From the NCBI RefSeq assembly GCF_021379005.1, contig NZ_CP075171.1:2728001-2792000 (forward strand): a stretch of 64,000 nucleotides of DNA, given 5' to 3'. This document shows positions 1 to 64,000 of the stretch, piece by piece (the first letter of the stretch is position 1; every line of letters begins with the position of its first letter). The DNA is from Leptodesmis sichuanensis A121 (GTDB taxonomy: Bacteria; Cyanobacteriota; Cyanobacteriia; Leptolyngbyales; Leptolyngbyaceae). Under the pieces are notes generated by a model. That model made no database searches and had not been told where the DNA came from. It saw only the letters and a program-made list of their open reading frames with translations. The position numbers and the translations under genes were made by a program.

Positions 1-34
1 ACACATTACAGACCCGGTCGGGGAGTAGGTTGGC

Positions 35-3000
35 TTAGGATTCGTCTGGGGCATGGCGACGCTCTTGTGAAGAAATGGAGGCAGGCAACTGGACTACTTT
101 CTCCTGGCGCGATCGCCGATCAAAAAAGTCATGCAGCATCACATAAAAGCAGGGAATGATAAACAGGGTTAACAGGGTGGCCAGCGATAGCCCTGAGAAG
201 ACTACAATTCCCAGCGGTTGCAGAAATTCGCCTCCCTGCCCCAGACCCAGTGCCAGGGGGAACATCCCTAAGACGGTCGTAACGGTGGTCATCAAAATAG
301 GTCGCAGTCGTTGAGGGCCTGCTTTCAGAATCGCTGTGTAGCGATCGCAGCCTTCCCGCTTCAAGGTTTGATTGGCCAGCTCCACCATGACGATCGCGTT
401 GTTTACTACGATCCCCACCAGCAGCACCACGCCTACAATCACCGTCGCCCCGATCGCCGTTTGCGTGACAAATAGCCCCAGAATTCCCCCCGCCAAGGCT
501 AATGGAATCGTAAACATGATCACCAACGGGTCAATCAGCGAGTTGTACTGTACCGCCATCACCACAAACACCAGAAAAGCGGCCAGTCCACCCAACACTG
601 GCAAAGTAGCCTGGAGTTGCTGATTACTTTGAGCCGCCGTACTGGGGAGCACACTCACCCCTTCCGGCAAGTCCAGGTTATTCAGCACCTCATCTACTTG
701 CTTTAAAGCAGCCCCCAAACTGGCTCCCTGATTCAGGTTTCCGGCAATCAAAAATACCTGGCGTTGATTAATCCGCTGCACCTGACCGGGAGCCTGACCT
801 GACTCAATCCGGGCTACATCCCCTAAGCGAATTTGCCGATTGTCTTCTACAAACAGGGGTAAGCGCTCCAGTTGGGATGGTTGTTGTACCGATTGGCGAT
901 CGAGCCGCACCCGGATGTCCACCAGGCGATTTCCCCGTTGCAATTGTGTAGGGACACTACCCTGAATCGCCGTTTCCAGCATTTCGCCGATGTTCTGAAT
1001 GTTCAAATTCAGGGCCGATAACCGTTCCGGGTCAGGAAAGATTTGAATTTCCGGCTGGCGAGCATCAGCATCTGGACGAAAACTGGTGAGTGTGGCCTGG
1101 TCTTCTAACGCCTGGAGTACCTGCCGTCCGGCCTGATTCAATGCCTCCTCACTATTTCCTTGCAAAATCACATCCACTTCCGCGCCCCGTACCGGAGAAT
1201 TATTCAAAATCAGTCCCCGCACCTGACCTGGACTGAGCCGCAGCCGAATATCCACCAGATTCAACTGGCGTAATTCCCGTGTCACCCTGGTCACGTAATC
1301 CTCCACATTCGTTCCAGGCTTAAGCGTAATCGTGCTGGAACTCCTCAGAGGATTCTCACTGGTATTGCTGCCAAACAAAAACCCACCCACCGTCGTGAAG
1401 ACATACTCCGTTTCTGGTTGGGCCAGCAAAATTTTATCGACCGCCGCCATCACCTTTTGATTGTCTTCCAGCGGTGTACCGGGGGGAAATTGAGCGTTCA
1501 GGTTTGCCTGCCCAGTATTGATGCGGGGCAGAATTTCCTGGGGAAGCTGACCGGCCATCCAGAGGCTACCACCGCCCAAAACCAGGATGGTTAACCCAAC
1601 GATCAGTAACCGTTTTGCCAGCACCCATTGCAGCAGCGAGGCATATCCACGCGTACCGTCATCAAAACGACGGTTGAATTGTTGCAGCAACCAGAACTTG
1701 TTGATCCCACTCGAACGGCGGATTCCCAATAGCCGCGAAGTCAGCATCGGCACCACCGTCACGGCAATCAAAATAGACGCAGCTACAGCAAAACTAATCG
1801 TCAGAATCAACTCATTGAACAGCAACGCAATCAAACCACCAATCAACAGAAACGGCAGCACCGCCATCAGGTTGGTACTGGTGGAAGCCACCAGCGCCGA
1901 CTCCACCTCCTGACTGCTGTTGATGGATTGATGAATTAACTGTCGGGGAGTCAGACGGCTAACTGCACTGCGGCCCGGAGTCATGCCTGTCCCTTCTGCA
2001 ATGTTTTCCAGCATGACTATCGAGTTATCCACCACAATCCCCACACCCATTGCCAGGCCCCCTAGACTAAAGACATTCAGGGACAGCTTAAACACACCCA
2101 TGAGAATAATCGCCGTCAGGGTTGCCAATGGGATCGCCAGCACAATGATCAGCGTCTGCCGCATCGAACCCAGAAACAGCAGCACCGCGATCGCCGCCAA
2201 TCCTGCCCCCATCAGCCCCGAACTCACCACATTGGAAATCGCGTTTTGAATAAAGATGGACTCATCCAAAACGGGCAATAACGTCATATCTGCCGGAATC
2301 ACCCCTGATTTCCGCAACTCCTGCAGCCGTTGCTTCACCCCATTCACCACCTCGATCGTGTTGGCATCTGGCTGCTTCTGAATACTGACCTTCACTCCGG
2401 GTTGGCCATTCAGATTGATAAAAATCCGCTGCTCCTCCGTCCCATCTGTCACCGTTGCAAAATCCCGCAAATACACCCGATGGGTTGGCACAGCCCCCTG
2501 ATCACTCCCCGTTGTATTCCCCACTCCCTGATCCCCGCTCCCCGCTCCCTGACTCCCTCCTACCCTAAACGACAAATCCCGCAACTCCTGAGCGTTTTTG
2601 AAGCGCCCGATCGCCCGTGTCAGCGGCTCATTGTTTGCTCCCGAAATGCGTCCTCCGGAAATATCCTGGTTGCGATCGCGCAGTTCCGTCAGCACATCAT
2701 TCAAGCCCACGCCCTGAGCCTGCAACCGATTCAAATCAACCGTGACCTGAATTTCTTCATCTACACCCCCAGCCACATCTACCACTGCTACACCGGGAAC
2801 CACCCCCAACTCCCGCGCCAATTCCTCATCGGCAAACACCCGCAGATCTACAGGCCGCTGAGATGGGGAAGTAAGCGCTAACTCATACACAGGAAACTGG
2901 GACGGATCGACTTTGAACAGGCGAGGTTCCTCGATCGTGTTGGGCAACCGTCCTCTGGCCCGGTTAAAAGCGGCGGTAGCATCATTCAATGCCTGGTCAA

Positions 3001-3322
3001 TATTGCCGCCCGGTTGAAAAAATAGATCCAGACTGACCTGACCCTCACGGGTTTGGGAGTAAATTTGTACCACCCCTTCAGTGGCCGATAGAGCTTCTTC
3101 CAGCGGCTTCGTAATTTCGTCCACTGCTACCTCCGGAGAAATTCCTGGTGCATTCAGCCGTACACCAATGCGGGGATAGGTGATTGAGGGCAGTAAATCA
3201 ACTTGCAGGGTGTTGATGAAAAACACGCCAACCACAATCACTGCCAGCGTCAACATTAAGGTGCCAATGTGACGACGAATGGAAAGAGCGCTGAGGCTAA
3301 AGCCAGTAGGACGATTTTGCAT
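35..3322 (-). CDS. RND-family efflux transporter permease (AcrB/HAE1-like)
   Basis: Inner-membrane proton-driven exporter, about 1095 residues, the usual length for the family. The duplicated RND plan is visible: an N-terminal membrane helix, a large periplasmic loop, a helix block with GVGIVVDNSIVMLENI (TM4; one Asp, VDN, where many drug pumps have VDD), then a second half ending with GIVVNNAIVMVEL. It should form a tripartite pump with the adaptor encoded just upstream on the same strand; no outer-membrane channel gene is in view. An ATG at 3322 (MQNRPTGFSL) is preferred over the start 32 codons upstream because the family begins just before the first helix. A heptamer-repeat insertion sits in the first periplasmic domain. 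Substrate cannot be read from sequence. Confidence 0.93.
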   Translation of the reverse strand: MQNRPTGFSLSALSIRRHIGTLMLTLAVIVVGVFFINTLQVDLLPSITYPRIGVRLNAPGISPEVAVDEITKPLEEALSATEGVVQIYSQTREGQVSLDLFFQPGGNIDQALNDATAAFNRARGRLPNTIEEPRLFKVDPSQFPVYELALTSPSQRPVDLRVFADEELARELGVVPGVAVVDVAGGVDEEIQVTVDLNRLQAQGVGLNDVLTELRDRNQDISGGRISGANNEPLTRAIGRFKNAQELRDLSFRVGGSQGAGSGDQGVGNTTGSDQGAVPTHRVYLRDFATVTDGTEEQRIFINLNGQPGVKVSIQKQPDANTIEVVNGVKQRLQELRKSGVIPADMTLLPVLDESIFIQNAISNVVSSGLMGAGLAAIAVLLFLGSMRQTLIIVLAIPLATLTAIILMGVFKLSLNVFSLGGLAMGVGIVVDNSIVMLENIAEGTGMTPGRSAVSRLTPRQLIHQSINSSQEVESALVASTSTNLMAVLPFLLIGGLIALLFNELILTISFAVAASILIAVTVVPMLTSRLLGIRRSSGINKFWLLQQFNRRFDDGTRGYASLLQWVLAKRLLIVGLTILVLGGGSLWMAGQLPQEILPRINTGQANLNAQFPPGTPLEDNQKVMAAVDKILLAQPETEYVFTTVGGFLFGSNTSENPLRSSSTITLKPGTNVEDYVTRVTRELRQLNLVDIRLRLSPGQVRGLILNNSPVRGAEVDVILQGNSEEALNQAGRQVLQALEDQATLTSFRPDADARQPEIQIFPDPERLSALNLNIQNIGEMLETAIQGSVPTQLQRGNRLVDIRVRLDRQSVQQPSQLERLPLFVEDNRQIRLGDVARIESGQAPGQVQRINQRQVFLIAGNLNQGASLGAALKQVDEVLNNLDLPEGVSVLPSTAAQSNQQLQATLPVLGGLAAFLVFVVMAVQYNSLIDPLVIMFTIPLALAGGILGLFVTQTAIGATVIVGVVLLVGIVVNNAIVMVELANQTLKREGCDRYTAILKAGPQRLRPILMTTVTTVLGMFPLALGLGQGGEFLQPLGIVVFSGLSLATLLTLFIIPCFYVMLHDFFDRRSRQEKVVQLPASISSQERRHAPDES
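2519..2563. repeat. In-frame heptamer STRR inside the RND gene
   Basis: Period-7 units of the CTCCCTG/CTCCCCG type. They encode a Gly/Ser/Gln-rich stretch (around GSGDQGVGN) inserted just before the conserved VYLRDFATV segment of the pump. Confidence 0.7.
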
Positions 3323-3497
3323 GAGAACTGTGGAGAGGAACAGTGAATCAAGGAAAACAGGCGTGAAGCCCCAGAAAAGTTTTAGGTTCTTAGCTTTTGA
3401 CCTGATCTCAAACCGCAAGGTTCTACATTCTCGATCTGAGATGCCATCTAAAGTTCAAAACTGAGAACTCAAACCTTAAAACTCAAAACTTGCCTGC

Positions 3498-3571
3498 AAC
3501 TGAACCAAGTCCAGTTAGAGAACGGTCGTTTTCCGATCAGAGAAACTCCGGTTCTGGACTTGAACAAAGTT
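3498..3571 (-). repeat. 74-bp interspersed repeat, copy A
   Basis: The reverse strand aligns without gaps over 74 bases with copies at 9621-9694 and 47345-47418. Shared blocks include CAAGT, CAGA, CTGA, GGAAAACGACCGTTCTCTA (with copy C) and CTGG/GGTT. This copy ends at the stop codon of the adaptor gene, in the gap before the RND pump gene. Confidence 0.7.
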
Positions 3572-4959
3572 TAACTTCTTGGGCTAGCACCTTCTGATAA
3601 CACACTCAGCCGGATGGGAGCACCGTCTTCGAGGGCTTTGCTGCTGCGAACGATGAAGCGATCGCCCGGTTGTAACCCAGCCAGAATTTCCACCTGTCCA
3701 TCACGGCAGTTTCCCAGAGTTACAGAGCGGGCGGCAGCGGCTGTCTGTTTACCGGAGCCTGTCACGACAAATATAGTGCCTGTTTTGCTGCCGGATTCCT
3801 GACGGTTCTGGCCTCTCGCTGGAGTGGCGGAGGCGGAGGCTAGGGGCTTTGCTGCGGATTGCGATCGTGCTCCTGCCTGGCGCTCCTCATGGGTTTTTAA
3901 GGCGGTTTCCGGCACAACGACTCGCTTAACAGCCTGTTGGGTGAAATTCACGCGGGCCAGCAGGCCACTGCCAACCTTGCCATTGGGATTGGGCATGGCC
4001 ACTTCTACGGGGATTAACCGCGAGGTGGGGTTGGCTGCCGGAGAAACTCGCGTTACCCGTCCTGCAAAAGTCTGGTCAGGAAAGGCATCCAACTTCACCT
4101 GGACAGATTGACCAGGGCGAATCGTACCTAATTCCAATTCCGAGACTTGCACGGCCACCTTCACTTGGCTGAAGTCTCCCAGCTTTAAAATTTCGCTTCC
4201 TGGTTGGGCCAGGTTACCAGGTTCAGTCACTCGTTCCAGCACAAAGCCCGTTACAGGTGCGGTCAGTAAGCTATAGGATTGCCGTTCTTGCTCTCTAGCC
4301 ACGATCGCCCGTTGAGAAGCTACCCGGCGTTGAATTGCGGCCACGGCTTGTTGGCGGGTACGCACCTGGCTCTGGGCCGATCGCAATGCTTGCTGGGCTG
4401 TTCCCACTGTTGTGCGGGCGTTTTCCACTTGTTGTTCTGGGATTGCCCCTTCCCGGAATAATTGCTCCAATCGAGACAAATCAGATTGGGCCTGTTGCAG
4501 CCTCAGCCGTGCCTCTTCCACCTGGGTTTGGGCATTACTGACTTCGGTACGAGCCTGGGCGACTTCAGATTCTCGTGCGGCGACTTCCGCCTCTGCTGCC
4601 ACGACGGCAGCAGCCAGAACATTGTCATCCAGGCGACCCAGCACCTGTCCCTGAGTCACGCGATCGCCCACATTCACTGCCAGATCAATTAACTGACCTT
4701 CTACCCGCGATCGTAAAGAAACCTGGCGATAGGGTTGGGTCGTTCCGGTATATTCCAGATCCGGTTGCAGGGGAGCCGTGCGGGCGATCGCCACATCCAC
4801 AGCAGCAGGTCTGTTATCAACCTGGGCAGGCTGGGGTTGAGCTTCGGCATCCGCTTTTGGAGGCAATCCACAACCAGAAAGGGGAATCAGTGAGCTGGCA
4901 AAAGTAACCCAAAGAAGACGGATTGCCAGGTGTCTGAATTGCAAAAGGGACTGTGCCAT
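3571..4959 (-). CDS. RND efflux periplasmic adaptor (HlyD/MFP family), lipoprotein
   Basis: Membrane-fusion subunit, 462 residues from the ATG at 4959 (MAQSLLQFR). The alternative start is a TTG seven codons upstream with no better ribosome site. A signal peptide ends in a lipobox (LIPLSGC), so the protein is probably anchored in the membrane by lipidated Cys. The biotinyl-lipoyl half [12 protein letters not shown] is followed by a long Ala/Gln/Glu-rich coiled-coil hairpin, the second lipoyl half ([14 protein letters not shown]) and beta-barrel segments. A Ser/Ala/Thr-rich linker lies near the C-terminus. It is transcribed ahead of the RND pump gene with a 248-bp gap holding a 74-bp repeat, and both probably form one operon. 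Confidence 0.9.
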
Positions 4960-5138
4960 AAAATTCTCTTGCGTACCCAATTTGCAAAGGGGGTAAACTG
5001 TAAATTTTCTTCATACTATCTTAGGAATCCCCACGCCATAAGGCATCTGTCTAAAGATTTAGACGGGGCTACCGATAGACTGCAAACAACCAGTTTCCTT
5101 GTACTCTAGAACTGAGCCTGTGCATAAGGGCAGATACC

Positions 5139-5144
5139 AGGAGG
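5139..5144 (+). promoter_or_regulatory. Strong Shine-Dalgarno of tatA
   Basis: AGGAGG lies 4 bases before the ATG at 5149 and fixes the start of this very short gene. Confidence 0.7.
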
Positions 5145-5148
5145 CGTT

Positions 5149-5331
5149 ATGTTTGGACTTGGGTGGCCGGAAGTGATCATTATTGCGGTGGTGGCAATTT
5201 TGATTTTTGGGCCGAAAAAGATTCCTGAATTGGGGGGAACCTTAGGCAAAACTCTCAGAGGATTTAAGGAAGAGGTCAACAAACCCAGTGAGGACACGGC
5301 AGAATCTGAGACGGGCGATCGCGAGGCATAA
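5149..5331 (+). CDS. tatA: Twin-arginine translocase subunit TatA/E
   Basis: Small pore subunit of the Sec-independent export system for folded proteins, 60 residues, typical for cyanobacterial TatA. An N-terminal membrane helix (PEVIIIAVVAILIF) is followed by the hallmark FGPKKIPELGGTLGK hinge and amphipathic helix (GKTLRGFKEEVN) and a short acidic tail. It is a single gene, divergent from the RND genes; tatC is not in the window. A perfect AGGAGG precedes the ATG. Confidence 0.95.
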   Translation: MFGLGWPEVIIIAVVAILIFGPKKIPELGGTLGKTLRGFKEEVNKPSEDTAESETGDREA

Positions 5332-5533
5332 CACTGCCCGGAGGGTGGGAGGGCAAGAAGGTGAGACTACGGAAGCAGTGAAGGATGAGCATCGGCCTGC
5401 TGCGATCGCGTGGAATCCAGGGAGTTTCCGTTAAAGGCCAGGAACGTTCCTCCCATAATCAAAAACCCCAGCAGCCTTGAGATTGGGCAAGGGGGTGTGG
5501 GGTGTGGTGAATGCCAGTGAAAGCGGCTGTACG

Positions 5534-8275
5534 TTAGGCAGGCACTTCTGAATTTTGCGTCGGATCGACCGCGTCAGCGGCGGCCTTCGCGGGTACGGGA
5601 AGAGAACCATTGGAGGCAGAGGTTTCCGCCGCGACAGGATTGACTGGAGCCAGTTCTGGTTCTGCAATCGGGCGGCGGGCATTAATCAAACCGATCGCCC
5701 GACTGACACTTTCCGGCAGAATCACCACCAGGCCATTCAGGGGAGCGCTGTCCAGGGCAGATTGAATCGCTTTAGTTTCATCCAGGATGGTTTCAAAGCG
5801 ACAATCGGGTTTCGCCTGTTGCAATCCTCGTGCAATCAAGCGGGCCGCTTCCCCACGGGGACGACCACGGGTATCATCATCTTCTTTGATAATGATGCGA
5901 TCGAACATTCCCGCCGATAGGGTACCCAGGGTAATAAAGTCCTCATCGCGGCGATCGCCCGGGCCACCGACCACGCCAATCCGTTCCCCCGGCCAATTTT
6001 GGACAAATCCACCCAGGGCTTGGTAACTATGAGGATTGTGGGCATAGTCCACCAGCGCATGATATTTGCCCAGATTGAACAAATTCATCCGTCCCGGTGT
6101 TTGTCCGGCTGAAGCCCGGAAGGTTAGTAAGGCAGTCCGAATATCCTTAATGTCCACACCCTGAGCAAACGCCGCCAGACTGGCCGCCAGGGCATTGGCA
6201 ATCATAAAGGGAGCACGTCCACCTAAAGTCAGGGGGACATTGGCCGCAGGTTCAATGCGCAACGTCCAGTCTCCCTTCAAAATTGACAGATAGCCATTCT
6301 CGTAAACAGCCGCCAGCCCCCCTTTCTGGGTATGCGCTTTGAGCAATTCATTCTCTGGATTCATGGAGAAATAGGCGATCTGACCTGTCACCCGACTGGC
6401 CATTTCAGTCACCAGGGGATCGTCGGCATTCAGAACGGCGTATCCATTCGGCATTACCGTCTCGGCCACAACGCTTTTCAAGCGTGCCATTTGCTCGATC
6501 GTGTCGATATCGCCAATGCCCAAGTGATCGGCGGCAACGTTCAGCACGACCCCCACATCGCAGGATGTGAAGGCCAGTCCCGATCGCAGAATGCCACCTC
6601 TGGCACTTTCGAGAACGGCGACTTCGACCGTGGGATCTTGCAGAATCAGTTGGGCACTTTGCGGCCCAGTGTTGTCTCCGGGTTCTGCCAGATAATCGCC
6701 AATGTAAGTCCCGTCCGTGGTGGTATAGCCAACCACCTGGCCCGTTTGCCGGAAAATATGGGCAATCAGTCGGGTAGTTGTAGTTTTACCGTTGGTTCCG
6801 GTGATAGCAACGATGGGGACGCGGCTGGGAGTACCGGGAGGAAAGAGCATATCCAGTACAGGCTCGGCCACATTGCGGGGAATCCCTTCACTGGGGCAGA
6901 CGTGCATCCGGAAGCCAGGAGCCGCATTCACTTCCACAATCACGCCATCCACTTCCCGTAGGGGGCGGCTGATATCTTGAGTCACCACATCGATCCCGGC
7001 AATATCCAGACCGATGGTTTTGGCTACCCGTTGAGCAATCCAGACATTCTCTGGATGGATGTCATCCGTGCGATCGACGGAAATGCCGCCCGTACTCAGG
7101 TTGGCTGTGGCTCGCAGATAGCAGATCTCACCCTTGGGCAGCACCGTATCCAGGGTATAGCCCTGTCGTTCCAGTAATTGCCAACTGGTGCGATCGAGGA
7201 CAATTTTGGTCAACACATTATCATGACCGATCCCCCGACGCGGATCCTGGTTGGTGATTTCAATCAGTTGTTCGATCGTCGAGTGTCCGTCTCCCACCAC
7301 ATGGGCTGGAATCCGTTCCGCGACCGCAACCACCTTACCATTCACGACTAGAATCCGGTGATCCCGTCCCTGATAGAAGCGCTCCACGATCGCGGCACGG
7401 GATACTTCTCTGGCTGCATCGTAGGCTTCAATTGCCTGTTCCCAGGAGGTGATATTGATAGTAATTCCCCGACCATGATTGCCGTCTAGAGGCTTGATCA
7501 CAATGGGGTAGCCACCAACAAACTCGATCGCCTCTTCCAATTCATCCAGAAAATAGATCGTCGTGCCCTTGGGAACCGGAATCCCAGCATCTCGCAGGAT
7601 CCGCTTGGTGCCTTCTTTGTCGCTGGCCAGTTCCACGCCCAGGATGCTGGTGAAGTTACTCAGCGTTGCCTGGATGCGCTTTTGATACACTCCATACCCC
7701 AGTTGAATCAAACTGCGGGCACCCAGCTCGAACCAGGGAATTCCCCTGGCTTCGGCCTCTTTGACGATAGACTCAGTACTGGGGCCAAGAGCACCTTCAC
7801 TGGCCAGTTCCCGCAGGTCGTCCAGATCCTTTTCCAGTTCTTCCTGGGGATACGTGCCTGTATCCACAATACTCTGGCACAAGCGTACCGCTGCCCGTGC
7901 CGCATACCGCCCCGCTTGTTCATGCTGATACTCAATTACCACCTGATAAACACCGGGTGTGGAGGTTTCGCGGGTGCGTCCAAAGCCCACAGGCATTCCG
8001 GCTAATTCCTGAAGTTCCAGAGCCATATGCTCGACAATGTGGCCCATCATGGTTCCTTCCTGCACTCGTCTTAGGAACCCCCCGACACAACCCGGAGAAC
8101 AGAAGTGTTCAATCAGGCTGGGGAGAACATTCACCAGCCCTTCGTAAAAGCCTGGAATTTGGCTGGAAGGTTTGTCAGCTAAGGCTTCCAGATCCAGACG
8201 CATGACGACCAATTTTTGACGACGAATACTCCAGTAGTTGGGCCCACGTAATGTCTGGATCTTCAGTATCTTCAT
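5534..8275 (-). CDS. cphA: Cyanophycin synthetase
   Basis: Makes the storage polymer multi-L-arginyl-poly-L-aspartate from Asp, Arg and ATP. About 913 residues from the ATG at 8275 (MKILKIQTLRGPNYW), the family start; an upstream in-frame start adds 12 residues without support. Visible parts: an N-terminal CphA domain; an ATP-grasp domain with KPLDGNHGRG near residues 261-270 and VIVEVNAAPG near 445; and a Mur-ligase-like domain with the P-loop GTNGKTTTTRL near 493-503 and the YAHNPHSY motif. The C-terminus carries an Ala/Pro-rich tail. It lies 302 bp downstream of cphB on the same strand, as in other cyanobacterial cphBA clusters. Confidence 0.97.
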   Translation of the reverse strand: MKILKIQTLRGPNYWSIRRQKLVVMRLDLEALADKPSSQIPGFYEGLVNVLPSLIEHFCSPGCVGGFLRRVQEGTMMGHIVEHMALELQELAGMPVGFGRTRETSTPGVYQVVIEYQHEQAGRYAARAAVRLCQSIVDTGTYPQEELEKDLDDLRELASEGALGPSTESIVKEAEARGIPWFELGARSLIQLGYGVYQKRIQATLSNFTSILGVELASDKEGTKRILRDAGIPVPKGTTIYFLDELEEAIEFVGGYPIVIKPLDGNHGRGITINITSWEQAIEAYDAAREVSRAAIVERFYQGRDHRILVVNGKVVAVAERIPAHVVGDGHSTIEQLIEITNQDPRRGIGHDNVLTKIVLDRTSWQLLERQGYTLDTVLPKGEICYLRATANLSTGGISVDRTDDIHPENVWIAQRVAKTIGLDIAGIDVVTQDISRPLREVDGVIVEVNAAPGFRMHVCPSEGIPRNVAEPVLDMLFPPGTPSRVPIVAITGTNGKTTTTRLIAHIFRQTGQVVGYTTTDGTYIGDYLAEPGDNTGPQSAQLILQDPTVEVAVLESARGGILRSGLAFTSCDVGVVLNVAADHLGIGDIDTIEQMARLKSVVAETVMPNGYAVLNADDPLVTEMASRVTGQIAYFSMNPENELLKAHTQKGGLAAVYENGYLSILKGDWTLRIEPAANVPLTLGGRAPFMIANALAASLAAFAQGVDIKDIRTALLTFRASAGQTPGRMNLFNLGKYHALVDYAHNPHSYQALGGFVQNWPGERIGVVGGPGDRRDEDFITLGTLSAGMFDRIIIKEDDDTRGRPRGEAARLIARGLQQAKPDCRFETILDETKAIQSALDSAPLNGLVVILPESVSRAIGLINARRPIAEPELAPVNPVAAETSASNGSLPVPAKAAADAVDPTQNSEVPA

Positions 8276-8577
8276 AGCAGTATCTTGATTAGGTTTGAGC
8301 GCGTTCAGCACCCACTACACACTCAACGCAAACGTGCAGTTGAAAGTTGGTTTGGAAGCTGGTCTTGGACAGTTATTCAGTGTCATTCTCTAGACAACCC
8401 CAAACTGTCCATAATGAACAGTTTTTAGTTCGGTCAGACTTATCAGTCCATTCGACAACAGCATTTGTCTATCTGAAAATTCAAGGTTTCTACAGAGAGA
8501 ATGATGACTAATCTCGTTCTACCACTTTTGGTGGTGTTCTCGCAGTTAAAAGCTTGTACAGTTAAGCGCTTTCTTCA
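8276..8577 (-). promoter_or_regulatory. cphB-cphA spacer with nested inverted repeats
   Basis: 302 bp without a gene. GGACAGTT (8367-8374) is repeated inverted as AACTGTCC (8403-8410), and AAACTGT (8402-8408) as ACAGTTT (8418-8424). A small hairpin ACCAC/GTGGT lies at 8525-8539. The arms could be an operator or an attenuator of cphA. I found no GTA-N8-TAC (NtcA) box. Confidence 0.35.
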
Positions 8578-9402
8578 CTAAAAACTTCCAGAGCGAGAAT
8601 GAACAGGCATACGTTTACGTAGATCATAACGATCGCCGTAAACCAGGATATGCACTTTGAGATTGCAGATACTGAGCGGATCCGTTGCCCCGACATGATG
8701 TTGATTGGTATGGGTCATATCCTGCGGATCAATCACCGTGACAGTTCCTTTGCCTAACACCTGCATCAGGCCATCCCCCTCAAACACGGCACAGGTATCC
8801 TCATCAATCCCGATGCCAAGGCGATCGGCATGGCCTGCGATTGCACTCATCAATCGAGCCATTCGATTCCGGTTATGGAAGTGCTGATCCACCAGCAGTT
8901 CGGGGATGATTCCCAGTCCTGTCGTGATGTCCACCAGCGATCGGTTGGGAGATTCGCCACTACCGCCGCCTGCGATCATGTAATGACCCATGACGGCGGC
9001 TCCAGCACTGGTTCCAGCCAGGGTAATTTCTCCCCGTTGTGCCCGCTGCCGGATGGTATTCATCAACAGTGTATCTGCCAGCAGGCCACAGAGACGCAGT
9101 TGATCGCCTCCGGTCATAAAGACTCCTGTGCAGTTTTCGGCATAGTTTTGCAGAATGGGATTTTCACAGTGTTCGCGATCGCGAATGTCGAGAATTTCAA
9201 TCCCCTTCGCTCCCATTTCATTAAAAATTTCTCGATACCGCTCCCCAATCACAGCGGGTTCACGAGACGCAGAGGGAATAATGGCTATGCGGGCATCAGT
9301 GGCCCCCGATCGATTGAAAAAGTTCGTCAAAATTTCCCGCCCATGAACTTTATCTTCGGCTCCCCCGATAATCATAATGGCGGTTTTGGTTGATTGAGGC
9401 AT
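8578..9402 (-). CDS. cphB: Cyanophycinase (peptidase family S51)
   Basis: Exopeptidase that releases beta-Asp-Arg dipeptides from cyanophycin. The ATG at 9402 (MPQSTKTAIM) gives 274 residues and follows a GGAGAGGAA ribosome site directly; a start 38 codons upstream is less likely. With this start the nucleophile of the GTSAGA motif is Ser132, the number known for the Synechocystis enzyme, which supports the choice. Other S51 features: MTGGDQLRL and PELLVDQHFHNRNRMARL. It precedes cphA, so synthesis and breakdown of the nitrogen reserve are encoded together. Confidence 0.96.
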   Translation of the reverse strand: MPQSTKTAIMIIGGAEDKVHGREILTNFFNRSGATDARIAIIPSASREPAVIGERYREIFNEMGAKGIEILDIRDREHCENPILQNYAENCTGVFMTGGDQLRLCGLLADTLLMNTIRQRAQRGEITLAGTSAGAAVMGHYMIAGGGSGESPNRSLVDITTGLGIIPELLVDQHFHNRNRMARLMSAIAGHADRLGIGIDEDTCAVFEGDGLMQVLGKGTVTVIDPQDMTHTNQHHVGATDPLSICNLKVHILVYGDRYDLRKRMPVHSRSGSF

Positions 9403-9827
9403 TTCCTCTCCAAGGAACTGAAACTGTAACTGCGGAGGCCCATTGACTCCAGAAGTGTGATGAAATAGACGCTCCAAAAACTTCGTAACGGAGGTAGGCA
9501 CACTGCTCTTATTCATGCTCCGCGAGGCTCCCCTGTTGCTTGGCTAGAAGCGTAACCACTGGACAATGCTGACCCTCAGCTAACTACATCATCATTAATT
9601 TAAACTACATCTTGGGACTAAACCTTTTCCAAGTCCAGAGCCGCAGTTCCGCTGAAAAGGAAACTTCAGGTTTCTAACTGAACCTGGTTTGGTTTGGGCG
9701 ATCGACCCAATGCCTTGCAGATTAAATGGCTCTCGAAGCGTGTTACTTGAGAGCTTTTATAAATAATACGCTTAATGACAGATTATTAAAGCTTAAATTA
9801 AAGAAGGTAAAGAATTTTCGCCCCTCT
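9403..9827. other. Divergent cphB/trmD spacer
   Basis: 425 bp without a convincing gene. It holds the promoters of both flanking genes and copy B of the 74-bp repeat (9621-9694). The AT-rich stretch just before trmD is open in the trmD frame, but the family start is the ATG at 9828. Confidence 0.5.
9621..9694 (+). repeat. 74-bp interspersed repeat, copy B
   Basis: Ungapped match to copies A (3498-3571, reverse) and C (47345-47418). Flanking CTAAACC at 9618-9624 can pair with GGTTTGG near its end, closing the element as a stem. Confidence 0.7.
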
Positions 9828-10532
9828 ATGCGCTTCGACATCATTACCCTGTTTCCCGATTTTTTTACCTCTCCCCTCAATTCAGGATTACTGGGTAAAG
9901 CCTTAGCCAGAAATATTGCCGAAGTGCATCTGACGAACCCCCGTGACTTTACCACTGATAAACATCATCGGGTGGATGATGAACCCTATGGCGGCGGAGT
10001 TGGGATGCTGATGAAGCCGGAACCCATTTTTGCCGCCGTCGAATCGGTTCCTGTGCTGCCGAGGCGAGAGGTTCTGCTGATGACTCCCCAGGGAGAAACG
10101 ATGCGTCAGCCGATGTTCCAGCAGTTTGCGGCGAACTATGACCAGTTAGTGATCATTTGCGGACATTATGAAGGGGTGGACGATCGCGTGTTACATCTGG
10201 TCACTCGCGAGGTGTCTCTGGGAGATTTTGTCCTGACCTGCGGCGAAATCCCGGCCCTAGCTCTGCTGAACGGGGTAATTCGCCTGCTGCCTGGAACCGT
10301 GGGCAAAGAAGCATCCTTAAAAGCTGAAAGCTTTGAAGCAGGCTTGCTGGACTATCCCCAGTACACCCGTCCCCCTGTCTTTCGAGGTTGGTCAGTCCCC
10401 GAAGTGCTGCTCTCCGGGAATCACCAGGCGATCGCCCAGTGGCGCAGGGAGCAACAAATGCAGCGGACTCGCGATCGACGACCTGATTTGTATGAGAAAT
10501 GGTTGGCGGAGAGACAGGATGTGGACGGATAA
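9828..10532 (+). CDS. trmD: tRNA (guanine37-N1)-methyltransferase
   Basis: SPOUT-class enzyme that methylates G37 next to the anticodon with S-adenosylmethionine and prevents frameshifting. The ATG at 9828 (MRFDIITLFPDFF) is the standard family start and gives 234 residues. Seen motifs: NPRDFTTDKHHRVDDEPYGG, GHYEGVDDRV and GDFVLTCGEIPALALLNGVI of the trefoil-knot SAM site, then LLDYPQYTRP and the C-terminal RNA-binding helices (VLLSGNH). A clear single gene; rimM and rplS, frequent partners elsewhere, are not adjacent. Confidence 0.96.
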   Translation: MRFDIITLFPDFFTSPLNSGLLGKALARNIAEVHLTNPRDFTTDKHHRVDDEPYGGGVGMLMKPEPIFAAVESVPVLPRREVLLMTPQGETMRQPMFQQFAANYDQLVIICGHYEGVDDRVLHLVTREVSLGDFVLTCGEIPALALLNGVIRLLPGTVGKEASLKAESFEAGLLDYPQYTRPPVFRGWSVPEVLLSGNHQAIAQWRREQQMQRTRDRRPDLYEKWLAERQDVDG

Positions 10533-10554
10533 GGGAGTGGATAGGTAATTGAGG

Positions 10555-10746
10555 TTATGCTTGACGCTCATTCGTCATCTGCTTCACCATCCCAACCAGT
10601 TCGTTGACCGTTCGGCTTTGTTCTGAAATGGTGTTAGTGTTTTGCTGCGCTACTCGCTCCGATCGCTCAACCGTTTGAATCAGTCGATCAAGTGAGACAG
10701 CCAGAGTAGCAACTTGATCGGTAAGGGTTTGGAGTTGAGCGTTCAT
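10555..10746 (-). CDS. Small coiled-coil protein, unknown function
   Basis: 63 residues, ATG at 10746. The whole protein is predicted amphipathic coiled coil (LTDQVATLAVSLDRLIQTVERSERV), ending QSRTVNELVGMVKQMTNERQA. A paralogue with the same architecture and matching C-terminus lies at 14295-14528 but has an in-frame stop. Similar short heptad-rich proteins are common in filamentous cyanobacteria; no function is known to me. It lies convergent to trmD. Confidence 0.6.
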   Translation of the reverse strand: MNAQLQTLTDQVATLAVSLDRLIQTVERSERVAQQNTNTISEQSRTVNELVGMVKQMTNERQA

Positions 10747-10963
10747 AGCATGATGTTGTGATTCACTTCAGACAGGTCACTTATCATCATTACTTCTCTA
10801 AATTCTTTCTTGATTGTTCTTTATACAGCCTTTCGGCTTCCCGTCTTTGATAATCTTCCCCATAACACTATTCACTGTTCATGAGTCACTATTCACTATC
10901 CACCATCCACCCACCTCCCTATAATCAGAAAGCAAATTCTGCACACACGACTGAGGGTAATTC

Positions 10964-11452
10964 ATGGCTGGGATTCGGATTGGGAATGGCTACGATATTC
11001 ATCGATTGGTGCCGGAGCGTCCCTTGATTTTGGGTGGAGTGAAAATTGAGCATTCCTTGGGACTGTTGGGGCACAGCGATGCAGATGTCTTGACCCACGC
11101 CATTATGGATGCCATGTTAGGGGCGCTCAGCCTGGGAGATATCGGGCATTACTTCCCACCAACCGATCCGCAGTGGAAGGGGGCCGATAGCCTGAAGTTG
11201 TTGGAACAGGTCGATCGCCTGATTCAGGAAAAAGGCTGGCAGATCAGCAATATTGATTCGGTGATTGTGGCGGAACGGCCCAAGCTGAAGCCTCACATTC
11301 CGGCGATGCGCGATCGCCTATCTACGATCCTCAAACTACAACCGGATCAAGTCGGCATTAAAGCGACGACGAATGAAAAATTGGATGCCACCGGGCGGGA
11401 AGAAGGAATTGCGGCCTACGCGGTGGTGTTGTTGGCGGAGATCAGGGATTAG
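10964..11452 (+). CDS. ispF: 2-C-methyl-D-erythritol 2,4-cyclodiphosphate synthase
   Basis: MEP-pathway enzyme that cyclises CDP-ME 2-phosphate to MEcPP and supplies isoprenoids such as carotenoids and the phytyl chain. 162 residues, normal length. The start [15 protein letters not shown] carries metal ligands Asp11 and His13, with His45 in [15 protein letters not shown]; the C-terminus has [17 protein letters not shown]. It stands alone between two small or unrelated genes, and a GGGATTA-type heptamer repeat follows its stop. Confidence 0.96.
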
Positions 11453-11658
11453 GGATTAGGGGATGGGGTCAGAAGGAGGGAATGGTCAAGAAAGGTGGTG
11501 AGTGGGGTGATGATTAGCATCCCATCATCTCCCCATCTTCCTCATCTACTCATCCATCCCTTTACCCAATTCGCTTTCACTAATCACCCACCTCGGTTAA
11601 CTCAAGCTTTCAACCTGCCACCTAGAATGGGATTACTCAACAATCAGTAGACGTACTT

Positions 11659-12465
11659 ATGACTTCTGTTGTAACCCATCCTCAGACAGCCGAAGTTTTT
11701 TATCCCAGTTCGGATGGTGAACCCTTGGCAGAAACGTCTGTTCATGTCGATGCCATGATCAATGCGGTGGTTGCCCTGCGTCAGTATCTGGCCGGACAGC
11801 AGGCGATCGTGTTGGCAGATCAATTCCTCTACTATGCTCAGGGCTATCCCAAGCTGCGGGTGGCACCGGATGTGATGGTAATTCTTAACGTTCCCCCAGG
11901 GCCACGGGACAACTACAAGACCTGGGAAGAGGGCCAGCTTCCGGTGGTGATCTTTGAAATAACTTCTGAGAGCACGAAAGATCAGGATCAAACCTATAAG
12001 AAGACCTTGTATGAACAACTGGAGGTGCAGGAATACTGGCTATTCGATCCCAGAGGCGAGTGGATTCCGGAAAAGTTGCAGGGCTATCGCTTGCGCGGCG
12101 ATCGCTATGAACCGATTACCGATGGTCGTTGCCAACCTCTAGCACTGCGATTGCAGGTAGAAGACCAACTGATCGGCTTTTATCGGGAGGATACTGGCGA
12201 GAAACTCCTGGCTCCAGATGACTTGCTGCAAGCGTTACAACAGGAAATTCTGGCCCGTCAGGAGATCGAGCAGCAACTGGAGCAAGAACGACAGCGGACA
12301 GAGCAGGAACGCCAACGAGCAGAACGGGAACGCCAACGAGCAGAACAGGAACACCAACGGGCAGAGCAGGAACGTCAACGGGCAGAACAGGCAGAAGCGG
12401 AAGCAGCACGACTGCGAGAACGGTTAGCCACATTGGGGATCAATTTGGAGGATATAGAAGCATGA
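11659..12465 (+). CDS. Uma2-family (DUF820) PD-(D/E)XK nuclease-like protein with coiled-coil tail
   Basis: 268 residues. Residues 1-180 match the Uma2/DUF820 family, very expanded in cyanobacteria: LRVAPDVMVI and VVIFEITSESTKDQD supply the acidic and Glu residues of a PD-(D/E)XK core, followed by KKTLYEQLEVQEYWLFDP. The C-terminal 70 residues are QERQRAE heptads coded by near-perfect 21-bp tandem units (about 12290-12400), then an ARLRERLATLGINLEDIEA end typical of the family. The true target is unknown. Its stop overlaps the start of the next gene by four bases (ATGA), so the two are probably co-translated. Confidence 0.85.
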   Translation: MTSVVTHPQTAEVFYPSSDGEPLAETSVHVDAMINAVVALRQYLAGQQAIVLADQFLYYAQGYPKLRVAPDVMVILNVPPGPRDNYKTWEEGQLPVVIFEITSESTKDQDQTYKKTLYEQLEVQEYWLFDPRGEWIPEKLQGYRLRGDRYEPITDGRCQPLALRLQVEDQLIGFYREDTGEKLLAPDDLLQALQQEILARQEIEQQLEQERQRTEQERQRAERERQRAEQEHQRAEQERQRAEQAEAEAARLRERLATLGINLEDIEA

Positions 12466-14267
12466 ATTGGACGGTCAGGGGATGGTTTGACAGATGGTGG
12501 AAGATTGGTATAGCAGGGATGTTGAGCTTTTGTGTGGCGATCGCTCTCAATGCCTCTAACGCTGCTCACTTCAAAACTCAAGCGGCTCAGGTGCCCCAAG
12601 TTGTAATCAGCACACTTGGCGATTTCAAAACCTTTAATCCCGCGTTTAATTCCGAATTTCCCAATATCTTCCTCTATACCTCTGAGGGTTTGATTAGCGA
12701 GAATGGTGAAACTTCCGAGATTGAGCCTGCCCTGGCAGAATCCTGGATTATTTCAGACGACAAAAAAAAGATTACGTTTACCTTGCGGGATGGGTTGAAG
12801 TGGTCAGACGGCCATCCCCTGACTGTGGATGACGTGTTGTTTACCTACCGCGATGTGTATCTGAATGAGAAAATCCCAACCGATTTCCGGGATCTGCTAC
12901 GCATCGGTAAGGATGGTAAATTTCCCAGCATCAGGAAAGTTGACGATCGCCGCATTGAATTTACTACCCCAGAACCCTTTGCGCCCTTTCTGCGGGTATT
13001 GGGTGTGGGAATTTTACCTGCCCACGCATTGCGGGAGTCGGTGTTTACGAACGATGCGGATGGTAAGCCCCAATTCCTCTCCACCTGGGGCACAGGCACG
13101 AATCCCAAAGATCTGGTCGTCAACGGCCCTTATACGCTGGAGAGTTATACTCCCGGGCAACGCTATGTGTTTCGGCGCAATCCGTATTACTGGCGGAAAG
13201 ATAAGCAGGGCCAGCAACTGCCTCACATTGAACGGTTGGTGATGCAGATTGTGGAGTCTACGGACACTCAACTGCTGCGCTTTCGATCGGGAGATCTGGA
13301 TATGTTGGGAGAACTCGGTTCTCTGCGTCCAGAGGATTTTTCACTGCTGAAACAAGAAGAAAGACGGGGGAACTTTCAAATTCAACAGGGAGGCTTGAGA
13401 ACGGGAACTCTATATGTCACGTTCAACCTGAACACAGGTCGCCGTCAGGATGGCACTCCCCTGGTAGATCCGATTAAATCCCGCTGGTTTAACACGAAAG
13501 AGTTTCGTCAGGCGGTTGCCTATGCCATTAATCGAGACAAGTTGATCAATAATGTCTTTCGCGGATTGGCAAAACCCCAAAACTCGCCCATTTCTGTGCA
13601 AAGCCCCTTTTATCTCTCTCCAGAGCAAGGACTAAAAACCTATGACTATAATCCTCAACGTGCTAGGGAATTGTTGCAGCAGGCTGGCTTTCAATACAAC
13701 AGCCAAAACCAACTGCTGGACGCAGATGGGAATCGGGTTCGCTTTAACTTACTGACCAATGCGGAGAATAAATTACGGGTGGCGATCGGTGCTCAAGTAA
13801 AGCAAGATCTGGCCGCGATCGGCATTCAGGTAGACTTTGCGCCGATCTCCTTTGGCACGGTCATTGAAAAAATGAATACGTCTCTAGACTGGGAATGCAT
13901 CCTTCTGGGTTTAACGGGTGGCATTGAACCCAACGATGGCTTTAACATCTGGAATCCAGAAGGAGGATCTCACCTGTTTAATCAAGGCCCTCAGCCTGGA
14001 TCTCCTCCTATTGTTGGTCGTCGGGTTTCAGACTGGGAACGAGAAATTGGCAATCTCTACATTCAGGGTGCACAGGAGCTAGACGAAACCAAGCGGAAAG
14101 CCATTTATGCCAAAACGCAGCAGATTACTCAGGAGAATTTGCCCTTTATCTATCTGGCCAATCAGATGGCAATGGCGGCAATCCGCAATCGTGTAGAGGG
14201 TGTAAGGTATACGGCTTTGGGCTTAACTTACTGGAACATTGCCGAACAAAAGGTAAAGCCAGATTAG
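12462..14267 (+). CDS. ABC transporter solute-binding protein, family 5 (peptide/nickel type)
   Basis: 601 residues with an N-terminal signal segment (IGIAGMLSFCVAIALNASNA). Family signs: LGDFKTFNPAFNSE, LYTSEGLI, ALAESWIISDD, FTLRDGLKWSDGHPLTVDDVLFTYRD, VVNGPYTLESYTPGQ, FRQAVAYAINRD, and YWNIAEQ at the end. Expected to bind oligopeptides or similar solutes in the periplasm; the exact ligand is not predictable. No permease or ATPase genes adjoin it, so it must use a transporter encoded elsewhere. The start overlaps the Uma2-like gene by four bases, an odd partnership that suggests transcriptional convenience more than shared function. Confidence 0.92.
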   Translation: MNWTVRGWFDRWWKIGIAGMLSFCVAIALNASNAAHFKTQAAQVPQVVISTLGDFKTFNPAFNSEFPNIFLYTSEGLISENGETSEIEPALAESWIISDDKKKITFTLRDGLKWSDGHPLTVDDVLFTYRDVYLNEKIPTDFRDLLRIGKDGKFPSIRKVDDRRIEFTTPEPFAPFLRVLGVGILPAHALRESVFTNDADGKPQFLSTWGTGTNPKDLVVNGPYTLESYTPGQRYVFRRNPYYWRKDKQGQQLPHIERLVMQIVESTDTQLLRFRSGDLDMLGELGSLRPEDFSLLKQEERRGNFQIQQGGLRTGTLYVTFNLNTGRRQDGTPLVDPIKSRWFNTKEFRQAVAYAINRDKLINNVFRGLAKPQNSPISVQSPFYLSPEQGLKTYDYNPQRARELLQQAGFQYNSQNQLLDADGNRVRFNLLTNAENKLRVAIGAQVKQDLAAIGIQVDFAPISFGTVIEKMNTSLDWECILLGLTGGIEPNDGFNIWNPEGGSHLFNQGPQPGSPPIVGRRVSDWEREIGNLYIQGAQELDETKRKAIYAKTQQITQENLPFIYLANQMAMAAIRNRVEGVRYTALGLTYWNIAEQKVKPD

Positions 14268-14294
14268 CAACATGGGCTAAAGGAGCGATCGCCC

Positions 14295-14528
14295 CTATCT
14301 CCGCTCCTGAATCAGCGTCTTCACAATTCCTACTAACCGAGTGATATTCTGCTCCTGTCACTCACAGGTCAGGCGAATATCCATCAGCCCGGTCGTCAGC
14401 AGGCCAACCTGTTGAGTCAGGGCTTTCAGTTCCTGGGACATCTCCTGAACGTTTTGGGCGGTTCGCTCGGAAATGGCAACGAGCCGCTCTAATCGGGCAT
14501 CTATAACTTCTAGGCGTTGATCATTCAT
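14295..14528 (-). pseudogene. Small coiled-coil protein gene with in-frame TGA
   Basis: From the ATG at 14528 the frame reads [20 protein letters not shown] and on to codon 57, a TGA at 14358-14360. The same frame then continues for 20 codons (QEQNITRLVGIVKTLIQERR) to a TAG. That tail resembles the C-terminus of the intact paralogue at 10555-10746 (SRTVNELVGMVKQMTNERQA), so the stop looks like a recent nonsense mutation; a 56-residue product is still possible. Function unknown. Confidence 0.55.
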
Positions 14529-14620
14529 CGGGATCACCTGACGGTCATCATTCTACAGGGCATTCCCCGTGCCAAAATTTAGATATCTTTATAAAGCAGA
14601 CCTTAACTTCTGAACACTCC

Positions 14621-17386
14621 ATGACTGCCACCCTCTCCAATTTGCCCAGCCAGTATGACCCCACCGATATCGAAGCCAAATGGCAGAAGTTATGGGAAGC
14701 AACGGAGTGTTTCAAGGCCGATCCCAATGCTCCCGGTGAACCTTACTGCATTGTGATTCCGCCGCCCAATGTAACGGGTAGTTTGCACATGGGTCATGCC
14801 TTTGAGCATTCCTTAATTGATGTGCTGATTCGCTACCATCGGATGATTGGCCGCAATACCCTGTGGCTGCCGGGAACCGATCACGCCAGCATTGCTGTGA
14901 GCGCCATTCTAGATAAGGAATTACGATCGCAAAAGAAAACTCGCTTTGATGTAGGGCGGGAAGCGTATCTCAAGCGGGCATGGCAGTGGAAAGAGGAATC
15001 TGGTAGGACGATCGTTGGTCAAATCCGTCGCTTGGGCCTATCCGTAGACTGGTCACGGGAACGCTTCACAATGGATGCAGGCTTGTCTGCCGCTGTTCTG
15101 AAAGCCTTTGTGGATCTCTACAAGGAAGGGCTGATTTACCGGGGTAACTATCTGGTGAACTGGTGTCCGGCCACTCAATCTGCCGTGTCTGATCTGGAAG
15201 TGGAGCCGCAGGAAATCAACGGCCATCTGTGGCACTTCCGCTATCCCCTGGCGGATGGTTCTGGCTTCGTTGAAGTGGCGACTACCCGACCAGAGACCAT
15301 GCTGGGAGATACAGCGGTTGCGGTCAATCCGGAGGACTCCCGCTACAAACATTTGATTGGCAAGATGTTGCGGTTGCCAATTATGGATCGGGAGATTCCC
15401 ATCATTGCCGATGAATATGTGGATTCGTCCTTTGGTACAGGCTGTGTGAAAGTTACGCCTGCCCACGATCCCAATGACTTTGACATGGGCAAGCGGCACA
15501 ATCTGCCGTTCATCAACATCATGCACAAGGACGGCACGCTGAACGAAAATGCGGGGCCATTTGAGGGCCAGGATCGGTTCGTTGCCCGCAAGAATGTGGT
15601 TGCCAGGTTGGCAGAACTGGGCGTGCTGGTGAAAGTGGAGGACTACAAGCACACCGTTCCCTATAGCGATCGCGGCAAAGTCCCCGTGGAACCCCTCCTC
15701 TCAACCCAGTGGTTTGTCAAAATTCGACCCCTGGCCGATCGCACACTGGAATTTCTGGACGAAAAAGACTTGCCCGTATTCGTACCCGATCGCTGGGCAA
15801 AAGTGTATCGCGATTGGTTGGTCAACCTACGCGACTGGTGCATTTCCCGGCAACTCTGGTGGGGGCATCAGATTCCCGCCTGGTATGCCGTGAGTGAAAC
15901 AGGTGGCGAAATTACTGACCATACGCCGTTCGTGGTGGCCCACAATGCAGCCGAGGCCAGGGAGTTAGCGATCGCCCAATTTGGAGCCGATGTGCAGTTA
16001 GAGCAGGATCCGGATGTCCTGGATACCTGGTTCTCCTCTGGTTTATGGCCGTTCTCAACTCTGGGCTGGCCGGACACGGACGCGGAGGACTTCAAAACCT
16101 ACTACCCGACCACAACCCTGGTCACAGGTTTTGACATCATCTTCTTCTGGGTCGCCCGAATGACGCTGATGGCCGGACACTTCACGGGAACCATACCGTT
16201 TAAGACCGTCTACATTCACGGTCTGGTGCGGGATGAAAACAACAAGAAGATGTCCAAATCCGCCAACAACGGTATTGATCCCCTGCTGTTAATCGATAAA
16301 TACGGCTGTGATGCCCTCCGTTATACCCTGGTCAAAGAAGTGGCTGGAGCCGGACAGGATATCCGCCTGATGTACAACCGCAAGACCGATGAATCGGAAT
16401 CGGTTGAAGCCTCCCGCAATTTCACCAACAAACTGTGGAATGCTTCCCGCTTCGTGATGATGAACCTGGGGGATAGTTCTCAGTTCTCAGTTCTCAGTTC
16501 TCAGTTCCCGGATACAACTCAAAACTCTCTGCAATTGGCCGATCGCTGGATTCTTTCCCGATACAACCAAATTGTGCAGCAAACCCGCCAGTGTATTGAT
16601 AACTACGGCTTGGGGGAAGCCGCAAAAGGGCTGTATGAGTTCATCTGGGGCGATTTCTGTGACTGGTACATTGAACTGGTGAAGTCCCGCCTGCAAGGTG
16701 AGGAGGCAGCGTCGAAACAAACAGCCCAGCAGGTGCTGGCTTATGTCCTGGAAGGCACGCTCCGCCTCCTGCACCCCTTCATGCCTCACATTACCGAAGA
16801 GATCTGGCATACCCTGACCCAGGCCAAGGAAGATCAATTTCTGGCACTGCAATCCTACCCGGAAGCCAATCCCAATTTAATTGATGCCGATCTGGAGCAG
16901 GATTTTGAACTGCTGATTGGCACGATTCGCACCATCCGGAATCTACGAGCAGAGGCAGAAATCAAGCCCGGAGTGAAAATTCAGGCATTCCTGCAAAGTG
17001 AGAGCGATCGCGAACGAAATATCCTCACCCTGGGTCAGACATACATTCAAGACCTCGCCAAAGTAGAGCAATTGACGATCCAGGACGCTCAAAACGCCTC
17101 ACCCGAAATGGCCTCTCAGAAGATGATTGCAGGCGTGGTCGGCACCATTCAGGTGTTGATTCCCCTGGCAGGCGTGGTGGATTTCAATGCGTTGCGATCG
17201 AAACTGGAACGCGACCTCAAGAAAGTTGAAGCCGAAATCCAATCCCTCTCCGGCCGCCTCAGCAACCCCAAATTCGTCGAAAAAGCTCCTCCGGATGTTG
17301 TCGAAACGGCCCAGGATGCTCTAGCGGAAGCCCAGACTCAGGCGGAAATTCTACGAAATCGACTTGAGGATCTGCAAGAAGGTTAA
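14621..17386 (+). CDS. valS: Valyl-tRNA synthetase
   Basis: Class I aminoacyl-tRNA synthetase charging tRNA-Val, 921 residues. HIGH-type motif HMGH at residues 56-59 ([12 protein letters not shown]), editing domain with [20 protein letters not shown] near residue 543 ([15 protein letters not shown]), a Val-type anticodon domain and the C-terminal coiled-coil arm ([16 protein letters not shown]...). A heptamer tandem repeat inserts [11 protein letters not shown] near residues 619-630, between the catalytic core and the anticodon-binding region (before [12 protein letters not shown]). A single essential gene. Confidence 0.97.
16475..16502. repeat. In-frame heptamer STRR inside valS
   Basis: Four perfect AGTTCTC units plus a degenerate fifth, encoding [11 protein letters not shown]. 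The same kind of heptamer is usually intergenic in cyanobacteria. Confidence 0.85.
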
Positions 17387-17529
17387 TGAGTAGATGGGTA
17401 GGTGGATAGTTATGCCACAAGTAAGTATCTAAAAAGCGGGTGAGGCACTGCAATTAAAAATTGCAAATAAAATATTAAAAATGGAGAATTGGAGAAAGAC
17501 TCATCCGTTTATCAGGAGGGAGAGCAGGC

Positions 17530-17721
17530 ATGAATCCAACTCAAGAACAATATGTGGTTGATGCTAACGGTACAAAAACGGCGGTCATCCTATCCATCGA
17601 ACACTATGAGCAACTACTCGAAGACCTGCATGATCTGGCGATCGTCGCTGAACGCCGGGATGAACAGCCCATCCCTTTAGCAGAATTCAAAAAAAGGCTG
17701 AATCGTAATGACACCCTATGA
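17530..17721 (+). CDS. Antitoxin-like protein (Phd/YefM or RelB type)
   Basis: 63 residues after a good AGGAGGGAG ribosome site. The sequence NGTKTAVILSIEHYEQLLEDLHDLAIV resembles the DNA-binding and dimer half of Phd/YefM antitoxins, and the C-terminus (DEQPIPLAEFKKRL) looks like a toxin-binding tail. The toxin gene expected to overlap its end is reduced to a 12-codon remnant at 17708, so this is probably an orphan antitoxin. Confidence 0.7.
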   Translation: MNPTQEQYVVDANGTKTAVILSIEHYEQLLEDLHDLAIVAERRDEQPIPLAEFKKRLNRNDTL

Positions 17722-17746
17722 AATCCGCGATGTAATCGCGACGTGA
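17708..17746 (+). pseudogene. Remnant of a RelE/ParE-type toxin gene start
   Basis: ATG overlapping the antitoxin end, reading MTPYEIRDVIAT then TGA. MTPYEIR is a plausible RelE N-terminus, but nothing of the toxin follows. Interpretation as decay is inference from position and the first residues only. Confidence 0.35.
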
Positions 17747-17979
17747 TTTTGAACTTCCCTCCACCCCCTTAATTCCCGACCTCCGATTCCATTGGGCTGA
17801 GCGCTCACGTCGAAGCCCGCCCCCTAATTCCTAACCCCTAATCCCCACTTCCCCCTTGCCTTTCTAGAACATCTGTCCTAAATTAAGCTATCAGCATCAA
17901 GGAATAGCAAGATTTCTGCGCGATCGCAGGCTGAGCGGTTACACTAGCACTGATTTTCGTCTTTTTCTCTGGGTAGCCA

Positions 17980-20900
17980 GTGTTTATTAAGCGCCTGGAA
18001 TTGTCCAACTTTAAATCCTTCGGTGGCAAGGTGACGGTTCCCCTGCTGCCGGGATTTACTGTCATTTCAGGGCCAAACGGATCGGGTAAATCCAACCTGA
18101 TCGACGCGCTCCTCTTCTGTCTGGGATTGGCTGGGTCCAAGGGAATGCGAGCCGAACGACTGCCTGATCTGGTAAACCACACCCAAAGTAGCAAGAATCG
18201 TTCCACTGTAGAAGCCAGTGTTACCGTTACCTTTGACCTGACGGATGAGTTGCCCCTTCTGGAAGACGAAATTGAACAGTCCCTCTGTAATGCCAGCACG
18301 ATCGCCCCATCTGACACCCTGGATTCCCTCCCTGAAGGCGATGTCTCGGAAGCAAACGGCAATCGTCATCACTCCAATGGCTCGGACAAAGGTGAATCTG
18401 AAGCGACAACCAGTGATCCCGTTGCCAATGGACGGCGGGAATGGAGTGTAACGCGAAAACTGCGGGTGACTCAGCAGGGCACCTATACCTCCAACTACTA
18501 CATCAATGGCGAATCCTGTACTCTCACGGAACTGCATGAGGCTCTGAATCGGCTGCGTATCTACCCCGAAGGGTACAACGTGGTGTTGCAGGGAGATGTC
18601 ACGCGGATCATTTCGATGAACTCGCGGGAACGGCGGGAAATTATTGATGAACTGGCGGGAGTTGCCACCTTTGATCGCAAAATCTCCCAGGCAAAAGACA
18701 AACTGGATGCGGTCAAAGATCGGGAAGACAAATACCACATTGTCGAACGGGAACTGATTGAACAGCGCGATCGGCTCGCTCAAGATCGGGTCAAGGCCGA
18801 GAAGTACCAGAAACTGCGGCTAGAACTGCAAACGAAGGAACAATGGGAAGCGGTCATCCAGTATCGACAGGCTGTTCAGTCCGTCCAGCAGTTACAGCAG
18901 CAGATTACCAGTGATCAGCAGGCGCTCGATCGCTTAACCCAGCAATTGGCCACTTTGACGAGTGAAATTCAGCAATCCACCACCGACCTGGAACAACTAA
19001 ATATCCGGGTGAAAGCCCTGGGGGAAGAAGAACTGTTAGCCCTGCAAGCCACTCTGGCCACCCGCGAAGCCGAACTGCGACAGATCCAGCGCCAGGAACA
19101 GGATCTGCAATCTGCTCAACGGGATCTGGAAACAAATCTCAGCCGGACTCAGCAAGAATTGCAAGAGCAACAGCAACAGTTGGATGCTCTCAGCCAGGAG
19201 CAGCAACAACTAGAGGCTGAGGAATTGCTGGTACTGCAACGAGAACGGGATCAGGCCCGCCAGCAACTGGAACAGAGCCGGGAAGCCGCCAATGCCTCTG
19301 CTGCCAGTGCAGAAGCCTGGGTACAGGAACAAACCACCTTACGCCGTCAGGTTGACGAGATTCTAGGTATCCTGGAACCGCAGCGAACGGAGCAGGCCCA
19401 ACTACGGGAGCGGATTCACCGCCTGGAACGCCAGCTTCAAGAGCAAACCGATTCCCGTCAGGCATTGCAGCAAAAACTTACGGAGAAACAAGCCCAACAA
19501 GGCGACCTGCAGAATCAACTGATGGCCTCTCAACAGCAGGTTCAAGATCTGGCTCAATCTCTGGCGACAGCGGAACAAGAACTACAAATCCAGCAAGAAA
19601 CCCAGACTCGTTTGTTACAGGAGCAGCGGGACAAGCAACGGCGGCTCGATCAGTTGGAAGCCCAAACTCAGGCAATGCAAGAAGCTCAGGGAACCCATGC
19701 TACCCAACTGATCCTGCAAATGAACCTGCCGGGAGTCTGCGGCCTGGTGGCTCAACTGGGACGGGTGGAACCTCGCTATCAGTTGGCCCTGGAAACTGCT
19801 GCTGGAGGCCGCTTGGGCAATCTGGTGGTGGAAGACGATGGGGTGGCCGCTGCCGCGATCGAACTTCTGAAACAACGCAAAGCCGGACGTGCTACCTTCC
19901 TGCCCCTGAATAAAATTCAATCTGGCCGCATCCCCTCGAAAGGAACCCTGCGATCGCTTCCCGGTTGCATTGGCTACGCCTTTGATTTAATCGAATTCGA
20001 CGATCGCTACCGGGATGTGTTTGCCTACGTCTTTGGCTCCACAGTTGTCTTTGAAACCCTCAGTGAGGCTCGTCGTCATTTGGGTGAGTACCGCATGGTG
20101 ACGCTAGAAGGAGAACTGCTGGAAACATCAGGAGCAATGACCGGGGGCAGTACCAGCACGCGATCTTCCCTTCACTTTGGCCGCATGGATGCGGGAGAGT
20201 CCGACGAGGTGAGAGCCTTGCGCGATCGCTTGCAGGAAATCGATCGCATCCTGACCCACTGCGAAAACAGCATCTTCCGGGCCACCAATCTGGTGAAAGG
20301 CCGCACTCAGGAACTGACGGAATTGCGCCAGCAACATCGGGAACAGCAACTGCAGCTGGCTCAGTTAACGACTGAACTACAAACTCTCAACACTGCTCTT
20401 ACCCAACTGGTTAATCAACTGGAGCAGAACACTCAAGAACTGGCGACCTCGCAAACCCGCCTGCAAATTCTAGAAGTTGAAATTCCTACTCAAGAGGAGC
20501 AACTGCACCACCTGCGGCAGACCCTCAGCGAATTGGAACAATCCCATACCCATAGCGAGTGGCAGCAGATACAGGCCGTTCTGCGATCGCAGGAAGCTGA
20601 TCTGAACCAGAAGGAACTCGCCCTGCGAACCGTAGAACAGCGAATTCAGGATTTAGACAACCAGCGTCAACGCTTGGGCGAAAAAATCCAGCAATGGCAA
20701 GAACGCCTACAAGACTACCGCACGCAACAAACCACCTACCTCCAACAACACTCAGCACTCAGCACTCAGCACTCAGCACTCGACACCCAAATCACCGACA
20801 CCCGCTCCGCTCTGGTGGAACTGGAAAAGCGGCTGGGCACTGAGAAGCAACAACGCGATCGCATCGAGCGGCAACTGCGGGAACAGCAACTACAACAGCA

Positions 20901-21699
20901 ACAACACGAATGGGAACGGCAAAAAGTCCAGGAAACTCAGCAATCCCGCCGCGAACAACTCACGGCTTTACAGGCACAGGTGCAAACCCAGCACGCCGAA
21001 CTCCCCGATCCCCTGCCTGAAGTACCGGAAAATATTGGCATTGAGCAATTGCAGCAAGAATTGCGATCGCTGCAAAAACGCTTGCAGGCCATGGAACCCG
21101 TAAATATGCTGGCACTGGAGGAATATGAGCGCACCCAGGCCCGGTTAGACGAACTCAGCGAAAAACTCCGTACCCTGGAAGAAGAACGCACAGAACTTCT
21201 GTTACGCATCGAAAATTTCACGACTCTGCGACAACGGGCCTTTAAAGAAGCCTTTGATGCCGTCAATGAGAACTTCCAAGCCATCTTTGCCACCCTGTCC
21301 GATGGGGACGGTCGCCTACAACTGGACGATCCCCAGGATCCGTTTAATGGCGGACTCAATTTGATTGCCCATCCCAAAGGCAAGCCCGTACAGCGTCTGG
21401 CTTCCATGTCGGGGGGAGAAAAATCTCTGACAGCGCTCAGCTTCATCTTTGCCCTGCAGCGATATCGGCCATCGCCCTTCTACGCCTTTGATGAAGTGGA
21501 TATGTTTCTCGATGGGGCAAATGTAGAGCGATTAGCTAGAATGATCAAACAGCAATCACAGCAGGCGCAATTTATTGTCGTTAGCCTACGCCGACCAATG
21601 ATTGAATCCGCCCAACGCCAGATTGGTGTCACGCAAGCTCGGGGGGCATTTACTCAGGTGCTGGGAATTAATCTGGTACCTCAAAGCGCCTCAATGTGA
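17980..21699 (+). CDS. smc: Chromosome segregation protein SMC
   Basis: Condensin-type ATPase that organises the chromosome, 1239 residues. GTG start giving MFIKRLELSNFKSFGG, the standard cyanobacterial beginning. Walker A GPNGSGKSN at residues 31-39; two long Gln/Glu-rich coiled coils flanking a hinge (around GVCGLVAQLGRVEPRYQLAL); C-terminal signature SMSGGEKSLTALSFIFALQ and Walker B FYAFDEVDMFLDG. Unusual points: a low-complexity insertion in the N-terminal head (about residues 98-150) and an in-frame heptamer repeat near residues 923-934 in the second coiled coil. scpA and scpB are not adjacent. Confidence 0.97.
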   Translation: MFIKRLELSNFKSFGGKVTVPLLPGFTVISGPNGSGKSNLIDALLFCLGLAGSKGMRAERLPDLVNHTQSSKNRSTVEASVTVTFDLTDELPLLEDEIEQSLCNASTIAPSDTLDSLPEGDVSEANGNRHHSNGSDKGESEATTSDPVANGRREWSVTRKLRVTQQGTYTSNYYINGESCTLTELHEALNRLRIYPEGYNVVLQGDVTRIISMNSRERREIIDELAGVATFDRKISQAKDKLDAVKDREDKYHIVERELIEQRDRLAQDRVKAEKYQKLRLELQTKEQWEAVIQYRQAVQSVQQLQQQITSDQQALDRLTQQLATLTSEIQQSTTDLEQLNIRVKALGEEELLALQATLATREAELRQIQRQEQDLQSAQRDLETNLSRTQQELQEQQQQLDALSQEQQQLEAEELLVLQRERDQARQQLEQSREAANASAASAEAWVQEQTTLRRQVDEILGILEPQRTEQAQLRERIHRLERQLQEQTDSRQALQQKLTEKQAQQGDLQNQLMASQQQVQDLAQSLATAEQELQIQQETQTRLLQEQRDKQRRLDQLEAQTQAMQEAQGTHATQLILQMNLPGVCGLVAQLGRVEPRYQLALETAAGGRLGNLVVEDDGVAAAAIELLKQRKAGRATFLPLNKIQSGRIPSKGTLRSLPGCIGYAFDLIEFDDRYRDVFAYVFGSTVVFETLSEARRHLGEYRMVTLEGELLETSGAMTGGSTSTRSSLHFGRMDAGESDEVRALRDRLQEIDRILTHCENSIFRATNLVKGRTQELTELRQQHREQQLQLAQLTTELQTLNTALTQLVNQLEQNTQELATSQTRLQILEVEIPTQEEQLHHLRQTLSELEQSHTHSEWQQIQAVLRSQEADLNQKELALRTVEQRIQDLDNQRQRLGEKIQQWQERLQDYRTQQTTYLQQHSALSTQHSALDTQITDTRSALVELEKRLGTEKQQRDRIERQLREQQLQQQQHEWERQKVQETQQSRREQLTALQAQVQTQHAELPDPLPEVPENIGIEQLQQELRSLQKRLQAMEPVNMLALEEYERTQARLDELSEKLRTLEEERTELLLRIENFTTLRQRAFKEAFDAVNENFQAIFATLSDGDGRLQLDDPQDPFNGGLNLIAHPKGKPVQRLASMSGGEKSLTALSFIFALQRYRPSPFYAFDEVDMFLDGANVERLARMIKQQSQQAQFIVVSLRRPMIESAQRQIGVTQARGAFTQVLGINLVPQSASM
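20750..20781. repeat. In-frame heptamer STRR inside smc
   Basis: Four perfect ACTCAGC units and a partial fifth, encoding HSALSTQHSAL within the C-terminal coiled coil. Confidence 0.85.
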
Positions 21700-21750
21700 T
21701 TTGATAGCATCAGCAATGAATTGGAATTGTGAATCAGGATTCGGGACATA

Positions 21751-22737
21751 ATGGCATCTGAAGAAATCCGCCTCCGCTCTGATCTTTTAGGCACACTGGT
21801 TGTCACTCGCAACACCGGGAAAAAACTGGGAGTGGTGAGCCAGTTATGGGTCGATGTTGACCAGCAGAAAGTTGTCGCCCTCAGCCTGCGTCCGAACCTG
21901 CTCTATGGCACTCCCCAACCGATGTTATTGAGCAGCATTCAACAAATTGGGGATGTGATCCTGGTGAATGATGAGGATGTCATTGAAGACATCGATACTG
22001 AGTCCTACAGCAGCTTGATTAACTGCGAAGTGATTACTGAAACAGGCGATCTGTTAGGGAAAGTTCGGGGGTTCAAGTTTGATGTCGATGATGGTCGGAT
22101 CGTCTCCCTGATTATTGCCTCCCTGGGGATTCCCCTGATTCCCGATCAGGTGGTCAGCACCTATGAACTGCCGATCGAAGAAATTGTCAGCAGCGGCCCC
22201 GATCGCCTGATTGTCTTTGAGGGAGCTGAAGAACGCATGGTGCAGTTATCCGTGGGTGTACTGGAACGCCTGGGCCTGGGCAAAGCACCCTGGGAGCGGG
22301 AAGATGATATCGGGTACACAGTTCCTACCCGTGCTGAAAACCAGTTGCCCACTGGACTGCGCACTCCCGTAAATACTCCGATTCGGCAACGGGAACCTGT
22401 GGTTGAGCAAACCTGGAACGAAGATAACTGGGGCGAACCAGAACCCCAACAACTTCGGCAACAGGAACGGCTTGCTGAACCTCTGTATTACGACCAGGAA
22501 GAAGATAACTGGAGCGAGGCTACAGCCCGCGATCGCTACCAGGAATATCCACCAGCAACCTCCCAACCCTACAAGCCGGGGGATTACGATGACAATTACG
22601 ATGACCAGTACGATGATAAGTATGACGATTTAGAGGCGGATGTTTGGGCTGATCAAGAAGCCCGAACCTACAACGCCCCTCGTGTAAACATTCCCGAAAA
22701 AACTAAAGCTCCGGAGTACGAGGAAGAAGGGTATTAA
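21751..22737 (+). CDS. PRC-barrel domain protein with acidic tail
   Basis: 328 residues, 51 bp after smc on the same strand. Two PRC-barrel-like segments are visible: RSDLLGTLVVTRNTGKKLG with VVALSLRPN, and LINCEVITETGDLLGKVRGF with IVSLIIASLG. The C-terminal third is low-complexity and acidic (repeats like DYDDNYDDQYDDKYDD). PRC-barrels occur in photosynthetic reaction-centre H subunits and in RNA-processing proteins; the version here is a widespread cyanobacterial protein whose role I cannot state. Confidence 0.85.
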   Translation: MASEEIRLRSDLLGTLVVTRNTGKKLGVVSQLWVDVDQQKVVALSLRPNLLYGTPQPMLLSSIQQIGDVILVNDEDVIEDIDTESYSSLINCEVITETGDLLGKVRGFKFDVDDGRIVSLIIASLGIPLIPDQVVSTYELPIEEIVSSGPDRLIVFEGAEERMVQLSVGVLERLGLGKAPWEREDDIGYTVPTRAENQLPTGLRTPVNTPIRQREPVVEQTWNEDNWGEPEPQQLRQQERLAEPLYYDQEEDNWSEATARDRYQEYPPATSQPYKPGDYDDNYDDQYDDKYDDLEADVWADQEARTYNAPRVNIPEKTKAPEYEEEGY

Positions 22738-22754
22738 GGCAGAAGTCGATTGGA

Positions 22755-24026
22755 TCAATAATAATTTTGATTCACCAAAATTTCTCCATCAGCGGGCATT
22801 CCTGGTTTGGCCAGCCCCGTTGGCTCAGTGAGTGTTAATCGCACCCCAAACACCTGCCTCACTCGATCTTCCCGAAAATAAATATTTTCAGGAGTGAAAG
22901 AAGCTTGCGTGTCGATCGCCGTCACCTTAGCATCCAGTCCTTGTTTCGGGTTTGCATCCAGGAATACTTTGGCAGGTTGACCAACCTTAACTCTGCCGAT
23001 GTCTCCCTCCGGCACATACCCCCGCAGATAAATCACATTGGGATCAATCACCGTCATCAGGGTTTTACCCGTCGTGACTACCTGCCCCGGTTCCACACTA
23101 CGGGTCAAGACCACCCCGGTTAGGGGGCTGGTGACATTCAGATATCCCAATTGGGCGAGAACCTGCTGACGTGCTGCTTGAGCATTTTTAACTTCTGCCT
23201 GGGCCGCTGCCAACTGGGAACGGGCCACTTCCAGTTGCTGCTTCAATATTGCCAATTGAGCATTCCGAATGCCCGGATTCAAACCGCTGGTTCTGGCCTG
23301 CACCGAGCCTCCCTGAGCCGCATTGACCTGGCGTTGGGCGGCTGCCACGGCTGCTTCTCGACTGCGCACCGTAGCCTGAGCGGTTTCATAGGTTGTTTGA
23401 GCCTGATCTAACTGCTGTTGAGTAGCGGCTCCCTGTCCAGTTAACTCGGCAAAGCGATCGCGGTTCACCGCCGCCAATTTCAACTCTGCTCTGGCTTGAT
23501 GTAACTGAGCTTCCGCCTGACCGAGCTGGGCCTGAGCCGCCGCTACATTGGCTTCTGCCTGATAGATGCGACCCTGAGCATCGCCTACAGATTGCTGCCA
23601 TGCCAGTTGCCCTTCGGCAATTCGATTGTTGACCACCTGAATTTGCATCGCCGCTTGTTGGGCCTGCTGTTGAGCCGCATATAACCGGGCGGTTGCTCCC
23701 TGCAATTGGGCCTGTAACTCTGCGTCATCCAGTCGCACAATCACCTCGCCCTGGCGTACCTGATCACCCTCTCGCACCGTTACCTGATTGACCCGTCCTC
23801 CCACCTTGGCACCAATATCCGTGGGATAACCCTCAATCCGTCCACTTAATTGAATCGCGGTAGAACTGGGTCGCGAAAGCAAATACCAGATGCCAGTTCC
23901 AGTACCCACGACCAGTAACACTAACGGGAGCAAAAGCCGCACAGGAGGGCGCTTATGTGGAACTGCGACGGGAGTTTCAAATGAGGGTTGATCCGTATCT
24001 TGAGGGGGAGAGAGCGATCGCGCCAT
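22755..24026 (-). CDS. HlyD-family secretion / ABC-exporter adaptor protein
   Basis: 423 residues from the ATG at 24026 (MARSLSPPQD); a GTG 18 codons upstream is possible but unsupported. One N-terminal membrane helix (LLLPLVLLVVGTGTGIWYLL), lipoyl half-motif VREGDQVRQGEVIVRLDDAEL, a long Ala/Gln-rich coiled-coil hairpin, then LNVTSPLTGVVLTRSVEPGQVV and a beta-barrel. This matches the membrane-fusion adaptors of EmrA or DevB type. No cognate permease or ATPase lies next to it, so its transporter is unknown. It is convergent with the PRC-barrel gene. Confidence 0.85.
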   Translation of the reverse strand: MARSLSPPQDTDQPSFETPVAVPHKRPPVRLLLPLVLLVVGTGTGIWYLLSRPSSTAIQLSGRIEGYPTDIGAKVGGRVNQVTVREGDQVRQGEVIVRLDDAELQAQLQGATARLYAAQQQAQQAAMQIQVVNNRIAEGQLAWQQSVGDAQGRIYQAEANVAAAQAQLGQAEAQLHQARAELKLAAVNRDRFAELTGQGAATQQQLDQAQTTYETAQATVRSREAAVAAAQRQVNAAQGGSVQARTSGLNPGIRNAQLAILKQQLEVARSQLAAAQAEVKNAQAARQQVLAQLGYLNVTSPLTGVVLTRSVEPGQVVTTGKTLMTVIDPNVIYLRGYVPEGDIGRVKVGQPAKVFLDANPKQGLDAKVTAIDTQASFTPENIYFREDRVRQVFGVRLTLTEPTGLAKPGMPADGEILVNQNYY

Positions 24027-24226
24027 AACCAAATTGGACAGTACAGAATGACTGTGATGCAGCCATCCTAGACCGTCCACTCTAATTCAGCAAGCGTTCT
24101 TATTGCATCGAAATGACCCAGCAAACGGCAACAGATAGAGAGCAGGAGTTGATGGGGCGATAGGATGCGGTGATGGGATGATGAAAGAAGGGACGGAGGG
24201 GGAATGATGGAGGTCTGCCCATGGTT

Positions 24227-24688
24227 TCATCCCGCAGAGCCGATCGCTGATGGAGAGTAGGAAGTGGTCATGGGATCGGCCCGACTGATGTCATCTTCCA
24301 GGAAGAGATTGCTGGTTAAGGAGGAGAGATTGCTGACGGGTTCAGTGTAGTTAATCAAGCGTCTCTTGGCCTTAATCAGTCTTGAAAGTAGCACTGCGCT
24401 TTTATACGTTAATAGTTTGGCAGGGCCATATTGGTTGGCCACTTCAGCGGGAATCAAAGCTGTTCTGGAGGATGAACCAACTTGGGGTTGGAGGTATTGA
24501 CTAAAGATGACGCGGGGAATGTCCAGGAACAAAATCATACAGCCCTTAGACCGAATGCTTTCGTCAAACGGATCGGTTGAAAATAGACATCCCGCAGGAC
24601 TAGAATCGTCATCCTGGAGCAGAGACTCATCATGAAAGCCTTCTGTGATAACGGTTTTGGCGCGATCGCTCCGATAAAACGCTAACAT
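24227..24688 (-). CDS. Hypothetical protein
   Basis: 153 residues from the ATG at 24688 (MLAFYRSDRAKTVITEGF), chosen for the AGGAGAGG ribosome site three bases before it. No domain recognised. It has an acidic N-terminal part (ESLLQDDDSSPAG), a hydrophobic patch (MILFLDIPRVIF) and a basic segment (SRLIKAKRRLINY). No signal peptide or clear membrane helix. The following region up to the sulfate-binding gene has no other ORF of note. Confidence 0.5.
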   Translation of the reverse strand: MLAFYRSDRAKTVITEGFHDESLLQDDDSSPAGCLFSTDPFDESIRSKGCMILFLDIPRVIFSQYLQPQVGSSSRTALIPAEVANQYGPAKLLTYKSAVLLSRLIKAKRRLINYTEPVSNLSSLTSNLFLEDDISRADPMTTSYSPSAIGSAG

Positions 24689-24915
24689 CAGCCCTCTCCT
24701 GATACACGAACTGCTCAACCACTTAAATCGTTACTTAAATCGTTATAGTAGGATAATATACCCATTTCCATTCTCAGAGCTACCCCAACATTAGAAAAAC
24801 ATTCTTAAGGGTGAAAAACCTGGATTTCACCACCATAACTTTATATTCCTGATAAGGAATACAGCCCTAAAAAATGGGGCGAGACTTGCCCGCCCCAACC
24901 AAAACTCAAAAGTTT

Positions 24916-26046
24916 TTACTTCCTGGCCGCCTGCATCTGGTCAAAGAAGGCTCCATCGGCAAAGAACTGCTTCTGAACTTCGCTCCACCCCCCATAGTCT
25001 TGCACCGTTCCCAGGGTTTGAACTGGAGGGAACTTACTGGTCAGTTCTTTGTTCTTAGCCACTGACTCATCTATGGGTCGGAATCCAGCTTTCACAAACT
25101 CTTCCTGAGCCTCTGGAGTGTACAAAAACTTGACAAATGCTTCCGCAACCTCGCGAGTCCCCCGCTTATCCACATACTTATCCACAACAGTAGCAGGGGT
25201 GTCGATCGAAAGATTGACATCGGGAATCGTGTAATTCACCTTTTCACCCTTCTGCTGGGCTAATAACACCTCGTTTTCATAGTTCACCAAAGCATCTCCC
25301 TGCCCCTGTTTAATGAAGGCATCCGAGGCTTCTCTGGCATCCTTGGCAAGAACTGGGACGTTGTTAAAGGCGTTCGTGACAAACTCTTTCGCCTTGGTTT
25401 CATCTCCACCGTTTGTCTTCATGGCATAATTCCACAGCGCCAGGAAGTTCCAGCGGGCAATCCCGGAAGTTTTGGGATCGGCGGTAATCCACTTAACATC
25501 GTTGCGGATCAAATCATTGAAGGATGTAATGTTTTTGGGGTTGCCTTCATGGGTGATCAATGCTGCAACCGTCTTGGCTACAGTTCCGTTATTGGGATTT
25601 TCCTTTTCCCAACCTTTTTCCACTAATCCCGCCTTAACCAGTTTTTCAGTGTCCAATGCCAGCGCCAGGTGAACCACATCAGCTTCTAACCCATCGATCA
25701 CAGCACGAGTTTGCGAACCAGAGCCACCATAACTGGTGGTGAATCGCACATTCTGACCTTTTTCCTGCTTCCATTTCTCAACGAATTTAGGAATGATGGC
25801 ATCATGGGCTCCCTTAGTGACGGCAAACGAAACCAGGGTAACCTCTATGTCTTGCTTCTGATTGACTCCTGGACTGGAAGTAGACGCGGTTTCCGAGCCA
25901 CCCGAACAAGCTGCGATCGCAAACATCAGTCCGGCCCCGATTAAAACCAAGGATAGAAAGCGCCTCGTTAAACTGAACTTTCTCCAACCGATCGAGGCTT
26001 GAAGAATTTTCAATGGATGCTTGAAGACACGCTGCCAGCCAGTCAT
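24916..26046 (-). CDS. sbpA: Sulfate ABC transporter substrate-binding lipoprotein
   Basis: 376 residues. A hydrophobic signal with lipobox (LMFAIAACSGG) precedes a Sbp/CysP fold: VTLVSFAVTKGAHDAIIPKF, FTTSYGGSGSQTRAVIDG, DVVHLALALD, PKTSGIARWNFLALW and DALVNYENEVLL are family motifs that bind sulfate or thiosulfate. The ATG at 26046 follows GAGGGGG. The permease and ATPase genes (cysT, cysW, cysA) that usually adjoin it are absent, so it is an isolated copy. Its upstream side faces the tRNA-Thr gene. Confidence 0.93.
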   Translation of the reverse strand: MTGWQRVFKHPLKILQASIGWRKFSLTRRFLSLVLIGAGLMFAIAACSGGSETASTSSPGVNQKQDIEVTLVSFAVTKGAHDAIIPKFVEKWKQEKGQNVRFTTSYGGSGSQTRAVIDGLEADVVHLALALDTEKLVKAGLVEKGWEKENPNNGTVAKTVAALITHEGNPKNITSFNDLIRNDVKWITADPKTSGIARWNFLALWNYAMKTNGGDETKAKEFVTNAFNNVPVLAKDAREASDAFIKQGQGDALVNYENEVLLAQQKGEKVNYTIPDVNLSIDTPATVVDKYVDKRGTREVAEAFVKFLYTPEAQEEFVKAGFRPIDESVAKNKELTSKFPPVQTLGTVQDYGGWSEVQKQFFADGAFFDQMQAARK

Positions 26047-26252
26047 TAATTAAACCCCCTCAGAAATACTGGGTTATCTACGGTAAATCGGTAGGAATAT
26101 TGCATTTGCTCCTGAGCGTGATAATACAATTAAATTCAGCATAATAACAATTAATTCCTCATTCTCTTGTCGGGATATAGGATTTTGATAAAGTCTCAAG
26201 CCAGTAGGTTAAAGCGGCCCGTAATTTGCTATTCTGGGTTATTGATAGCAAT

Positions 26253-26325
26253 GCTGGTGTAGCTCAGTTGGTAGAGCAGCTGATTTGTAATCAGCCGGTC
26301 GCAAGTTCGAGTCTTGTCACCAGCT
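26253..26325 (+). tRNA. tRNA-Thr (UGU)
   Basis: Acceptor stem GCTGGTG pairs with CACCAGC (26318-26324). The D arm is AGCTCAGTTGGTAGAGC, the anticodon stem-loop GCTGA-TTTGTAA-TCAGC has anticodon TGT, and the T arm holds TTCGAGT. CCA is not encoded. The 3' part from 26278 is the attachment core of the island that follows. Confidence 0.95.
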
Positions 26326-26326
26326 T
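26278..26326 (+). other. attL: 49-bp attachment core
   Basis: From the anticodon stem to one base past the tRNA-Thr gene; identical to 44546-44594. Confidence 0.93.
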
Positions 26327-26334
26327 ATTAGATG

Positions 26335-26368
26335 AAACCCTTGAAGTTAAACAGCTTCAAGGGTTTTT
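26335..26368 (+). terminator. Rho-independent terminator after tRNA-Thr
   Basis: Perfect 12-bp stem AAACCCTTGAAG / CTTCAAGGGTTT with an 8-base loop, ending in TTTTT. It lies inside the island, so the element brought its own terminator. Confidence 0.85.
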
Positions 26369-26443
26369 GCATTTTCAAATGAACTCTGATATGCGAACTC
26401 ATGTTCTAAATTCTGATTAAAGATTGGGTACTTTTCGGCTATT

Positions 26444-26475
26444 TTGGGTGTAACTTGGGTGTAATCTGGGTTTAA
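26444..26475 (+). promoter_or_regulatory. Probable integrase arm-type sites, left
   Basis: TTGGGTGTAA at 26444-26453 and 26455-26464 (11-base period), then CTGGGTTTAA at 26466-26475, just upstream of the integrase gene. The same tandem motif lies at 44481-44501, inside the right end. Confidence 0.6.
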
Positions 26476-26502
26476 GATCAAGCGTACTGTAGGACAGAGC
26501 CT

Positions 26503-27657
26503 ATGTACTCCAAAACTCCAACTGGCAAAGCTTCTAAAGGTTCAGTTCAAGTTATCACTTCTCACGATCGGTTACAATTACGCTTTCGGTTTGCTGGAAA
26601 ACGGCACTATGTCTCTTTAGGTTTTCCAGATACGCAGGCGAACCGGAAGCTGGCAGAAATGAAAGCCAGAGAGATTGAACTTGATATTCTTGCAGGGCAC
26701 TTTGATCAAACCCTCGCCAAGTACAAGCCTCAATCATCGCTTAGTGTAACGTCCCCAGACATTAAACCCAAAGTTACACCCAGCCTTCCCGAACTCTGGA
26801 AGCGCTATAGCGAAACAAAGCAGTCCGGTAAATCTCCTGCCACAGTCAGGATGTATGGATGGGTTGCGAATCATTTAGAACGTTGTCCCTATAAACTTCC
26901 TTCAGAGGCACAGGCGATCTTTGACTGGCTGAATGCTAACGTGCCTGCCAATTCCACAAAGCGAGTTTTGATGCATTTGTCTGCTTGCTGTAAATGGGCT
27001 ACAAAGTCTGAGTTATTAGACATTGCAAACCCATTCGAGGGAATGGCAGCAGAGGTCAAGGTTAAAAAAGCTGGAACTGAAGAGGATGAAGTCTTTCCAT
27101 TCACAAAGGAGGAGCGCGATCGCATAATTGAAAGCTTCAAAACAAGTAGCTACTACGGTTGGTATGCTCCTCTAGTCGAATTTCTATTTTTTACGGGTTG
27201 CAGACCATCTGAAGCTTTAGCATTGCAATGGAAGCATATTAATTCTTCTACTATCACTTTCGAGCGCGGAGTTATATACGACGGGAAGGGGTTGGTGCTG
27301 AAAAATGGGTTGAAGACTCAGAAATTCAGAAAGTTTCCTATCAATTCTCAATTATCAGTGCTGTTGGAAGCTATTAAACCTGAACAATGTGACCCAGAGT
27401 CCTTAGTGTTTCCCAGCCCTAAAGGAAAATTTATCGACTGGCACAATTTTACGAATCGCGCTTGGAAAACCATTTTGAAGAGCTTACCAGATATTGAGTA
27501 TCGAAATCCTTATCAAACTCGGCATACCTTCTGTAGCCTATGCAGAGAAGCTGATATAGCCAGCATTCAGATTGCGAAGTGGGCAGGAAACTCAGCCCAA
27601 ATGATTGACCGAGTTTATGCAAAACCAACTGCCCATATCCAAGTTCCTAACCTCTGA
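26503..27657 (+). CDS. int: Site-specific tyrosine recombinase (integrase)
   Basis: 384 residues. The N-terminus has an arm-binding/DUF3596-like region (LQLRFRFAGKRHYVSLGFPDT), the middle a SAM-like core-binding domain (LWKRYSETKQSGKSPATVRMYGW), the C-terminus the catalytic domain. Catalytic residues visible: Arg in FFTGCRPSEAL, a Lys in the GLKTQKFRKFPI region, TRHTF (the usual first His of HxxR is Tyr: PYQTRHTF), a Trp/Gly in AKWAGNS and the nucleophile Tyr in DRVYAKP. It lies next to the intact tRNA-Thr target and should carry out insertion and excision of the island. Confidence 0.95.
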   Translation: MYSKTPTGKASKGSVQVITSHDRLQLRFRFAGKRHYVSLGFPDTQANRKLAEMKAREIELDILAGHFDQTLAKYKPQSSLSVTSPDIKPKVTPSLPELWKRYSETKQSGKSPATVRMYGWVANHLERCPYKLPSEAQAIFDWLNANVPANSTKRVLMHLSACCKWATKSELLDIANPFEGMAAEVKVKKAGTEEDEVFPFTKEERDRIIESFKTSSYYGWYAPLVEFLFFTGCRPSEALALQWKHINSSTITFERGVIYDGKGLVLKNGLKTQKFRKFPINSQLSVLLEAIKPEQCDPESLVFPSPKGKFIDWHNFTNRAWKTILKSLPDIEYRNPYQTRHTFCSLCREADIASIQIAKWAGNSAQMIDRVYAKPTAHIQVPNL

Positions 27658-28071
27658 TGCATTTGATGCCTTCGTTTCAATTATGTGTAGAACTCAATTA
27701 TCAAAAGCACTAGAGAAGTTTTAGGTCGAGTGAGACTAGAGGAAGGGGAAAGCAATACACATTTAGTTGGGTTATCTACGGATTAATGGCTTTTCAAGCT
27801 AACGGGCCACCATATATAGCCCTAAATTGTCCCAAAATGAGATCTCGTTTTGAGATTATCGTGTATCATTTGGGATAGTATGAACCCAAACTGAATGAAT
27901 TTGAATTATCCACAAAGCCAAACCCCCTTGCTGCTTGCCTGGTATTAGGTAGGCTCGCAAGGGGGTTTGTACTGTTAATGTCTGCCAGTGAAGGACAGCG
28001 TAGGAAACTTGAAATCACTGGTAGGCCCCGCTCCTCCCACAGGTTCGAGGGAGAAACATAACCGTCATTAT
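27658..28071. other. Spacer between integrase and excisionase-like gene
   Basis: 414 bp without a supported gene. It holds a near-repeat pair (TGAGATCTCG / TGAGATTATCG around 27839-27860), a long perfect hairpin at 27920-27968 and probably the promoter of the replication module. Confidence 0.5.
27920..27968 (+). terminator. Strong hairpin before the replication module
   Basis: Perfect 12-bp stem AAACCCCCTTGC / GCAAGGGGGTTT with an inner partial stem (GCCT / AGGT). It is followed by TTTGTACTG, so it may be the integrase terminator or an attenuator for the next genes. Confidence 0.6.
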
Positions 28072-28434
28072 ATGACTGCTCCATCTAATTTTGAACATCA
28101 GGCAAACTTAAATTTGTCTGGTACTTTTGACACCACTCTTGCCTCTCCCCAATCTTTTGTAGGGGTAAGGTTGGTAGGCAAGCATGAAGCTGCTGCAATT
28201 CTTGGGGCTAGTACCGAAACGTTAAAACGGTACAGGCTCCAAAAAGATTCAACCTTAATCAAGGGGATTCACTATTTTGTTTGGAACTCTCGTGTCGTTC
28301 GATATAACCCTGTCTTGTTGGCAGATTGGGGGATGAACCGCGATACTCCACAAGTTCACCAAAAAGCCATCGAAGTATTTCTGGCTTCACTTCCTTCTAA
28401 CCAGGCGAAACAACGGGGTAGGAGGGCTAGCTAA
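28072..28434 (+). CDS. Excisionase/AlpA-like HTH DNA-binding protein
   Basis: 120 residues from the ATG at 28072 (MTAPSNFEHQ); an open frame upstream is not needed. The core VRLVGKHEAAAILGASTETLKRYRLQ resembles the winged-helix fold of MerR/excisionase-type proteins, followed by a WNSRVVRYNPVLLADW wing. In satellites and integrative elements such proteins control excision or switch on the replication genes. The stop overlaps the next start (TAATG), which couples it to the primase gene. The exact role is inferred from place and fold. Confidence 0.7.
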   Translation: MTAPSNFEHQANLNLSGTFDTTLASPQSFVGVRLVGKHEAAAILGASTETLKRYRLQKDSTLIKGIHYFVWNSRVVRYNPVLLADWGMNRDTPQVHQKAIEVFLASLPSNQAKQRGRRAS

Positions 28435-30956
28435 TGGTGAAAAAAATCAACAGCGATCGCGGGGTGGACTCTCGCGATCGCTTCACTGAAAGTAACTCTT
28501 CTACCTACCATTCTACCTCCGAGGTATTCAAGCCTCAAGTTGATACGAAGCAAGCGATCGCCCATCTAAAGCTACTGGGTTATCAACCCGGTAATCCTGT
28601 TTTCTTAAGGTTTTTCTATGACAAAAATGACCCTCGGAAGGCTGATGATAAGGGCAGAAAAGCTAATGGGGCATTTCCCGCCTTGTCCTGGCAGAAAGTT
28701 GAAGCCTATCAGGGTGATAAGCGTGGTATTTATTTCGTAGTGAACGGGGGGGGGCATTGCGATGCTGATGTTCAGGCTGGTAGAGCGTTCTTCTATGAAC
28801 ATGACAACCTTAGCAAAGAACTTTCAGCTTCCCTTTGGCGGGAGTTGGGACTACCGGAACCCACCTTTCAGGTAGACACGGGTGGAAAATCAATCCACTC
28901 CTACTGGGTACTTATTGAACCTTGCACAGTTGAAGATTGGAAGATATTCCAAGCCGATCTCCTGGAGTTTGCCGATGCAGATCGCAACTTAAAGAACCCC
29001 AGCCGGGTGATGAGATTGGCGGGTTGCTTGCATCCTGCTACTAACCAGAAAGCTACTATCATCAGTAATTCCGGGAAGTGTTACTCGTTTGAAGAGTTGC
29101 GGGCGGTTGTTCCGTCTGCTCAGAAAGCAGTTCCGATTACCGCCGTTCCACCAGCAAGAGACACAGATCGGGAGATCGAGCGGGCATTAGCGGTAATTCC
29201 TCGGAGAATCGCCAATACTGGCACCTATCCGATGTATCGGAATGTTCTCTGGGCAGTGAAATCGCGTTATGGAACGGAGCGGGCGATCGCATTGATGGAA
29301 CACCATAGCCCCTCTAAAGAATGTGGATGGGACATTGCTCAGGTCTGCCGTTCAGGTGGGAAAAACATCACCCTTGGAAGTCTTTTTTACTATGCCAAGC
29401 AATACGGTTTTGAGTTTGAGGAAACAGCTAAAATGCGCGAATCCCAACAACCTCAAGAAAAGTTTCACTTAATTTCGGAAGAATCAGATGACGATGATCC
29501 GGTTACGCTAGAAGGCATTCGGGCTATCTTAGCTGAATCAAGTTCCCGACCAGATTTGGCTTTTATCCACCCTTCTCTAATGCAACCGTTACAACAACGG
29601 GCAAGGCTTTTGAATATTCCATTGGAATGCTTTATTGGTGCAATTCTGCCAGTGGCCGCCAGCTTGTTGAAAGTGAAAACCAACCTCTGCTTATCGGCTG
29701 CAACCAACTGGTATGCACCACCGATTCTCTGGACTGCCTTAGTTGGGGAGTCGGGAACAGCAAAATCCCCAGTCTGGGAGACAGCGATCGCACCTCTCAA
29801 CACGTTGCAAACACAGCAGGATCATCAATATGAAGCGGCTTCAAGAGACTATGAAGAAGCGTTAGTAGAGTGGGAGAAACGCGATAAAGAGCAACGCGGT
29901 AAGAAGCCCCAAAAACCTGTTCCACGAGAGCTTTACTTCCAGGATGCAACCTTGGAGGCGATCGCTCTAGCCATTTCTCACTACCCAGAACACGGCACCC
30001 TGTATGCGGTTGATGAGTTAACCCAATTTTCCAAAGGATTTGATGCTTATCGCAATGGGAGAGGTGGCGATCGCGCGAAGTGGCTGACAGCCTATGACGG
30101 TCAGGGATTAAAGGTGAACCGCAAAGGGGCAACTCGAATCAGTATGGCGAGATCGGCAATTTCCTTAAGTGGAGGCATTCAACCGGAGATTCTCCAGCGG
30201 GAAATGGGAAACTTGCAGGTGATCGATGGGTTCTGGCAACGGATTGCCTATTTTCCTATTCCTCTGACTAAAGCCCCAATACCAAGGGAGGGAGAAACTT
30301 GTAACTTGTCAGAAATCTTGGAATCGGCCTATCAGTGCTTGGATGCTTTTCCGGCTCAAACGTTCTATTTGGATTCAGAAGCTAACAAGTCATGGAAGCA
30401 GTGGTTTGCGGAATGTGAAAACCTGAAGGTCAAGGAATTGCATCCAGCGATCCGGGCACTCTACCCCAAGGCTAAGGAACGAGCAGCACGGATCGCCTTG
30501 GTGATCCATTGCCTCAATGCGGCGATTGAGGGTACTAACCCACCAGAGAAGATACCTGCCAAGACATTGCAGGGAGCGATTGATCTAACCCGCTGGACGC
30601 TAACTCATACGCGGCTTCTGTTTGCAGACTTTGGTCAGGGAGAGAACCCCCAGGCAGTAAAACTTGTCCGTTTTGTGGAGCGATTTAGGGGTATGGGGTG
30701 GATTGCTGCAAGAGATGTGATGCGATGGTACTCTCGCCGCCAAATGGACGCCAAGGATGCACGGGTTTTCATGATGCAAGTAGTTAACTTTGGGTATGCA
30801 GTTACGAATGGAGAGGAACCCGATTCTAAGAAATTTAGGATTCAGATCGTCCCTGACACCCCTGACAAATCCCTTCAAGACCTTTCCCTGCAAAGAATTG
30901 AAGCTCCTGACAAAAGGGAGCGTGTCACTTTTTTGAGAGAGAAATGGGGGAAGTAG
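28434..30956 (+). CDS. AEP-like primase / DUF3987 helicase replication protein
   Basis: 840 residues, ATG overlapping the previous stop, with an AGGAGGG ribosome site. The N-terminal region shows possible archaeo-eukaryotic primase motifs (FFYEHD, KSIHSYWVL, PSRVMRLAG). A PriCT-like stretch follows near RNVLWAVKSRYGTERAIALM. The C-terminal half is DUF3987-like with a P-loop-type GESGTAKS near residue 437 and LYAVDELTQFSKGFDAYR. Such proteins start replication of plasmids, phages and satellites. The last residues (from about RERVTFLREKWGK) are encoded by the inserted ISKra4-type element; the original frame would have continued for about 17 residues after the insertion. Confidence 0.85.
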   Translation: MVKKINSDRGVDSRDRFTESNSSTYHSTSEVFKPQVDTKQAIAHLKLLGYQPGNPVFLRFFYDKNDPRKADDKGRKANGAFPALSWQKVEAYQGDKRGIYFVVNGGGHCDADVQAGRAFFYEHDNLSKELSASLWRELGLPEPTFQVDTGGKSIHSYWVLIEPCTVEDWKIFQADLLEFADADRNLKNPSRVMRLAGCLHPATNQKATIISNSGKCYSFEELRAVVPSAQKAVPITAVPPARDTDREIERALAVIPRRIANTGTYPMYRNVLWAVKSRYGTERAIALMEHHSPSKECGWDIAQVCRSGGKNITLGSLFYYAKQYGFEFEETAKMRESQQPQEKFHLISEESDDDDPVTLEGIRAILAESSSRPDLAFIHPSLMQPLQQRARLLNIPLECFIGAILPVAASLLKVKTNLCLSAATNWYAPPILWTALVGESGTAKSPVWETAIAPLNTLQTQQDHQYEAASRDYEEALVEWEKRDKEQRGKKPQKPVPRELYFQDATLEAIALAISHYPEHGTLYAVDELTQFSKGFDAYRNGRGGDRAKWLTAYDGQGLKVNRKGATRISMARSAISLSGGIQPEILQREMGNLQVIDGFWQRIAYFPIPLTKAPIPREGETCNLSEILESAYQCLDAFPAQTFYLDSEANKSWKQWFAECENLKVKELHPAIRALYPKAKERAARIALVIHCLNAAIEGTNPPEKIPAKTLQGAIDLTRWTLTHTRLLFADFGQGENPQAVKLVRFVERFRGMGWIAARDVMRWYSRRQMDAKDARVFMMQVVNFGYAVTNGEEPDSKKFRIQIVPDTPDKSLQDLSLQRIEAPDKRERVTFLREKWGK

Positions 30957-31803
30957 GGTCAAGTTGACCATTCAAATAAGCACATCGATGAGCCAGCACT
31001 TGAGGAACATGATCTTCTCTCCATTGAGCACCGGAAATTTGAGTGCGACGGTCAATCTGTTTGACCCATGACTCGACATCCCCAGAACCAATTGGAATGC
31101 CTTCGCTCTGGTAATATTCATAGTTGGGAATCCGGTCTTGGTGAGTCCGCAAATAGTCGCAGAATTTATGCGCTTGGGGTTTGTTCAACGCATCAAACAA
31201 AGCTAACACCTCATTCACCTTGCCTTGCCACAACAGAGTTTCTGCCTCCTGCAAGCGTTTGAGCGACCCACCCACTTTGTATAGGTTTTCCTTGAGGTGA
31301 TACCAGTCTAAAATCTCCCGGCGTGGGCTACTCAACTGCATTTGAGCATACACTCCCCAAATTCCCGGATGTCCGTCCCCTAGACAATACAACAGGGTCG
31401 CTGTCACTAAGGTTTCCACCCATTGACACAGTTGGTCATTGGCTTGGTAATAAGCTACCCCAACACCATCCCCATTCACCCGCAAGGCTTTGTACTGTCG
31501 CCATTGGCTCGGTTTTCCGGCTGGGGTGATTAGGCGAATGTTGCCCCCGTCCAAACTCATTTGGTTGACCTCAACGGCTCTGTCGCCCTCTGGAGGGCTA
31601 AAGTCTTGGCGATGCACGATGCGTTGCTGGGTCTTCAGGCTGACTTTGATGCCAGTCATGATTGCGACTTCTGCTGCCGCCTCCCGGTAGGAGGCATTTG
31701 CACTGGCTCGTAAGCAGCACATCTCCAGGTATGGACTGATTTGGCTACTGGGTTTGACCTCTAGCGCCAGTGCTTGCGCTCGTGTCAACTTCAACGCTCC
31801 CAA
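30925..31803 (-). CDS. ISKra4-family transposase, catalytic part
   Basis: 292 residues as an open frame. Family motifs: NQMSLDGGNIRLITP, YCLGDGHPGIW, REILDWYHLKENLYKVGG and GIPIGSGDVESWVKQIDRR supply the DDE-type acidic residues. The listed frame is open upstream past its first Met: read in this frame the sequence before it is IDQVSPPHVGAYERSVKSIL, which joins the N-terminal ORF at a run of seven T (sense strand; 31861-31867). A -1 frameshift there gives the usual full-length transposase. Confidence 0.88.
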   Translation of the reverse strand: MGALKLTRAQALALEVKPSSQISPYLEMCCLRASANASYREAAAEVAIMTGIKVSLKTQQRIVHRQDFSPPEGDRAVEVNQMSLDGGNIRLITPAGKPSQWRQYKALRVNGDGVGVAYYQANDQLCQWVETLVTATLLYCLGDGHPGIWGVYAQMQLSSPRREILDWYHLKENLYKVGGSLKRLQEAETLLWQGKVNEVLALFDALNKPQAHKFCDYLRTHQDRIPNYEYYQSEGIPIGSGDVESWVKQIDRRTQISGAQWREDHVPQVLAHRCAYLNGQLDPTSPISLSKK

Positions 31804-31811
31804 AATACTCT

Positions 31812-32030
31812 TTACGCTTCGTTCATAGGCTCCGACGTGCGGGGGACTGACCTGGTCGATAAAAAAATACCGATTTGTGGCGACACATGGACTTGCATCT
31901 GCTCTCTCACCGTCGCTTCAATCTCGGCTAACGAACTCATCGGCAGACCTTGAGCTTGTGCGTCCTGGTGCAGAATTTGAGCGATCCGCGCGACATGTTG
32001 TTCAAGTTCCTGTTGTTGTTCTGGAGTCAT
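31812..32030 (-). CDS. ISKra4-family transposase, N-terminal part
   Basis: 72 residues, MTPEQQQELEQHVARIAQIL..., matching the usual N-terminus of ISKra4 transposases. It ends shortly after the T7 run (GIFLSTRSV in this frame, GIFFIDQVS in the -1 frame). It is probably the zero-frame product of a programmed frameshift or polymerase slippage. Confidence 0.8.
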   Translation of the reverse strand: MTPEQQQELEQHVARIAQILHQDAQAQGLPMSSLAEIEATVREQMQVHVSPQIGIFLSTRSVPRTSEPMNEA

Positions 32031-32399
32031 ACTGCTGATAGAGAAAGAGACCTATCTCTATGCTCATTTTTCTCCCCAAAAGGTGACACGCTCCCCTGAC
32101 AAACTGACAAAACTCCTGACAAAACCCCTGACAGTCCTGACAAGTTGCTGACAAAATTCATAGAAGCTGATGATGCATTGGCTCCTAATGAACAGGTCGT
32201 TGAGGCTGCAATCAACGATTTGTCAGGGAATGTCAGTGAAATTGTCAGTGAGTTTGTCAGTAAAGCGGAAGCCACAAATGGCAGGGCTTTAAGCCAATTT
32301 GTCAGGGTTGTCAGTGGAGGTGATTAAGCTGTTCAAATTGAGCGATCGCGTCTTTTGATTACCCTGGTAGTAATAGGTTGAATGGAGTGAAGTTTGCTT

Positions 32400-33500
32400 A
32401 TGGTTGCCAGTCCTGAAATTTGCCGAATCAATGGAGCGAAGTCGAGAGGGCCAATTACGCAACGGGGAAAAGCGATCGCCGCTCGCAACTCGACCAAACA
32501 TGGATTACTGGCTGAAAAACCACCGATTCTCGCCAGCGAGGATTTAGAAACATTTCAGGGATTGGTGCAAAGCTTGGTGGATTACTACCAACCCGAAGGG
32601 GCTGTGGAATGGCATTTTGTCCAAACGATCGCGATGTGCATTCAACGCCAGCATCGACTTTGGGCAGCAGAAGTAGCCCTGGGAAATGACCAGACGTTGC
32701 TACCCGTACCAAAGCCTTACACAGAAGATAAATATCCACACTTCAAACAGCCTGAGAACAGCGAACACTGGAGCAATTACCATCCGGCAAACCTGCTGCG
32801 AGAACGCAAGCTGTTAACCACGTTTCTGGAACATAACACTGTAGAGATGTTCCCAACTGAACGGCGCTCCAAGTACTTTGAGGATATGTGGGAGGAATGG
32901 ATTGCCGTGACGATGAAATACCTCAAGCGGCTAGAAGATGGATATCCGACTGACGGGATTCCTGGCAAACCAGATCGGGCCTTGGCCCTTGTCAGTCGGG
33001 AAACGTATGTGGATCGCTTTAATACCTGGATCGCAGACTTAAAGGCGAGTGGTCATCCGTTTGCTGAGTGCTGGTTCTATCGCATCTCTTTGCACGGAGC
33101 CGATGTCCCGAAGACAAAAGTCATGTGGGATTATTACTTTGAGAAGTACGTAGCTTTTTTAGATGCTTGCCGGAAACGGATCGAGCAGATTAATCAAGTT
33201 GAGCAGGAAATTGAGCAGGAACGCGATCGCTATCAGCAGGATCTGGCTCATCGTCAAGCCCTCACGGCTAGCCCAATTCCTCCGTCGGTTGTGTTGCTGA
33301 ATCGGTATGAGTCTCACATCTCAAAACAGTTAGAGAGAGCGATCGAACAGCTTCAAAATTTGCAGAATCAACGGAAGGATAAGGGTTCTATGGGTTCGTT
33401 TGGTCAAGATCCTGATCCCAGCCCCCTTACTCAAGTAGGTTCTCTTTCCTGTCAGGAGTTCTCCTGTTCGGGCACTGATTTCCAAAAGGGCGACAGTTAA
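32400..33500 (+). CDS. Mobile-element hypothetical protein
   Basis: 366 residues from the ATG at 32400; a TTG two codons earlier is possible. The N-terminus has a motif common in phage- and transposon-associated proteins (INGAKSRGPITQRGKAIAAR ... STKHGL). A coiled-coil segment (EQINQVEQEIEQERDRYQQDL) lies near the C-terminus. The last 30 residues look less conserved. No enzymatic motif recognised. It follows the insertion sequence and the original 3' end of the primase gene. Confidence 0.7.
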   Translation: MVASPEICRINGAKSRGPITQRGKAIAARNSTKHGLLAEKPPILASEDLETFQGLVQSLVDYYQPEGAVEWHFVQTIAMCIQRQHRLWAAEVALGNDQTLLPVPKPYTEDKYPHFKQPENSEHWSNYHPANLLRERKLLTTFLEHNTVEMFPTERRSKYFEDMWEEWIAVTMKYLKRLEDGYPTDGIPGKPDRALALVSRETYVDRFNTWIADLKASGHPFAECWFYRISLHGADVPKTKVMWDYYFEKYVAFLDACRKRIEQINQVEQEIEQERDRYQQDLAHRQALTASPIPPSVVLLNRYESHISKQLERAIEQLQNLQNQRKDKGSMGSFGQDPDPSPLTQVGSLSCQEFSCSGTDFQKGDS

Positions 33501-33761
33501 GCAGCAGCGTCCTTACCAAGGTGAATGACATCTTGACATCACTTTTCTCAAGCAGGGAGAAGAAATCACCAAACCTTCCATAAGGTTTTCGTGAAGAAAG
33601 AATCAAGATGAAATGGCGATCGCCTGATCCGGGGATAGTGCTGAAGTATTTGTAATAGGCTTCAGAAGTGATGGTTTACGTTTTGAGCCAAGTCAGTAGC
33701 TCATGCTGAGAGCAGTAAGGGTGTGTTTCCTGTACAAGATGCATCTAGTAGAGGGGCATGG

Positions 33762-34685
33762 ATGGAAGTCATTTCAACGCCTAAAGCGAACCCAGAGACT
33801 TTACTGGCTCTCATTCGCAATGTTTATGACGGACAGGTTGTAATTCCCAGGTTTCAGCGGCCTTTTGTTTGGAAGCGGGAAGACATTGAAGAGGTCTTAG
33901 CCTCGATTTTGCAGGGATACTTTATCGGCACCTTTCTAATGCTGGATACACCAGCCAAGAAGCCCATGTTTCCCTACACCACAGTAGAAGGGGTCAAACA
34001 CATCGAAGGAACGACTCGACCCCAGGAAAATGCAACTGTGCGGCTGGTATTGGATGGACAGCAGCGGATTACCTCGCTTTTTTACGCTCTCTATGGGCCT
34101 GATATTGCATTGAAGGGATCAAAGTATCCTCACACTTTTTTTCTAAGGTTGGATTACGCCTTAGCAGGGGATTTGGATGAAGCTGTGATCGGTGTGTCAA
34201 CGCAGAACCGACGAGTCATGAGTGAGATGAAAAGATTAGTTGACACCGATCAGGCCATTCCTTTCACCCGAATGCTGGACTCAGGGCATTTTTACCAGTG
34301 GCTGTATAGTGGGCAAAAGTCTTGGCAAGGCCAGGAACAGGAACAGGTCAAAGACTTATACGATCGATTTCAAAAGTTTATGGTGCCAGTGATTGCGCTA
34401 TCACCGGAAACCGGAAAAGACAATATCGTCAATATTTTTGAACGGATTAACCGGACTGGAGTTAGTCTTTCACTTTTTGATCTAGCAGTCGCGCAACTGT
34501 ACCTAAAAGGCATCAAGCTACGGGAACTTTGGGAGCAATTTGCCAGGAAGCATGAAGCCGTCACCTCGATTGTCAAGCCAGAGTTTCTGCTACGCCTCAT
34601 CGCCTTGGTGCAAGATCAGGAAGTCCGCCGTCGAACTCTTTTGAATTCCCTCGATGCCATAAGGAGCTTGCAAATAAATAAAATA
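33762..34685 (+). pseudogene. DUF262-HNH-EVE nuclease, 5' part (split by an insertion sequence)
   Basis: Start ATG at 33762 (MEVISTPKANPET). Residues 1-308 form a DUF262 (GmrSD/ParB-like) NTPase-nuclease domain: VVIPRFQRPFVWKREDIEEV, LVLDGQQRITSLFYALYG and FERINRTGVSLSLFDLAVAQL. The frame is cut at a TA dinucleotide (34684-34685) by an ISAzo13-type element. Removing 34686-35965 restores one open frame into 35966-37234. DUF262 proteins include GmrSD-type modification-dependent restriction enzymes and Bre-like phage-defence proteins; here the gene is probably inactive. Confidence 0.85.
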
Positions 34686-34761
34686 CCAGTCATTTTAGCG
34701 GGAGCAGAGCGGAAATATCCCTCTCCTGGCTGAGAATCTCTAGAACAACACTCTCCTTACC

Positions 34762-35232
34762 ATGCTCGACGACAAGATTAAAGCAAGCCTGAAAGATGCT
34801 GCTCGAAAGCTGACTGGACACCGTAAGCGAGATTTTATCGCAAAAGTTGCAGAGGACTATTTTGACGGTTCAGCCCGGAAAACGGAAACGGTTTTAGGGT
34901 GGAATCGCGCCAGTGTGCAACTGGGTCTGCATGAACGCCGCAGTGGAATCACCTGTGTTGATAACTATCGAGCTAGAGGGCGGCATAAAAGCGAAGTGGT
35001 GTTGGTCAATTTGGAAGCCGATATTGCCAGTTTAGTGGACAGGCAAGCCCAAGCTGATCCGAAATTTCAATCGACCTTCTTATATGCTCGTATCAGTGCC
35101 CAAGCCGTCCGAGATGCCTTAAGTGAGCAGAAGGGCTACGACGAGGAACAACTGCCTTCGCGTCAGACCATTGGGGCAATTCTCAATCGCATGGGATATC
35201 GCCTAAAAAAACACAAAAAGTCAAACCGTTGA
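34762..35232 (+). CDS. ISAzo13-family transposase, N-terminal ORF
   Basis: 156 residues: MLDDKIKASLKDAARKLTGH and a helix-turn-helix region (KTETVLGWNRASVQLGLHERRSG reads like recognition helices) followed by a second HTH (SRQTIGAILNRMGYRLKK). At the end the codons CTA AAA AAA CAC contain seven A (35205-35211). A -1 shift there reads KTQKVKPLKKIAQTDAIF and continues into the catalytic ORF. Confidence 0.85.
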   Translation: MLDDKIKASLKDAARKLTGHRKRDFIAKVAEDYFDGSARKTETVLGWNRASVQLGLHERRSGITCVDNYRARGRHKSEVVLVNLEADIASLVDRQAQADPKFQSTFLYARISAQAVRDALSEQKGYDEEQLPSRQTIGAILNRMGYRLKKHKKSNR

Positions 35233-35957
35233 AGAAGATCGCTCAAACCGATGCCATCTTTGACAATGTTGCTCAAGAGAATCAACGGGCTGATGCCAAT
35301 CCGAAGTCCTTGAGGCTCTCGATTGACACCAAAGCCAAAGTTAAGATCGGCAATCTATCGCGTAATGGCAAGGATCGCACTCTAGAAGCCAGAAAAGCCG
35401 ACGACCACGATAGTGAGTGGCAGTCGGTGTTAGTGCCTTTTGGCATTCTCAATCTCGACAACGACGAGTTGTCGATTTACTTCGGTCAATCGGCTGAAAC
35501 CAGCGATTTTATAGCCGATTGTTTGGAGTGGTGGTGGCAGGACAATCAAGACCATTACCCGGAGATTGAGGAATGGGTGATCAATTTAGATGGAGGACCC
35601 GCCACTCGCAGTGATCGCACTCAGTTCATCAAACGCATGGTTGAACTCGCCCAAACGATCATGCTCCCGATTCGATTGATTTACTACCCGCCTTATCACA
35701 GTAAATACAATGCCATTGAACGATGCTGGGCAGCGCTTGAGCAGTATTGGAATGGAGCCATCTTGGATTCGGTAGAAGCGGCAGTTCAATGGGCCAGTCA
35801 CATGACCTGGAAAGCAATGAATCCAGTCGTTTATCTGGTTGAAGGCATTTATGAAAAAGGGGTCAAGGTATTGGCTGAGGAGCTAGCAGATTATCTCCCT
35901 TTCTGGCAACGGTCTGAAGCTCTGCCCAAATGGGATATTACTATTCTCCCCGATTGA
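35229..35957 (+). CDS. ISAzo13-family transposase, catalytic ORF
   Basis: 242 residues as listed, overlapping the first ORF by four bases; probably made as a fusion by frameshifting at the A7 run. DDE residues are visible: RLSIDTKAKVKIG (Asp), WVINLDGGPATRSDRTQF (Asp) and YYPPYHSKYNAIERCWAALE (Glu). Confidence 0.87.
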   Translation: MKKIAQTDAIFDNVAQENQRADANPKSLRLSIDTKAKVKIGNLSRNGKDRTLEARKADDHDSEWQSVLVPFGILNLDNDELSIYFGQSAETSDFIADCLEWWWQDNQDHYPEIEEWVINLDGGPATRSDRTQFIKRMVELAQTIMLPIRLIYYPPYHSKYNAIERCWAALEQYWNGAILDSVEAAVQWASHMTWKAMNPVVYLVEGIYEKGVKVLAEELADYLPFWQRSEALPKWDITILPD

Positions 35958-35965
35958 TTGGGATA

Positions 35966-37234
35966 TTATTTAATTGCAAACCCCTAACTACTGATACCTT
36001 CCATGATCTCTGGCAGGAAGCGGTCGAGTCCATTGTGCAGGCTTACCAACGAATTACGACGGTCTATGGTGCTTTCAATCCTAGATGGATTCCCTACACA
36101 ACTTTGACTGTACCGTTAGCCGCCTTGCTTTTGAAACTCAAGAAAACCTCTGCTGGAGCCGAAGCCTACCAAAAAGTAGACTGCTGGTACTGGGGCTGTG
36201 TACTGGGCCAGCGTTATGATAGTGCCGTTGATACTAAGACTTATCAGGACTATCGAGATATAACTCAATGGATTGAGAACAAACGGGACAGTGCCCCCGA
36301 ATGGCTTCAGCGCCTCGCCCTCTCAGTTCAAAGCCTCAATATTGACACCGATGAACCTTACTCTACCCTCTACCGGGGGTTGATGGGGTTGATTGCTAAG
36401 CAGGGAGCCTGGGACTTCTCCACGGGACAACCCGCAGAACTCAATGACTGCCATGATGATCACATCTTTCCAAAGTCCATCTTTGGCTCAAACCATCCTG
36501 TTGATAGCTTGCTCAACCGGACTCTCATCTCGAAGGACACCAACAGGGCCAAAGGCAACAAGCTTCCTTCGGAATTTCTGGATGTGTTCTGGCAGAAACA
36601 TGGCAAGGATGACGTTAAGCTGCAAAAAACTCTCGCCACTCACTTTATTTCTTTGGATGCCTACGCCGCTCTCAAAAATACTGACTTTGAACGGTTCATC
36701 AGCGAACGGCGTAAGACTGTAGAAAAAGCCGTTAGGGACCTACTGGCTCTAGCCGAACCTGTGGATGTTGAGCCATCTTCTGAATCTGAAACGGTTTACT
36801 GGCTAACTCCAGTCCGATCGGATGAGGAAGAGAATGCAGAGACCGTGATTCAAACATTGGTTGGTGAAGAGGGTATTTACGCCTTTGGAGACAAAACTCC
36901 AGGCAGGCGAAATATTAAAGCAGGTGACTGGATTTGCTTTTATGCGACTGGCAAAGGGGTTGTGGCTCACGCTAAAGTCAGTTCCAGGCCAGACCGTAGA
37001 AAGATCCATCCACGGGTGCGGCACTCTGACAAATATCCTTGGGTTTTCACAGTAGAAGATGCTGTACTCTATCTCGATCAGCCGATCCCTGTTGATGAGT
37101 CTTTAAGAAGTCAGCTAGAAGCATTCGAGGGACGTGACCCCAGTTCCCCTTGGGCTTGGTTTGTACAGGCAACCCGCAAGGTTAGCCAGCAGGACTTCCA
37201 GCGATTAACTAAGGGTGAGAATGAACAGTTTTAG
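35966..37234 (+). pseudogene. DUF262-HNH-EVE nuclease, 3' part
   Basis: Continuation of the gene that starts at 33762 (together about 730 residues). It carries a DUF1524-like HNH domain (DDHIFPKSIFGSNHP ... LLNRTLISKDTNRAKGNKLP) and a C-terminal EVE/PUA-like domain (AGDWICFYATGKGVVAHAKV ... KYPWVFTVEDAVLY). EVE domains read modified bases, so the intact protein would fit a modification-dependent restriction enzyme. As a separate ORF it has no good start of its own. Confidence 0.8.
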
Positions 37235-37569
37235 GGTTTACTGGAAGGTACGATCGCTAAACTGCACCCCAACCTTGCAGTAAAAAGCCCGCCACAAAAG
37301 GCAGGCAACATCAGATGAGGGGGCTTCACGACTGAAAGTGACTTTAGTTTTCCCAACAGGATACGATCGCCAACCTTAGCAAGTTCAGTTAGTAAGTTAC
37401 CCTCTAAGAAAAACCTACTGAGCCTAAGTCGTAGTCGTGCAATACCATGCTCACCCGCTGAGGAATTCCAGGATAAACGTTATCAGGGCTGAAGTGAGGA
37501 TGTCCTGCCAGAACTTGTGGCGATCGCGCTTTTGGGTCGTTGTGTTACTTTTCTCCGTCATGACGATCG
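37235..37569. other. Gene-free stretch in the island
   Basis: 335 bp. No convincing ORF. It contains a GC-rich imperfect stem (GCCCGCC / GGCAGGC) near 37287-37305 and one HIP1 site; a small RNA cannot be excluded. Confidence 0.4.
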
Positions 37570-37785
37570 CTACTCCTCACTCTTGGCAAACTTCAGCCAG
37601 TCATTAGGTGTGGTTTCAGGGAAAGCTTTGGCGAAACCTTCCAAGACTTTGCCACTGGGAACTAGGGATGGATCTTTGTAGAGCCGATAAACAGTTGGCT
37701 CTGATAGCTCAGTGGCTTTCCAGAGGGCATAAGCCGTTAATCCCCTGGAATCTGCAAATTCTTTGACGCGATTGAGCACTTTCAT
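37570..37785 (-). CDS. Cro/C1-type helix-turn-helix repressor
   Basis: 71 residues. The HTH is clear: GLTAYALWKATELSEPTVYRLYKDPSLVPSG. It is related along its length to the protein at 44228-44443 (GITRYRFWQDTGLSRATAYRLCDDPTYIPTG). The ribosome site GGAGG lies within an 18-bp perfect inverted repeat that spans the start. Likely the lysogeny-type regulator of the island, acting on the divergent promoter region 37783-37892. Confidence 0.85.
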   Translation of the reverse strand: MKVLNRVKEFADSRGLTAYALWKATELSEPTVYRLYKDPSLVPSGKVLEGFAKAFPETTPNDWLKFAKSEE

Positions 37786-37892
37786 TCCTCCATACTCTCA
37801 CATTTATAGGGTATCCAATAAAGCTGATACCTTCAATAGCTTTATCTAATAAACTTGACAGTATCCTAAAAGTTTGAGAGTATGGAGGAATG
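37783..37892. promoter_or_regulatory. Divergent promoter/operator with 18-bp perfect inverted repeat
   Basis: CATTCCTCCATACTCTCA (37783-37800) is perfectly inverted as TGAGAGTATGGAGGAATG (37875-37892). Each arm ends in GGAGGAATG, so either transcript would carry the same ribosome site and start. Inside lie a second perfect repeat ATAAAGCT / AGCTTTAT (37818-37825 / 37838-37845), TTGACA on the plus strand (37855-37860) and TATAAA reading toward the minus gene. The pattern fits repressor control of both directions. Confidence 0.65.
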
Positions 37893-38034
37893 GGATACGA
37901 AACGGGTTCCGCTGCCACCAACAGGTGAGTGATGCCCCGGAAGCAGATTCCCTCAAATACCAACCAAGAGGCACCCGCCTCAACTGCCAAGTAAAGATCG
38001 GGTGCCCCACTCGCAAAACAACGAGGTAATTCAA

Positions 38035-38262
38035 ATGTTATCAGTCGCTATCGAACACCGCATTTTCATTGATCCGGTTTTCTACCAGGCAGGCTTCAAA
38101 GATGGCACTCGCTCCATGATGAAGGGTTCTCTTTGTGATAACCACAGCTACCTGGCAGGGTTTAACGCTGGAATTCGGCTCTATCGCTCGTCTATTCCCG
38201 ATGGTATCCAGGAAAGTTACCTGGAACGAGGCCACGGTGATGAGCTTCTAAATCCGCTGTAG
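38035..38262 (+). CDS. Small hypothetical island protein
   Basis: 75 residues from the ATG at 38035, preceded by ACGAGG. Sequence features: RIFIDPVFYQAGFKDGTRSM and SYLAGFNAGIRLYRSS, two similar 'GF..G' stretches that may be an internal duplication. No family recognised. First sizeable ORF to the right of the divergent operator, so it may be repressed by the Cro-like protein. Confidence 0.5.
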   Translation: MLSVAIEHRIFIDPVFYQAGFKDGTRSMMKGSLCDNHSYLAGFNAGIRLYRSSIPDGIQESYLERGHGDELLNPL

Positions 38263-38462
38263 ACCGATGGCTGTCTATACAAGGGCACTAGAGTTTGTCC
38301 AGTCACCGATTAATTAGCGCCGATGGGCGATCGCAGAGGAGGCAACCCGCGATCGCCTATTTCTGGCAGGTCAAGGGAGTGCCGTATGTCTCCCGATCCA
38401 ATCACTTCAATCCCCACTCACTTCACGGGGATGTCCACCAGACCAGATTTTGGAGAATTCTC

Positions 38463-38948
38463 ATGCAAGACATTCAAATCTTTCTCGACTATTTATCATT
38501 GTTACCTGTTGCTATTGCTTTTGCCCTGTTGCTGTTCCATCTGATGAACTGCTGGCAAGACACCGCTACCTCTAGCCAGAACGTAGGAGTGATCGCCTCT
38601 GATAGCAACGCCATGCCTGGACAATTCAACCCGCCTGATCCGGCTCGATTGGCTGAATTGCAACTGGAGGAGGTTTTAGCAGCCTGCCAACCGGAGCTAT
38701 GTAACCAGGAACCGAGCAGCATTCTGGAAATGATTGATCCCTGCAATGTTCTGGGGGTAAGACCAGAGCCGTGTGACCAGGCGGAAGCCAAACAGGGAAT
38801 CACGATTATGAACCCCAGCCGATTGAACTCTGAGCAACTGCGGAAAGAATGCTCCAAGCTGGGAATTCGATGGCGAAATGCGAAAGGCAAAGGCAAGCAC
38901 CTGACCCGACTTGAGATGCTGAATGCCTTGGGAAGAGCGATCGCCTAA
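38463..38948 (+). CDS. Membrane-anchored protein with SAP-like C-terminus
   Basis: 161 residues from the ATG at 38463 (MQDIQIFLDYLSLL). One N-terminal membrane helix (LLPVAIAFALLLFHLM), a Cys- and Pro-containing middle, and a C-terminal SAP-like helix pair (LNSEQLRKECSKLGIRWRNA ... LTRLEMLNAL) that often binds DNA. Function unknown. A hairpin GGGGACTG / CAGTCCCC follows at 38963-38982. Confidence 0.55.
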   Translation: MQDIQIFLDYLSLLPVAIAFALLLFHLMNCWQDTATSSQNVGVIASDSNAMPGQFNPPDPARLAELQLEEVLAACQPELCNQEPSSILEMIDPCNVLGVRPEPCDQAEAKQGITIMNPSRLNSEQLRKECSKLGIRWRNAKGKGKHLTRLEMLNALGRAIA

Positions 38949-38962
38949 CCCAAGTTTTTCAA

Positions 38963-38982
38963 GGGGACTGAAGGCAGTCCCC
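38963..38982 (+). terminator. Hairpin after the SAP-like gene
   Basis: Perfect 8-bp stem GGGGACTG-AAGG-CAGTCCCC without a T-tract; possible terminator between convergent genes. Confidence 0.45.
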
Positions 38983-39064
38983 ACCATCAACCCCTAACTC
39001 CGTCAAAAGCATGGTTAAAAATTTCTAAGTAAAATTTCTGCCGGATGGAAAAGAAGTTTGGGGG

Positions 39065-39538
39065 TCAGTACCCTGGAGACATAATTTTCTTACAGGTCAA
39101 CTCCATTCCCCGTGTAATGGCGCTATCTTGCACTACGGGTCTTTCCCCGGCACCCGCAGATTCTATAAGTGTTCCGTTCTTGTAGTAAGAAACTTTTTGC
39201 TCAAACGCCCGCCGTTCTCTACAAGCAAATCCGTAATCAATTTCAATCAGCCCTTGCTTGTCACTGGTCAGCATTGATAAAACGAACTTGTCTTGACTGG
39301 ACTTTTCCTCGTCCCAGTAGACTTTACGGCCATCCTGCAACGTTGCAACTGAAATTAATTTATCCAGATTGGTTGCTGATTTTGTAGGGGTAGCTGTAGG
39401 CGCTGTTCTATTGCACATCCGGCTCAGGTCAATCATTCGCCCGCTGGTATCGATCATGTAACAGGCTGGCTGAGCGATCGCAGGAGCAGCAAGCAAAGCG
39501 ATCGGAGCGGCAAGCAGGGCAACTTGTAGAAATCTCAT
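39065..39538 (-). CDS. Secreted hypothetical protein
   Basis: 157 residues with a clear signal peptide (LQVALLAAPIALLAAPAIAQ, cleavage after AIAQ or AIA). The mature part has four Cys (ACYMIDTSG, SRMCNRT, FACRERR, LTCKKI) that could form two disulfides, and a short Thr/Pro linker. No known domain recognised. Convergent to the SAP-like gene and not obviously linked to the mobile functions. Confidence 0.65.
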   Translation of the reverse strand: MRFLQVALLAAPIALLAAPAIAQPACYMIDTSGRMIDLSRMCNRTAPTATPTKSATNLDKLISVATLQDGRKVYWDEEKSSQDKFVLSMLTSDKQGLIEIDYGFACRERRAFEQKVSYYKNGTLIESAGAGERPVVQDSAITRGMELTCKKIMSPGY

Positions 39539-39764
39539 GGCATTGAGGGAATATAGAGGCTTCAGATCCTCAATACGCAGGGTCTATTCTACTTTCCCCA
39601 GAGATTAAGTGAAAATTGGATGAAGAAAAACTCAGTGGAAGGAGCTTTTTATCATCTCCCCTTGGAAATCGTCACCTATCTGCAATGCCCATGTGGAAGA
39701 AAAGTATTGGATTGAGGCAAGATGGAGTGTTATCAAAAGAGCGTAGATAAAGTTCCAGGTTGAT

Positions 39765-40682
39765 TTGCTACTGCATCTCACATCTCAGCCCCAACAACCT
39801 ATACTCTGCTTGGAAACGATCAGTGATCGGCCAAGCCATTATGACAAACTCTTCAGAATCTGCCATGAGATAGCTCAATTACCTGAAAACTGCCTCGACA
39901 TCACCATCGATTTTAACTACTGCGAATTCTTAGGTCATACGGGTGTCGCCTTCCTGGGTGGATTAGCCCATCTCATTCAGGCACGAGGTGGTCGCGTCAG
40001 TTTCAACTGGGATAGTCTCCGCTCAAATATTTGCATGAACCTGGCTCAAAATGGGTTTCTCTATCACTTTGGCTACGGCTCCTCATCGTGGGATGGTAAT
40101 TCAATCCCCTACCGCTACGACCTCCACTACAACGCTACTGCGCTCGGAGACTATCTCAGATACAAGTGGCTGGGAAAAGGGTGGGTCAATATCAGTTCAG
40201 GGTTACAAAAAGTAATCGCAGACAACGTCTTAGAAATCTACCTCAATGCCTTCGACCATAGCCAGTCTGAAATCGGTGTGTTTAGCTGTGGTCAACATTA
40301 TCCCAAACTGGAAATGCTGCACCTCACCGTCATCGACTTCGGAATCGGTATTCCTACCAGCGTCTGCTCCTTACCCCAAAACGTCCTTTTTACTGCCAAA
40401 GAAGCTCTATCCTGGGCGTTCGAGCCTGGAAACACCACAAAACAAAATGGCATTTCTCGCGGTTTAGGGTTAAATCTATTGCAGGAGTTCATAGCTAAAA
40501 ATCATGGAAACTTGATGATTTTCAGTAACAACGGCTATGTCGCCATAGACGATAATGGAATGAGATATGAGAACAAGGATATTAATTTTTCTGGAACGCT
40601 TGTAAACATTGCCCTTCGGTGCGATGAGCAGTATTACTGCCTAGCATCCGAAGTTCCGTCGATTGAGGAACCGCTGTTTTAA
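39765..40682 (+). CDS. GHKL ATPase with STAS-like N-terminal domain
   Basis: 305 residues from a TTG at 39765; no in-frame ATG exists before residue 91 and an in-frame stop lies at 39744-39746, so a non-ATG start is needed. Residues 45-100 look STAS-like (LDITIDFNYCEFLGHTGVAF). Residues 145-260 carry GHKL/HATPase motifs: N-box ExxxNA at 157-162 (LEIYLNAFDHS), G1 DFGIGIP at 191-197, G2 RGLGLNLL at 232-239. This is the fold of anti-sigma and histidine kinases, without a phospho-acceptor His domain. First gene of a tight three-gene set with a DUF4325 protein and a PIN nuclease. Confidence 0.8.
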   Translation: MLLHLTSQPQQPILCLETISDRPSHYDKLFRICHEIAQLPENCLDITIDFNYCEFLGHTGVAFLGGLAHLIQARGGRVSFNWDSLRSNICMNLAQNGFLYHFGYGSSSWDGNSIPYRYDLHYNATALGDYLRYKWLGKGWVNISSGLQKVIADNVLEIYLNAFDHSQSEIGVFSCGQHYPKLEMLHLTVIDFGIGIPTSVCSLPQNVLFTAKEALSWAFEPGNTTKQNGISRGLGLNLLQEFIAKNHGNLMIFSNNGYVAIDDNGMRYENKDINFSGTLVNIALRCDEQYYCLASEVPSIEEPLF

Positions 40683-40699
40683 CCGAGGGAGAGTCAGGC

Positions 40700-41047
40700 A
40701 TGAACTATAAGATCTATGAAATCACAGGAGAATACGCCACTGATGCCGATAGTGGGCAGCAGGTCTATGACCTCATTCATCCTGCACTCCTTGCTGGTAA
40801 CTCTGTAGAGCTAGACTTCAGCGGGATCAGTGTATTTGCGTCTGCTTTCTTCAACTTTGCGATCGGGCAACTCCTAAAAGACCTTTCTCCTGACACACTC
40901 AACAAACTTCTCAAAATCACAGAACTATCTCCTAATGGATACAGCATTCTGAAGCGCGTCGTTGAGAATGCCAAGCATTATTATTCAGATGTGCAATATC
41001 AAAATGCGGTAGATACTGTTCTGGAAGAGTACGCTGCCAGTTTCTAG
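40700..41047 (+). CDS. STAS-like protein (DUF4325)
   Basis: 115 residues, 17 bp after the GHKL gene, with GAGGGAGAG before the ATG. VELDFSGISVFASAFFNFAIGQLL is the DUF4325 signature: an anti-sigma-antagonist-like fold in which the Asp-Phe-Ser-Gly strand is followed by the helix normally bearing the phosphorylated Ser. DUF4325 proteins commonly sit next to GHKL ATPases, suggesting a partner-switch pair. Confidence 0.8.
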   Translation: MNYKIYEITGEYATDADSGQQVYDLIHPALLAGNSVELDFSGISVFASAFFNFAIGQLLKDLSPDTLNKLLKITELSPNGYSILKRVVENAKHYYSDVQYQNAVDTVLEEYAASF

Positions 41048-41050
41048 ACT

Positions 41051-41683
41051 ATGCCCATCAATCTCACCATTCAGGCGGAAGTCATTGACATTCGTAGCGA
41101 TACTCCACGCCAGGATGATATTTTTCTGGTCGATACCAATGTTTGGCTCTGGCAGACCTATACCAACGCGATCGCCTCGTCTCCCAATGCTCCTAACAAA
41201 ATTCGAGCCTATACTCCCTACCTCAGTAAGGCGCGAAGAAATGGGGCTACTTTGGTCTACTCTGGCTTAATCCTGTCAGAGCTTGCTCATGTTATTGAGA
41301 AAACCGAACGCCAGATTTATAACCAGCAGACTGGCATCACTCTGAATGCCAAAGAATATCGTCATAATTACCCTGCTGAACGGGCAAACGTCGTAGCAGA
41401 GGTTGAATCAGCTTGGAAACAGGTGGAAGGACTGGCGGTGCCAATTGATTTAGTGGTTAATGAAGAAATAACCAATGCTTCTCTAGCTCGATTCAAGTCT
41501 CAAGCCCTTGATGGTTACGACCTCCTGATCCTTGAAGCTATCCGCAGAGCAGGAGCAGGACAGGTCAAAGTGATCACAGATGACATGGATTATGCTGGTG
41601 TTCCTGACATTCAGGTTTTTACCCAAAACGGTTTGGTGATTCAACAGGCAACTTCACAAGGGAAGTTGCTTTCTACCCGATAA
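41051..41683 (+). CDS. PIN-domain nuclease-like protein
   Basis: 210 residues, only 3 bp after the DUF4325 gene. PIN acidic residues are in place: Asp28 (FLVDTNVW), Glu77 (LILSELAHVI), Asp154/Asp157 (ALDGYDLLILEA) and Asp177 (KVITDDMDY). It is longer than VapC toxins (about 130 residues) because of a helical insertion (about residues 85-130). Expected to be a metal-dependent RNase; the two upstream genes may control it. This combination is not one I know as a described system. Confidence 0.78.
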   Translation: MPINLTIQAEVIDIRSDTPRQDDIFLVDTNVWLWQTYTNAIASSPNAPNKIRAYTPYLSKARRNGATLVYSGLILSELAHVIEKTERQIYNQQTGITLNAKEYRHNYPAERANVVAEVESAWKQVEGLAVPIDLVVNEEITNASLARFKSQALDGYDLLILEAIRRAGAGQVKVITDDMDYAGVPDIQVFTQNGLVIQQATSQGKLLSTR

Positions 41684-41770
41684 TTACAGACGCAGATAAC
41701 AACCGAAAATACTTTTTTTACATAAAATTATAGATTAAGATTTCGTGAAGGCTGCAAATGTAGGGATATT

Positions 41771-41790
41771 TTAGAGAGAAGGTTCTCTAA
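41771..41790. promoter_or_regulatory. Palindromic operator-like site
   Basis: TTAGAGA-GAAGGT-TCTCTAA, perfect 7-bp arms, 15 bp before the start of the coiled-coil gene at 41806. Confidence 0.4.
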
Positions 41791-41805
41791 TTTATTTGGC
41801 ATCTG

Positions 41806-42174
41806 ATGATGGACGACAAGGCATTGTTCGACTACTGGCATCAACGAGTTGAGTTAAGAAACACCCATCTCTTGGATAGTCCTGAACATCTAAAAACGCC
41901 TACGCTGCGCCATGAATACACCAATTATGATGATCTTCGCTTCTTGAGAGAAGTTCAGCAGCTTGATGAACTAGAGCGCAGTAAAGTTATTGCCATCATT
42001 AAATATGAGTGTACTGCTAAAGTTCTCCAACACCGGGCAAGCAGACTTCGCGATCGCGCCAATAAGCTAGAAGATGCCTGCAACGAGCTAGACGAGAAAA
42101 AAACAAGCTACATAACATCATTAGGGCACTACAGAAAAAGCTATTTGGAAAGGATAAAGAGATTGAAAGGCTAG
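41806..42174 (+). CDS. Coiled-coil protein, zero-frame part (frameshift at A7)
   Basis: 122 residues as an open frame. Residues 1-100 (MMDDKALFDYWHQRVEL ... VQQLDELERSKVIAIIKYEC) look like ordinary coding sequence ending in a coiled coil (RASRLRDRANKLEDACNELDEK). At seven A (42097-42103) the coding potential moves to the -1 frame: KNKLHNIIRALQKKLFGKDK continues the coiled coil into 42404. Either one A has been lost or slippage makes a protein of about 199 residues. Function unknown; right part of the island. Confidence 0.6.
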   Translation: MMDDKALFDYWHQRVELRNTHLLDSPEHLKTPTLRHEYTNYDDLRFLREVQQLDELERSKVIAIIKYECTAKVLQHRASRLRDRANKLEDACNELDEKKTSYITSLGHYRKSYLERIKRLKG

Positions 42175-42197
42175 AAAAACGAATCAACAGCCTGGAA

Positions 42198-42404
42198 ATG
42201 GCAAACGAAGCCCTCCAAGCAGAAGCAGAACAAGGCAAAGCTCATGCAGAATTGCTTGCAGAGTTTGAGCAACTCAAAAAACAATACGAAACGGTCGAAA
42301 GGCAGAGACTCAAGCTCGCTAAGAATAATCAAACCCACTTTCCGCCCTTTAAGTGTCACACTCAAACATTTAACCCTGAAAGCCTTGCTGAGCAAAGAAT
42401 ATGA
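42198..42404 (+). pseudogene. Coiled-coil protein, -1 frame continuation
   Basis: The frame is open from 42093; the first ATG is at 42198 (MANEALQAEAEQGKAHAELL). It continues the coiled coil of the 41806 gene (KEIERLEKRINSLE before the ATG) and ends NPESLAEQRI. Unlikely to be a separate gene because it lacks a ribosome site. Confidence 0.55.
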
Positions 42405-42537
42405 GGCTATTAGTTCGCATGAACCATTAGAGCGCAGTTGAGAATAGATGCTGTTTATTGAGATAAATCTCTGGCCAAGGCTTCTGGGAGTCCGTGGCTG
42501 CGTCGTTAATCCCTGATGTGCCAGTTGAAAGTGCGGA

Positions 42538-42732
42538 ATGTGGGATCAAAGTCTAGGAGGAAGAGTTGCCCATACAGAACGCTACAAGCAGAAGCGTGAT
42601 GAAGCCATGAATCAGGTTCGAGAACTAAAGCAACAAATTCAGACTTTGAAAGAAGAAAATTCAAGCCTTCGTCAGGTAAATGATCAGTTAAGCAGCGAAC
42701 TTGAGAGACTTAAGAAACAGACCAAATTGTGA
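42538..42732 (+). CDS. Small coiled-coil protein
   Basis: 64 residues: basic start (RYKQKRDEAMNQV) and Leu/Gln/Glu heptads (RELKQQIQTLKEENSSLRQV). No ribosome site is visible and the 133 bp before it hold nothing recognised, so the start is uncertain. It lies directly ahead of the coiled-coil/HNH pair. Confidence 0.4.
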   Translation: MWDQSLGGRVAHTERYKQKRDEAMNQVRELKQQIQTLKEENSSLRQVNDQLSSELERLKKQTKL

Positions 42733-42751
42733 ATTGTGGAAATCAGAAGAA

Positions 42752-43147
42752 ATGAAGCTGGTTGAGCTAAAGGCAAAAGTCTACGAGTTGTCTGGAGTGG
42801 ACACAACTCAGCAACTCAAGGCTAAGTACAAGGATCTGAAGACGCTAGATATGCGGCGTAAGGATGCTTGGATGAAAGCGCTGTCCATCCTTCAAGATCA
42901 GCAAAAAGAATTTAACCACTGGTTAGAGAACCCACCAGAAGAGTACCAGCAGCTCTTTGCAGAAATTGAGGATGTTTCAAGGCTGTATGACCAGAAGCGA
43001 ACCGAGTTCAAACAAGTAGGGGCAGAAGTTAGGGCGATCGTGAGCGATCTTGAGGAGCTAGCAGGTGAATGTCAAGATGAGGCAACCACTTTAAGGCAGG
43101 AAGTTAAAACGGCAAGGCAAATTAAGAAAAAAATTCAACTGAATTAA
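42752..43147 (+). CDS. Coiled-coil protein paired with HNH nuclease
   Basis: 131 residues from the ATG at 42752 (MKLVELKAKVYELSGVDTTQ). The N-terminus looks like a small compact domain (KAKVYELSGVDTTQQLKAKY), then a long helical region with a conserved-looking LENPPEEYQQLFAEI segment and a C-terminal coiled coil. Its stop overlaps the HNH start by one base (TAATG), so the two are translationally coupled. It could be an immunity or sensor partner of the nuclease; this is inference. Confidence 0.6.
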   Translation: MKLVELKAKVYELSGVDTTQQLKAKYKDLKTLDMRRKDAWMKALSILQDQQKEFNHWLENPPEEYQQLFAEIEDVSRLYDQKRTEFKQVGAEVRAIVSDLEELAGECQDEATTLRQEVKTARQIKKKIQLN

Positions 43148-43761
43148 TGAGCATTACTCTGAACCTGATTAGAGACACGTTGAGCCAGTTGGGTGGTAAA
43201 GCGTCTTGTTGCGAAATTGCTGGAGCAATCCACCAACAAGGCTACGAGCAAAAATATTCAGAAGTAGATCTCACTGTCCGCAGAATTGTCTACACCCACT
43301 GCCCTCAACACGTTGAGGAATACCTTGGTCAACCAGTCTTTGAGGCATTGGATGCTCGGTACTACGGCTTCTGGAATCCCTCCAAGAAATACAGCGATCG
43401 CTATGTACAAGCACTTTACAGAAAAAAGCTGCTTAATTCCTGGAATACGTGCATGGTTACAGGAGTAAAGATTCAGTGCAAAGCTTCACACATCAAACCG
43501 CGCCATCAATGTACATCCCAAGAAGAGCAAATCAACGTGTTTAATGGTTTGCTACTCAGTCCTGCAATCGATGAACTATTTGACAAGGGACTAATCAGTT
43601 TTGACGAGCAAGGGCAAATCCTATTTGCTTCAGAGCTTAAGCTGCATGAAATTCAGCTATTAGGATTGTCAGATCGAATGAAACTGCGAGGGATTAGGAG
43701 TGGAAATCGTTATTTCCTCCAATACCACCGGAACAAAATTTTCCTCGGACAGGAAAAGTAG
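43147..43761 (+). CDS. HNH endonuclease with winged-helix-like N-terminus
   Basis: 204 residues. The C-terminal half is an HNH/HNH_2-type nuclease: SWNTCMVTGVKIQCKASHIKPRHQ (His115 in the ASHIKP motif), NVFNGLLLSPAIDELFDKGLI (Asn133, Asp142) and FDEQGQILF. Residues 1-60 (TLSQLGGKASCCEIAGAIHQQGY ... DLTVRRIVYTHC) look like a winged helix. This build is seen in restriction-like and defence nucleases. Coupled to the coiled-coil protein before it. Confidence 0.8.
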   Translation: MSITLNLIRDTLSQLGGKASCCEIAGAIHQQGYEQKYSEVDLTVRRIVYTHCPQHVEEYLGQPVFEALDARYYGFWNPSKKYSDRYVQALYRKKLLNSWNTCMVTGVKIQCKASHIKPRHQCTSQEEQINVFNGLLLSPAIDELFDKGLISFDEQGQILFASELKLHEIQLLGLSDRMKLRGIRSGNRYFLQYHRNKIFLGQEK

Positions 43762-43846
43762 TCTCCTTAGTAGATTAATCTACTATAAAAGTAAATGCCC
43801 GGTATCCTCATTACCGGGCTTGAGGAGAATTAGATTAGACCGCAAG

Positions 43847-44095
43847 TTACTCAAAAAGATTTATTCGTTTGGTCAGGATCTGCATGACCTCACCCTGGTT
43901 AATGGTTGGAAGCGGCCTAGACCATTCATCTGGTCTTGCGTAGCCATACTGGAACAAAGTCATTACGAAGAAATGCACCACTTGCGGGCTTCCGATCGCC
44001 AGCACCCGCAGAATGTCAGGAGAAGGGCGATCGCGTAAATCGATAAAAGGTAGTTCAGAGGAAAGAGCCTCTTGATTACGCGGGTTCTCTGTCAT
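43847..44095 (-). CDS. Small conserved cyanobacterial protein, unknown function
   Basis: 82 residues from the ATG at 44095 (MTENPRNQEALSSELPFIDL). The pattern LPFIDL.DRPSP.ILRVLAIGSPQVV ... YGYARPDEWSRPLPT ... GEVMQILTKRI recalls a family of roughly 80-100-residue proteins often found in cyanobacteria, in many copies. No function is known to me. Confidence 0.6.
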   Translation of the reverse strand: MTENPRNQEALSSELPFIDLRDRPSPDILRVLAIGSPQVVHFFVMTLFQYGYARPDEWSRPLPTINQGEVMQILTKRINLFE

Positions 44096-44173
44096 GATAG
44101 TTTCAACTCCATCTAGGGGTAAGCCATCGCGATCGCCGACCAAAGCTGAAGCGATGGCTTTTTGACACCCCTA

Positions 44174-44211
44174 TATTCTCATTTTTTAGACATAGCGGCA
44201 AGATGAGAATA
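44174..44211. promoter_or_regulatory. Operator of the right Cro-like gene
   Basis: TATTCTCAT (44174-44182) inverted as ATGAGAATA (44203-44211), just upstream of the start at 44228. The half-site TGAGA(A/G)TA is shared with the operator arms at 37783-37892. Confidence 0.6.
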
Positions 44212-44227
44212 CTGGCACCATTAAGGG

Positions 44228-44443
44228 ATGGGAGCAAAAAACCGCATTATGGAACTCTTAGCCCAGCAGGGCATTACCCGGTATCGTTTTTGGCAAGACA
44301 CCGGGTTGAGTCGGGCAACCGCCTACCGCCTTTGTGATGATCCAACTTATATTCCTACTGGGGAAGTGATTGAAAAGATTTGTCGTGCTTATGACTGGCA
44401 GCCGGGAGACTTCATTATTTATGAGCCGGATGGGGAGAAGTAG
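44228..44443 (+). CDS. Cro/C1-type helix-turn-helix protein
   Basis: 71 residues: GITRYRFWQDTGLSRATAYRLCDDP is the HTH, and the end QPGDFIIYEPDGEK is typical of short C1-like regulators. Paralogue of the repressor at 37570-37785. The gene lies close to the right end of the island and may control exit from integration or the nearby nuclease genes. Confidence 0.85.
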   Translation: MGAKNRIMELLAQQGITRYRFWQDTGLSRATAYRLCDDPTYIPTGEVIEKICRAYDWQPGDFIIYEPDGEK

Positions 44444-44480
44444 TAAGAAGCTTTGTGAAGCTTAGATGAAGCTGAACGGT

Positions 44481-44501
44481 TTGGGTGTAATTTGGGTGTA
44501 A
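44481..44501 (+). promoter_or_regulatory. Probable integrase arm-type sites, right
   Basis: TTGGGTGTAA at 44481-44490 and 44492-44501, the same motif and 11-base period as at 26444-26464, 44 bp from the right attachment core. Confidence 0.6.
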
Positions 44502-44545
44502 GAATTCGCGAAAAAGCCTCAAATACCTGCAGAAAAAGGATTGAT

Positions 44546-44594
44546 AGCTGATTTGTAATCAGCCGGTCGCAAGTTCGAGTCTTGTCACCAGCTT
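44546..44594 (+). other. attR: 49-bp attachment core (tRNA-Thr fragment)
   Basis: Identical to 26278-26326. It holds the tRNA-Thr sequence from the anticodon stem to the 3' end but no acceptor 5' strand or D arm, so it is not a tRNA gene. Confidence 0.93.
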
Positions 44595-44670
44595 CGGGTT
44601 TTCAAGCCCTTTAGCTCTTGCTGCTATGCATTTTGTAGGCCAATGTATTCAGCTATGTGAGGCTATACAA

Positions 44671-44843
44671 ACCTGGCCCCTTTGCCAGGTCAGCATAAAT
44701 GTGAGTAGGAGAAGTTCTACCCAGGAGAGAATGTTAATCCACTCCCCGTGCTGAAGCGACTGGGAGTGGATCAATCCATTTTCTTGACGTTTTGATGCCA
44801 AAGCTTCTAGTGGCTAAAGTCGAGTTGAAGAAACCCGGTTTCT
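44671..44843. repeat. Cluster of hairpins right of the island
   Basis: Three perfect stems: ACCTGGC/GCCAGGT (44671-44690), ATCCACTCCC/GGGAGTGGAT (44737-44771) and AGAAACC/GGTTTCT (44829-44843). The last is a common interspersed cyanobacterial palindrome and could end transcription of the minus-strand gene that stops at 44855. No gene in 44595-44854. Confidence 0.5.
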
Positions 44844-44854
44844 AGACTGGCGCT

Positions 44855-45832
44855 TTAGTACAGGTAGTTGGCGGCTACCCAATTTCCATCGGGCAATTGT
44901 TCCCAGGCATAACCATCCCGGTAGACGGTGCCATCTACGGTGGGCAGGTAAGTGCCATCGGGAACCGCAGTTTCAATGCAGTTGTCCAGACCTGGCCCAC
45001 GGCGAATATTCAAGCCAATCCCCGAACGGGTTGCCACATACCCGCCGCCATTGCTATAGGAATAGGGGCTGTAGTAATAGTCGTCGTAAGGCGAGCCGTA
45101 GCAGTCTTCGTAGCTGTAATCCTGGTAGTAGCGATCGCAGGGATCGTAGCTTGTTTCTTCATAGTAGCGATCGCACGGATCATAATTCTGCGGCTCATAG
45201 CAAGGATCGTAGCTGGTGTCCTGGTAGTCACAGTCGCAGGGATCATAGCTAGTAGGTTGGTAGCAAGGGGTGACATAATCCGTAGCGACCCAGGCTGTCT
45301 CACCAATGCGTTGCCAGGTGTAGTACCGTTCAACTGGGTAACCAAATGTTTCTATAACTGTGCCATCTTCTAACCCGCCAATTCGCCGGAAATTGATTCC
45401 AGGGCCGCTCCGAACATTCAACCCAATCCCCGTATTGGTGTCAACGTACCCTAAATAAGTAGGCTGGTATTTTTCATCTAAACCGAGAGCCGTTGCCGTT
45501 TCTTTACCGACAATGCCATCTACCTGCTTCAGTCCCTGACGAATTTGAAAATCCATGACTGCGGCTTCGGTCTGAGATCCAAACTGTCCGTCGGCTTCAA
45601 TTCCCAGTGCTTTTTGCACATGGGTGACTGCTGCGCCAGTACTCCCCTGTGCGATCTCCGAGGTTGCAGCCGCTGCCTTGTTGGGGGTCGCACTCACTGC
45701 TGCTACAGCCAGAGCCACCCCTGCTAAGGCTACTCCGGTTGACCCTGGCATTTTGATATCTAAAGTTAATTCTGGATCAGGGGTGAGATCTTCATAACTG
45801 GCCGCATTGTGAACAAACGCTAGAAACTCCAT
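44855..45832 (-). CDS. Peptidoglycan-binding / SH3 protein with Cys-Tyr-Asp-rich repeats (copy 1)
   Basis: 325 residues, ATG after AGGAGG. A hydrophobic Ala/Val stretch (GVALAGVALAVAAVSATP) after about 32 residues may be an export signal. Then PG_binding_1 (GAAVTHVQKALGIEADGQFG ... AVMDFQIRQGLKQVDGIVG), a bacterial SH3 domain (GLNVRSGPGINFRRIGGL), a repeat region of YDPCDRYY-type units, and a second SH3 domain (GIGLNIRRGPGLDNCI). Probably envelope-associated. Copy 2 lies next to it; this copy keeps the C-terminal SH3 domain that copy 2 lacks. Confidence 0.85.
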   Translation of the reverse strand: MEFLAFVHNAASYEDLTPDPELTLDIKMPGSTGVALAGVALAVAAVSATPNKAAAATSEIAQGSTGAAVTHVQKALGIEADGQFGSQTEAAVMDFQIRQGLKQVDGIVGKETATALGLDEKYQPTYLGYVDTNTGIGLNVRSGPGINFRRIGGLEDGTVIETFGYPVERYYTWQRIGETAWVATDYVTPCYQPTSYDPCDCDYQDTSYDPCYEPQNYDPCDRYYEETSYDPCDRYYQDYSYEDCYGSPYDDYYYSPYSYSNGGGYVATRSGIGLNIRRGPGLDNCIETAVPDGTYLPTVDGTVYRDGYAWEQLPDGNWVAANYLY

Positions 45833-45940
45833 ACGCTCCTCCTGGGTAGAAACGAGACAAAGGAGGTAGCCACCATGAAAACAACAATCTGTTCATGATG
45901 ACTACCAAGATTAATATTCAGTTGTAGTTTTAGCTAACGG

Positions 45941-46867
45941 CTAGTAGCAATCGCAGTCATCATAGGAGTAACCGCAGTCATCATAGGAGTAACAGCGTGG
46001 TTCGTAGTAGCGATCGCAGGGGTCGTAGCAATCATCATGGTAGTAACTGCGTGGCTCGTAGTAGCAATCGCAGGGATCCCAGCGTCTCGGCTCATAGTAG
46101 TGATCGCAGGGGTCGTAGCAATCCCACCCGCGCGGCTCGTAGTAACGATCGCAGGGGTCATAGCAATCATCATAGCTATAGCGATCGTAGTAATAGTCGT
46201 CGCAGGGATCCCACCGTTTTGGCTTGTAGTAGTAGTCATGGGAGTCGTAACAGTCATCCCAACGATCCCAGCCTCTGGGTTCATAGTAGGAAGGCTCGAC
46301 ATAGTCCGTGGCAATCCACGCATTATGACCAATACGCTGCCAACTGTAGTACCGCTCAACAACAGGGCCAAAGGTTTCTACATAGGTGCCATCGGATAAA
46401 CCACCAATTCTACGGTAGTTAATCCCAGGGCCACTCCGCACATTCAGCCCACAACCGCTGCAAGTATCCACATAGCCACTAAAACCGAAGTGGGTTGGTT
46501 GATACTTTTCATCTAAACCCAGTGCTGTGGCAGTTTCCTTACCCACTACACCATCGACTTGCTTCAACCCCTGGCGAATTTGGAAGTCCATTACTGACGC
46601 TGCAGTGATGGGACCAAATTGACCATCGGCTTCAACTCCCAGGGCTTTTTGTACATTGGTGACGGCATCACCAGAACTGCCCTGAGCGATCGCAGGCGTG
46701 GCTGCAGAAGCCTTGCTAGGAGAAGCACTAACCGCCGCTACAGCGAGTGCAACACCAGCCAATGCGACTCCAGCAGAGCCTGGCACCTTGATATCTAAAG
46801 TTAACTCTGGATCAGGGGTTGGATCTTCATAGTTCACAGAACTGTGAACAAAAGCTAGTAACTCCAT
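45941..46867 (-). CDS. Peptidoglycan-binding / SH3 protein with Cys-Tyr-Asp-rich repeats (copy 2)
   Basis: 308 residues, tandem paralogue of the gene at 44855-45832 with the same N-terminus (YEDPTPDPELTLDIKVPGSA versus YEDLTPDPELTLDIKMPGST), PG_binding_1 and first SH3 domain (CGLNVRSGPGINYRRIGGL). The C-terminal 110 residues are degenerate repeats like DPCDRYYEPRGW and DPCDHYYEPRRW, very rich in Tyr, Asp, Cys, Arg, and end without a second SH3 domain. The tail could crosslink through Tyr/Cys or bind metals; no evidence beyond composition. Confidence 0.82.
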   Translation of the reverse strand: MELLAFVHSSVNYEDPTPDPELTLDIKVPGSAGVALAGVALAVAAVSASPSKASAATPAIAQGSSGDAVTNVQKALGVEADGQFGPITAASVMDFQIRQGLKQVDGVVGKETATALGLDEKYQPTHFGFSGYVDTCSGCGLNVRSGPGINYRRIGGLSDGTYVETFGPVVERYYSWQRIGHNAWIATDYVEPSYYEPRGWDRWDDCYDSHDYYYKPKRWDPCDDYYYDRYSYDDCYDPCDRYYEPRGWDCYDPCDHYYEPRRWDPCDCYYEPRSYYHDDCYDPCDRYYEPRCYSYDDCGYSYDDCDCY

Positions 46868-47429
46868 AGGTTCCTCGTTCGCATTATCATCGCCTGCCCA
46901 GACTCACAAGGGGAGATTACATGGTGGGTACTTGTTAGTACTTAGATATCACCCGCTATGAGCACTTTGCAGAATTGATAGGGACAAAAACATCACTTTT
47001 CATCTAGCAACAGCTTGTGTCGAGCAACTAATGCGAAGACAAAATTTTGTGCTCATGAAAAATGATACCTAGAGTGTATCACAGGGTTTCTTAAAGGAAG
47101 CACTTTTTTGATTTTTTGCTACCTTAAATACCCCCTAAGTTTAAAGGCCAGGTATTAGCAATTCACCAAAGATCACAATAATTCAAAAGCAAGCTGGTTC
47201 AAGCATCGGCATGGATAAATTTTGAAAAAGCCAGAATTTACACTGCTGGGCAAGGAAAATTCTACTCTGCCAACAAATTTTGCCCCATCTACTCGGAACC
47301 GCTCCACCCAATAGCCAACTCCTGTCTGCCCAGAAATGAAGCTAAACCTTGTCCAAGTTCAGAACTATAGTTTTTCTGATGGGAAAACGACCGTTCTCTA
47401 GCTAAATCTGGTTTAGCTGAAAAAGTACC
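46868..47429. other. Gene-free stretch with repeat copy C
   Basis: 562 bp. The left part holds the promoter of the SH3 gene. The right part holds the 74-bp repeat (47345-47418). No ORF with coding character seen. Confidence 0.5.
47345..47418 (+). repeat. 74-bp interspersed repeat, copy C
   Basis: Closed by CTAAACC (47343-47349) pairing with GGTTTAG (47410-47416). An internal hairpin AGCTAAA/TTTAGCT lies at its right end; the same place in copy A has AACTG/CAGTT, so the sequence changes but pairing is kept. Confidence 0.7.
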
Positions 47430-48101
47430 TCAAGACTTAGGAGAAGTTTGAGGAGTTGGAGTAGGAGAAGTCTCAGGGGTTGGAGTCGCTGATGGGCTCG
47501 CTTGGCTGGCCGGATCTTTCAGCTTAAAGGTTTGAGAGATCGCGGCTGTAGGCTGAGTTGCACCAGGCTGATATTGATCCATTTGTACGTCGATTGTCTG
47601 TTCGGGCTTGACAGTGATCGTTTTGACTTTTACTTGCGGCCCCAAAAACTCTGCCGCAATATTTCTAGGATTTCCATTGTCATTAACAAAGGCAGCTAAA
47701 TAGGAAAAATCACCCTGATTTGGGATGGAGATCTGAATGGCGGTGACAGCATCTTTGATGCCATCTTTGTTTAAGTCCCCGTAAGCAACCACATCACTCA
47801 TTGTGAAGATTCGTTTTGTTTCTGGGTCTTCATATTTGCCGTTGACAAGCTTGACCGGGCCTTTAGCCAGAAAGTAGTACTCGGCATTCTTCAGCTTCTC
47901 GGCAGTCAGGTCTGGAGCAGTTAGAGTTTTCGCCACTGGAGGAGTGGTAGCAGCCGGACTGGGTGAGCTAGAGGCAGGCGAGGGAGTAGGTGAAGCAGCC
48001 GAATTAGTTGGCTTTTGCAACTGCAATAGACTACAACTACTGACAGTTAATCCCAAACCGCAGGTTATACCAAGCATCAACAAAGTTGTTCTACAACTCA
48101 C
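47430..48101 (-). CDS. Lipoprotein with Pro/Ser/Thr-rich linkers
   Basis: 223 residues if started at the GTG at 48101, which follows AAGGAG by 6 bases and gives a tidy lipoprotein signal (MSCRTTLLMLGITCGLGLTVSSC). An ATG at 48167 would add 22 residues before it. The mature protein has a Ser/Pro/Ala linker, a central domain with a calcium-loop-like YGDLNKDGIKDAV segment and a Pro/Thr/Ser-rich tail. Probably anchored outside the membrane; function unknown. Confidence 0.75.
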   Translation of the reverse strand: MSCRTTLLMLGITCGLGLTVSSCSLLQLQKPTNSAASPTPSPASSSPSPAATTPPVAKTLTAPDLTAEKLKNAEYYFLAKGPVKLVNGKYEDPETKRIFTMSDVVAYGDLNKDGIKDAVTAIQISIPNQGDFSYLAAFVNDNGNPRNIAAEFLGPQVKVKTITVKPEQTIDVQMDQYQPGATQPTAAISQTFKLKDPASQASPSATPTPETSPTPTPQTSPKS

Positions 48102-48401
48102 AGCAATCTCCTTATAAGGCAAAGATGCTTTACCACGGGCAATAGTGATAGATAGCAATCCCACCATGAACCTTCCTCAATTGATGAGGGGCATCTTTAG
48201 GGTACAAGCAGTCCTTTGTTTTGGAGCCAAATTCTTGGCAAATTTTACGGATGTGCCAAAGTTTCAAGAACGCGATATCCTGAAGACACATTCTGGGAAA
48301 AGTGATTTTCTTAGGATTTATGTACTGAAAATTGATCGATTGCGATCGCCACTATTGTTTACGATTTGACACAAAATCTACCCAGTTCTGACAGCTTCTT
48401 T

Positions 48402-49175
48402 ATGAAAATGGTAAACCCCCTGATGTCACTACAAAAGCTGAAAGTTTCTCCCCGCTTATTAGCTGGTATTTTTGTCCTGGCCTTAGGTTTGGGCCTGGGT
48501 ACTCCCATCCTGTTGAAAAATTTCTTGCCCTTCGCCAGTTCCGGAAAAGTTGAATTGGGAGCGGCAAACCAGCCTTTAGCTAGTGGAACAACAGGTGATC
48601 AGGACAGGCAACTCTCGGTTGCAGATACGGTTTATCAACGTGCAAACCCTGCGGTTGTCACAGTTTATTCAGTGAATGAATTGGGGTCGGGCATGGTGTT
48701 GAAATCGAGCGGTTTAATTTTGACAAACCGCCATGTGATTCAGAATTCCATCCTGGCATCTGTGAAAACTTCTACCGGACAAGTCTATGAAGGCCAGGTG
48801 ATCGATTTTGATATGCGCTACGACCTGGCGCTGATTAAGCTCAATGCCAAAGATTTGCAACTACCGACAGTGACGCTGGCCGAAGCGGTGACGGTGAAAC
48901 CAGGAGATCCGGTATTTGCGATCGGTAGCCCTGCAGGCAAAGCTGGAACCATCACGTCGGGAACCTTTGTTGGTACTAATGAGCATGGTAGTTTGCAAAC
49001 CAGTGCTGGATTGCTGAGTCCTGGCAATTCTGGTGGTCCTTTACTGAATGCTCAAGGTGAAGTGATTGGCATCAGCAAAGGACTACTGGATAACCAGAGT
49101 GGTCTGGCCACAAGCATTGTTCCGATTAAGGAATTGCTCGATCGCTATGAACGAATCCATAGACCTGCCCCATAA
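48402..49175 (+). CDS. Trypsin-like serine protease (S1C/Deg-like, no PDZ)
   Basis: 257 residues from the ATG at 48402; a TTG 12 codons upstream and an ATG two codons downstream are alternatives. A membrane/signal helix (LLAGIFVLALGLGLGTPIL) precedes a protease domain with the full triad: His in LTNRHVIQN, Asp in MRYDLALIKL, Ser in SPGNSGGPLLN. It ends right after the protease domain, so it lacks the PDZ domains of DegP/HtrA. Divergent from the lipoprotein gene with a 300-bp gap. Likely works in the periplasm. Confidence 0.9.
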   Translation: MKMVNPLMSLQKLKVSPRLLAGIFVLALGLGLGTPILLKNFLPFASSGKVELGAANQPLASGTTGDQDRQLSVADTVYQRANPAVVTVYSVNELGSGMVLKSSGLILTNRHVIQNSILASVKTSTGQVYEGQVIDFDMRYDLALIKLNAKDLQLPTVTLAEAVTVKPGDPVFAIGSPAGKAGTITSGTFVGTNEHGSLQTSAGLLSPGNSGGPLLNAQGEVIGISKGLLDNQSGLATSIVPIKELLDRYERIHRPAP

Positions 49176-49303
49176 AAACTCTGTTTATCCATCCCAGGTT
49201 TATGAACGCAACCTAATCCTGCACTTCCTGGTCTGAATACCCCGGTCTTGAGGCTCCAAAAACAGTGGCTTCACCCAGTGGAGCGGCTGCAAAGCGGTAG
49301 AAA

Positions 49304-49642
49304 TTATTGCTCAACCCTAGCCTGTTCCTTCGGCAAACCTCGCCAGAGGCGAACGGCAGTTGATGGCGTGATTTGTCCGGTCAGGGCTTCCCATTCGTCC
49401 ATCAAATAGTCATCATCAATCATTACCATCGGATCATGCTGCTCATCCTTGAGTACAGCCAAGATATGCAAGCCAATGTTAAGTTCCAGATACCGGAGTT
49501 GAGGGTCATAACCCAAATGTTCTACAAGCGAGAGAACCTGGGAAGGGTGTTCAACTTCACTTAAATCAATACCCAGAATAATCTGTCCCGGTCTGGCTCC
49601 TGGCCGCATCTTTAAAGCCTTGATTTGCTCGGTGGCGTTCAT
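49304..49642 (-). CDS. Hypothetical protein
   Basis: 112 residues from the ATG at 49642 (MNATEQIKALKMRPGARPGQ) with AAGGAAG upstream. Acidic, with segments ILGIDLSEVEHPSQVLSLVE and DDDYLMDEWEALTGQITPST. No domain recognised. It follows the small gene at 49671-49880 on the same strand by 28 bp, suggesting a two-gene unit. Confidence 0.55.
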   Translation of the reverse strand: MNATEQIKALKMRPGARPGQIILGIDLSEVEHPSQVLSLVEHLGYDPQLRYLELNIGLHILAVLKDEQHDPMVMIDDDYLMDEWEALTGQITPSTAVRLWRGLPKEQARVEQ

Positions 49643-49670
49643 TGCTGGTACTTCCTTATCTATGCCTAAT

Positions 49671-49880
49671 TTACTCGATCGGATTTGATTCAAAAATACA
49701 GCGGTACTGTTGATTTTGTCCTCGACGTAGCCGACTGGGCTGCTTAACTCTAACTAGCCTTACCCCATCCCGCTCTGCAATTTGCCGACAAATCCGCTCG
49801 GCTTCTTCTGGACTGGTAGCAACGATTGGCTCATCATATTGCTGTGGCTGCTCGTCGGGATTTTCTGGATCAATAATCAT
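49671..49880 (-). CDS. Small hypothetical protein
   Basis: 69 residues from the ATG at 49880 (MIIDPENPDEQPQQYDEP). A helix EEAERICRQIAERDGVRLVRV is followed by a basic stretch (SRLRRGQNQQYRCIFES). Resembles short single-domain proteins found beside other small cyanobacterial genes; role unknown. Confidence 0.5.
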   Translation of the reverse strand: MIIDPENPDEQPQQYDEPIVATSPEEAERICRQIAERDGVRLVRVKQPSRLRRGQNQQYRCIFESNPIE

Positions 49881-49969
49881 TGCCAAACATTAAGAGCCAG
49901 GGATAGTAAGGGATTTGCCGTTAAATAATGTGTCGGCTGTAGGATGTGGTAGGCATTAGCCGTAACGCA

Positions 49970-52360
49970 TCATATCTGTTTATCGAGAAAAATTTCTGCG
50001 GGATCCTCATCTATTGACAAACCGTTGACCAGGACTTCCAGTTCACTAGAAGTCCTGGCTGAAGCAGTTGCTCGAATTTGCTCGATCGCCATCAGGGTCG
50101 CCTCCGGGGTCGCAGGAGACGCGAGGGGCACCGATTGGGGATGGTCTCCAAAGGCGGCAACAGCGGCACGAATCGCTTCCCGGACAGAGAGCGCCAGCAT
50201 CAAGGGGGGTTCACCCACAGCTTTACTGCCGTAGATCACGCCATCCTGGGCTGCCCGTTCCAGTAAGTGAACGTTGAACTGTTCCGGGATTTCGCTGATC
50301 GTGGGAATTTTGTAGGTGCTGGGGGCAAAGGTGCGCAAACGGCCCTGGTCATCCCAGACCAGTTCTTCCATCGTCAGCCAGCCCATGCCCTGGACAAAGC
50401 CACCCTCTACCTGACCCTGATCGACCAAGGGATTGAGGGATTCGCCCACATCATGGACGATATCCACCTGACGTAACTTGAACGTCCCGGTAAAGCCATC
50501 CACTTCTACTTCACTGACTGCTGCTCCGTAGGCGTAGTAGTAGAAGGGGCGACCTTTGCCAGCCACGGCATCCCAGTGAATATGGGGGGTGCGGTAGTAG
50601 CCTGTGGCGGAGAGGGAGATGCGATCGCTGTACGCCTGCTGCACCACGGCCTCAAAACCGATCCGCAGTTGGGGATAGGTAGCCGGATAAATCCAATCAT
50701 CCTCAAATACCAGATCCTCTGGTGCATTCAGATTCAGCATTCGGGCCGCAACGGGAGCTAATCGGGTTTTGATCGTTTCACAGGCATCTTTTACGGCCTG
50801 TCCGTTTAAATCCGAGCCACTGGAAGCCGCCGTCGCTGAGGTGTTGGGCACTTTGTCTGTACTGGTGGGCATCATCCGGAAGCGATCGATCCTCACGCCC
50901 AAGGCTCTGGCTGCAACTTGCAGCATTTTGGTGTGTAAGCCCTGCCCCATCTCCGTGCCACCGTGATTCAATTGAATGCTGCCGTCGGTGTAGACCAGGA
51001 TCAACGCTCCGGCCTGGTTGTAAATCGTTTTATTGAAAGAGATGCCGAATTTGACCGGGGTGATCGCTAAACCGCGTTTCTGATAGGGGTGGGTCTGGTT
51101 GAATTCGGCGATCGCGGCCTGCCGTTCTGCAAACCGGGAATTCGTCTTCACTTCCTGCCACACCCGATCAATTCGATTGTCGTAAATCTCCTGTCCGTAA
51201 TGGGTGGTATTGGTTTCGCCAGTGCCCCGGTAAAAATTACGCTCTCGCACGACTTCTGGCGGTAAGCCCAGGTGACGAGCCACGCGATCGACGATCTCCT
51301 CAATCACGACCATCCCTTGCGGCCCCCCAAATCCCCGGAAGGCGGTATTGGAGACTTTGTTGGTTTTGGCCATCAAGCCGCGTACTTCCAGATGGGGAAT
51401 GTAGTAAGCGTTATCGATATGGCACATGGCCCGCTGTAACACCGGAGAGGTTAAATCCATACTCCATCCGGCATCGGCATACAAAGTGGCTTCCAGGGCG
51501 ATCAGTTCTCCCTCAGCGGTGAAACCAACCTTGTAGCGGCCTAGAAAGCCGTGCCGCTTCCCAGTCATGATCATGTCGTGATGGCGCTCCAGTTTTACCC
51601 GCACGGGACAGCCGGTTTTGTGAGCCGCGATCGCCGCTGCCGCTGCCATCGGATTCGCCTGGGATTCTTTGCCGCCAAAGCCACCGCCCATGCGCAAGCA
51701 AGTGACCACAATTTGATTGGCAGGTATGCCCAGCACTCGCGCCAGAATCACCTGCGTTTCCGTGGGATGTTGAGTGGAAGCATAGACATGGTAGTGGCCT
51801 TCACCATCGGGAATCACCCAACTGGTTTGCGTTTCCAGGTAGAAGTGATCCTGCCCCTGCATTGCCACTTCGCCTTCCAGCCAGTGATCCACTTCCTCAA
51901 CCAGAGCCGCCGGATCCCCGCGATGAATGGTTAACGGAGAGCCAATGAAACTGTTCTGGGCGATCGCCTCCTGGATGGTCAGAATTGGCGGCAGCGGGTC
52001 ATACTCGACCCTGACCTGCGCGGCTCCTAAGCGGGCGGCTTCTTCCGTTTCACCCACTACCCACACCACAGCCTGCCCCCAGTAACTCACCTCATCGACG
52101 GGCAGCAATACTTCATCCTGCAAAATTGGCCCGGTATCGTTTTCTCCTGGTATATCTGCTGCGGTTAGAATCGTCACGACTCCCTCTACAGCCTGGGCAG
52201 CAGAGGGATCGATGCTCAGAATTCGCGCTCTGGCATGGGGAGACAGCACCGGATACAGGGAAAGCATCCCACTGGGTTGCCGCTGGTCATCCGTATAAAT
52301 GGCTTTTCCAGTTACGTGATGGGCTGCACTTTCGTGACTTCTACGTTTTCCGGCAACCAT
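49970..52360 (-). CDS. xdhB: Xanthine-dehydrogenase-type molybdopterin-binding subunit
   Basis: 796 residues from the ATG at 52360 (MVAGKRRSHESAAHHVTGKA). Family motifs: HARARILSIDPSAA, RMGGGFGGKESQ at the Moco site, TAFRGFGGPQG, GGTEMGQGLHTK, TAASSGSDLNG and the catalytic Glu of the KAVGEPPLMLALSV motif near the C-terminus. Oxidises hypoxanthine/xanthine (or a related purine/aldehyde). Encoded with the iron-sulfur/FAD subunit at 52822-54312, but a toxin-antitoxin-like pair separates the two genes. Confidence 0.95.
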   Translation of the reverse strand: MVAGKRRSHESAAHHVTGKAIYTDDQRQPSGMLSLYPVLSPHARARILSIDPSAAQAVEGVVTILTAADIPGENDTGPILQDEVLLPVDEVSYWGQAVVWVVGETEEAARLGAAQVRVEYDPLPPILTIQEAIAQNSFIGSPLTIHRGDPAALVEEVDHWLEGEVAMQGQDHFYLETQTSWVIPDGEGHYHVYASTQHPTETQVILARVLGIPANQIVVTCLRMGGGFGGKESQANPMAAAAAIAAHKTGCPVRVKLERHHDMIMTGKRHGFLGRYKVGFTAEGELIALEATLYADAGWSMDLTSPVLQRAMCHIDNAYYIPHLEVRGLMAKTNKVSNTAFRGFGGPQGMVVIEEIVDRVARHLGLPPEVVRERNFYRGTGETNTTHYGQEIYDNRIDRVWQEVKTNSRFAERQAAIAEFNQTHPYQKRGLAITPVKFGISFNKTIYNQAGALILVYTDGSIQLNHGGTEMGQGLHTKMLQVAARALGVRIDRFRMMPTSTDKVPNTSATAASSGSDLNGQAVKDACETIKTRLAPVAARMLNLNAPEDLVFEDDWIYPATYPQLRIGFEAVVQQAYSDRISLSATGYYRTPHIHWDAVAGKGRPFYYYAYGAAVSEVEVDGFTGTFKLRQVDIVHDVGESLNPLVDQGQVEGGFVQGMGWLTMEELVWDDQGRLRTFAPSTYKIPTISEIPEQFNVHLLERAAQDGVIYGSKAVGEPPLMLALSVREAIRAAVAAFGDHPQSVPLASPATPEATLMAIEQIRATASARTSSELEVLVNGLSIDEDPAEIFLDKQI

Positions 52361-52374
52361 AAGCACCTCAAGGA

Positions 52375-52402
52375 GATTTTGGATTTTAGATTTTGGATGA
52401 GA
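52375..52402. repeat. Period-7 repeat (GATTTTG)
   Basis: GATTTTG-GATTTTA-GATTTTG between the xdh genes. The same family (AATCCAAA) recurs near 54335-54365, 58617-58640 and 60478-60495. Confidence 0.6.
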
Positions 52403-52413
52403 AGAATTCTGGA

Positions 52414-52647
52414 TTAGCTATCAGGTAACAACGGTAACCGACGAATTCGAATTCGAGTTGGCTCGACTGTAATAGCAGCGCCCTGATTCAGATCTTCCTC
52501 GCATTCACTCACTACCTTTAAAACTAAATCAGTTAACGCTTGGGCACGTAATCTTTCGATTCGAATGCGAATCACTGATGGAGAAATTGCTTCATCCAGA
52601 GCGAACAAGGTATGAAAGTCAGCATCAAGAATGATAAGAAGACGCAA
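52414..52647 (-). pseudogene. Truncated DUF5615 (PIN-like) toxin
   Basis: 77 codons from a TTG. LIILDADFHTLFALDEA ... SVIRIRIERLRAQALTDLVL matches the C-terminal two thirds of DUF5615 toxins. The N-terminal strand with the first catalytic Asp is missing and the frame is closed by a stop just upstream. It overlaps the DUF433 gene by 23 bp, as if a deletion had joined them. Confidence 0.6.
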
Positions 52648-52825
52648 ATATCAGAGCCTGTTGAATATCTTCTTCTTCAGGCTCTGGAAACTCCTGGAAT
52701 AACTCCTGACGATCGGGATAAATAGCCAATAACTCAATCACTCGGCGAACCGTGAGGCGAAGGTTACGAATGCAAGGCTGTCCATTCATGCGACTGGGAT
52801 GGCTGGTGATTCTGTCTAGCTTCAT
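52625..52825 (-). CDS. DUF433 antitoxin-like protein
   Basis: 66 residues: LDRITSHPSRMNGQPCIRNLRLTVRRVIELLA ... YPDRQELFQEFPEPEEEDIQQAL is the DUF433 pattern, usually the antitoxin of DUF5615 toxins. ATG overlaps the stop of the iron-sulfur/FAD subunit by four bases (ATGA), so it is read as part of the xdh operon. Its toxin downstream is truncated. Confidence 0.85.
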   Translation of the reverse strand: MKLDRITSHPSRMNGQPCIRNLRLTVRRVIELLAIYPDRQELFQEFPEPEEEDIQQALIFASSYHS

Positions 52826-54312
52826 CGTTCAAAAATTTCCTCCATTTCTACAAAAAATTTCTCGAACAGGTTGGCGACTAGCAATTTACGGTATTCGGCA
52901 CTGCCACGCAGATCGGTTAAGGGAGAAAAGGTGGTTTTCAAGGCGGCTTTTGCAGTCTGGATGGTTGAGTGATTCCAGGGTTGGCCGATGAGGGACTGTT
53001 CTACGGCGATCGCCCTTACCGGGGTGGCAGCAACTCCTCCATAAGCCAATCGAGCATGGATAATTTGCTGGTTAGCATCCAGGTCGATCGTGAAGGCAGC
53101 CGCAACAATGCTGATATCATCCGTGCCTCGTTTGCCGACTTTATAAGATTGACTGAGGCGACGAACTGCGCCAGAAGTGATCGTTTTAGCAATCCAAATT
53201 GAGGCAATCACTTCTCCGGGTTGCAACACGGTTTGACGGTAGCCTGTGAAGAAATCAGCGATCGCGACTCGTCGTTCTCCAGTGGCACTGACCAGTTGCA
53301 ACCTGGCATCTAGAGCCAGCAAGACGGGAGGCAGATCTCCGATCGGGGATGCCGTGCCAAGGTTGCCGCCCATCGTGGCCCGATTTCGTACCTGCCGAGC
53401 CGCAAACCAGTGCAGCATTTCATCCAGAGCTGGAAACACGCCTCGCAATCGATCTTCGATGTGACTTAAGGGCACCGCCGCACCGATTTCTACTGCGTCC
53501 GGCAGTTCGGCCAACGTCTTCAGTTCGGTCACGGCTTCCAGGGAAATCAGGATCGGGAAGGACTTTGTGTTGTTACTCAGTTCCAGTCCTAAATCCGTTG
53601 CCCCAGCGACCAGAGTGGCTGTGGGATGGGTTTGCAGCAGCGTTAATACTTCAGCCAGAGTAGTGGGACGATAGAATCGATCGCTGCCGTTGCTGTAATA
53701 AAGAGGAGACAATTCTGCGCTGGCCTGTTGCAGGCGAGCGCTAAAAGCATCACAGGGAGTTGCACCTGTCACCTGCTTGGCCGCCTTGCGAATGGGTAAA
53801 TAACCCGTACAGCGACAGAGATTTCCCTCCACAGAGACATCATCCACCGTGCGATCGTAATAAGCCGCAAACAGACTCATGATGAAGCCCGGAGTGCAGT
53901 AGCCACATTGGGAGCCACCCGTTTGCACCATGGCCGCCTGTACCGGATGCAGTTCCCCATTCGCCACACCTTCCACGGTGATGATTTCTCGATCGGCGAT
54001 CGCGGCGATCGGGATCAGACAGCTATTCATCGCCTGATAGTGCAACTGGCCGTCGCTGCCCTGACCCATCACAGCCACTGTACAGGCTCCACAGTCGCCA
54101 TCGCCACAGCCCTCCTTGGTGCCAATCCGTCCACTTTGCCGTAACCAGTCCAGCAGCGTCAGGGTAGGGGAAATATTTGTCAGACAAACGGCTTCCCCAT
54201 TCAGCGTAAACCGGAACTGCGGTTGTAAGTCTGGCATTTGCTCTGGCGCTTTGTTTGAACCCTGCACAACACTCACCGCCTGCTCCTCAACGATCAATCG
54301 CCTTTTGCCCAT
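52822..54312 (-). CDS. xdhA: Xanthine-dehydrogenase-type iron-sulfur/FAD subunit
   Basis: 496 residues from the ATG at 54312 (MGKRRLIVEEQ). Residues 30-190 hold two [2Fe-2S] sites: GCGDGDCGACTV and QCGYCTPGFIM ... NLCRCTGYLPI. The rest is the FAD domain (ATLVAGATDLGLEL, RNRATMGGNLGTASPIGDLPP). It transfers electrons from the Moco subunit to NAD or another acceptor. First gene of the operon; moeB lies upstream on the same strand, separated by a strong terminator. Confidence 0.95.
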   Translation of the reverse strand: MGKRRLIVEEQAVSVVQGSNKAPEQMPDLQPQFRFTLNGEAVCLTNISPTLTLLDWLRQSGRIGTKEGCGDGDCGACTVAVMGQGSDGQLHYQAMNSCLIPIAAIADREIITVEGVANGELHPVQAAMVQTGGSQCGYCTPGFIMSLFAAYYDRTVDDVSVEGNLCRCTGYLPIRKAAKQVTGATPCDAFSARLQQASAELSPLYYSNGSDRFYRPTTLAEVLTLLQTHPTATLVAGATDLGLELSNNTKSFPILISLEAVTELKTLAELPDAVEIGAAVPLSHIEDRLRGVFPALDEMLHWFAARQVRNRATMGGNLGTASPIGDLPPVLLALDARLQLVSATGERRVAIADFFTGYRQTVLQPGEVIASIWIAKTITSGAVRRLSQSYKVGKRGTDDISIVAAAFTIDLDANQQIIHARLAYGGVAATPVRAIAVEQSLIGQPWNHSTIQTAKAALKTTFSPLTDLRGSAEYRKLLVANLFEKFFVEMEEIFER

Positions 54313-54385
54313 CCTACCCCTAAGAGCATTTTGCAATCCAAAATCGCAAATCCAAAATCCAGAATCGTATTATCAATAACAAAAC

Positions 54386-54420
54386 GGCGATCGCTCAACC
54401 TTAGAGGTTCCGCGATCGCC
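54386..54420 (-). terminator. Terminator of moeB built from two HIP1 sites
   Basis: Perfect outer stem GGCGATCGC/GCGATCGCC (54386-54394 / 54412-54420) and inner stem AACCT/AGGTT. In the moeB direction it is followed by GTTTTGTTATT. Both outer arms are HIP1 octamers. Confidence 0.75.
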
Positions 54421-54454
54421 CAATTCACCTTTATCTCAGGAGTTATTTCAGTGG

Positions 54455-55627
54455 TTAATATTCCGGGACAGACGGATCAATTTCTCGGCTCCAGGCGAGG
54501 ATACCACCCTTCACATTGGTTCCCTCAATTCCAGCTTCCTTCAGAATGCTCAATGCCTTGGCCGATCGCATACCTGACTTACAATGAACAATTAGCTTTT
54601 GCCCATTCAGCAGGCTCCGCACCTTATCCACTCCGTTACCGCTTTCAATTTCGGACAGCGGTACCAGCACCGAGTGAGCAATCTTGGCAATTTCGTACTC
54701 ATTCGGATTGCGGACATCCAGCAACAGAAAATCGGTGTTCCCTTCATCGATCAACAATTGCAGTTGCTGCACAGTGATTTCTGGCAGATGAGCCTGTTGC
54801 TCAGCTTCGGCGGCTTTGGCTTGAGGAATGCCGCAGAACATTTCGTAGTCGATCAACTTGTCAATCACCGGACGCACGGGATTAGGCCGCAACTTCAGTT
54901 CCCGAAACGTCATGTTAAGGGCGTTGTATAGCAGCAGGCGACCGCTCAGGGTTTCTCCTTGCCCCAGAATAATCTTGACAGTTTCCGTGGCCTGAATCAC
55001 CCCAATCACGCCTGGCAGAATTCCCAACACGCCACCTTCGGCACAGGAGGGAACCAGTCCGGGTGGGGGAGGTTCGGGATACAGGTCGCGGTAGTTGGGG
55101 CCATCCTGGTAGTTGAAGACAGTGGCCTGTCCCTCAAAGCGGTAGATGGAGCCATAGACATTGGGCTTGCCGAGCAACACACAGGCATCATTCACTAGAT
55201 AGCGTGTTGGGAAGTTGTCGGTGCCGTCTACCACAATGTCATAGGGTTCAAACAGTTCCAGGGCGTTTTCGGCACTGAGGCGCGTTTCGTACAAATCCAC
55301 CTGGCAGAAGGGATTGATTTCCAGAATCCGATCTTTGGCAGACTGAATTTTGGGCTTGCCGACCCAGGAGGTGCCGTGAATCACCTGACGCTGCAGGTTG
55401 GAATGATCCACAACATCAAAATCAACCAGGCCGATACGGCCAATTCCAGCCGCAGCCAGGTAGAGCAACAGGGGTGAACCTAAACCACCCGTACCAATAC
55501 ACAGGACACTGGCGGCTTTCAGGCGTTTTTGCCCTTCCAGTCCGACTTCAGGCAGAATCAAGTGTCGCGAATAACGCTCATATTCTTGTTTGGAAAGCTG
55601 GATCTCGTCCAGATTGGGATTTAGCAT
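54455..55627 (-). CDS. moeB: MoeB/ThiF-type adenylyltransferase with rhodanese domain
   Basis: 390 residues. N-terminal E1-like domain: YSRHLILPEVGLEGQKRL, the ATP site GTGGLGSPLLLYLA, DFDVVDHSNLQRQV and DGTDNFPTRYLVND. C-terminal rhodanese domain with the catalytic Cys in VHCKSGMRS. It activates the C-terminal Gly of ubiquitin-like sulfur carriers (MoaD/ThiS) and supplies sulfur for molybdopterin or thiamine. The JAMM peptidase gene lies just upstream on the same strand and the molybdenum enzyme xdh just downstream, which fits a molybdopterin role. Confidence 0.93.
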   Translation of the reverse strand: MLNPNLDEIQLSKQEYERYSRHLILPEVGLEGQKRLKAASVLCIGTGGLGSPLLLYLAAAGIGRIGLVDFDVVDHSNLQRQVIHGTSWVGKPKIQSAKDRILEINPFCQVDLYETRLSAENALELFEPYDIVVDGTDNFPTRYLVNDACVLLGKPNVYGSIYRFEGQATVFNYQDGPNYRDLYPEPPPPGLVPSCAEGGVLGILPGVIGVIQATETVKIILGQGETLSGRLLLYNALNMTFRELKLRPNPVRPVIDKLIDYEMFCGIPQAKAAEAEQQAHLPEITVQQLQLLIDEGNTDFLLLDVRNPNEYEIAKIAHSVLVPLSEIESGNGVDKVRSLLNGQKLIVHCKSGMRSAKALSILKEAGIEGTNVKGGILAWSREIDPSVPEY

Positions 55628-55639
55628 GGTGACTTTAGT

Positions 55640-55700
55640 AAGTGAATAGAAAAAGGGGTTGGGGATTGGGGTTAGGGATTAGGGAGCGGGGATCAGGGAT
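55640..55700. repeat. Heptamer GGGATTA repeat
   Basis: Degenerate GGATTGG/GGATTAG units between moeB and the JAMM gene, partly extending into the 3' end of the latter; the same family lies at 11445-11475 and 59540-59556. Confidence 0.55.
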
Positions 55701-56175
55701 CGAGAACCATGAGTTCTTCGGGTTGGAATTGATGGTGGTCATCAAGTTGCCAGCTATAGGTTTCCCCAACTTCGCCTTGCCGTATAGACAGAATAACGTA
55801 AGAGTATTGCGGCCATGCCAGTTGGCGATCGCACTCAGACGGCAAAGCGGGATGATCGGGATGGGAGTGATAGATCCCAATAATATCCATACCGCGATCG
55901 CGGGCATCTCGCATGGCTACCAGCATTTCTTCAGGAGAAATCCAGTAGCGACGTACTTTGGTGATCGAGGGATTGGCTGCCATTTCACTGGCAATCTGTT
56001 TGTCCCAGGCATTTTGGGCTGCCCGAACTTCTACCAATCTATTCCCTTCTGGCTCGGTAAATCCAAGTAACAATCCACAACATTCCTCGGGGTAAACCTG
56101 TTTTGCGTGGGATTGCATCGCTTGAAGATGATCTGCATTGAGCTTTAATGGCACGGCTTGAAAGCAATGAATCAA
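55693..56175 (-). CDS. M67-family JAMM metallopeptidase
   Basis: 160 residues. JAMM motif complete: Glu in YPEECCGLLLG and HSHPDHPALPSECD (H-x-H-x10-D zinc site). Bacterial members trim a C-terminal extension from ubiquitin-like sulfur carriers or release Cys from them. It is next to a MoeB-rhodanese gene, the usual pairing. The gap to moeB is 65 bp of heptamer repeats. Sulfur-carrier genes are not in the window. Confidence 0.92.
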   Translation of the reverse strand: MIHCFQAVPLKLNADHLQAMQSHAKQVYPEECCGLLLGFTEPEGNRLVEVRAAQNAWDKQIASEMAANPSITKVRRYWISPEEMLVAMRDARDRGMDIIGIYHSHPDHPALPSECDRQLAWPQYSYVILSIRQGEVGETYSWQLDDHHQFQPEELMVLDP

Positions 56176-56496
56176 TGAAGGTGGCTGAGATGTTAGGCCA
56201 TGATTCCAGGTCTGTTCCTCAGCAACCTATTTTAGGGTGGCCCAGAGCCGATGTTCGTAGAGTTACTGAAATACACTAAACCTTAATGAAGAGATTAAGA
56301 GATAAAGAATACTCTTTGTTAAGAAACTAACTGTAGAACAGGGCAGAAGTTGGTTGACTGACAAATCTTTTGCCCCACATCCCTAAATCCCTTCACCCAC
56401 AAAGGGTGAAGAGACTTCAACCCGAAAACCAGGATCGAAACCCCCTCGCCCGCTCTGGGCGAGGGGTTGGAGTGAGGGCAGTGCGAGTTTTGTCAG
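56176..56496. other. Spacer with two repeat hairpins
   Basis: 321 bp with no gene. CTTCACCC/GGGTGAAG (56391-56411) and CCCCTCGCCC/GGGCGAGGGG (56442-56466) form perfect stems of a kind found scattered in cyanobacterial genomes. The second one, followed by GTTTCG on the minus strand, could terminate the gene at 56497-56892. Confidence 0.5.
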
Positions 56497-56892
56497 TCAA
56501 TCAGGAAGTACACACAGACTTTGATACTCATTCGGCAGAAGTAACATACCGTTAACCAGCCAGAGTGTCAGGTCATCCAGGCTGCGATCCACCGCATCCA
56601 ATTCTTTGCAGATGATTACTTTGCTGGTTCCCGGTGTTTTACAGGTCAAAACTCCAGAACCATTGTCAGCACATTTTATGTGCCAGATTTGAAAGGGTTC
56701 CAGGGAGCGGTATTGCAGCTTAATCCGGAATTGGTAATAGGCGATCGCGGTCAGTAAGCCGCTACATTGGGTACGATCGCATAACCACTTGACTCCATCG
56801 GTAAACACAAACTGATGTAAACAGTGTTGATACCAGCCGTCGATCGCCGTGAACTGACTTAACCCTAATTGCAATTCCTGTTTCGTTAACAA
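56497..56892 (-). CDS. DUF6876-like protein
   Basis: 131 residues. TTG start at 56892 supported by AGGAGA 7 bases upstream; there is no in-frame ATG near the N-terminus. Family-like pattern: LGLSQFTAIDGWYQHCLHQFVFTDGVKWLCD, LLTAIAYYQFRIKLQ, FQIWHIKC, LTLWLVNGMLLLPNEYQSL. Cytosolic; function unknown. It stands alone. Confidence 0.65.
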   Translation of the reverse strand: MLTKQELQLGLSQFTAIDGWYQHCLHQFVFTDGVKWLCDRTQCSGLLTAIAYYQFRIKLQYRSLEPFQIWHIKCADNGSGVLTCKTPGTSKVIICKELDAVDRSLDDLTLWLVNGMLLLPNEYQSLCVLPD

Positions 56893-57150
56893 AGCTCTTT
56901 CTCCTGTTGCAGCATAAGCATGAACAGGTAGAGCACCCGATTGGAAAACCTGTTGGTAGAGAGTTTACTTGGTAGAGATCTCAGATTTAGAGTGCCCAAA
57001 GCATATTGGAGTTAAACGACTGGCTAGAAAATGGGGTAGTTACAAAGATTTGTTGCCAATCAGGGTGCTCAGGTTAACCGGTTTTTGGGGGCTATCTAGA
57101 GGACGATATTTTGCTTATAAAATAAGCTTGCTGGCTGACCTAAATCCTTT

Positions 57151-58482
57151 ATGGCGATCGCCCCCTTAAAATCGCTCCGTCACAAGCTGACAAATGAGCC
57201 TTCACGATGGGTGCTGGTAGCCGTTGTGCTGCAGACCGTAGGAACGATCGGGCTTTCCGCCTGCACATCCAGTTCAACTGCACAGTTGGGAGGCAATGCC
57301 CCCGTCTCTCAAGCAACGATCGTGACGTTGCGGTTCAGCGGTTGGCAGAGTAATCCCAACGAAGGAAAACTTCTGGGTCAACTGCTGCGAGACTTTGAAG
57401 CCAAAAATCCAACCATTAAAGTTAAGTACGAAGCGATCAACAGCGAGTACATGGATGTGATTCGCACTCGGCTGATTGGGGAGGTCGCTCCCGATGTGTT
57501 TTATTTGGAAGCGTTTGAAGCTCCCAAATTGATGAAATCTGGGGTTTTAGAACCACTGGATCCTTACATTACTGCCGATTTTCACCTGGAGGACTTGCAA
57601 CCGTCTCTGCTCAGAGCCTTTCAGTCGGAGGGCAAGCTCTATGGAGTGCCCAAAGATTTTTCCACCCTGGCACTGTTCTACAATCGGCGATCGCTGGCTG
57701 CCGCCGGGATCTCTCAACCTCCGCAAACCTGGGATGACCTGTTAACCGTCTCCAAACGCCTGACCATCCAGAAGCCGGGAGGCAGTAAACAGTATGGCTT
57801 TGGTCTTGCTCCCGAATTAGCACGGCAGCAATTTATGATTCAGGCATTTGGCGGCAAGTTGGTGAATCAGTATGGCTATGCGGCTTTTGCCACTCCAGAG
57901 GGAGTGAAAGGATTAGCGTTGGTCGTTGATCAATACCGTCGCGATCGCTCCTCCGCCCAACCCACAGATGTAGGAGCTACTTGGGGCAGTGAAATGTTAG
58001 GCCAGGAAAAAGCGGCAATGGTGATTGAAGGGCCGTGGTCAATTCCCTATTTCAAGGAAACCTTTCCCAACCTCTCCTACGGCACGGCAGAAGTTCCTAC
58101 CATCAATGGCAAGCAGGGCACCATGGCGTTTACGGTGGCCTATGTGATGAACCGTCAGTCCAAACATAAACAAGCCGCCTGGACATTGATTCGTTATTTA
58201 ACCGACAAACAGGGCATGAAAGCCTGGGCCAAACAGGGATTAGCTTTACCATCCCGACGATCGCTCCTGGCGGAACTGGGGTATGATCGTGACCCACTCT
58301 ATGCTCCCTTCGTCAAAGGATCTGCCTATGCCACGATCTGGCAGGCGGGCGAGAATCTACCCACCATCCGCACGAACTTCAATAACCAGTTCGTCAGTGC
58401 CCTGTTAGGTGAGCAACCCCTACCCACGGCCATGAAACGAGCACAGGACACAGCCAACCGGGAGATTTATCTGGCCAATTAG
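57151..58482 (+). CDS. Sugar ABC transporter substrate-binding lipoprotein
   Basis: 443 residues, MalE-like (family 1). The signal ends in a lipobox (TIGLSACTSS). Motifs: TLRFSGWQSNPNEGKLLGQL, DVFYLEAFEAPKLMKSGVL, YGVPKDFSTLALFYNR, GQEKAAMVIEGPWSIPYF and AFTVAYVMNRQSKHKQAAW. First gene of a binding protein/permease/permease set. The layout resembles compatible-solute or oligosaccharide importers such as ggtBCD, but the ligand cannot be assigned. Confidence 0.92.
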   Translation: MAIAPLKSLRHKLTNEPSRWVLVAVVLQTVGTIGLSACTSSSTAQLGGNAPVSQATIVTLRFSGWQSNPNEGKLLGQLLRDFEAKNPTIKVKYEAINSEYMDVIRTRLIGEVAPDVFYLEAFEAPKLMKSGVLEPLDPYITADFHLEDLQPSLLRAFQSEGKLYGVPKDFSTLALFYNRRSLAAAGISQPPQTWDDLLTVSKRLTIQKPGGSKQYGFGLAPELARQQFMIQAFGGKLVNQYGYAAFATPEGVKGLALVVDQYRRDRSSAQPTDVGATWGSEMLGQEKAAMVIEGPWSIPYFKETFPNLSYGTAEVPTINGKQGTMAFTVAYVMNRQSKHKQAAWTLIRYLTDKQGMKAWAKQGLALPSRRSLLAELGYDRDPLYAPFVKGSAYATIWQAGENLPTIRTNFNNQFVSALLGEQPLPTAMKRAQDTANREIYLAN

Positions 58483-58640
58483 TTAGTTGCAAGTTAAGTT
58501 TTGATGCCTGTGATGTGATTGATCTCAGCGATCGCACCAGCGATTTTGGTGGAGGTAGTGGTTCTGGTAGTGGCGGGATTGATTAAGCTGGTAATGCCCT
58601 AGTCCTAATCCCAATTCCAAAATCTAAAATCCAAAATCGT

Positions 58641-59552
58641 ATGAATTCCTCAATTCAGCAATTCTGGGCACGACAACGCGATCGCGAAGCTATCACTGGC
58701 TACCTATTTATGGCTCCGACGATGATTGTTGCGGGAGTTTTTTTAATCCTGCCCGTTGTATTTGCGGTTATTTTATCGTTTTACCAAGTCCAATTACTGG
58801 GGGAAGTGAGTTTCCGATTTCTGGGCTTGAAAAACTTTATTCGTATGTTCAGTGATGAACGAGTCTGGATCGCTCTGAAAAATACGGCTGAATATGCCCT
58901 GATTGTTGTTCCAGTTCAAACTATTCTAGCATTGACCTTAGCACTCATTCTAAATAGTCAGATTCGCGGCAAACATTGGTTCAGGATTATTTTCTTTTTG
59001 CCCACTGTAACTTCTTCAGCCGTCCTCACTTTAATCTTCATGTGGATTTATAACTCCAATGGATTACTGAATACCATTCTCAGTTTTTTAGGCTTGCCAT
59101 CTTATAACTGGCTAGGCGATCCAGCCGTCGCCTTGAAAGGCATCATGATCATGAATATCTGGTCAACAGCTCCCCTATTTATGGTGATTTACCTGGCCGC
59201 TTTGCAGGATATTCCAGAGTCGCTTTATGAAGCCGCTACGTTAGATGGTGCCAGCCAGTGGGAGAAATTGTGGTACATTACCTTACCGTTTCTGCAGCCT
59301 GTTACTTTCTTTGTGGTCGTCATGGGCATGATCGGCACCTTTCAACTGTTCGACCAGTCCTACATTTTCTCAGCCGGATCCGGTGGCCCCAATAACTCCA
59401 CACTGACGATCGTGCTTCTGATTTACCAATACGCCTTCAAAAGCCTCGACATGGGCTATGCGCTGGCTCTGACTCTGGTACTGGCACTGATATTAATTAC
59501 AGTGACCTTCGTACAACGTAAAGTCTTTGGTGAAGAGCGGTTGGGGGATTAG
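58641..59552 (+). CDS. Sugar ABC transporter permease (MalF type)
   Basis: 303 residues, six predicted helices. The ATPase-contact EAA loop is LYEAATLDGASQWEKLWYITLP. Starts MNSSIQQFWARQRDREAITGY. Located 158 bp after the binding-protein gene, with a heptamer repeat in the gap. Its last codons (GAG CGG TTG GGG GAT TAG) run into a GGGATTA-type repeat, so the C-terminus has been shaped by that repeat. Confidence 0.93.
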   Translation: MNSSIQQFWARQRDREAITGYLFMAPTMIVAGVFLILPVVFAVILSFYQVQLLGEVSFRFLGLKNFIRMFSDERVWIALKNTAEYALIVVPVQTILALTLALILNSQIRGKHWFRIIFFLPTVTSSAVLTLIFMWIYNSNGLLNTILSFLGLPSYNWLGDPAVALKGIMIMNIWSTAPLFMVIYLAALQDIPESLYEAATLDGASQWEKLWYITLPFLQPVTFFVVVMGMIGTFQLFDQSYIFSAGSGGPNNSTLTIVLLIYQYAFKSLDMGYALALTLVLALILITVTFVQRKVFGEERLGD

Positions 59553-59557
59553 GGATT

Positions 59558-60388
59558 GTGAAAAACTTCCACTGGACAACTGGCTTCCTCTACGGCGTAC
59601 TGATTCTCTATGCGGTGATTACGATCCTGCCGTTCGCATGGGCGTTGTCTGCGTCCTTCAAACCGCTGGCAGAAATTGCGGCGGGGGGAGCAAATTTGAT
59701 CCCCCAAACGTTTACCTGGGAGAACTATCGGACGATCTTTTTGCAGGAGCCATTGTTTGGTCGCTGGTTGTTGAACAGCACGATCGCGGCGATCTCTATT
59801 ACCCTGTTCAATTTGCTGTTTAACTCAATGGCTGGATATGCCCTGGCCAGAATTTCCTTTCCTGGCAATCAGGTTTGGTTCTGGATAATTCTGGCCGCTT
59901 TGATGATTCCTGGACAGGTTACCTTACTCCCCAAGTTTTTAATTCTGAAGTCGCTCGGTTGGTTGAATACCTACATGGGATTGATTGCGCCAGCAACGGT
60001 GAATGCTACCTTCATCTTCATGATGCGGCAGTTCTTCATCAACTTTCCCAAAGAACTGGAAGAAGCTGCTGCCCTGGATGGCCTGGGTCGCTTTGAAACC
60101 TTCTTCCGGGTTGTCCTGCCCTTAGCCAAACCTGCTCTCGCTGCCCAAACCATTTTTGTATTTATGGCTGCCTGGAACGAATTTCTCATGCCCCTCGTGA
60201 TCATGGCCAATCCCGAAATGTTTACGCTTCCTGTGGGTCTGAATGCTTTCAAAGGGCAGTACATCAGCTACTGGAACTACATCATGGCGGCCTCAATGAT
60301 CTTTACACTTCCGGCTCTCGCCATCTATGCATTTTTCAATCGCTACTTCATTCAAGGACTGAGTTTTACAGGGGGCAAGAATGGATAG
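59558..60388 (+). CDS. Sugar ABC transporter permease (MalG type)
   Basis: 276 residues, GTG start 5 bp after the MalF-type stop. Helices and the EAA loop LEEAAALDGLGRFETFFRVVLP are clear; the C-terminus YFIQGLSFTGGKNG is typical for the subfamily. Together with the two preceding genes it forms a type-I importer that needs an ATPase (MsmK/UgpC type) encoded elsewhere. Confidence 0.93.
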   Translation: MKNFHWTTGFLYGVLILYAVITILPFAWALSASFKPLAEIAAGGANLIPQTFTWENYRTIFLQEPLFGRWLLNSTIAAISITLFNLLFNSMAGYALARISFPGNQVWFWIILAALMIPGQVTLLPKFLILKSLGWLNTYMGLIAPATVNATFIFMMRQFFINFPKELEEAAALDGLGRFETFFRVVLPLAKPALAAQTIFVFMAAWNEFLMPLVIMANPEMFTLPVGLNAFKGQYISYWNYIMAASMIFTLPALAIYAFFNRYFIQGLSFTGGKNG

Positions 60389-60495
60389 CACAACCCACCC
60401 TGCAATAGGGGCATAGCATGAGGTCAGATGTCCAGCATGGCTTCACCCGCTGATGATCGACTGAGTACTCACGCTGAGATCCAAAATCCAAAATC

Positions 60496-61542
60496 CTAGA
60501 ATCCTTTCCTAACTAGAAACTGGTGGAAGCAGTTTTGTAATGCGGTTTCGGAGCAAAAAGTTTCTGCAAAGCCTTTGCCATTGCTACCCAGAAAATTACA
60601 TTTGTTGGGATTACTCCAGAGGTCGTCAATTGCTTTAGCCAAAGCTTCTGGTCGATCAGATGGGTAGAGGATGGCGTTGGAGTTATGAAAGGCATAGTCA
60701 CTGATGCCGGGTACATCTGCGGTGATCAGCGCTTTGCTGAACTGCATGGCCGTTACCAGAAGGTCGTAATCACAGCAGGGTTGCGGCTCTGATAAGGGGA
60801 CAACCACAAATCGGGAATATTGCAGGACGTTCAATCTGAAGTTGGGTGAGAGATTGGTTAGCAGCAAGATATTGGCAGGAATGACCAGTCCTCTCAGGCA
60901 GTGCGGTTCAGTCACTATCACCATCCGTATATTGGGCAGATGGTGTAGGGCTGCGATCGCAGTCTGGCATTCCTGGCGCGATCGCACCACAACGCATCCA
61001 TAATCCCCAGGAATTAACGGCTCTGCAGGTAAAGCATTGGGGATAGTCACACTCCAGTGAACTCGTTCAAACCGAGTGGGGGAAATCCCAAAATAGTCTG
61101 CATACAACTGCTTATCAGTACGGGAATGAATCGTGAATTGCTGGATTTGAGGGAACGCCCATTGCATCAACCAGGATAATGGCCCCTGGGGTAAGGTCAG
61201 GAAGTGAAAAGACCAGGCAATATGATGCACTTTCACCCCCTGGAAAGCGGCGAACAGAGTACACCAGAGCGACAGGTAAGGTTCAGCCGTAATTAATAAG
61301 TTGGCTTGCTGCCGTTTCACAGTTTGGATAGCCCGCCAACTGGCCAGGATGCTTCTCCAACCAGGAGGCAACCATTTCTCCAGGCGATAACGAGGATGGT
61401 CATTACACACATACCAGTGGCGTGGAGTTGACTCATGGGCAATGACTTGGAGCCAGCGATCGCTTGGCGATGGAACACAACAGACAATCCGGGAAATTGC
61501 CGGAGCAACTGGAACAGAGTCTCGAGACACAGCAATAGACAT
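60496..61542 (-). CDS. Glycosyltransferase (GT4-like)
   Basis: 348 residues, ATG at 61542. The N-terminal half shows a Rossmann-like pattern (LITAEPYLSLWCTLFAAFQGVKV). The C-terminal half has the donor-site pattern of GT-B enzymes: VVPLSEPQPCCDYDLLVTAMQFSKALITADVPGISDYAFHNSNAILYPS, then DRPEALAKAIDDLW. Probably transfers a sugar to a cell-surface glycan. Convergent to the sugar permease genes; no other polysaccharide genes nearby. Confidence 0.8.
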   Translation of the reverse strand: MSIAVSRDSVPVAPAISRIVCCVPSPSDRWLQVIAHESTPRHWYVCNDHPRYRLEKWLPPGWRSILASWRAIQTVKRQQANLLITAEPYLSLWCTLFAAFQGVKVHHIAWSFHFLTLPQGPLSWLMQWAFPQIQQFTIHSRTDKQLYADYFGISPTRFERVHWSVTIPNALPAEPLIPGDYGCVVVRSRQECQTAIAALHHLPNIRMVIVTEPHCLRGLVIPANILLLTNLSPNFRLNVLQYSRFVVVPLSEPQPCCDYDLLVTAMQFSKALITADVPGISDYAFHNSNAILYPSDRPEALAKAIDDLWSNPNKCNFLGSNGKGFAETFCSETALQNCFHQFLVRKGF

Positions 61543-61549
61543 ATCAGGG

Positions 61550-61762
61550 TCAATAAGAAAAAGCTGCCAAGGTTGCGACCTCGTAGCTCAATGTTTGGGT
61601 AAAGTAACGACTGCCGCCCTGATACTCATTAATCATTACTGCTTGCCCAACACCTTTCAGATGAGAGCACGGAGACTTTTGCCAATCTTCAAAAGTCTGC
61701 TGAATTTCACGTATTTGCTTGAATTCTTCTTTAAAGTCTTTACTAAAGGAGCGTGAATCCAA
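61550..61762 (-). CDS. Possible small protein
   Basis: 70 codons from a TTG (MDSRSFSKDFKEEFKQIREI), ending YEVATLAAFSY. It lies 7 bp upstream of the glycosyltransferase. Composition looks coding, but there is no ATG start until residue 43 and no family recognised. It may be real, a fragment, or chance. Confidence 0.3.
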   Translation of the reverse strand: MDSRSFSKDFKEEFKQIREIQQTFEDWQKSPCSHLKGVGQAVMINEYQGGSRYFTQTLSYEVATLAAFSY

Positions 61763-61781
61763 TCAGCAGCACTGCATTCAC

Positions 61782-62003
61782 CTAACTAATTCCTTTTTGC
61801 TGGAAAGCTTCCTGAGCCTGAACCAATTGTTCAGCCGATAAGCCCTTAGCCAGCAGGAGAAAATCTGGAGTTACTGCGGCTGGCGTACCTTCCCGACGCA
61901 CATTGACCCCGGTTATGGCAGCAATCAGGCCCAATCCTGCGGCTCCCATCAGACTACCGGCCAAAGCTATACCAACTACATTTGTGATCGCACTGGCATC
62001 CAT
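61782..62003 (-). CDS. Small membrane protein, unknown function
   Basis: 73 residues, ATG at 62003. A Gly/Ala-rich membrane helix (VVGIALAGSLMGAAGLGLIAAITGV) is followed by a short soluble tail (LLLAKGLSAEQLVQAQEAFQ). No family recognised. The gap to the pentapeptide gene is 116 bp. Confidence 0.55.
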   Translation of the reverse strand: MDASAITNVVGIALAGSLMGAAGLGLIAAITGVNVRREGTPAAVTPDFLLLAKGLSAEQLVQAQEAFQQKGIS

Positions 62004-62119
62004 TGCACCGCCGACCCCATGATGTCATTGCTCCCTCCAGTCCTACTTCAAACCACTGTTTGAATCATCGCGATCCTGCAGGAATCTGACCTCTTTCAAG
62101 AGAGAGAACCTGCGCCCTC

Positions 62120-63709
62120 CTACACCTGGGACAGGGGCGCGAGGTTGGTACTTTTGAAGCTTTGAATAAAGTCAATTAACGCGCTTAAAGTCGGTAAACA
62201 GGCTCTTCGTCTCGGTGCAGGATCAGACGAATCGGTAGAAGTCGTTAACTCAGAGTTTTGCATCCGTTTGCCAAACTCCGGATGGCTATAAAGTGTCAGA
62301 GGTTGATTTTTAGACGTGGTTAGCGTGATTTGAATCGGAGCATGAAAGAACTTGATTTTTTCTAAAAAGCTCTGGGATGCTGCCAATTCCGCAATTTCAG
62401 TGGTGCTTACACCCACTTGTGCCAGAGTTTGAGTTAACCATCCAGTCGATGATAAGTTTGCAGCCTGTTTCGTTAACTCTGCAGGTTGCAACATTTCTAA
62501 TAAGGCCATCAGGTTATGCCGCAGGTACATCGAATCTTGAAAAGGCAGACTGACTAAATAAGCAGCGAGAAACAGATGCTCATCATGGCTCAGTTCAAAG
62601 GTGAAGGTCGTGCGACGGCGACCAATGCGAATATTGGGGGGCGGCAAGGCGATCGCGTACCTCTGCGATAACTGGTAGTAGGCCATCGCCAAACCATGAT
62701 GAGCCGCTATATCCAGAGGCGCGTCCACTTTCATGCGAATGGTAGGAGGAGCTTCCTGAAAGAAATCTTTGATTTTTTCGGCGGTTAAGCGGCAGATATT
62801 ACTTTGATCCCCGTTGGGACTGAGATCAACCCATTCACAGAGCAACCCATCTGTTTTTACCCCAAACCGCAGCACTCCATGCAGTTTTGCTCCTGTTAAG
62901 GTGGCTCCACTCAGATCCGCTCCGGCCCAATCAGCATCAATCAAACTGGCACGGGTTAAATCGGCATGAACCAGGATAGTTCCCAACAAATTGGTAGAAC
63001 TCAGATTAACCCCTGTCAGATTGGCCCCACTCAACCGGGCACCACTGAGATCTGCCCAGCTTAAATCGGCTCCGCTTAAATCCGCCCAGCGTAAGTTGGC
63101 TCCGCTTAAATTAGCGCCCCGTAAATTAGCCCGACAAAGATTGGCCTGCCGGAGTTCTGTATTGCTTAAATCAGCTCCACTGAGATCTGCACTACTCAGA
63201 TCCGCTCCATGCAAGTTGGCGTGCGTAAGAATGGCATCGGTGAACACAGCCCGTTTGAGATCGGCCCGATTAAGGTTGGCATGGCTGAGGTTAGCTTCTC
63301 GCAACCGAGCATCCTTAATGTCGGCTCCAGACAAATTGGCCTGACTCAGGTTGGCTTCACTCAGGTCTGCCCTGGCCATTTCTGCCCTGACTAAAGATGC
63401 CTGACGCAAGACAGCCTGACTTAAATCAGCTAGAGTTAGGTTCGTGACATTCAGGTTTGCCTCGTAAAGGTTTGCTTTGCTGAGGTTCGCTCCACTTAAC
63501 TTCGCCACATTGAGTTTGGCCCGACTCAGATCAGCTTCGCTCAGATTACTGCCGCATAAATTAGCCACACTAAGATTGGCTCCACACAAACTCGCTTTAC
63601 TGAGATTGACGCCACTGAGATTCGCTTCACTGAAGTTAATGGCGGGAAAATTTCGTTCCCCCCTGGCGTACTGGTTTAGAACTTCCTCGATTGTCATCTC
63701 AACCTTCAT
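62120..63709 (-). CDS. Pentapeptide-repeat protein with unknown C-terminal domain
   Basis: 529 residues, ATG at 63709. Residues 20-270 are more than 40 A(D/N)LSxA-type pentapeptides (SEANLSGVNLSKASLCGANL...), a right-handed quadrilateral beta-helix. The last 250 residues are not repeats: HHGLAMAYYQLSQRYAIALPPPNIRIGRRRTTFTFELSHDEHLFLAAYLVSLPF and a Ser/Thr/Arg-rich end. Pentapeptide proteins are very common in cyanobacteria and mostly uncharacterised; this two-part build suggests the helix displays or scaffolds the second domain. Confidence 0.9.
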   Translation of the reverse strand: MKVEMTIEEVLNQYARGERNFPAINFSEANLSGVNLSKASLCGANLSVANLCGSNLSEADLSRAKLNVAKLSGANLSKANLYEANLNVTNLTLADLSQAVLRQASLVRAEMARADLSEANLSQANLSGADIKDARLREANLSHANLNRADLKRAVFTDAILTHANLHGADLSSADLSGADLSNTELRQANLCRANLRGANLSGANLRWADLSGADLSWADLSGARLSGANLTGVNLSSTNLLGTILVHADLTRASLIDADWAGADLSGATLTGAKLHGVLRFGVKTDGLLCEWVDLSPNGDQSNICRLTAEKIKDFFQEAPPTIRMKVDAPLDIAAHHGLAMAYYQLSQRYAIALPPPNIRIGRRRTTFTFELSHDEHLFLAAYLVSLPFQDSMYLRHNLMALLEMLQPAELTKQAANLSSTGWLTQTLAQVGVSTTEIAELAASQSFLEKIKFFHAPIQITLTTSKNQPLTLYSHPEFGKRMQNSELTTSTDSSDPAPRRRACLPTLSALIDFIQSFKSTNLAPLSQV

Positions 63710-63887
63710 GCAGATTCACCCTTGCCACGATTCAAGGTTCTTCTTTAACCAGGATTCCCCCATGAGGCATCTCAAGCTCTCTTGAAAATATTTCTCGAAG
63801 ATAATTGTTTCTGGTATCCCATCTTCCCAAGTAGCGTAGGATCAGCAGAGGGCATTGCCGTGCCCATCACGTAACAGAATCGGGCAG

Positions 63888-64000
63888 ATGAATATTGGAA
63901 TTGTCGGACTGGGATTAATTGGTGGTTCGCTGGGATTGGACTTGCGGGCGCTGGGGCATCGGGTGCTGGGAGTAAGCCGCCAGGTACAGACCTGTGAACG
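63888..64000 (+). CDS. tyrA: Prephenate/arogenate dehydrogenase, 5' part (runs off the window)
   Basis: 37 codons seen: MNIGIVGLGLIGGSLGLDLR and on to VSRQVQTCE. GLGLIGGSLG is the dinucleotide-binding motif typical of TyrA, which makes the tyrosine precursor. The rest lies outside the window. Confidence 0.85.
   Translation, partial: MNIGIVGLGLIGGSLGLDLRALGHRVLGVSRQVQTCE

Follow-up and report, generated by a model that had tools for sequence, protein, structure and literature searches.

The window analysed here, i.e. the whole stretch of 64,000 nucleotides of Leptodesmis sichuanensis A121 DNA, carries a cassette of three intact genes on the forward strand, which are separated by gaps of 17 and 3 bp and follow the order STAS+GHKL protein, DUF4325 STAS protein and PIN nuclease. 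The positions of the genes, of their key codons and of the surrounding features are listed in Table 1. The first-pass annotation had described three such closely spaced genes on a mobile island, with a PIN protein that retains all of its acidic residues, and this description has been borne out: the genes by their open reading frames and domain matches, the acidic residues by their presence in the translated protein, and the island by exact 49-bp tRNA-Thr repeats together with a tyrosine integrase. The same annotation knew of no described system with this gene set and regarded it as a candidate new system, a claim that no longer holds: the set was named VapKSC in June 2026 (Chambers et al., EMBO J, PMC13373217) and has been partly solved, the VapS-VapC complex being PDB 9Z7O. 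By homology, the cassette is very probably a vapKSC operon of Leptodesmis, i.e. a kinase-controlled three-gene toxin-antitoxin system, and its genes are referred to below as vapK, vapS and vapC.

Table 1. Features of the cassette and of the integrative element that surrounds it, in window positions.
Feature	Position	Strand	Description
tRNA-Thr-TGT	26253-26325		
Left attachment-site copy	26278..26326	+	3' end of tRNA-Thr-TGT plus one following base; 49-bp exact direct repeat
Tyrosine recombinase (integrase)	26503..27657	+	Phage_integrase and Arm-DNA-bind_2; just inside the left repeat
vapK	39765..40682	+	305 aa, TTG start; STAS + GHKL protein, predicted ssDNA-responsive serine kinase
Phe55 codon	39927..39929	+	Proposed equivalent of Escherichia VapK Phe54 / CapK Trp68 (putative ssDNA-stacking residue)
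Asn161 codon	40245..40247	+	N-box asparagine of the kinase domain; invariant in alignment A3
vapS	40700..41047	+	115 aa; DUF4325 STAS-like antitoxin; matches Pfam DUF4325 and PDB 9Z7O chain A
Ser48 codon (TCT)	40841..40843	+	Predicted phosphoacceptor; aligned with the S48-equivalent serine of 9Z7O chain A
vapC	41051..41683	+	210 aa; PIN nuclease toxin; matches PDB 9Z7O chain C
Asp28 codon (GAT)	41132..41134	+	Catalytic aspartate, equivalent to Escherichia VapC D28; alignment ungapped there
Right attachment-site copy	44546..44594	+	49-bp exact direct repeat; closes the 18.3-kb element

Genes of the cassette and their conserved residues

The product of vapC matches the Pfam PIN family weakly (E 0.018, below the cut-off), and in a phmmer search it matches the Escherichia VapC (PDB 9Z7O chain C) over residues 6-207 with an E-value of 7.7e-44; Asp28 carries the same residue number as in Escherichia and is invariant in the alignment of relatives (alignment A1), and the PIN acidic residues D28, E77, D154, D157, D178 and D180 are all present. 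The product of vapS is matched by Pfam DUF4325 (E 2.3e-18) and by the Escherichia VapS (PDB 9Z7O chain A; E 2e-18), with an alignment that extends to residue 112 of 115; its C-terminal region is short, the DUF4325 domain being followed by a short tail, and Ser48 has the same residue number as in the Escherichia protein.

VapK matches the Pfam family HATPase_c with an E-value of 1.3e-5, just under the curated cut-off, and, N-terminal to this GHKL domain, it matches STAS_2 weakly (E 0.02). The GHKL motifs are intact in VapK and kept in its relatives: the N-box (E157/N161/H165), the D191-x-G193-x-G195 motif and the G233-x-G235 motif. The protein begins directly with the STAS region, with no N-terminal HTH found in the Pfam scan. 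The AlphaFold model of VapK, built from five input sequences, is poor (pLDDT 54), and its PDB matches lend weak support only: the N-terminal part matches SpoIIAA (1H4Y), while the remainder matches GHKL ATPases; a search of the PDB with the VapK sequence has found no relative. Position 55 is aromatic in every intact homologue examined, being occupied by F, Y or W (Deinococcus, viral contigs); Phe55 of the window protein probably corresponds to Escherichia VapK Phe54.

The nearest relative (L001/L066) carries the same operon, with identities of 59% for VapK, 77% for VapS and 79% for VapC, and its comparison with the window operon by the LWL85 method gives dN and dS values of 0.31 and 1.40 for vapK, 0.12 and 1.49 for vapS, and 0.13 and 1.60 for vapC; with dN well below dS in each case, all three genes are under purifying selection. 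The genome contains a single vapC and a single DUF4325 gene.

The integrative element

The cassette lies inside an 18.3-kb element (window 26278-44594) that is integrated at tRNA-Thr(TGT). The cargo of the element looks defence-like, because it includes an HNH nuclease gene, a DUF3987 primase-like gene and a restriction gene of the GmrSD type that a transposase seems to have divided. The GmrSD-type gene (33723-37234) encodes GmrSD_N at 33723-34733 and HNH_4 plus EVE at 35930-37234, and appears to be interrupted by a transposase of the ISAZ013 type, whose two ORFs overlap (34762-35957); inverted repeats flanking the transposase within this gene were looked for and not found. Just downstream of vapC, at 41806-43147, several short ORFs with a coiled-coil-like character follow one another in different frames (41806, 42198, 42538 and 42701) and look like what is left of a decayed gene or genes. 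Directly outside the element, at 44855-46867, two adjacent paralogous proteins are encoded, which share their N-terminal start and continue into Cys/Tyr/Asp-rich repeats.

Kinase-bearing and kinase-free loci in other genomes

The genome sets searched for VapC overlap: matches occur in 24 of 386 genomes from the cyanobacterial phylum and 26 of 390 from the class, and, at narrower ranks, in 77 of 218 from a single family and 31 of 245 from a single order. Intact loci with vapK, vapS and vapC in this order (K-S-C) and with short gaps occur across cyanobacterial families and in two genomes outside the class (L064 and L065); a full set, found with the VapK query, is located on a Deinococcus gobiensis plasmid, and complete sets are also present on 7 IMG/VR viral or prophage contigs, some of them beside apparent recombinase genes; tblastn searches of plasmids and phages with the window and Escherichia VapC have given no match. 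The search for co-occurrence of the three families has found the K-S-C order in dozens of genomes, so the arrangement is not due to chance. Broken or remnant copies of vapK and/or vapC are seen at cyanobacterial loci L042, L054, L059, L060, L061, L062, L097, L117 and L129; the operon decays often in related cyanobacterial loci.

Among the 90 loci that have a usable VapC and enough upstream sequence, vapK is intact in 47 and is absent or a broken remnant in 43; the window locus is of the kinase-bearing form. Pairs of vapS and vapC with an intact toxin and no upstream vapK are found at L051, L052, L053, L058, L068, L074, L076, L091, L100, L113, L118-L120, L126, L128, L131, L133, L135, L137, L138, L140 and L143. 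VapS position 48 is Ser or Thr in 47/47 kinase-bearing loci vs 34/43 kinase-less loci (Fisher p 8e-4, viral contigs excluded), the other 9 of the 43 having Ala or Pro (L052, L053, L076, L120, L126, L128, L140 and L143) or, in the more distant L146, Trp. When the viral contigs are added, the counts become 55/55 and 37/52 (Fisher p 6e-6), with no VapC neighbour detected for 6 of the 7 added kinase-less proteins that lack Ser/Thr, which may not be VapS; both p-values count related sequences and ignore their relatedness. The VapC tree shows 24 changes of kinase state and 6 of serine state; of 12 phylogenetically independent pairs, 0-3 have the serine following the kinase and none shows the opposite, numbers that are too few for significance. 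The association supports a link from the kinase to the serine.

Viral contigs also encode DUF4325 proteins for which VapK and VapC neighbours were not detected (L151-L156). Their phosphoacceptor position is occupied by Pro, Met or Glu, and one of these proteins (L154) forms the C-terminal end of a longer open frame.

A kinase encoded elsewhere in the genomes of the kinase-free loci has been considered and set aside: no full-length VapK-like gene was found in those kinase-less genomes that were searched whole, where the only trace was a 129-aa partial GHKL match in one genome. A search for a divergent kinase upstream of kinase-less vapSC was likewise negative. That the kinase is lost before the serine is suggested by vapK remnants lying next to intact vapSC in which the serine is still present. 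There is perhaps an even chance that vapSC pairs have repeatedly shed their kinase and that some of them have then lost the phosphoacceptor serine, becoming stand-alone STAS-antitoxin/PIN-toxin modules that would be unresponsive to ssDNA. The occurrence of vapSC lacking an intact vapK in about half of the related loci, with this serine pattern, appears to be new: the published loci were collected by searches starting from VapK, which placed kinase-free pairs outside their reach, and the VapKSC section of that paper does not mention such pairs (PMC13373217).

The predicted switch and its alternatives

In the published vapKSC, a STAS-GHKL kinase resembling CapK is encoded together with a STAS antitoxin and a toxin that resembles VapC; the system was found 289 times, 36% of the occurrences being within 10 kb of another immune gene (PMC13373217). 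In Escherichia, VapS and VapC form a 2:2 complex; VapC is toxic unless D28 is mutated, and VapS suppresses this toxicity through its C-terminus, with inhibition and binding being lost in the S48E variant and inhibition being lost upon C-terminal deletion (PMC13373217). Against phage Bas42, the Escherichia operon protects by about 2 logs, for which VapC D28, VapS S48 and VapK F54 are needed; the activation of VapK by ssDNA is deduced from CapK, from an AlphaFold 3 model and from the F54A result, and is unproven because the protein is insoluble, and it is through the CapK analogy and modelling that VapK is proposed to phosphorylate VapS directly and RNA is proposed as the target (PMC13373217). 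The window locus has in common with Escherichia the three-gene order, the domain set, VapS Ser48, VapC Asp28 and a defence-linked context, and probably also an aromatic residue, Phe55, at the putative VapK ssDNA-site position; it differs in its cyanobacterial host and in small length differences.

By homology with these systems, the entire mechanism in this cyanobacterium, including the ssDNA signal and the RNA target, may be as follows: at rest, VapS would bind VapC with a STAS face that buries Ser48, and the C-terminal helix of VapS, located near the VapC active site, would keep the PIN ribonuclease off; upon DNA damage or phage replication, ssDNA would be accommodated in VapK between its STAS domain and its GHKL domain, activating the kinase; the active VapK would phosphorylate Ser48, VapS would leave VapC, and the freed VapC would cleave cellular RNA, stopping growth before phage maturation. 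The GHKL/STAS partner switch that holds or frees a nuclease, as envisaged in the first-pass annotation, coincides with the published VapKSC model (PMC13373217). The "sensor pair" of the first-pass annotation differs from it in one detail, the predicted sensor being the STAS-GHKL kinase alone and the DUF4325 protein being the antitoxin and kinase substrate; abortive infection, offered as an example, is plausible, the published VapKSC showing phage protection and VapC toxicity that is suppressed by VapS (PMC13373217).

It is unlikely, while deserving some weight, that the operon is a relative of VapKSC in which the same release of VapC from VapS is controlled by a kinase that senses another signal, e.g. 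a phage protein or a nucleotide signal. No VapK has had its signal demonstrated biochemically, and VapK sequences diverge from clade to clade, the identity to the homologues from Deinococcus and from outside the class being 25-29%; against this, the putative ssDNA-stacking position is aromatic throughout the intact homologues, and F54A abolished protection in Escherichia (PMC13373217). A little less probable again is an addiction module, i.e. an operon that chiefly stabilises the 18.3-kb integrative element, with phage protection being secondary. Toxin-antitoxin pairs commonly stabilise integrative elements, the operon lies within an element that has an integrase and whose att repeats are intact, and kinase-free vapSC persist in many genomes. 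Addiction, however, needs no kinase, whereas purifying selection acts on vapK in the window lineage, and the published vapKSC protects against a phage (PMC13373217).

The preferred reading, a post-translational switch of the VapKSC type, can be set beside the known systems that it resembles. In CapK/CapS, a STAS-GHKL kinase that is triggered by ssDNA likewise acts on a STAS protein in which a Ser is conserved, but CapK has an N-terminal HTH, CapS has a C-terminal winged helix, and the output is transcription rather than the release of a nuclease. A transcriptional regulator of this type is very improbable at the window locus, in spite of the homology of its kinase and STAS modules to CapK/CapS (PMC13373217): the Pfam scan has found neither a winged helix on VapS nor an HTH on VapK, the lengths of the proteins leave no room for them, and the match of VapS to 9Z7O chain A runs nearly to the C-terminal end of VapS. 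SpoIIAB/SpoIIAA (RsbW/RsbV) also pairs a GHKL serine kinase with a STAS protein that it phosphorylates, and the N-terminal domain of VapK resembles SpoIIAA; VapKSC differs in that the partner set free would be a nuclease toxin instead of a sigma factor, and in that unphosphorylated VapS inhibits its partner, whereas an unphosphorylated SpoIIAA-type STAS protein frees its partner. With VapBC, the operon shares a PIN-domain toxin that is held by an antitoxin from the same operon, but the neighbour of the PIN gene is a DUF4325 gene instead of one for a small DNA-binding VapB, release would occur via phosphorylation instead of proteolysis, and the window VapC is a weak match to Pfam PIN. Matches of the cassette proteins to DrmA and CARF have been set aside as weak domain-level resemblances, as have DefensePredictor DS-3 and DS-5, which also use PIN domains and for which STAS/GHKL partners are not described.

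Searches of the three proteins with PADLOC (PADLOC-DB 2.0.0) and NCBIfam have returned no useful match and none that names the system; since PADLOC-DB gives no such name and the Pfam PIN match falls below its cut-off, our result is useful for annotation. The finding adds a cyanobacterial mobile element to the known carriers of an anti-phage toxin-antitoxin system that was described only recently; of the functional residues tested in Escherichia, VapC D28 and VapS S48 are kept there, and the VapK aromatic probably is as well. The relatives put the proposed phosphorylation switch to an independent test in nature, with the target serine being lost only where the kinase is missing, and they suggest that the module breaks up into toxin-antitoxin pairs that lack the kinase.
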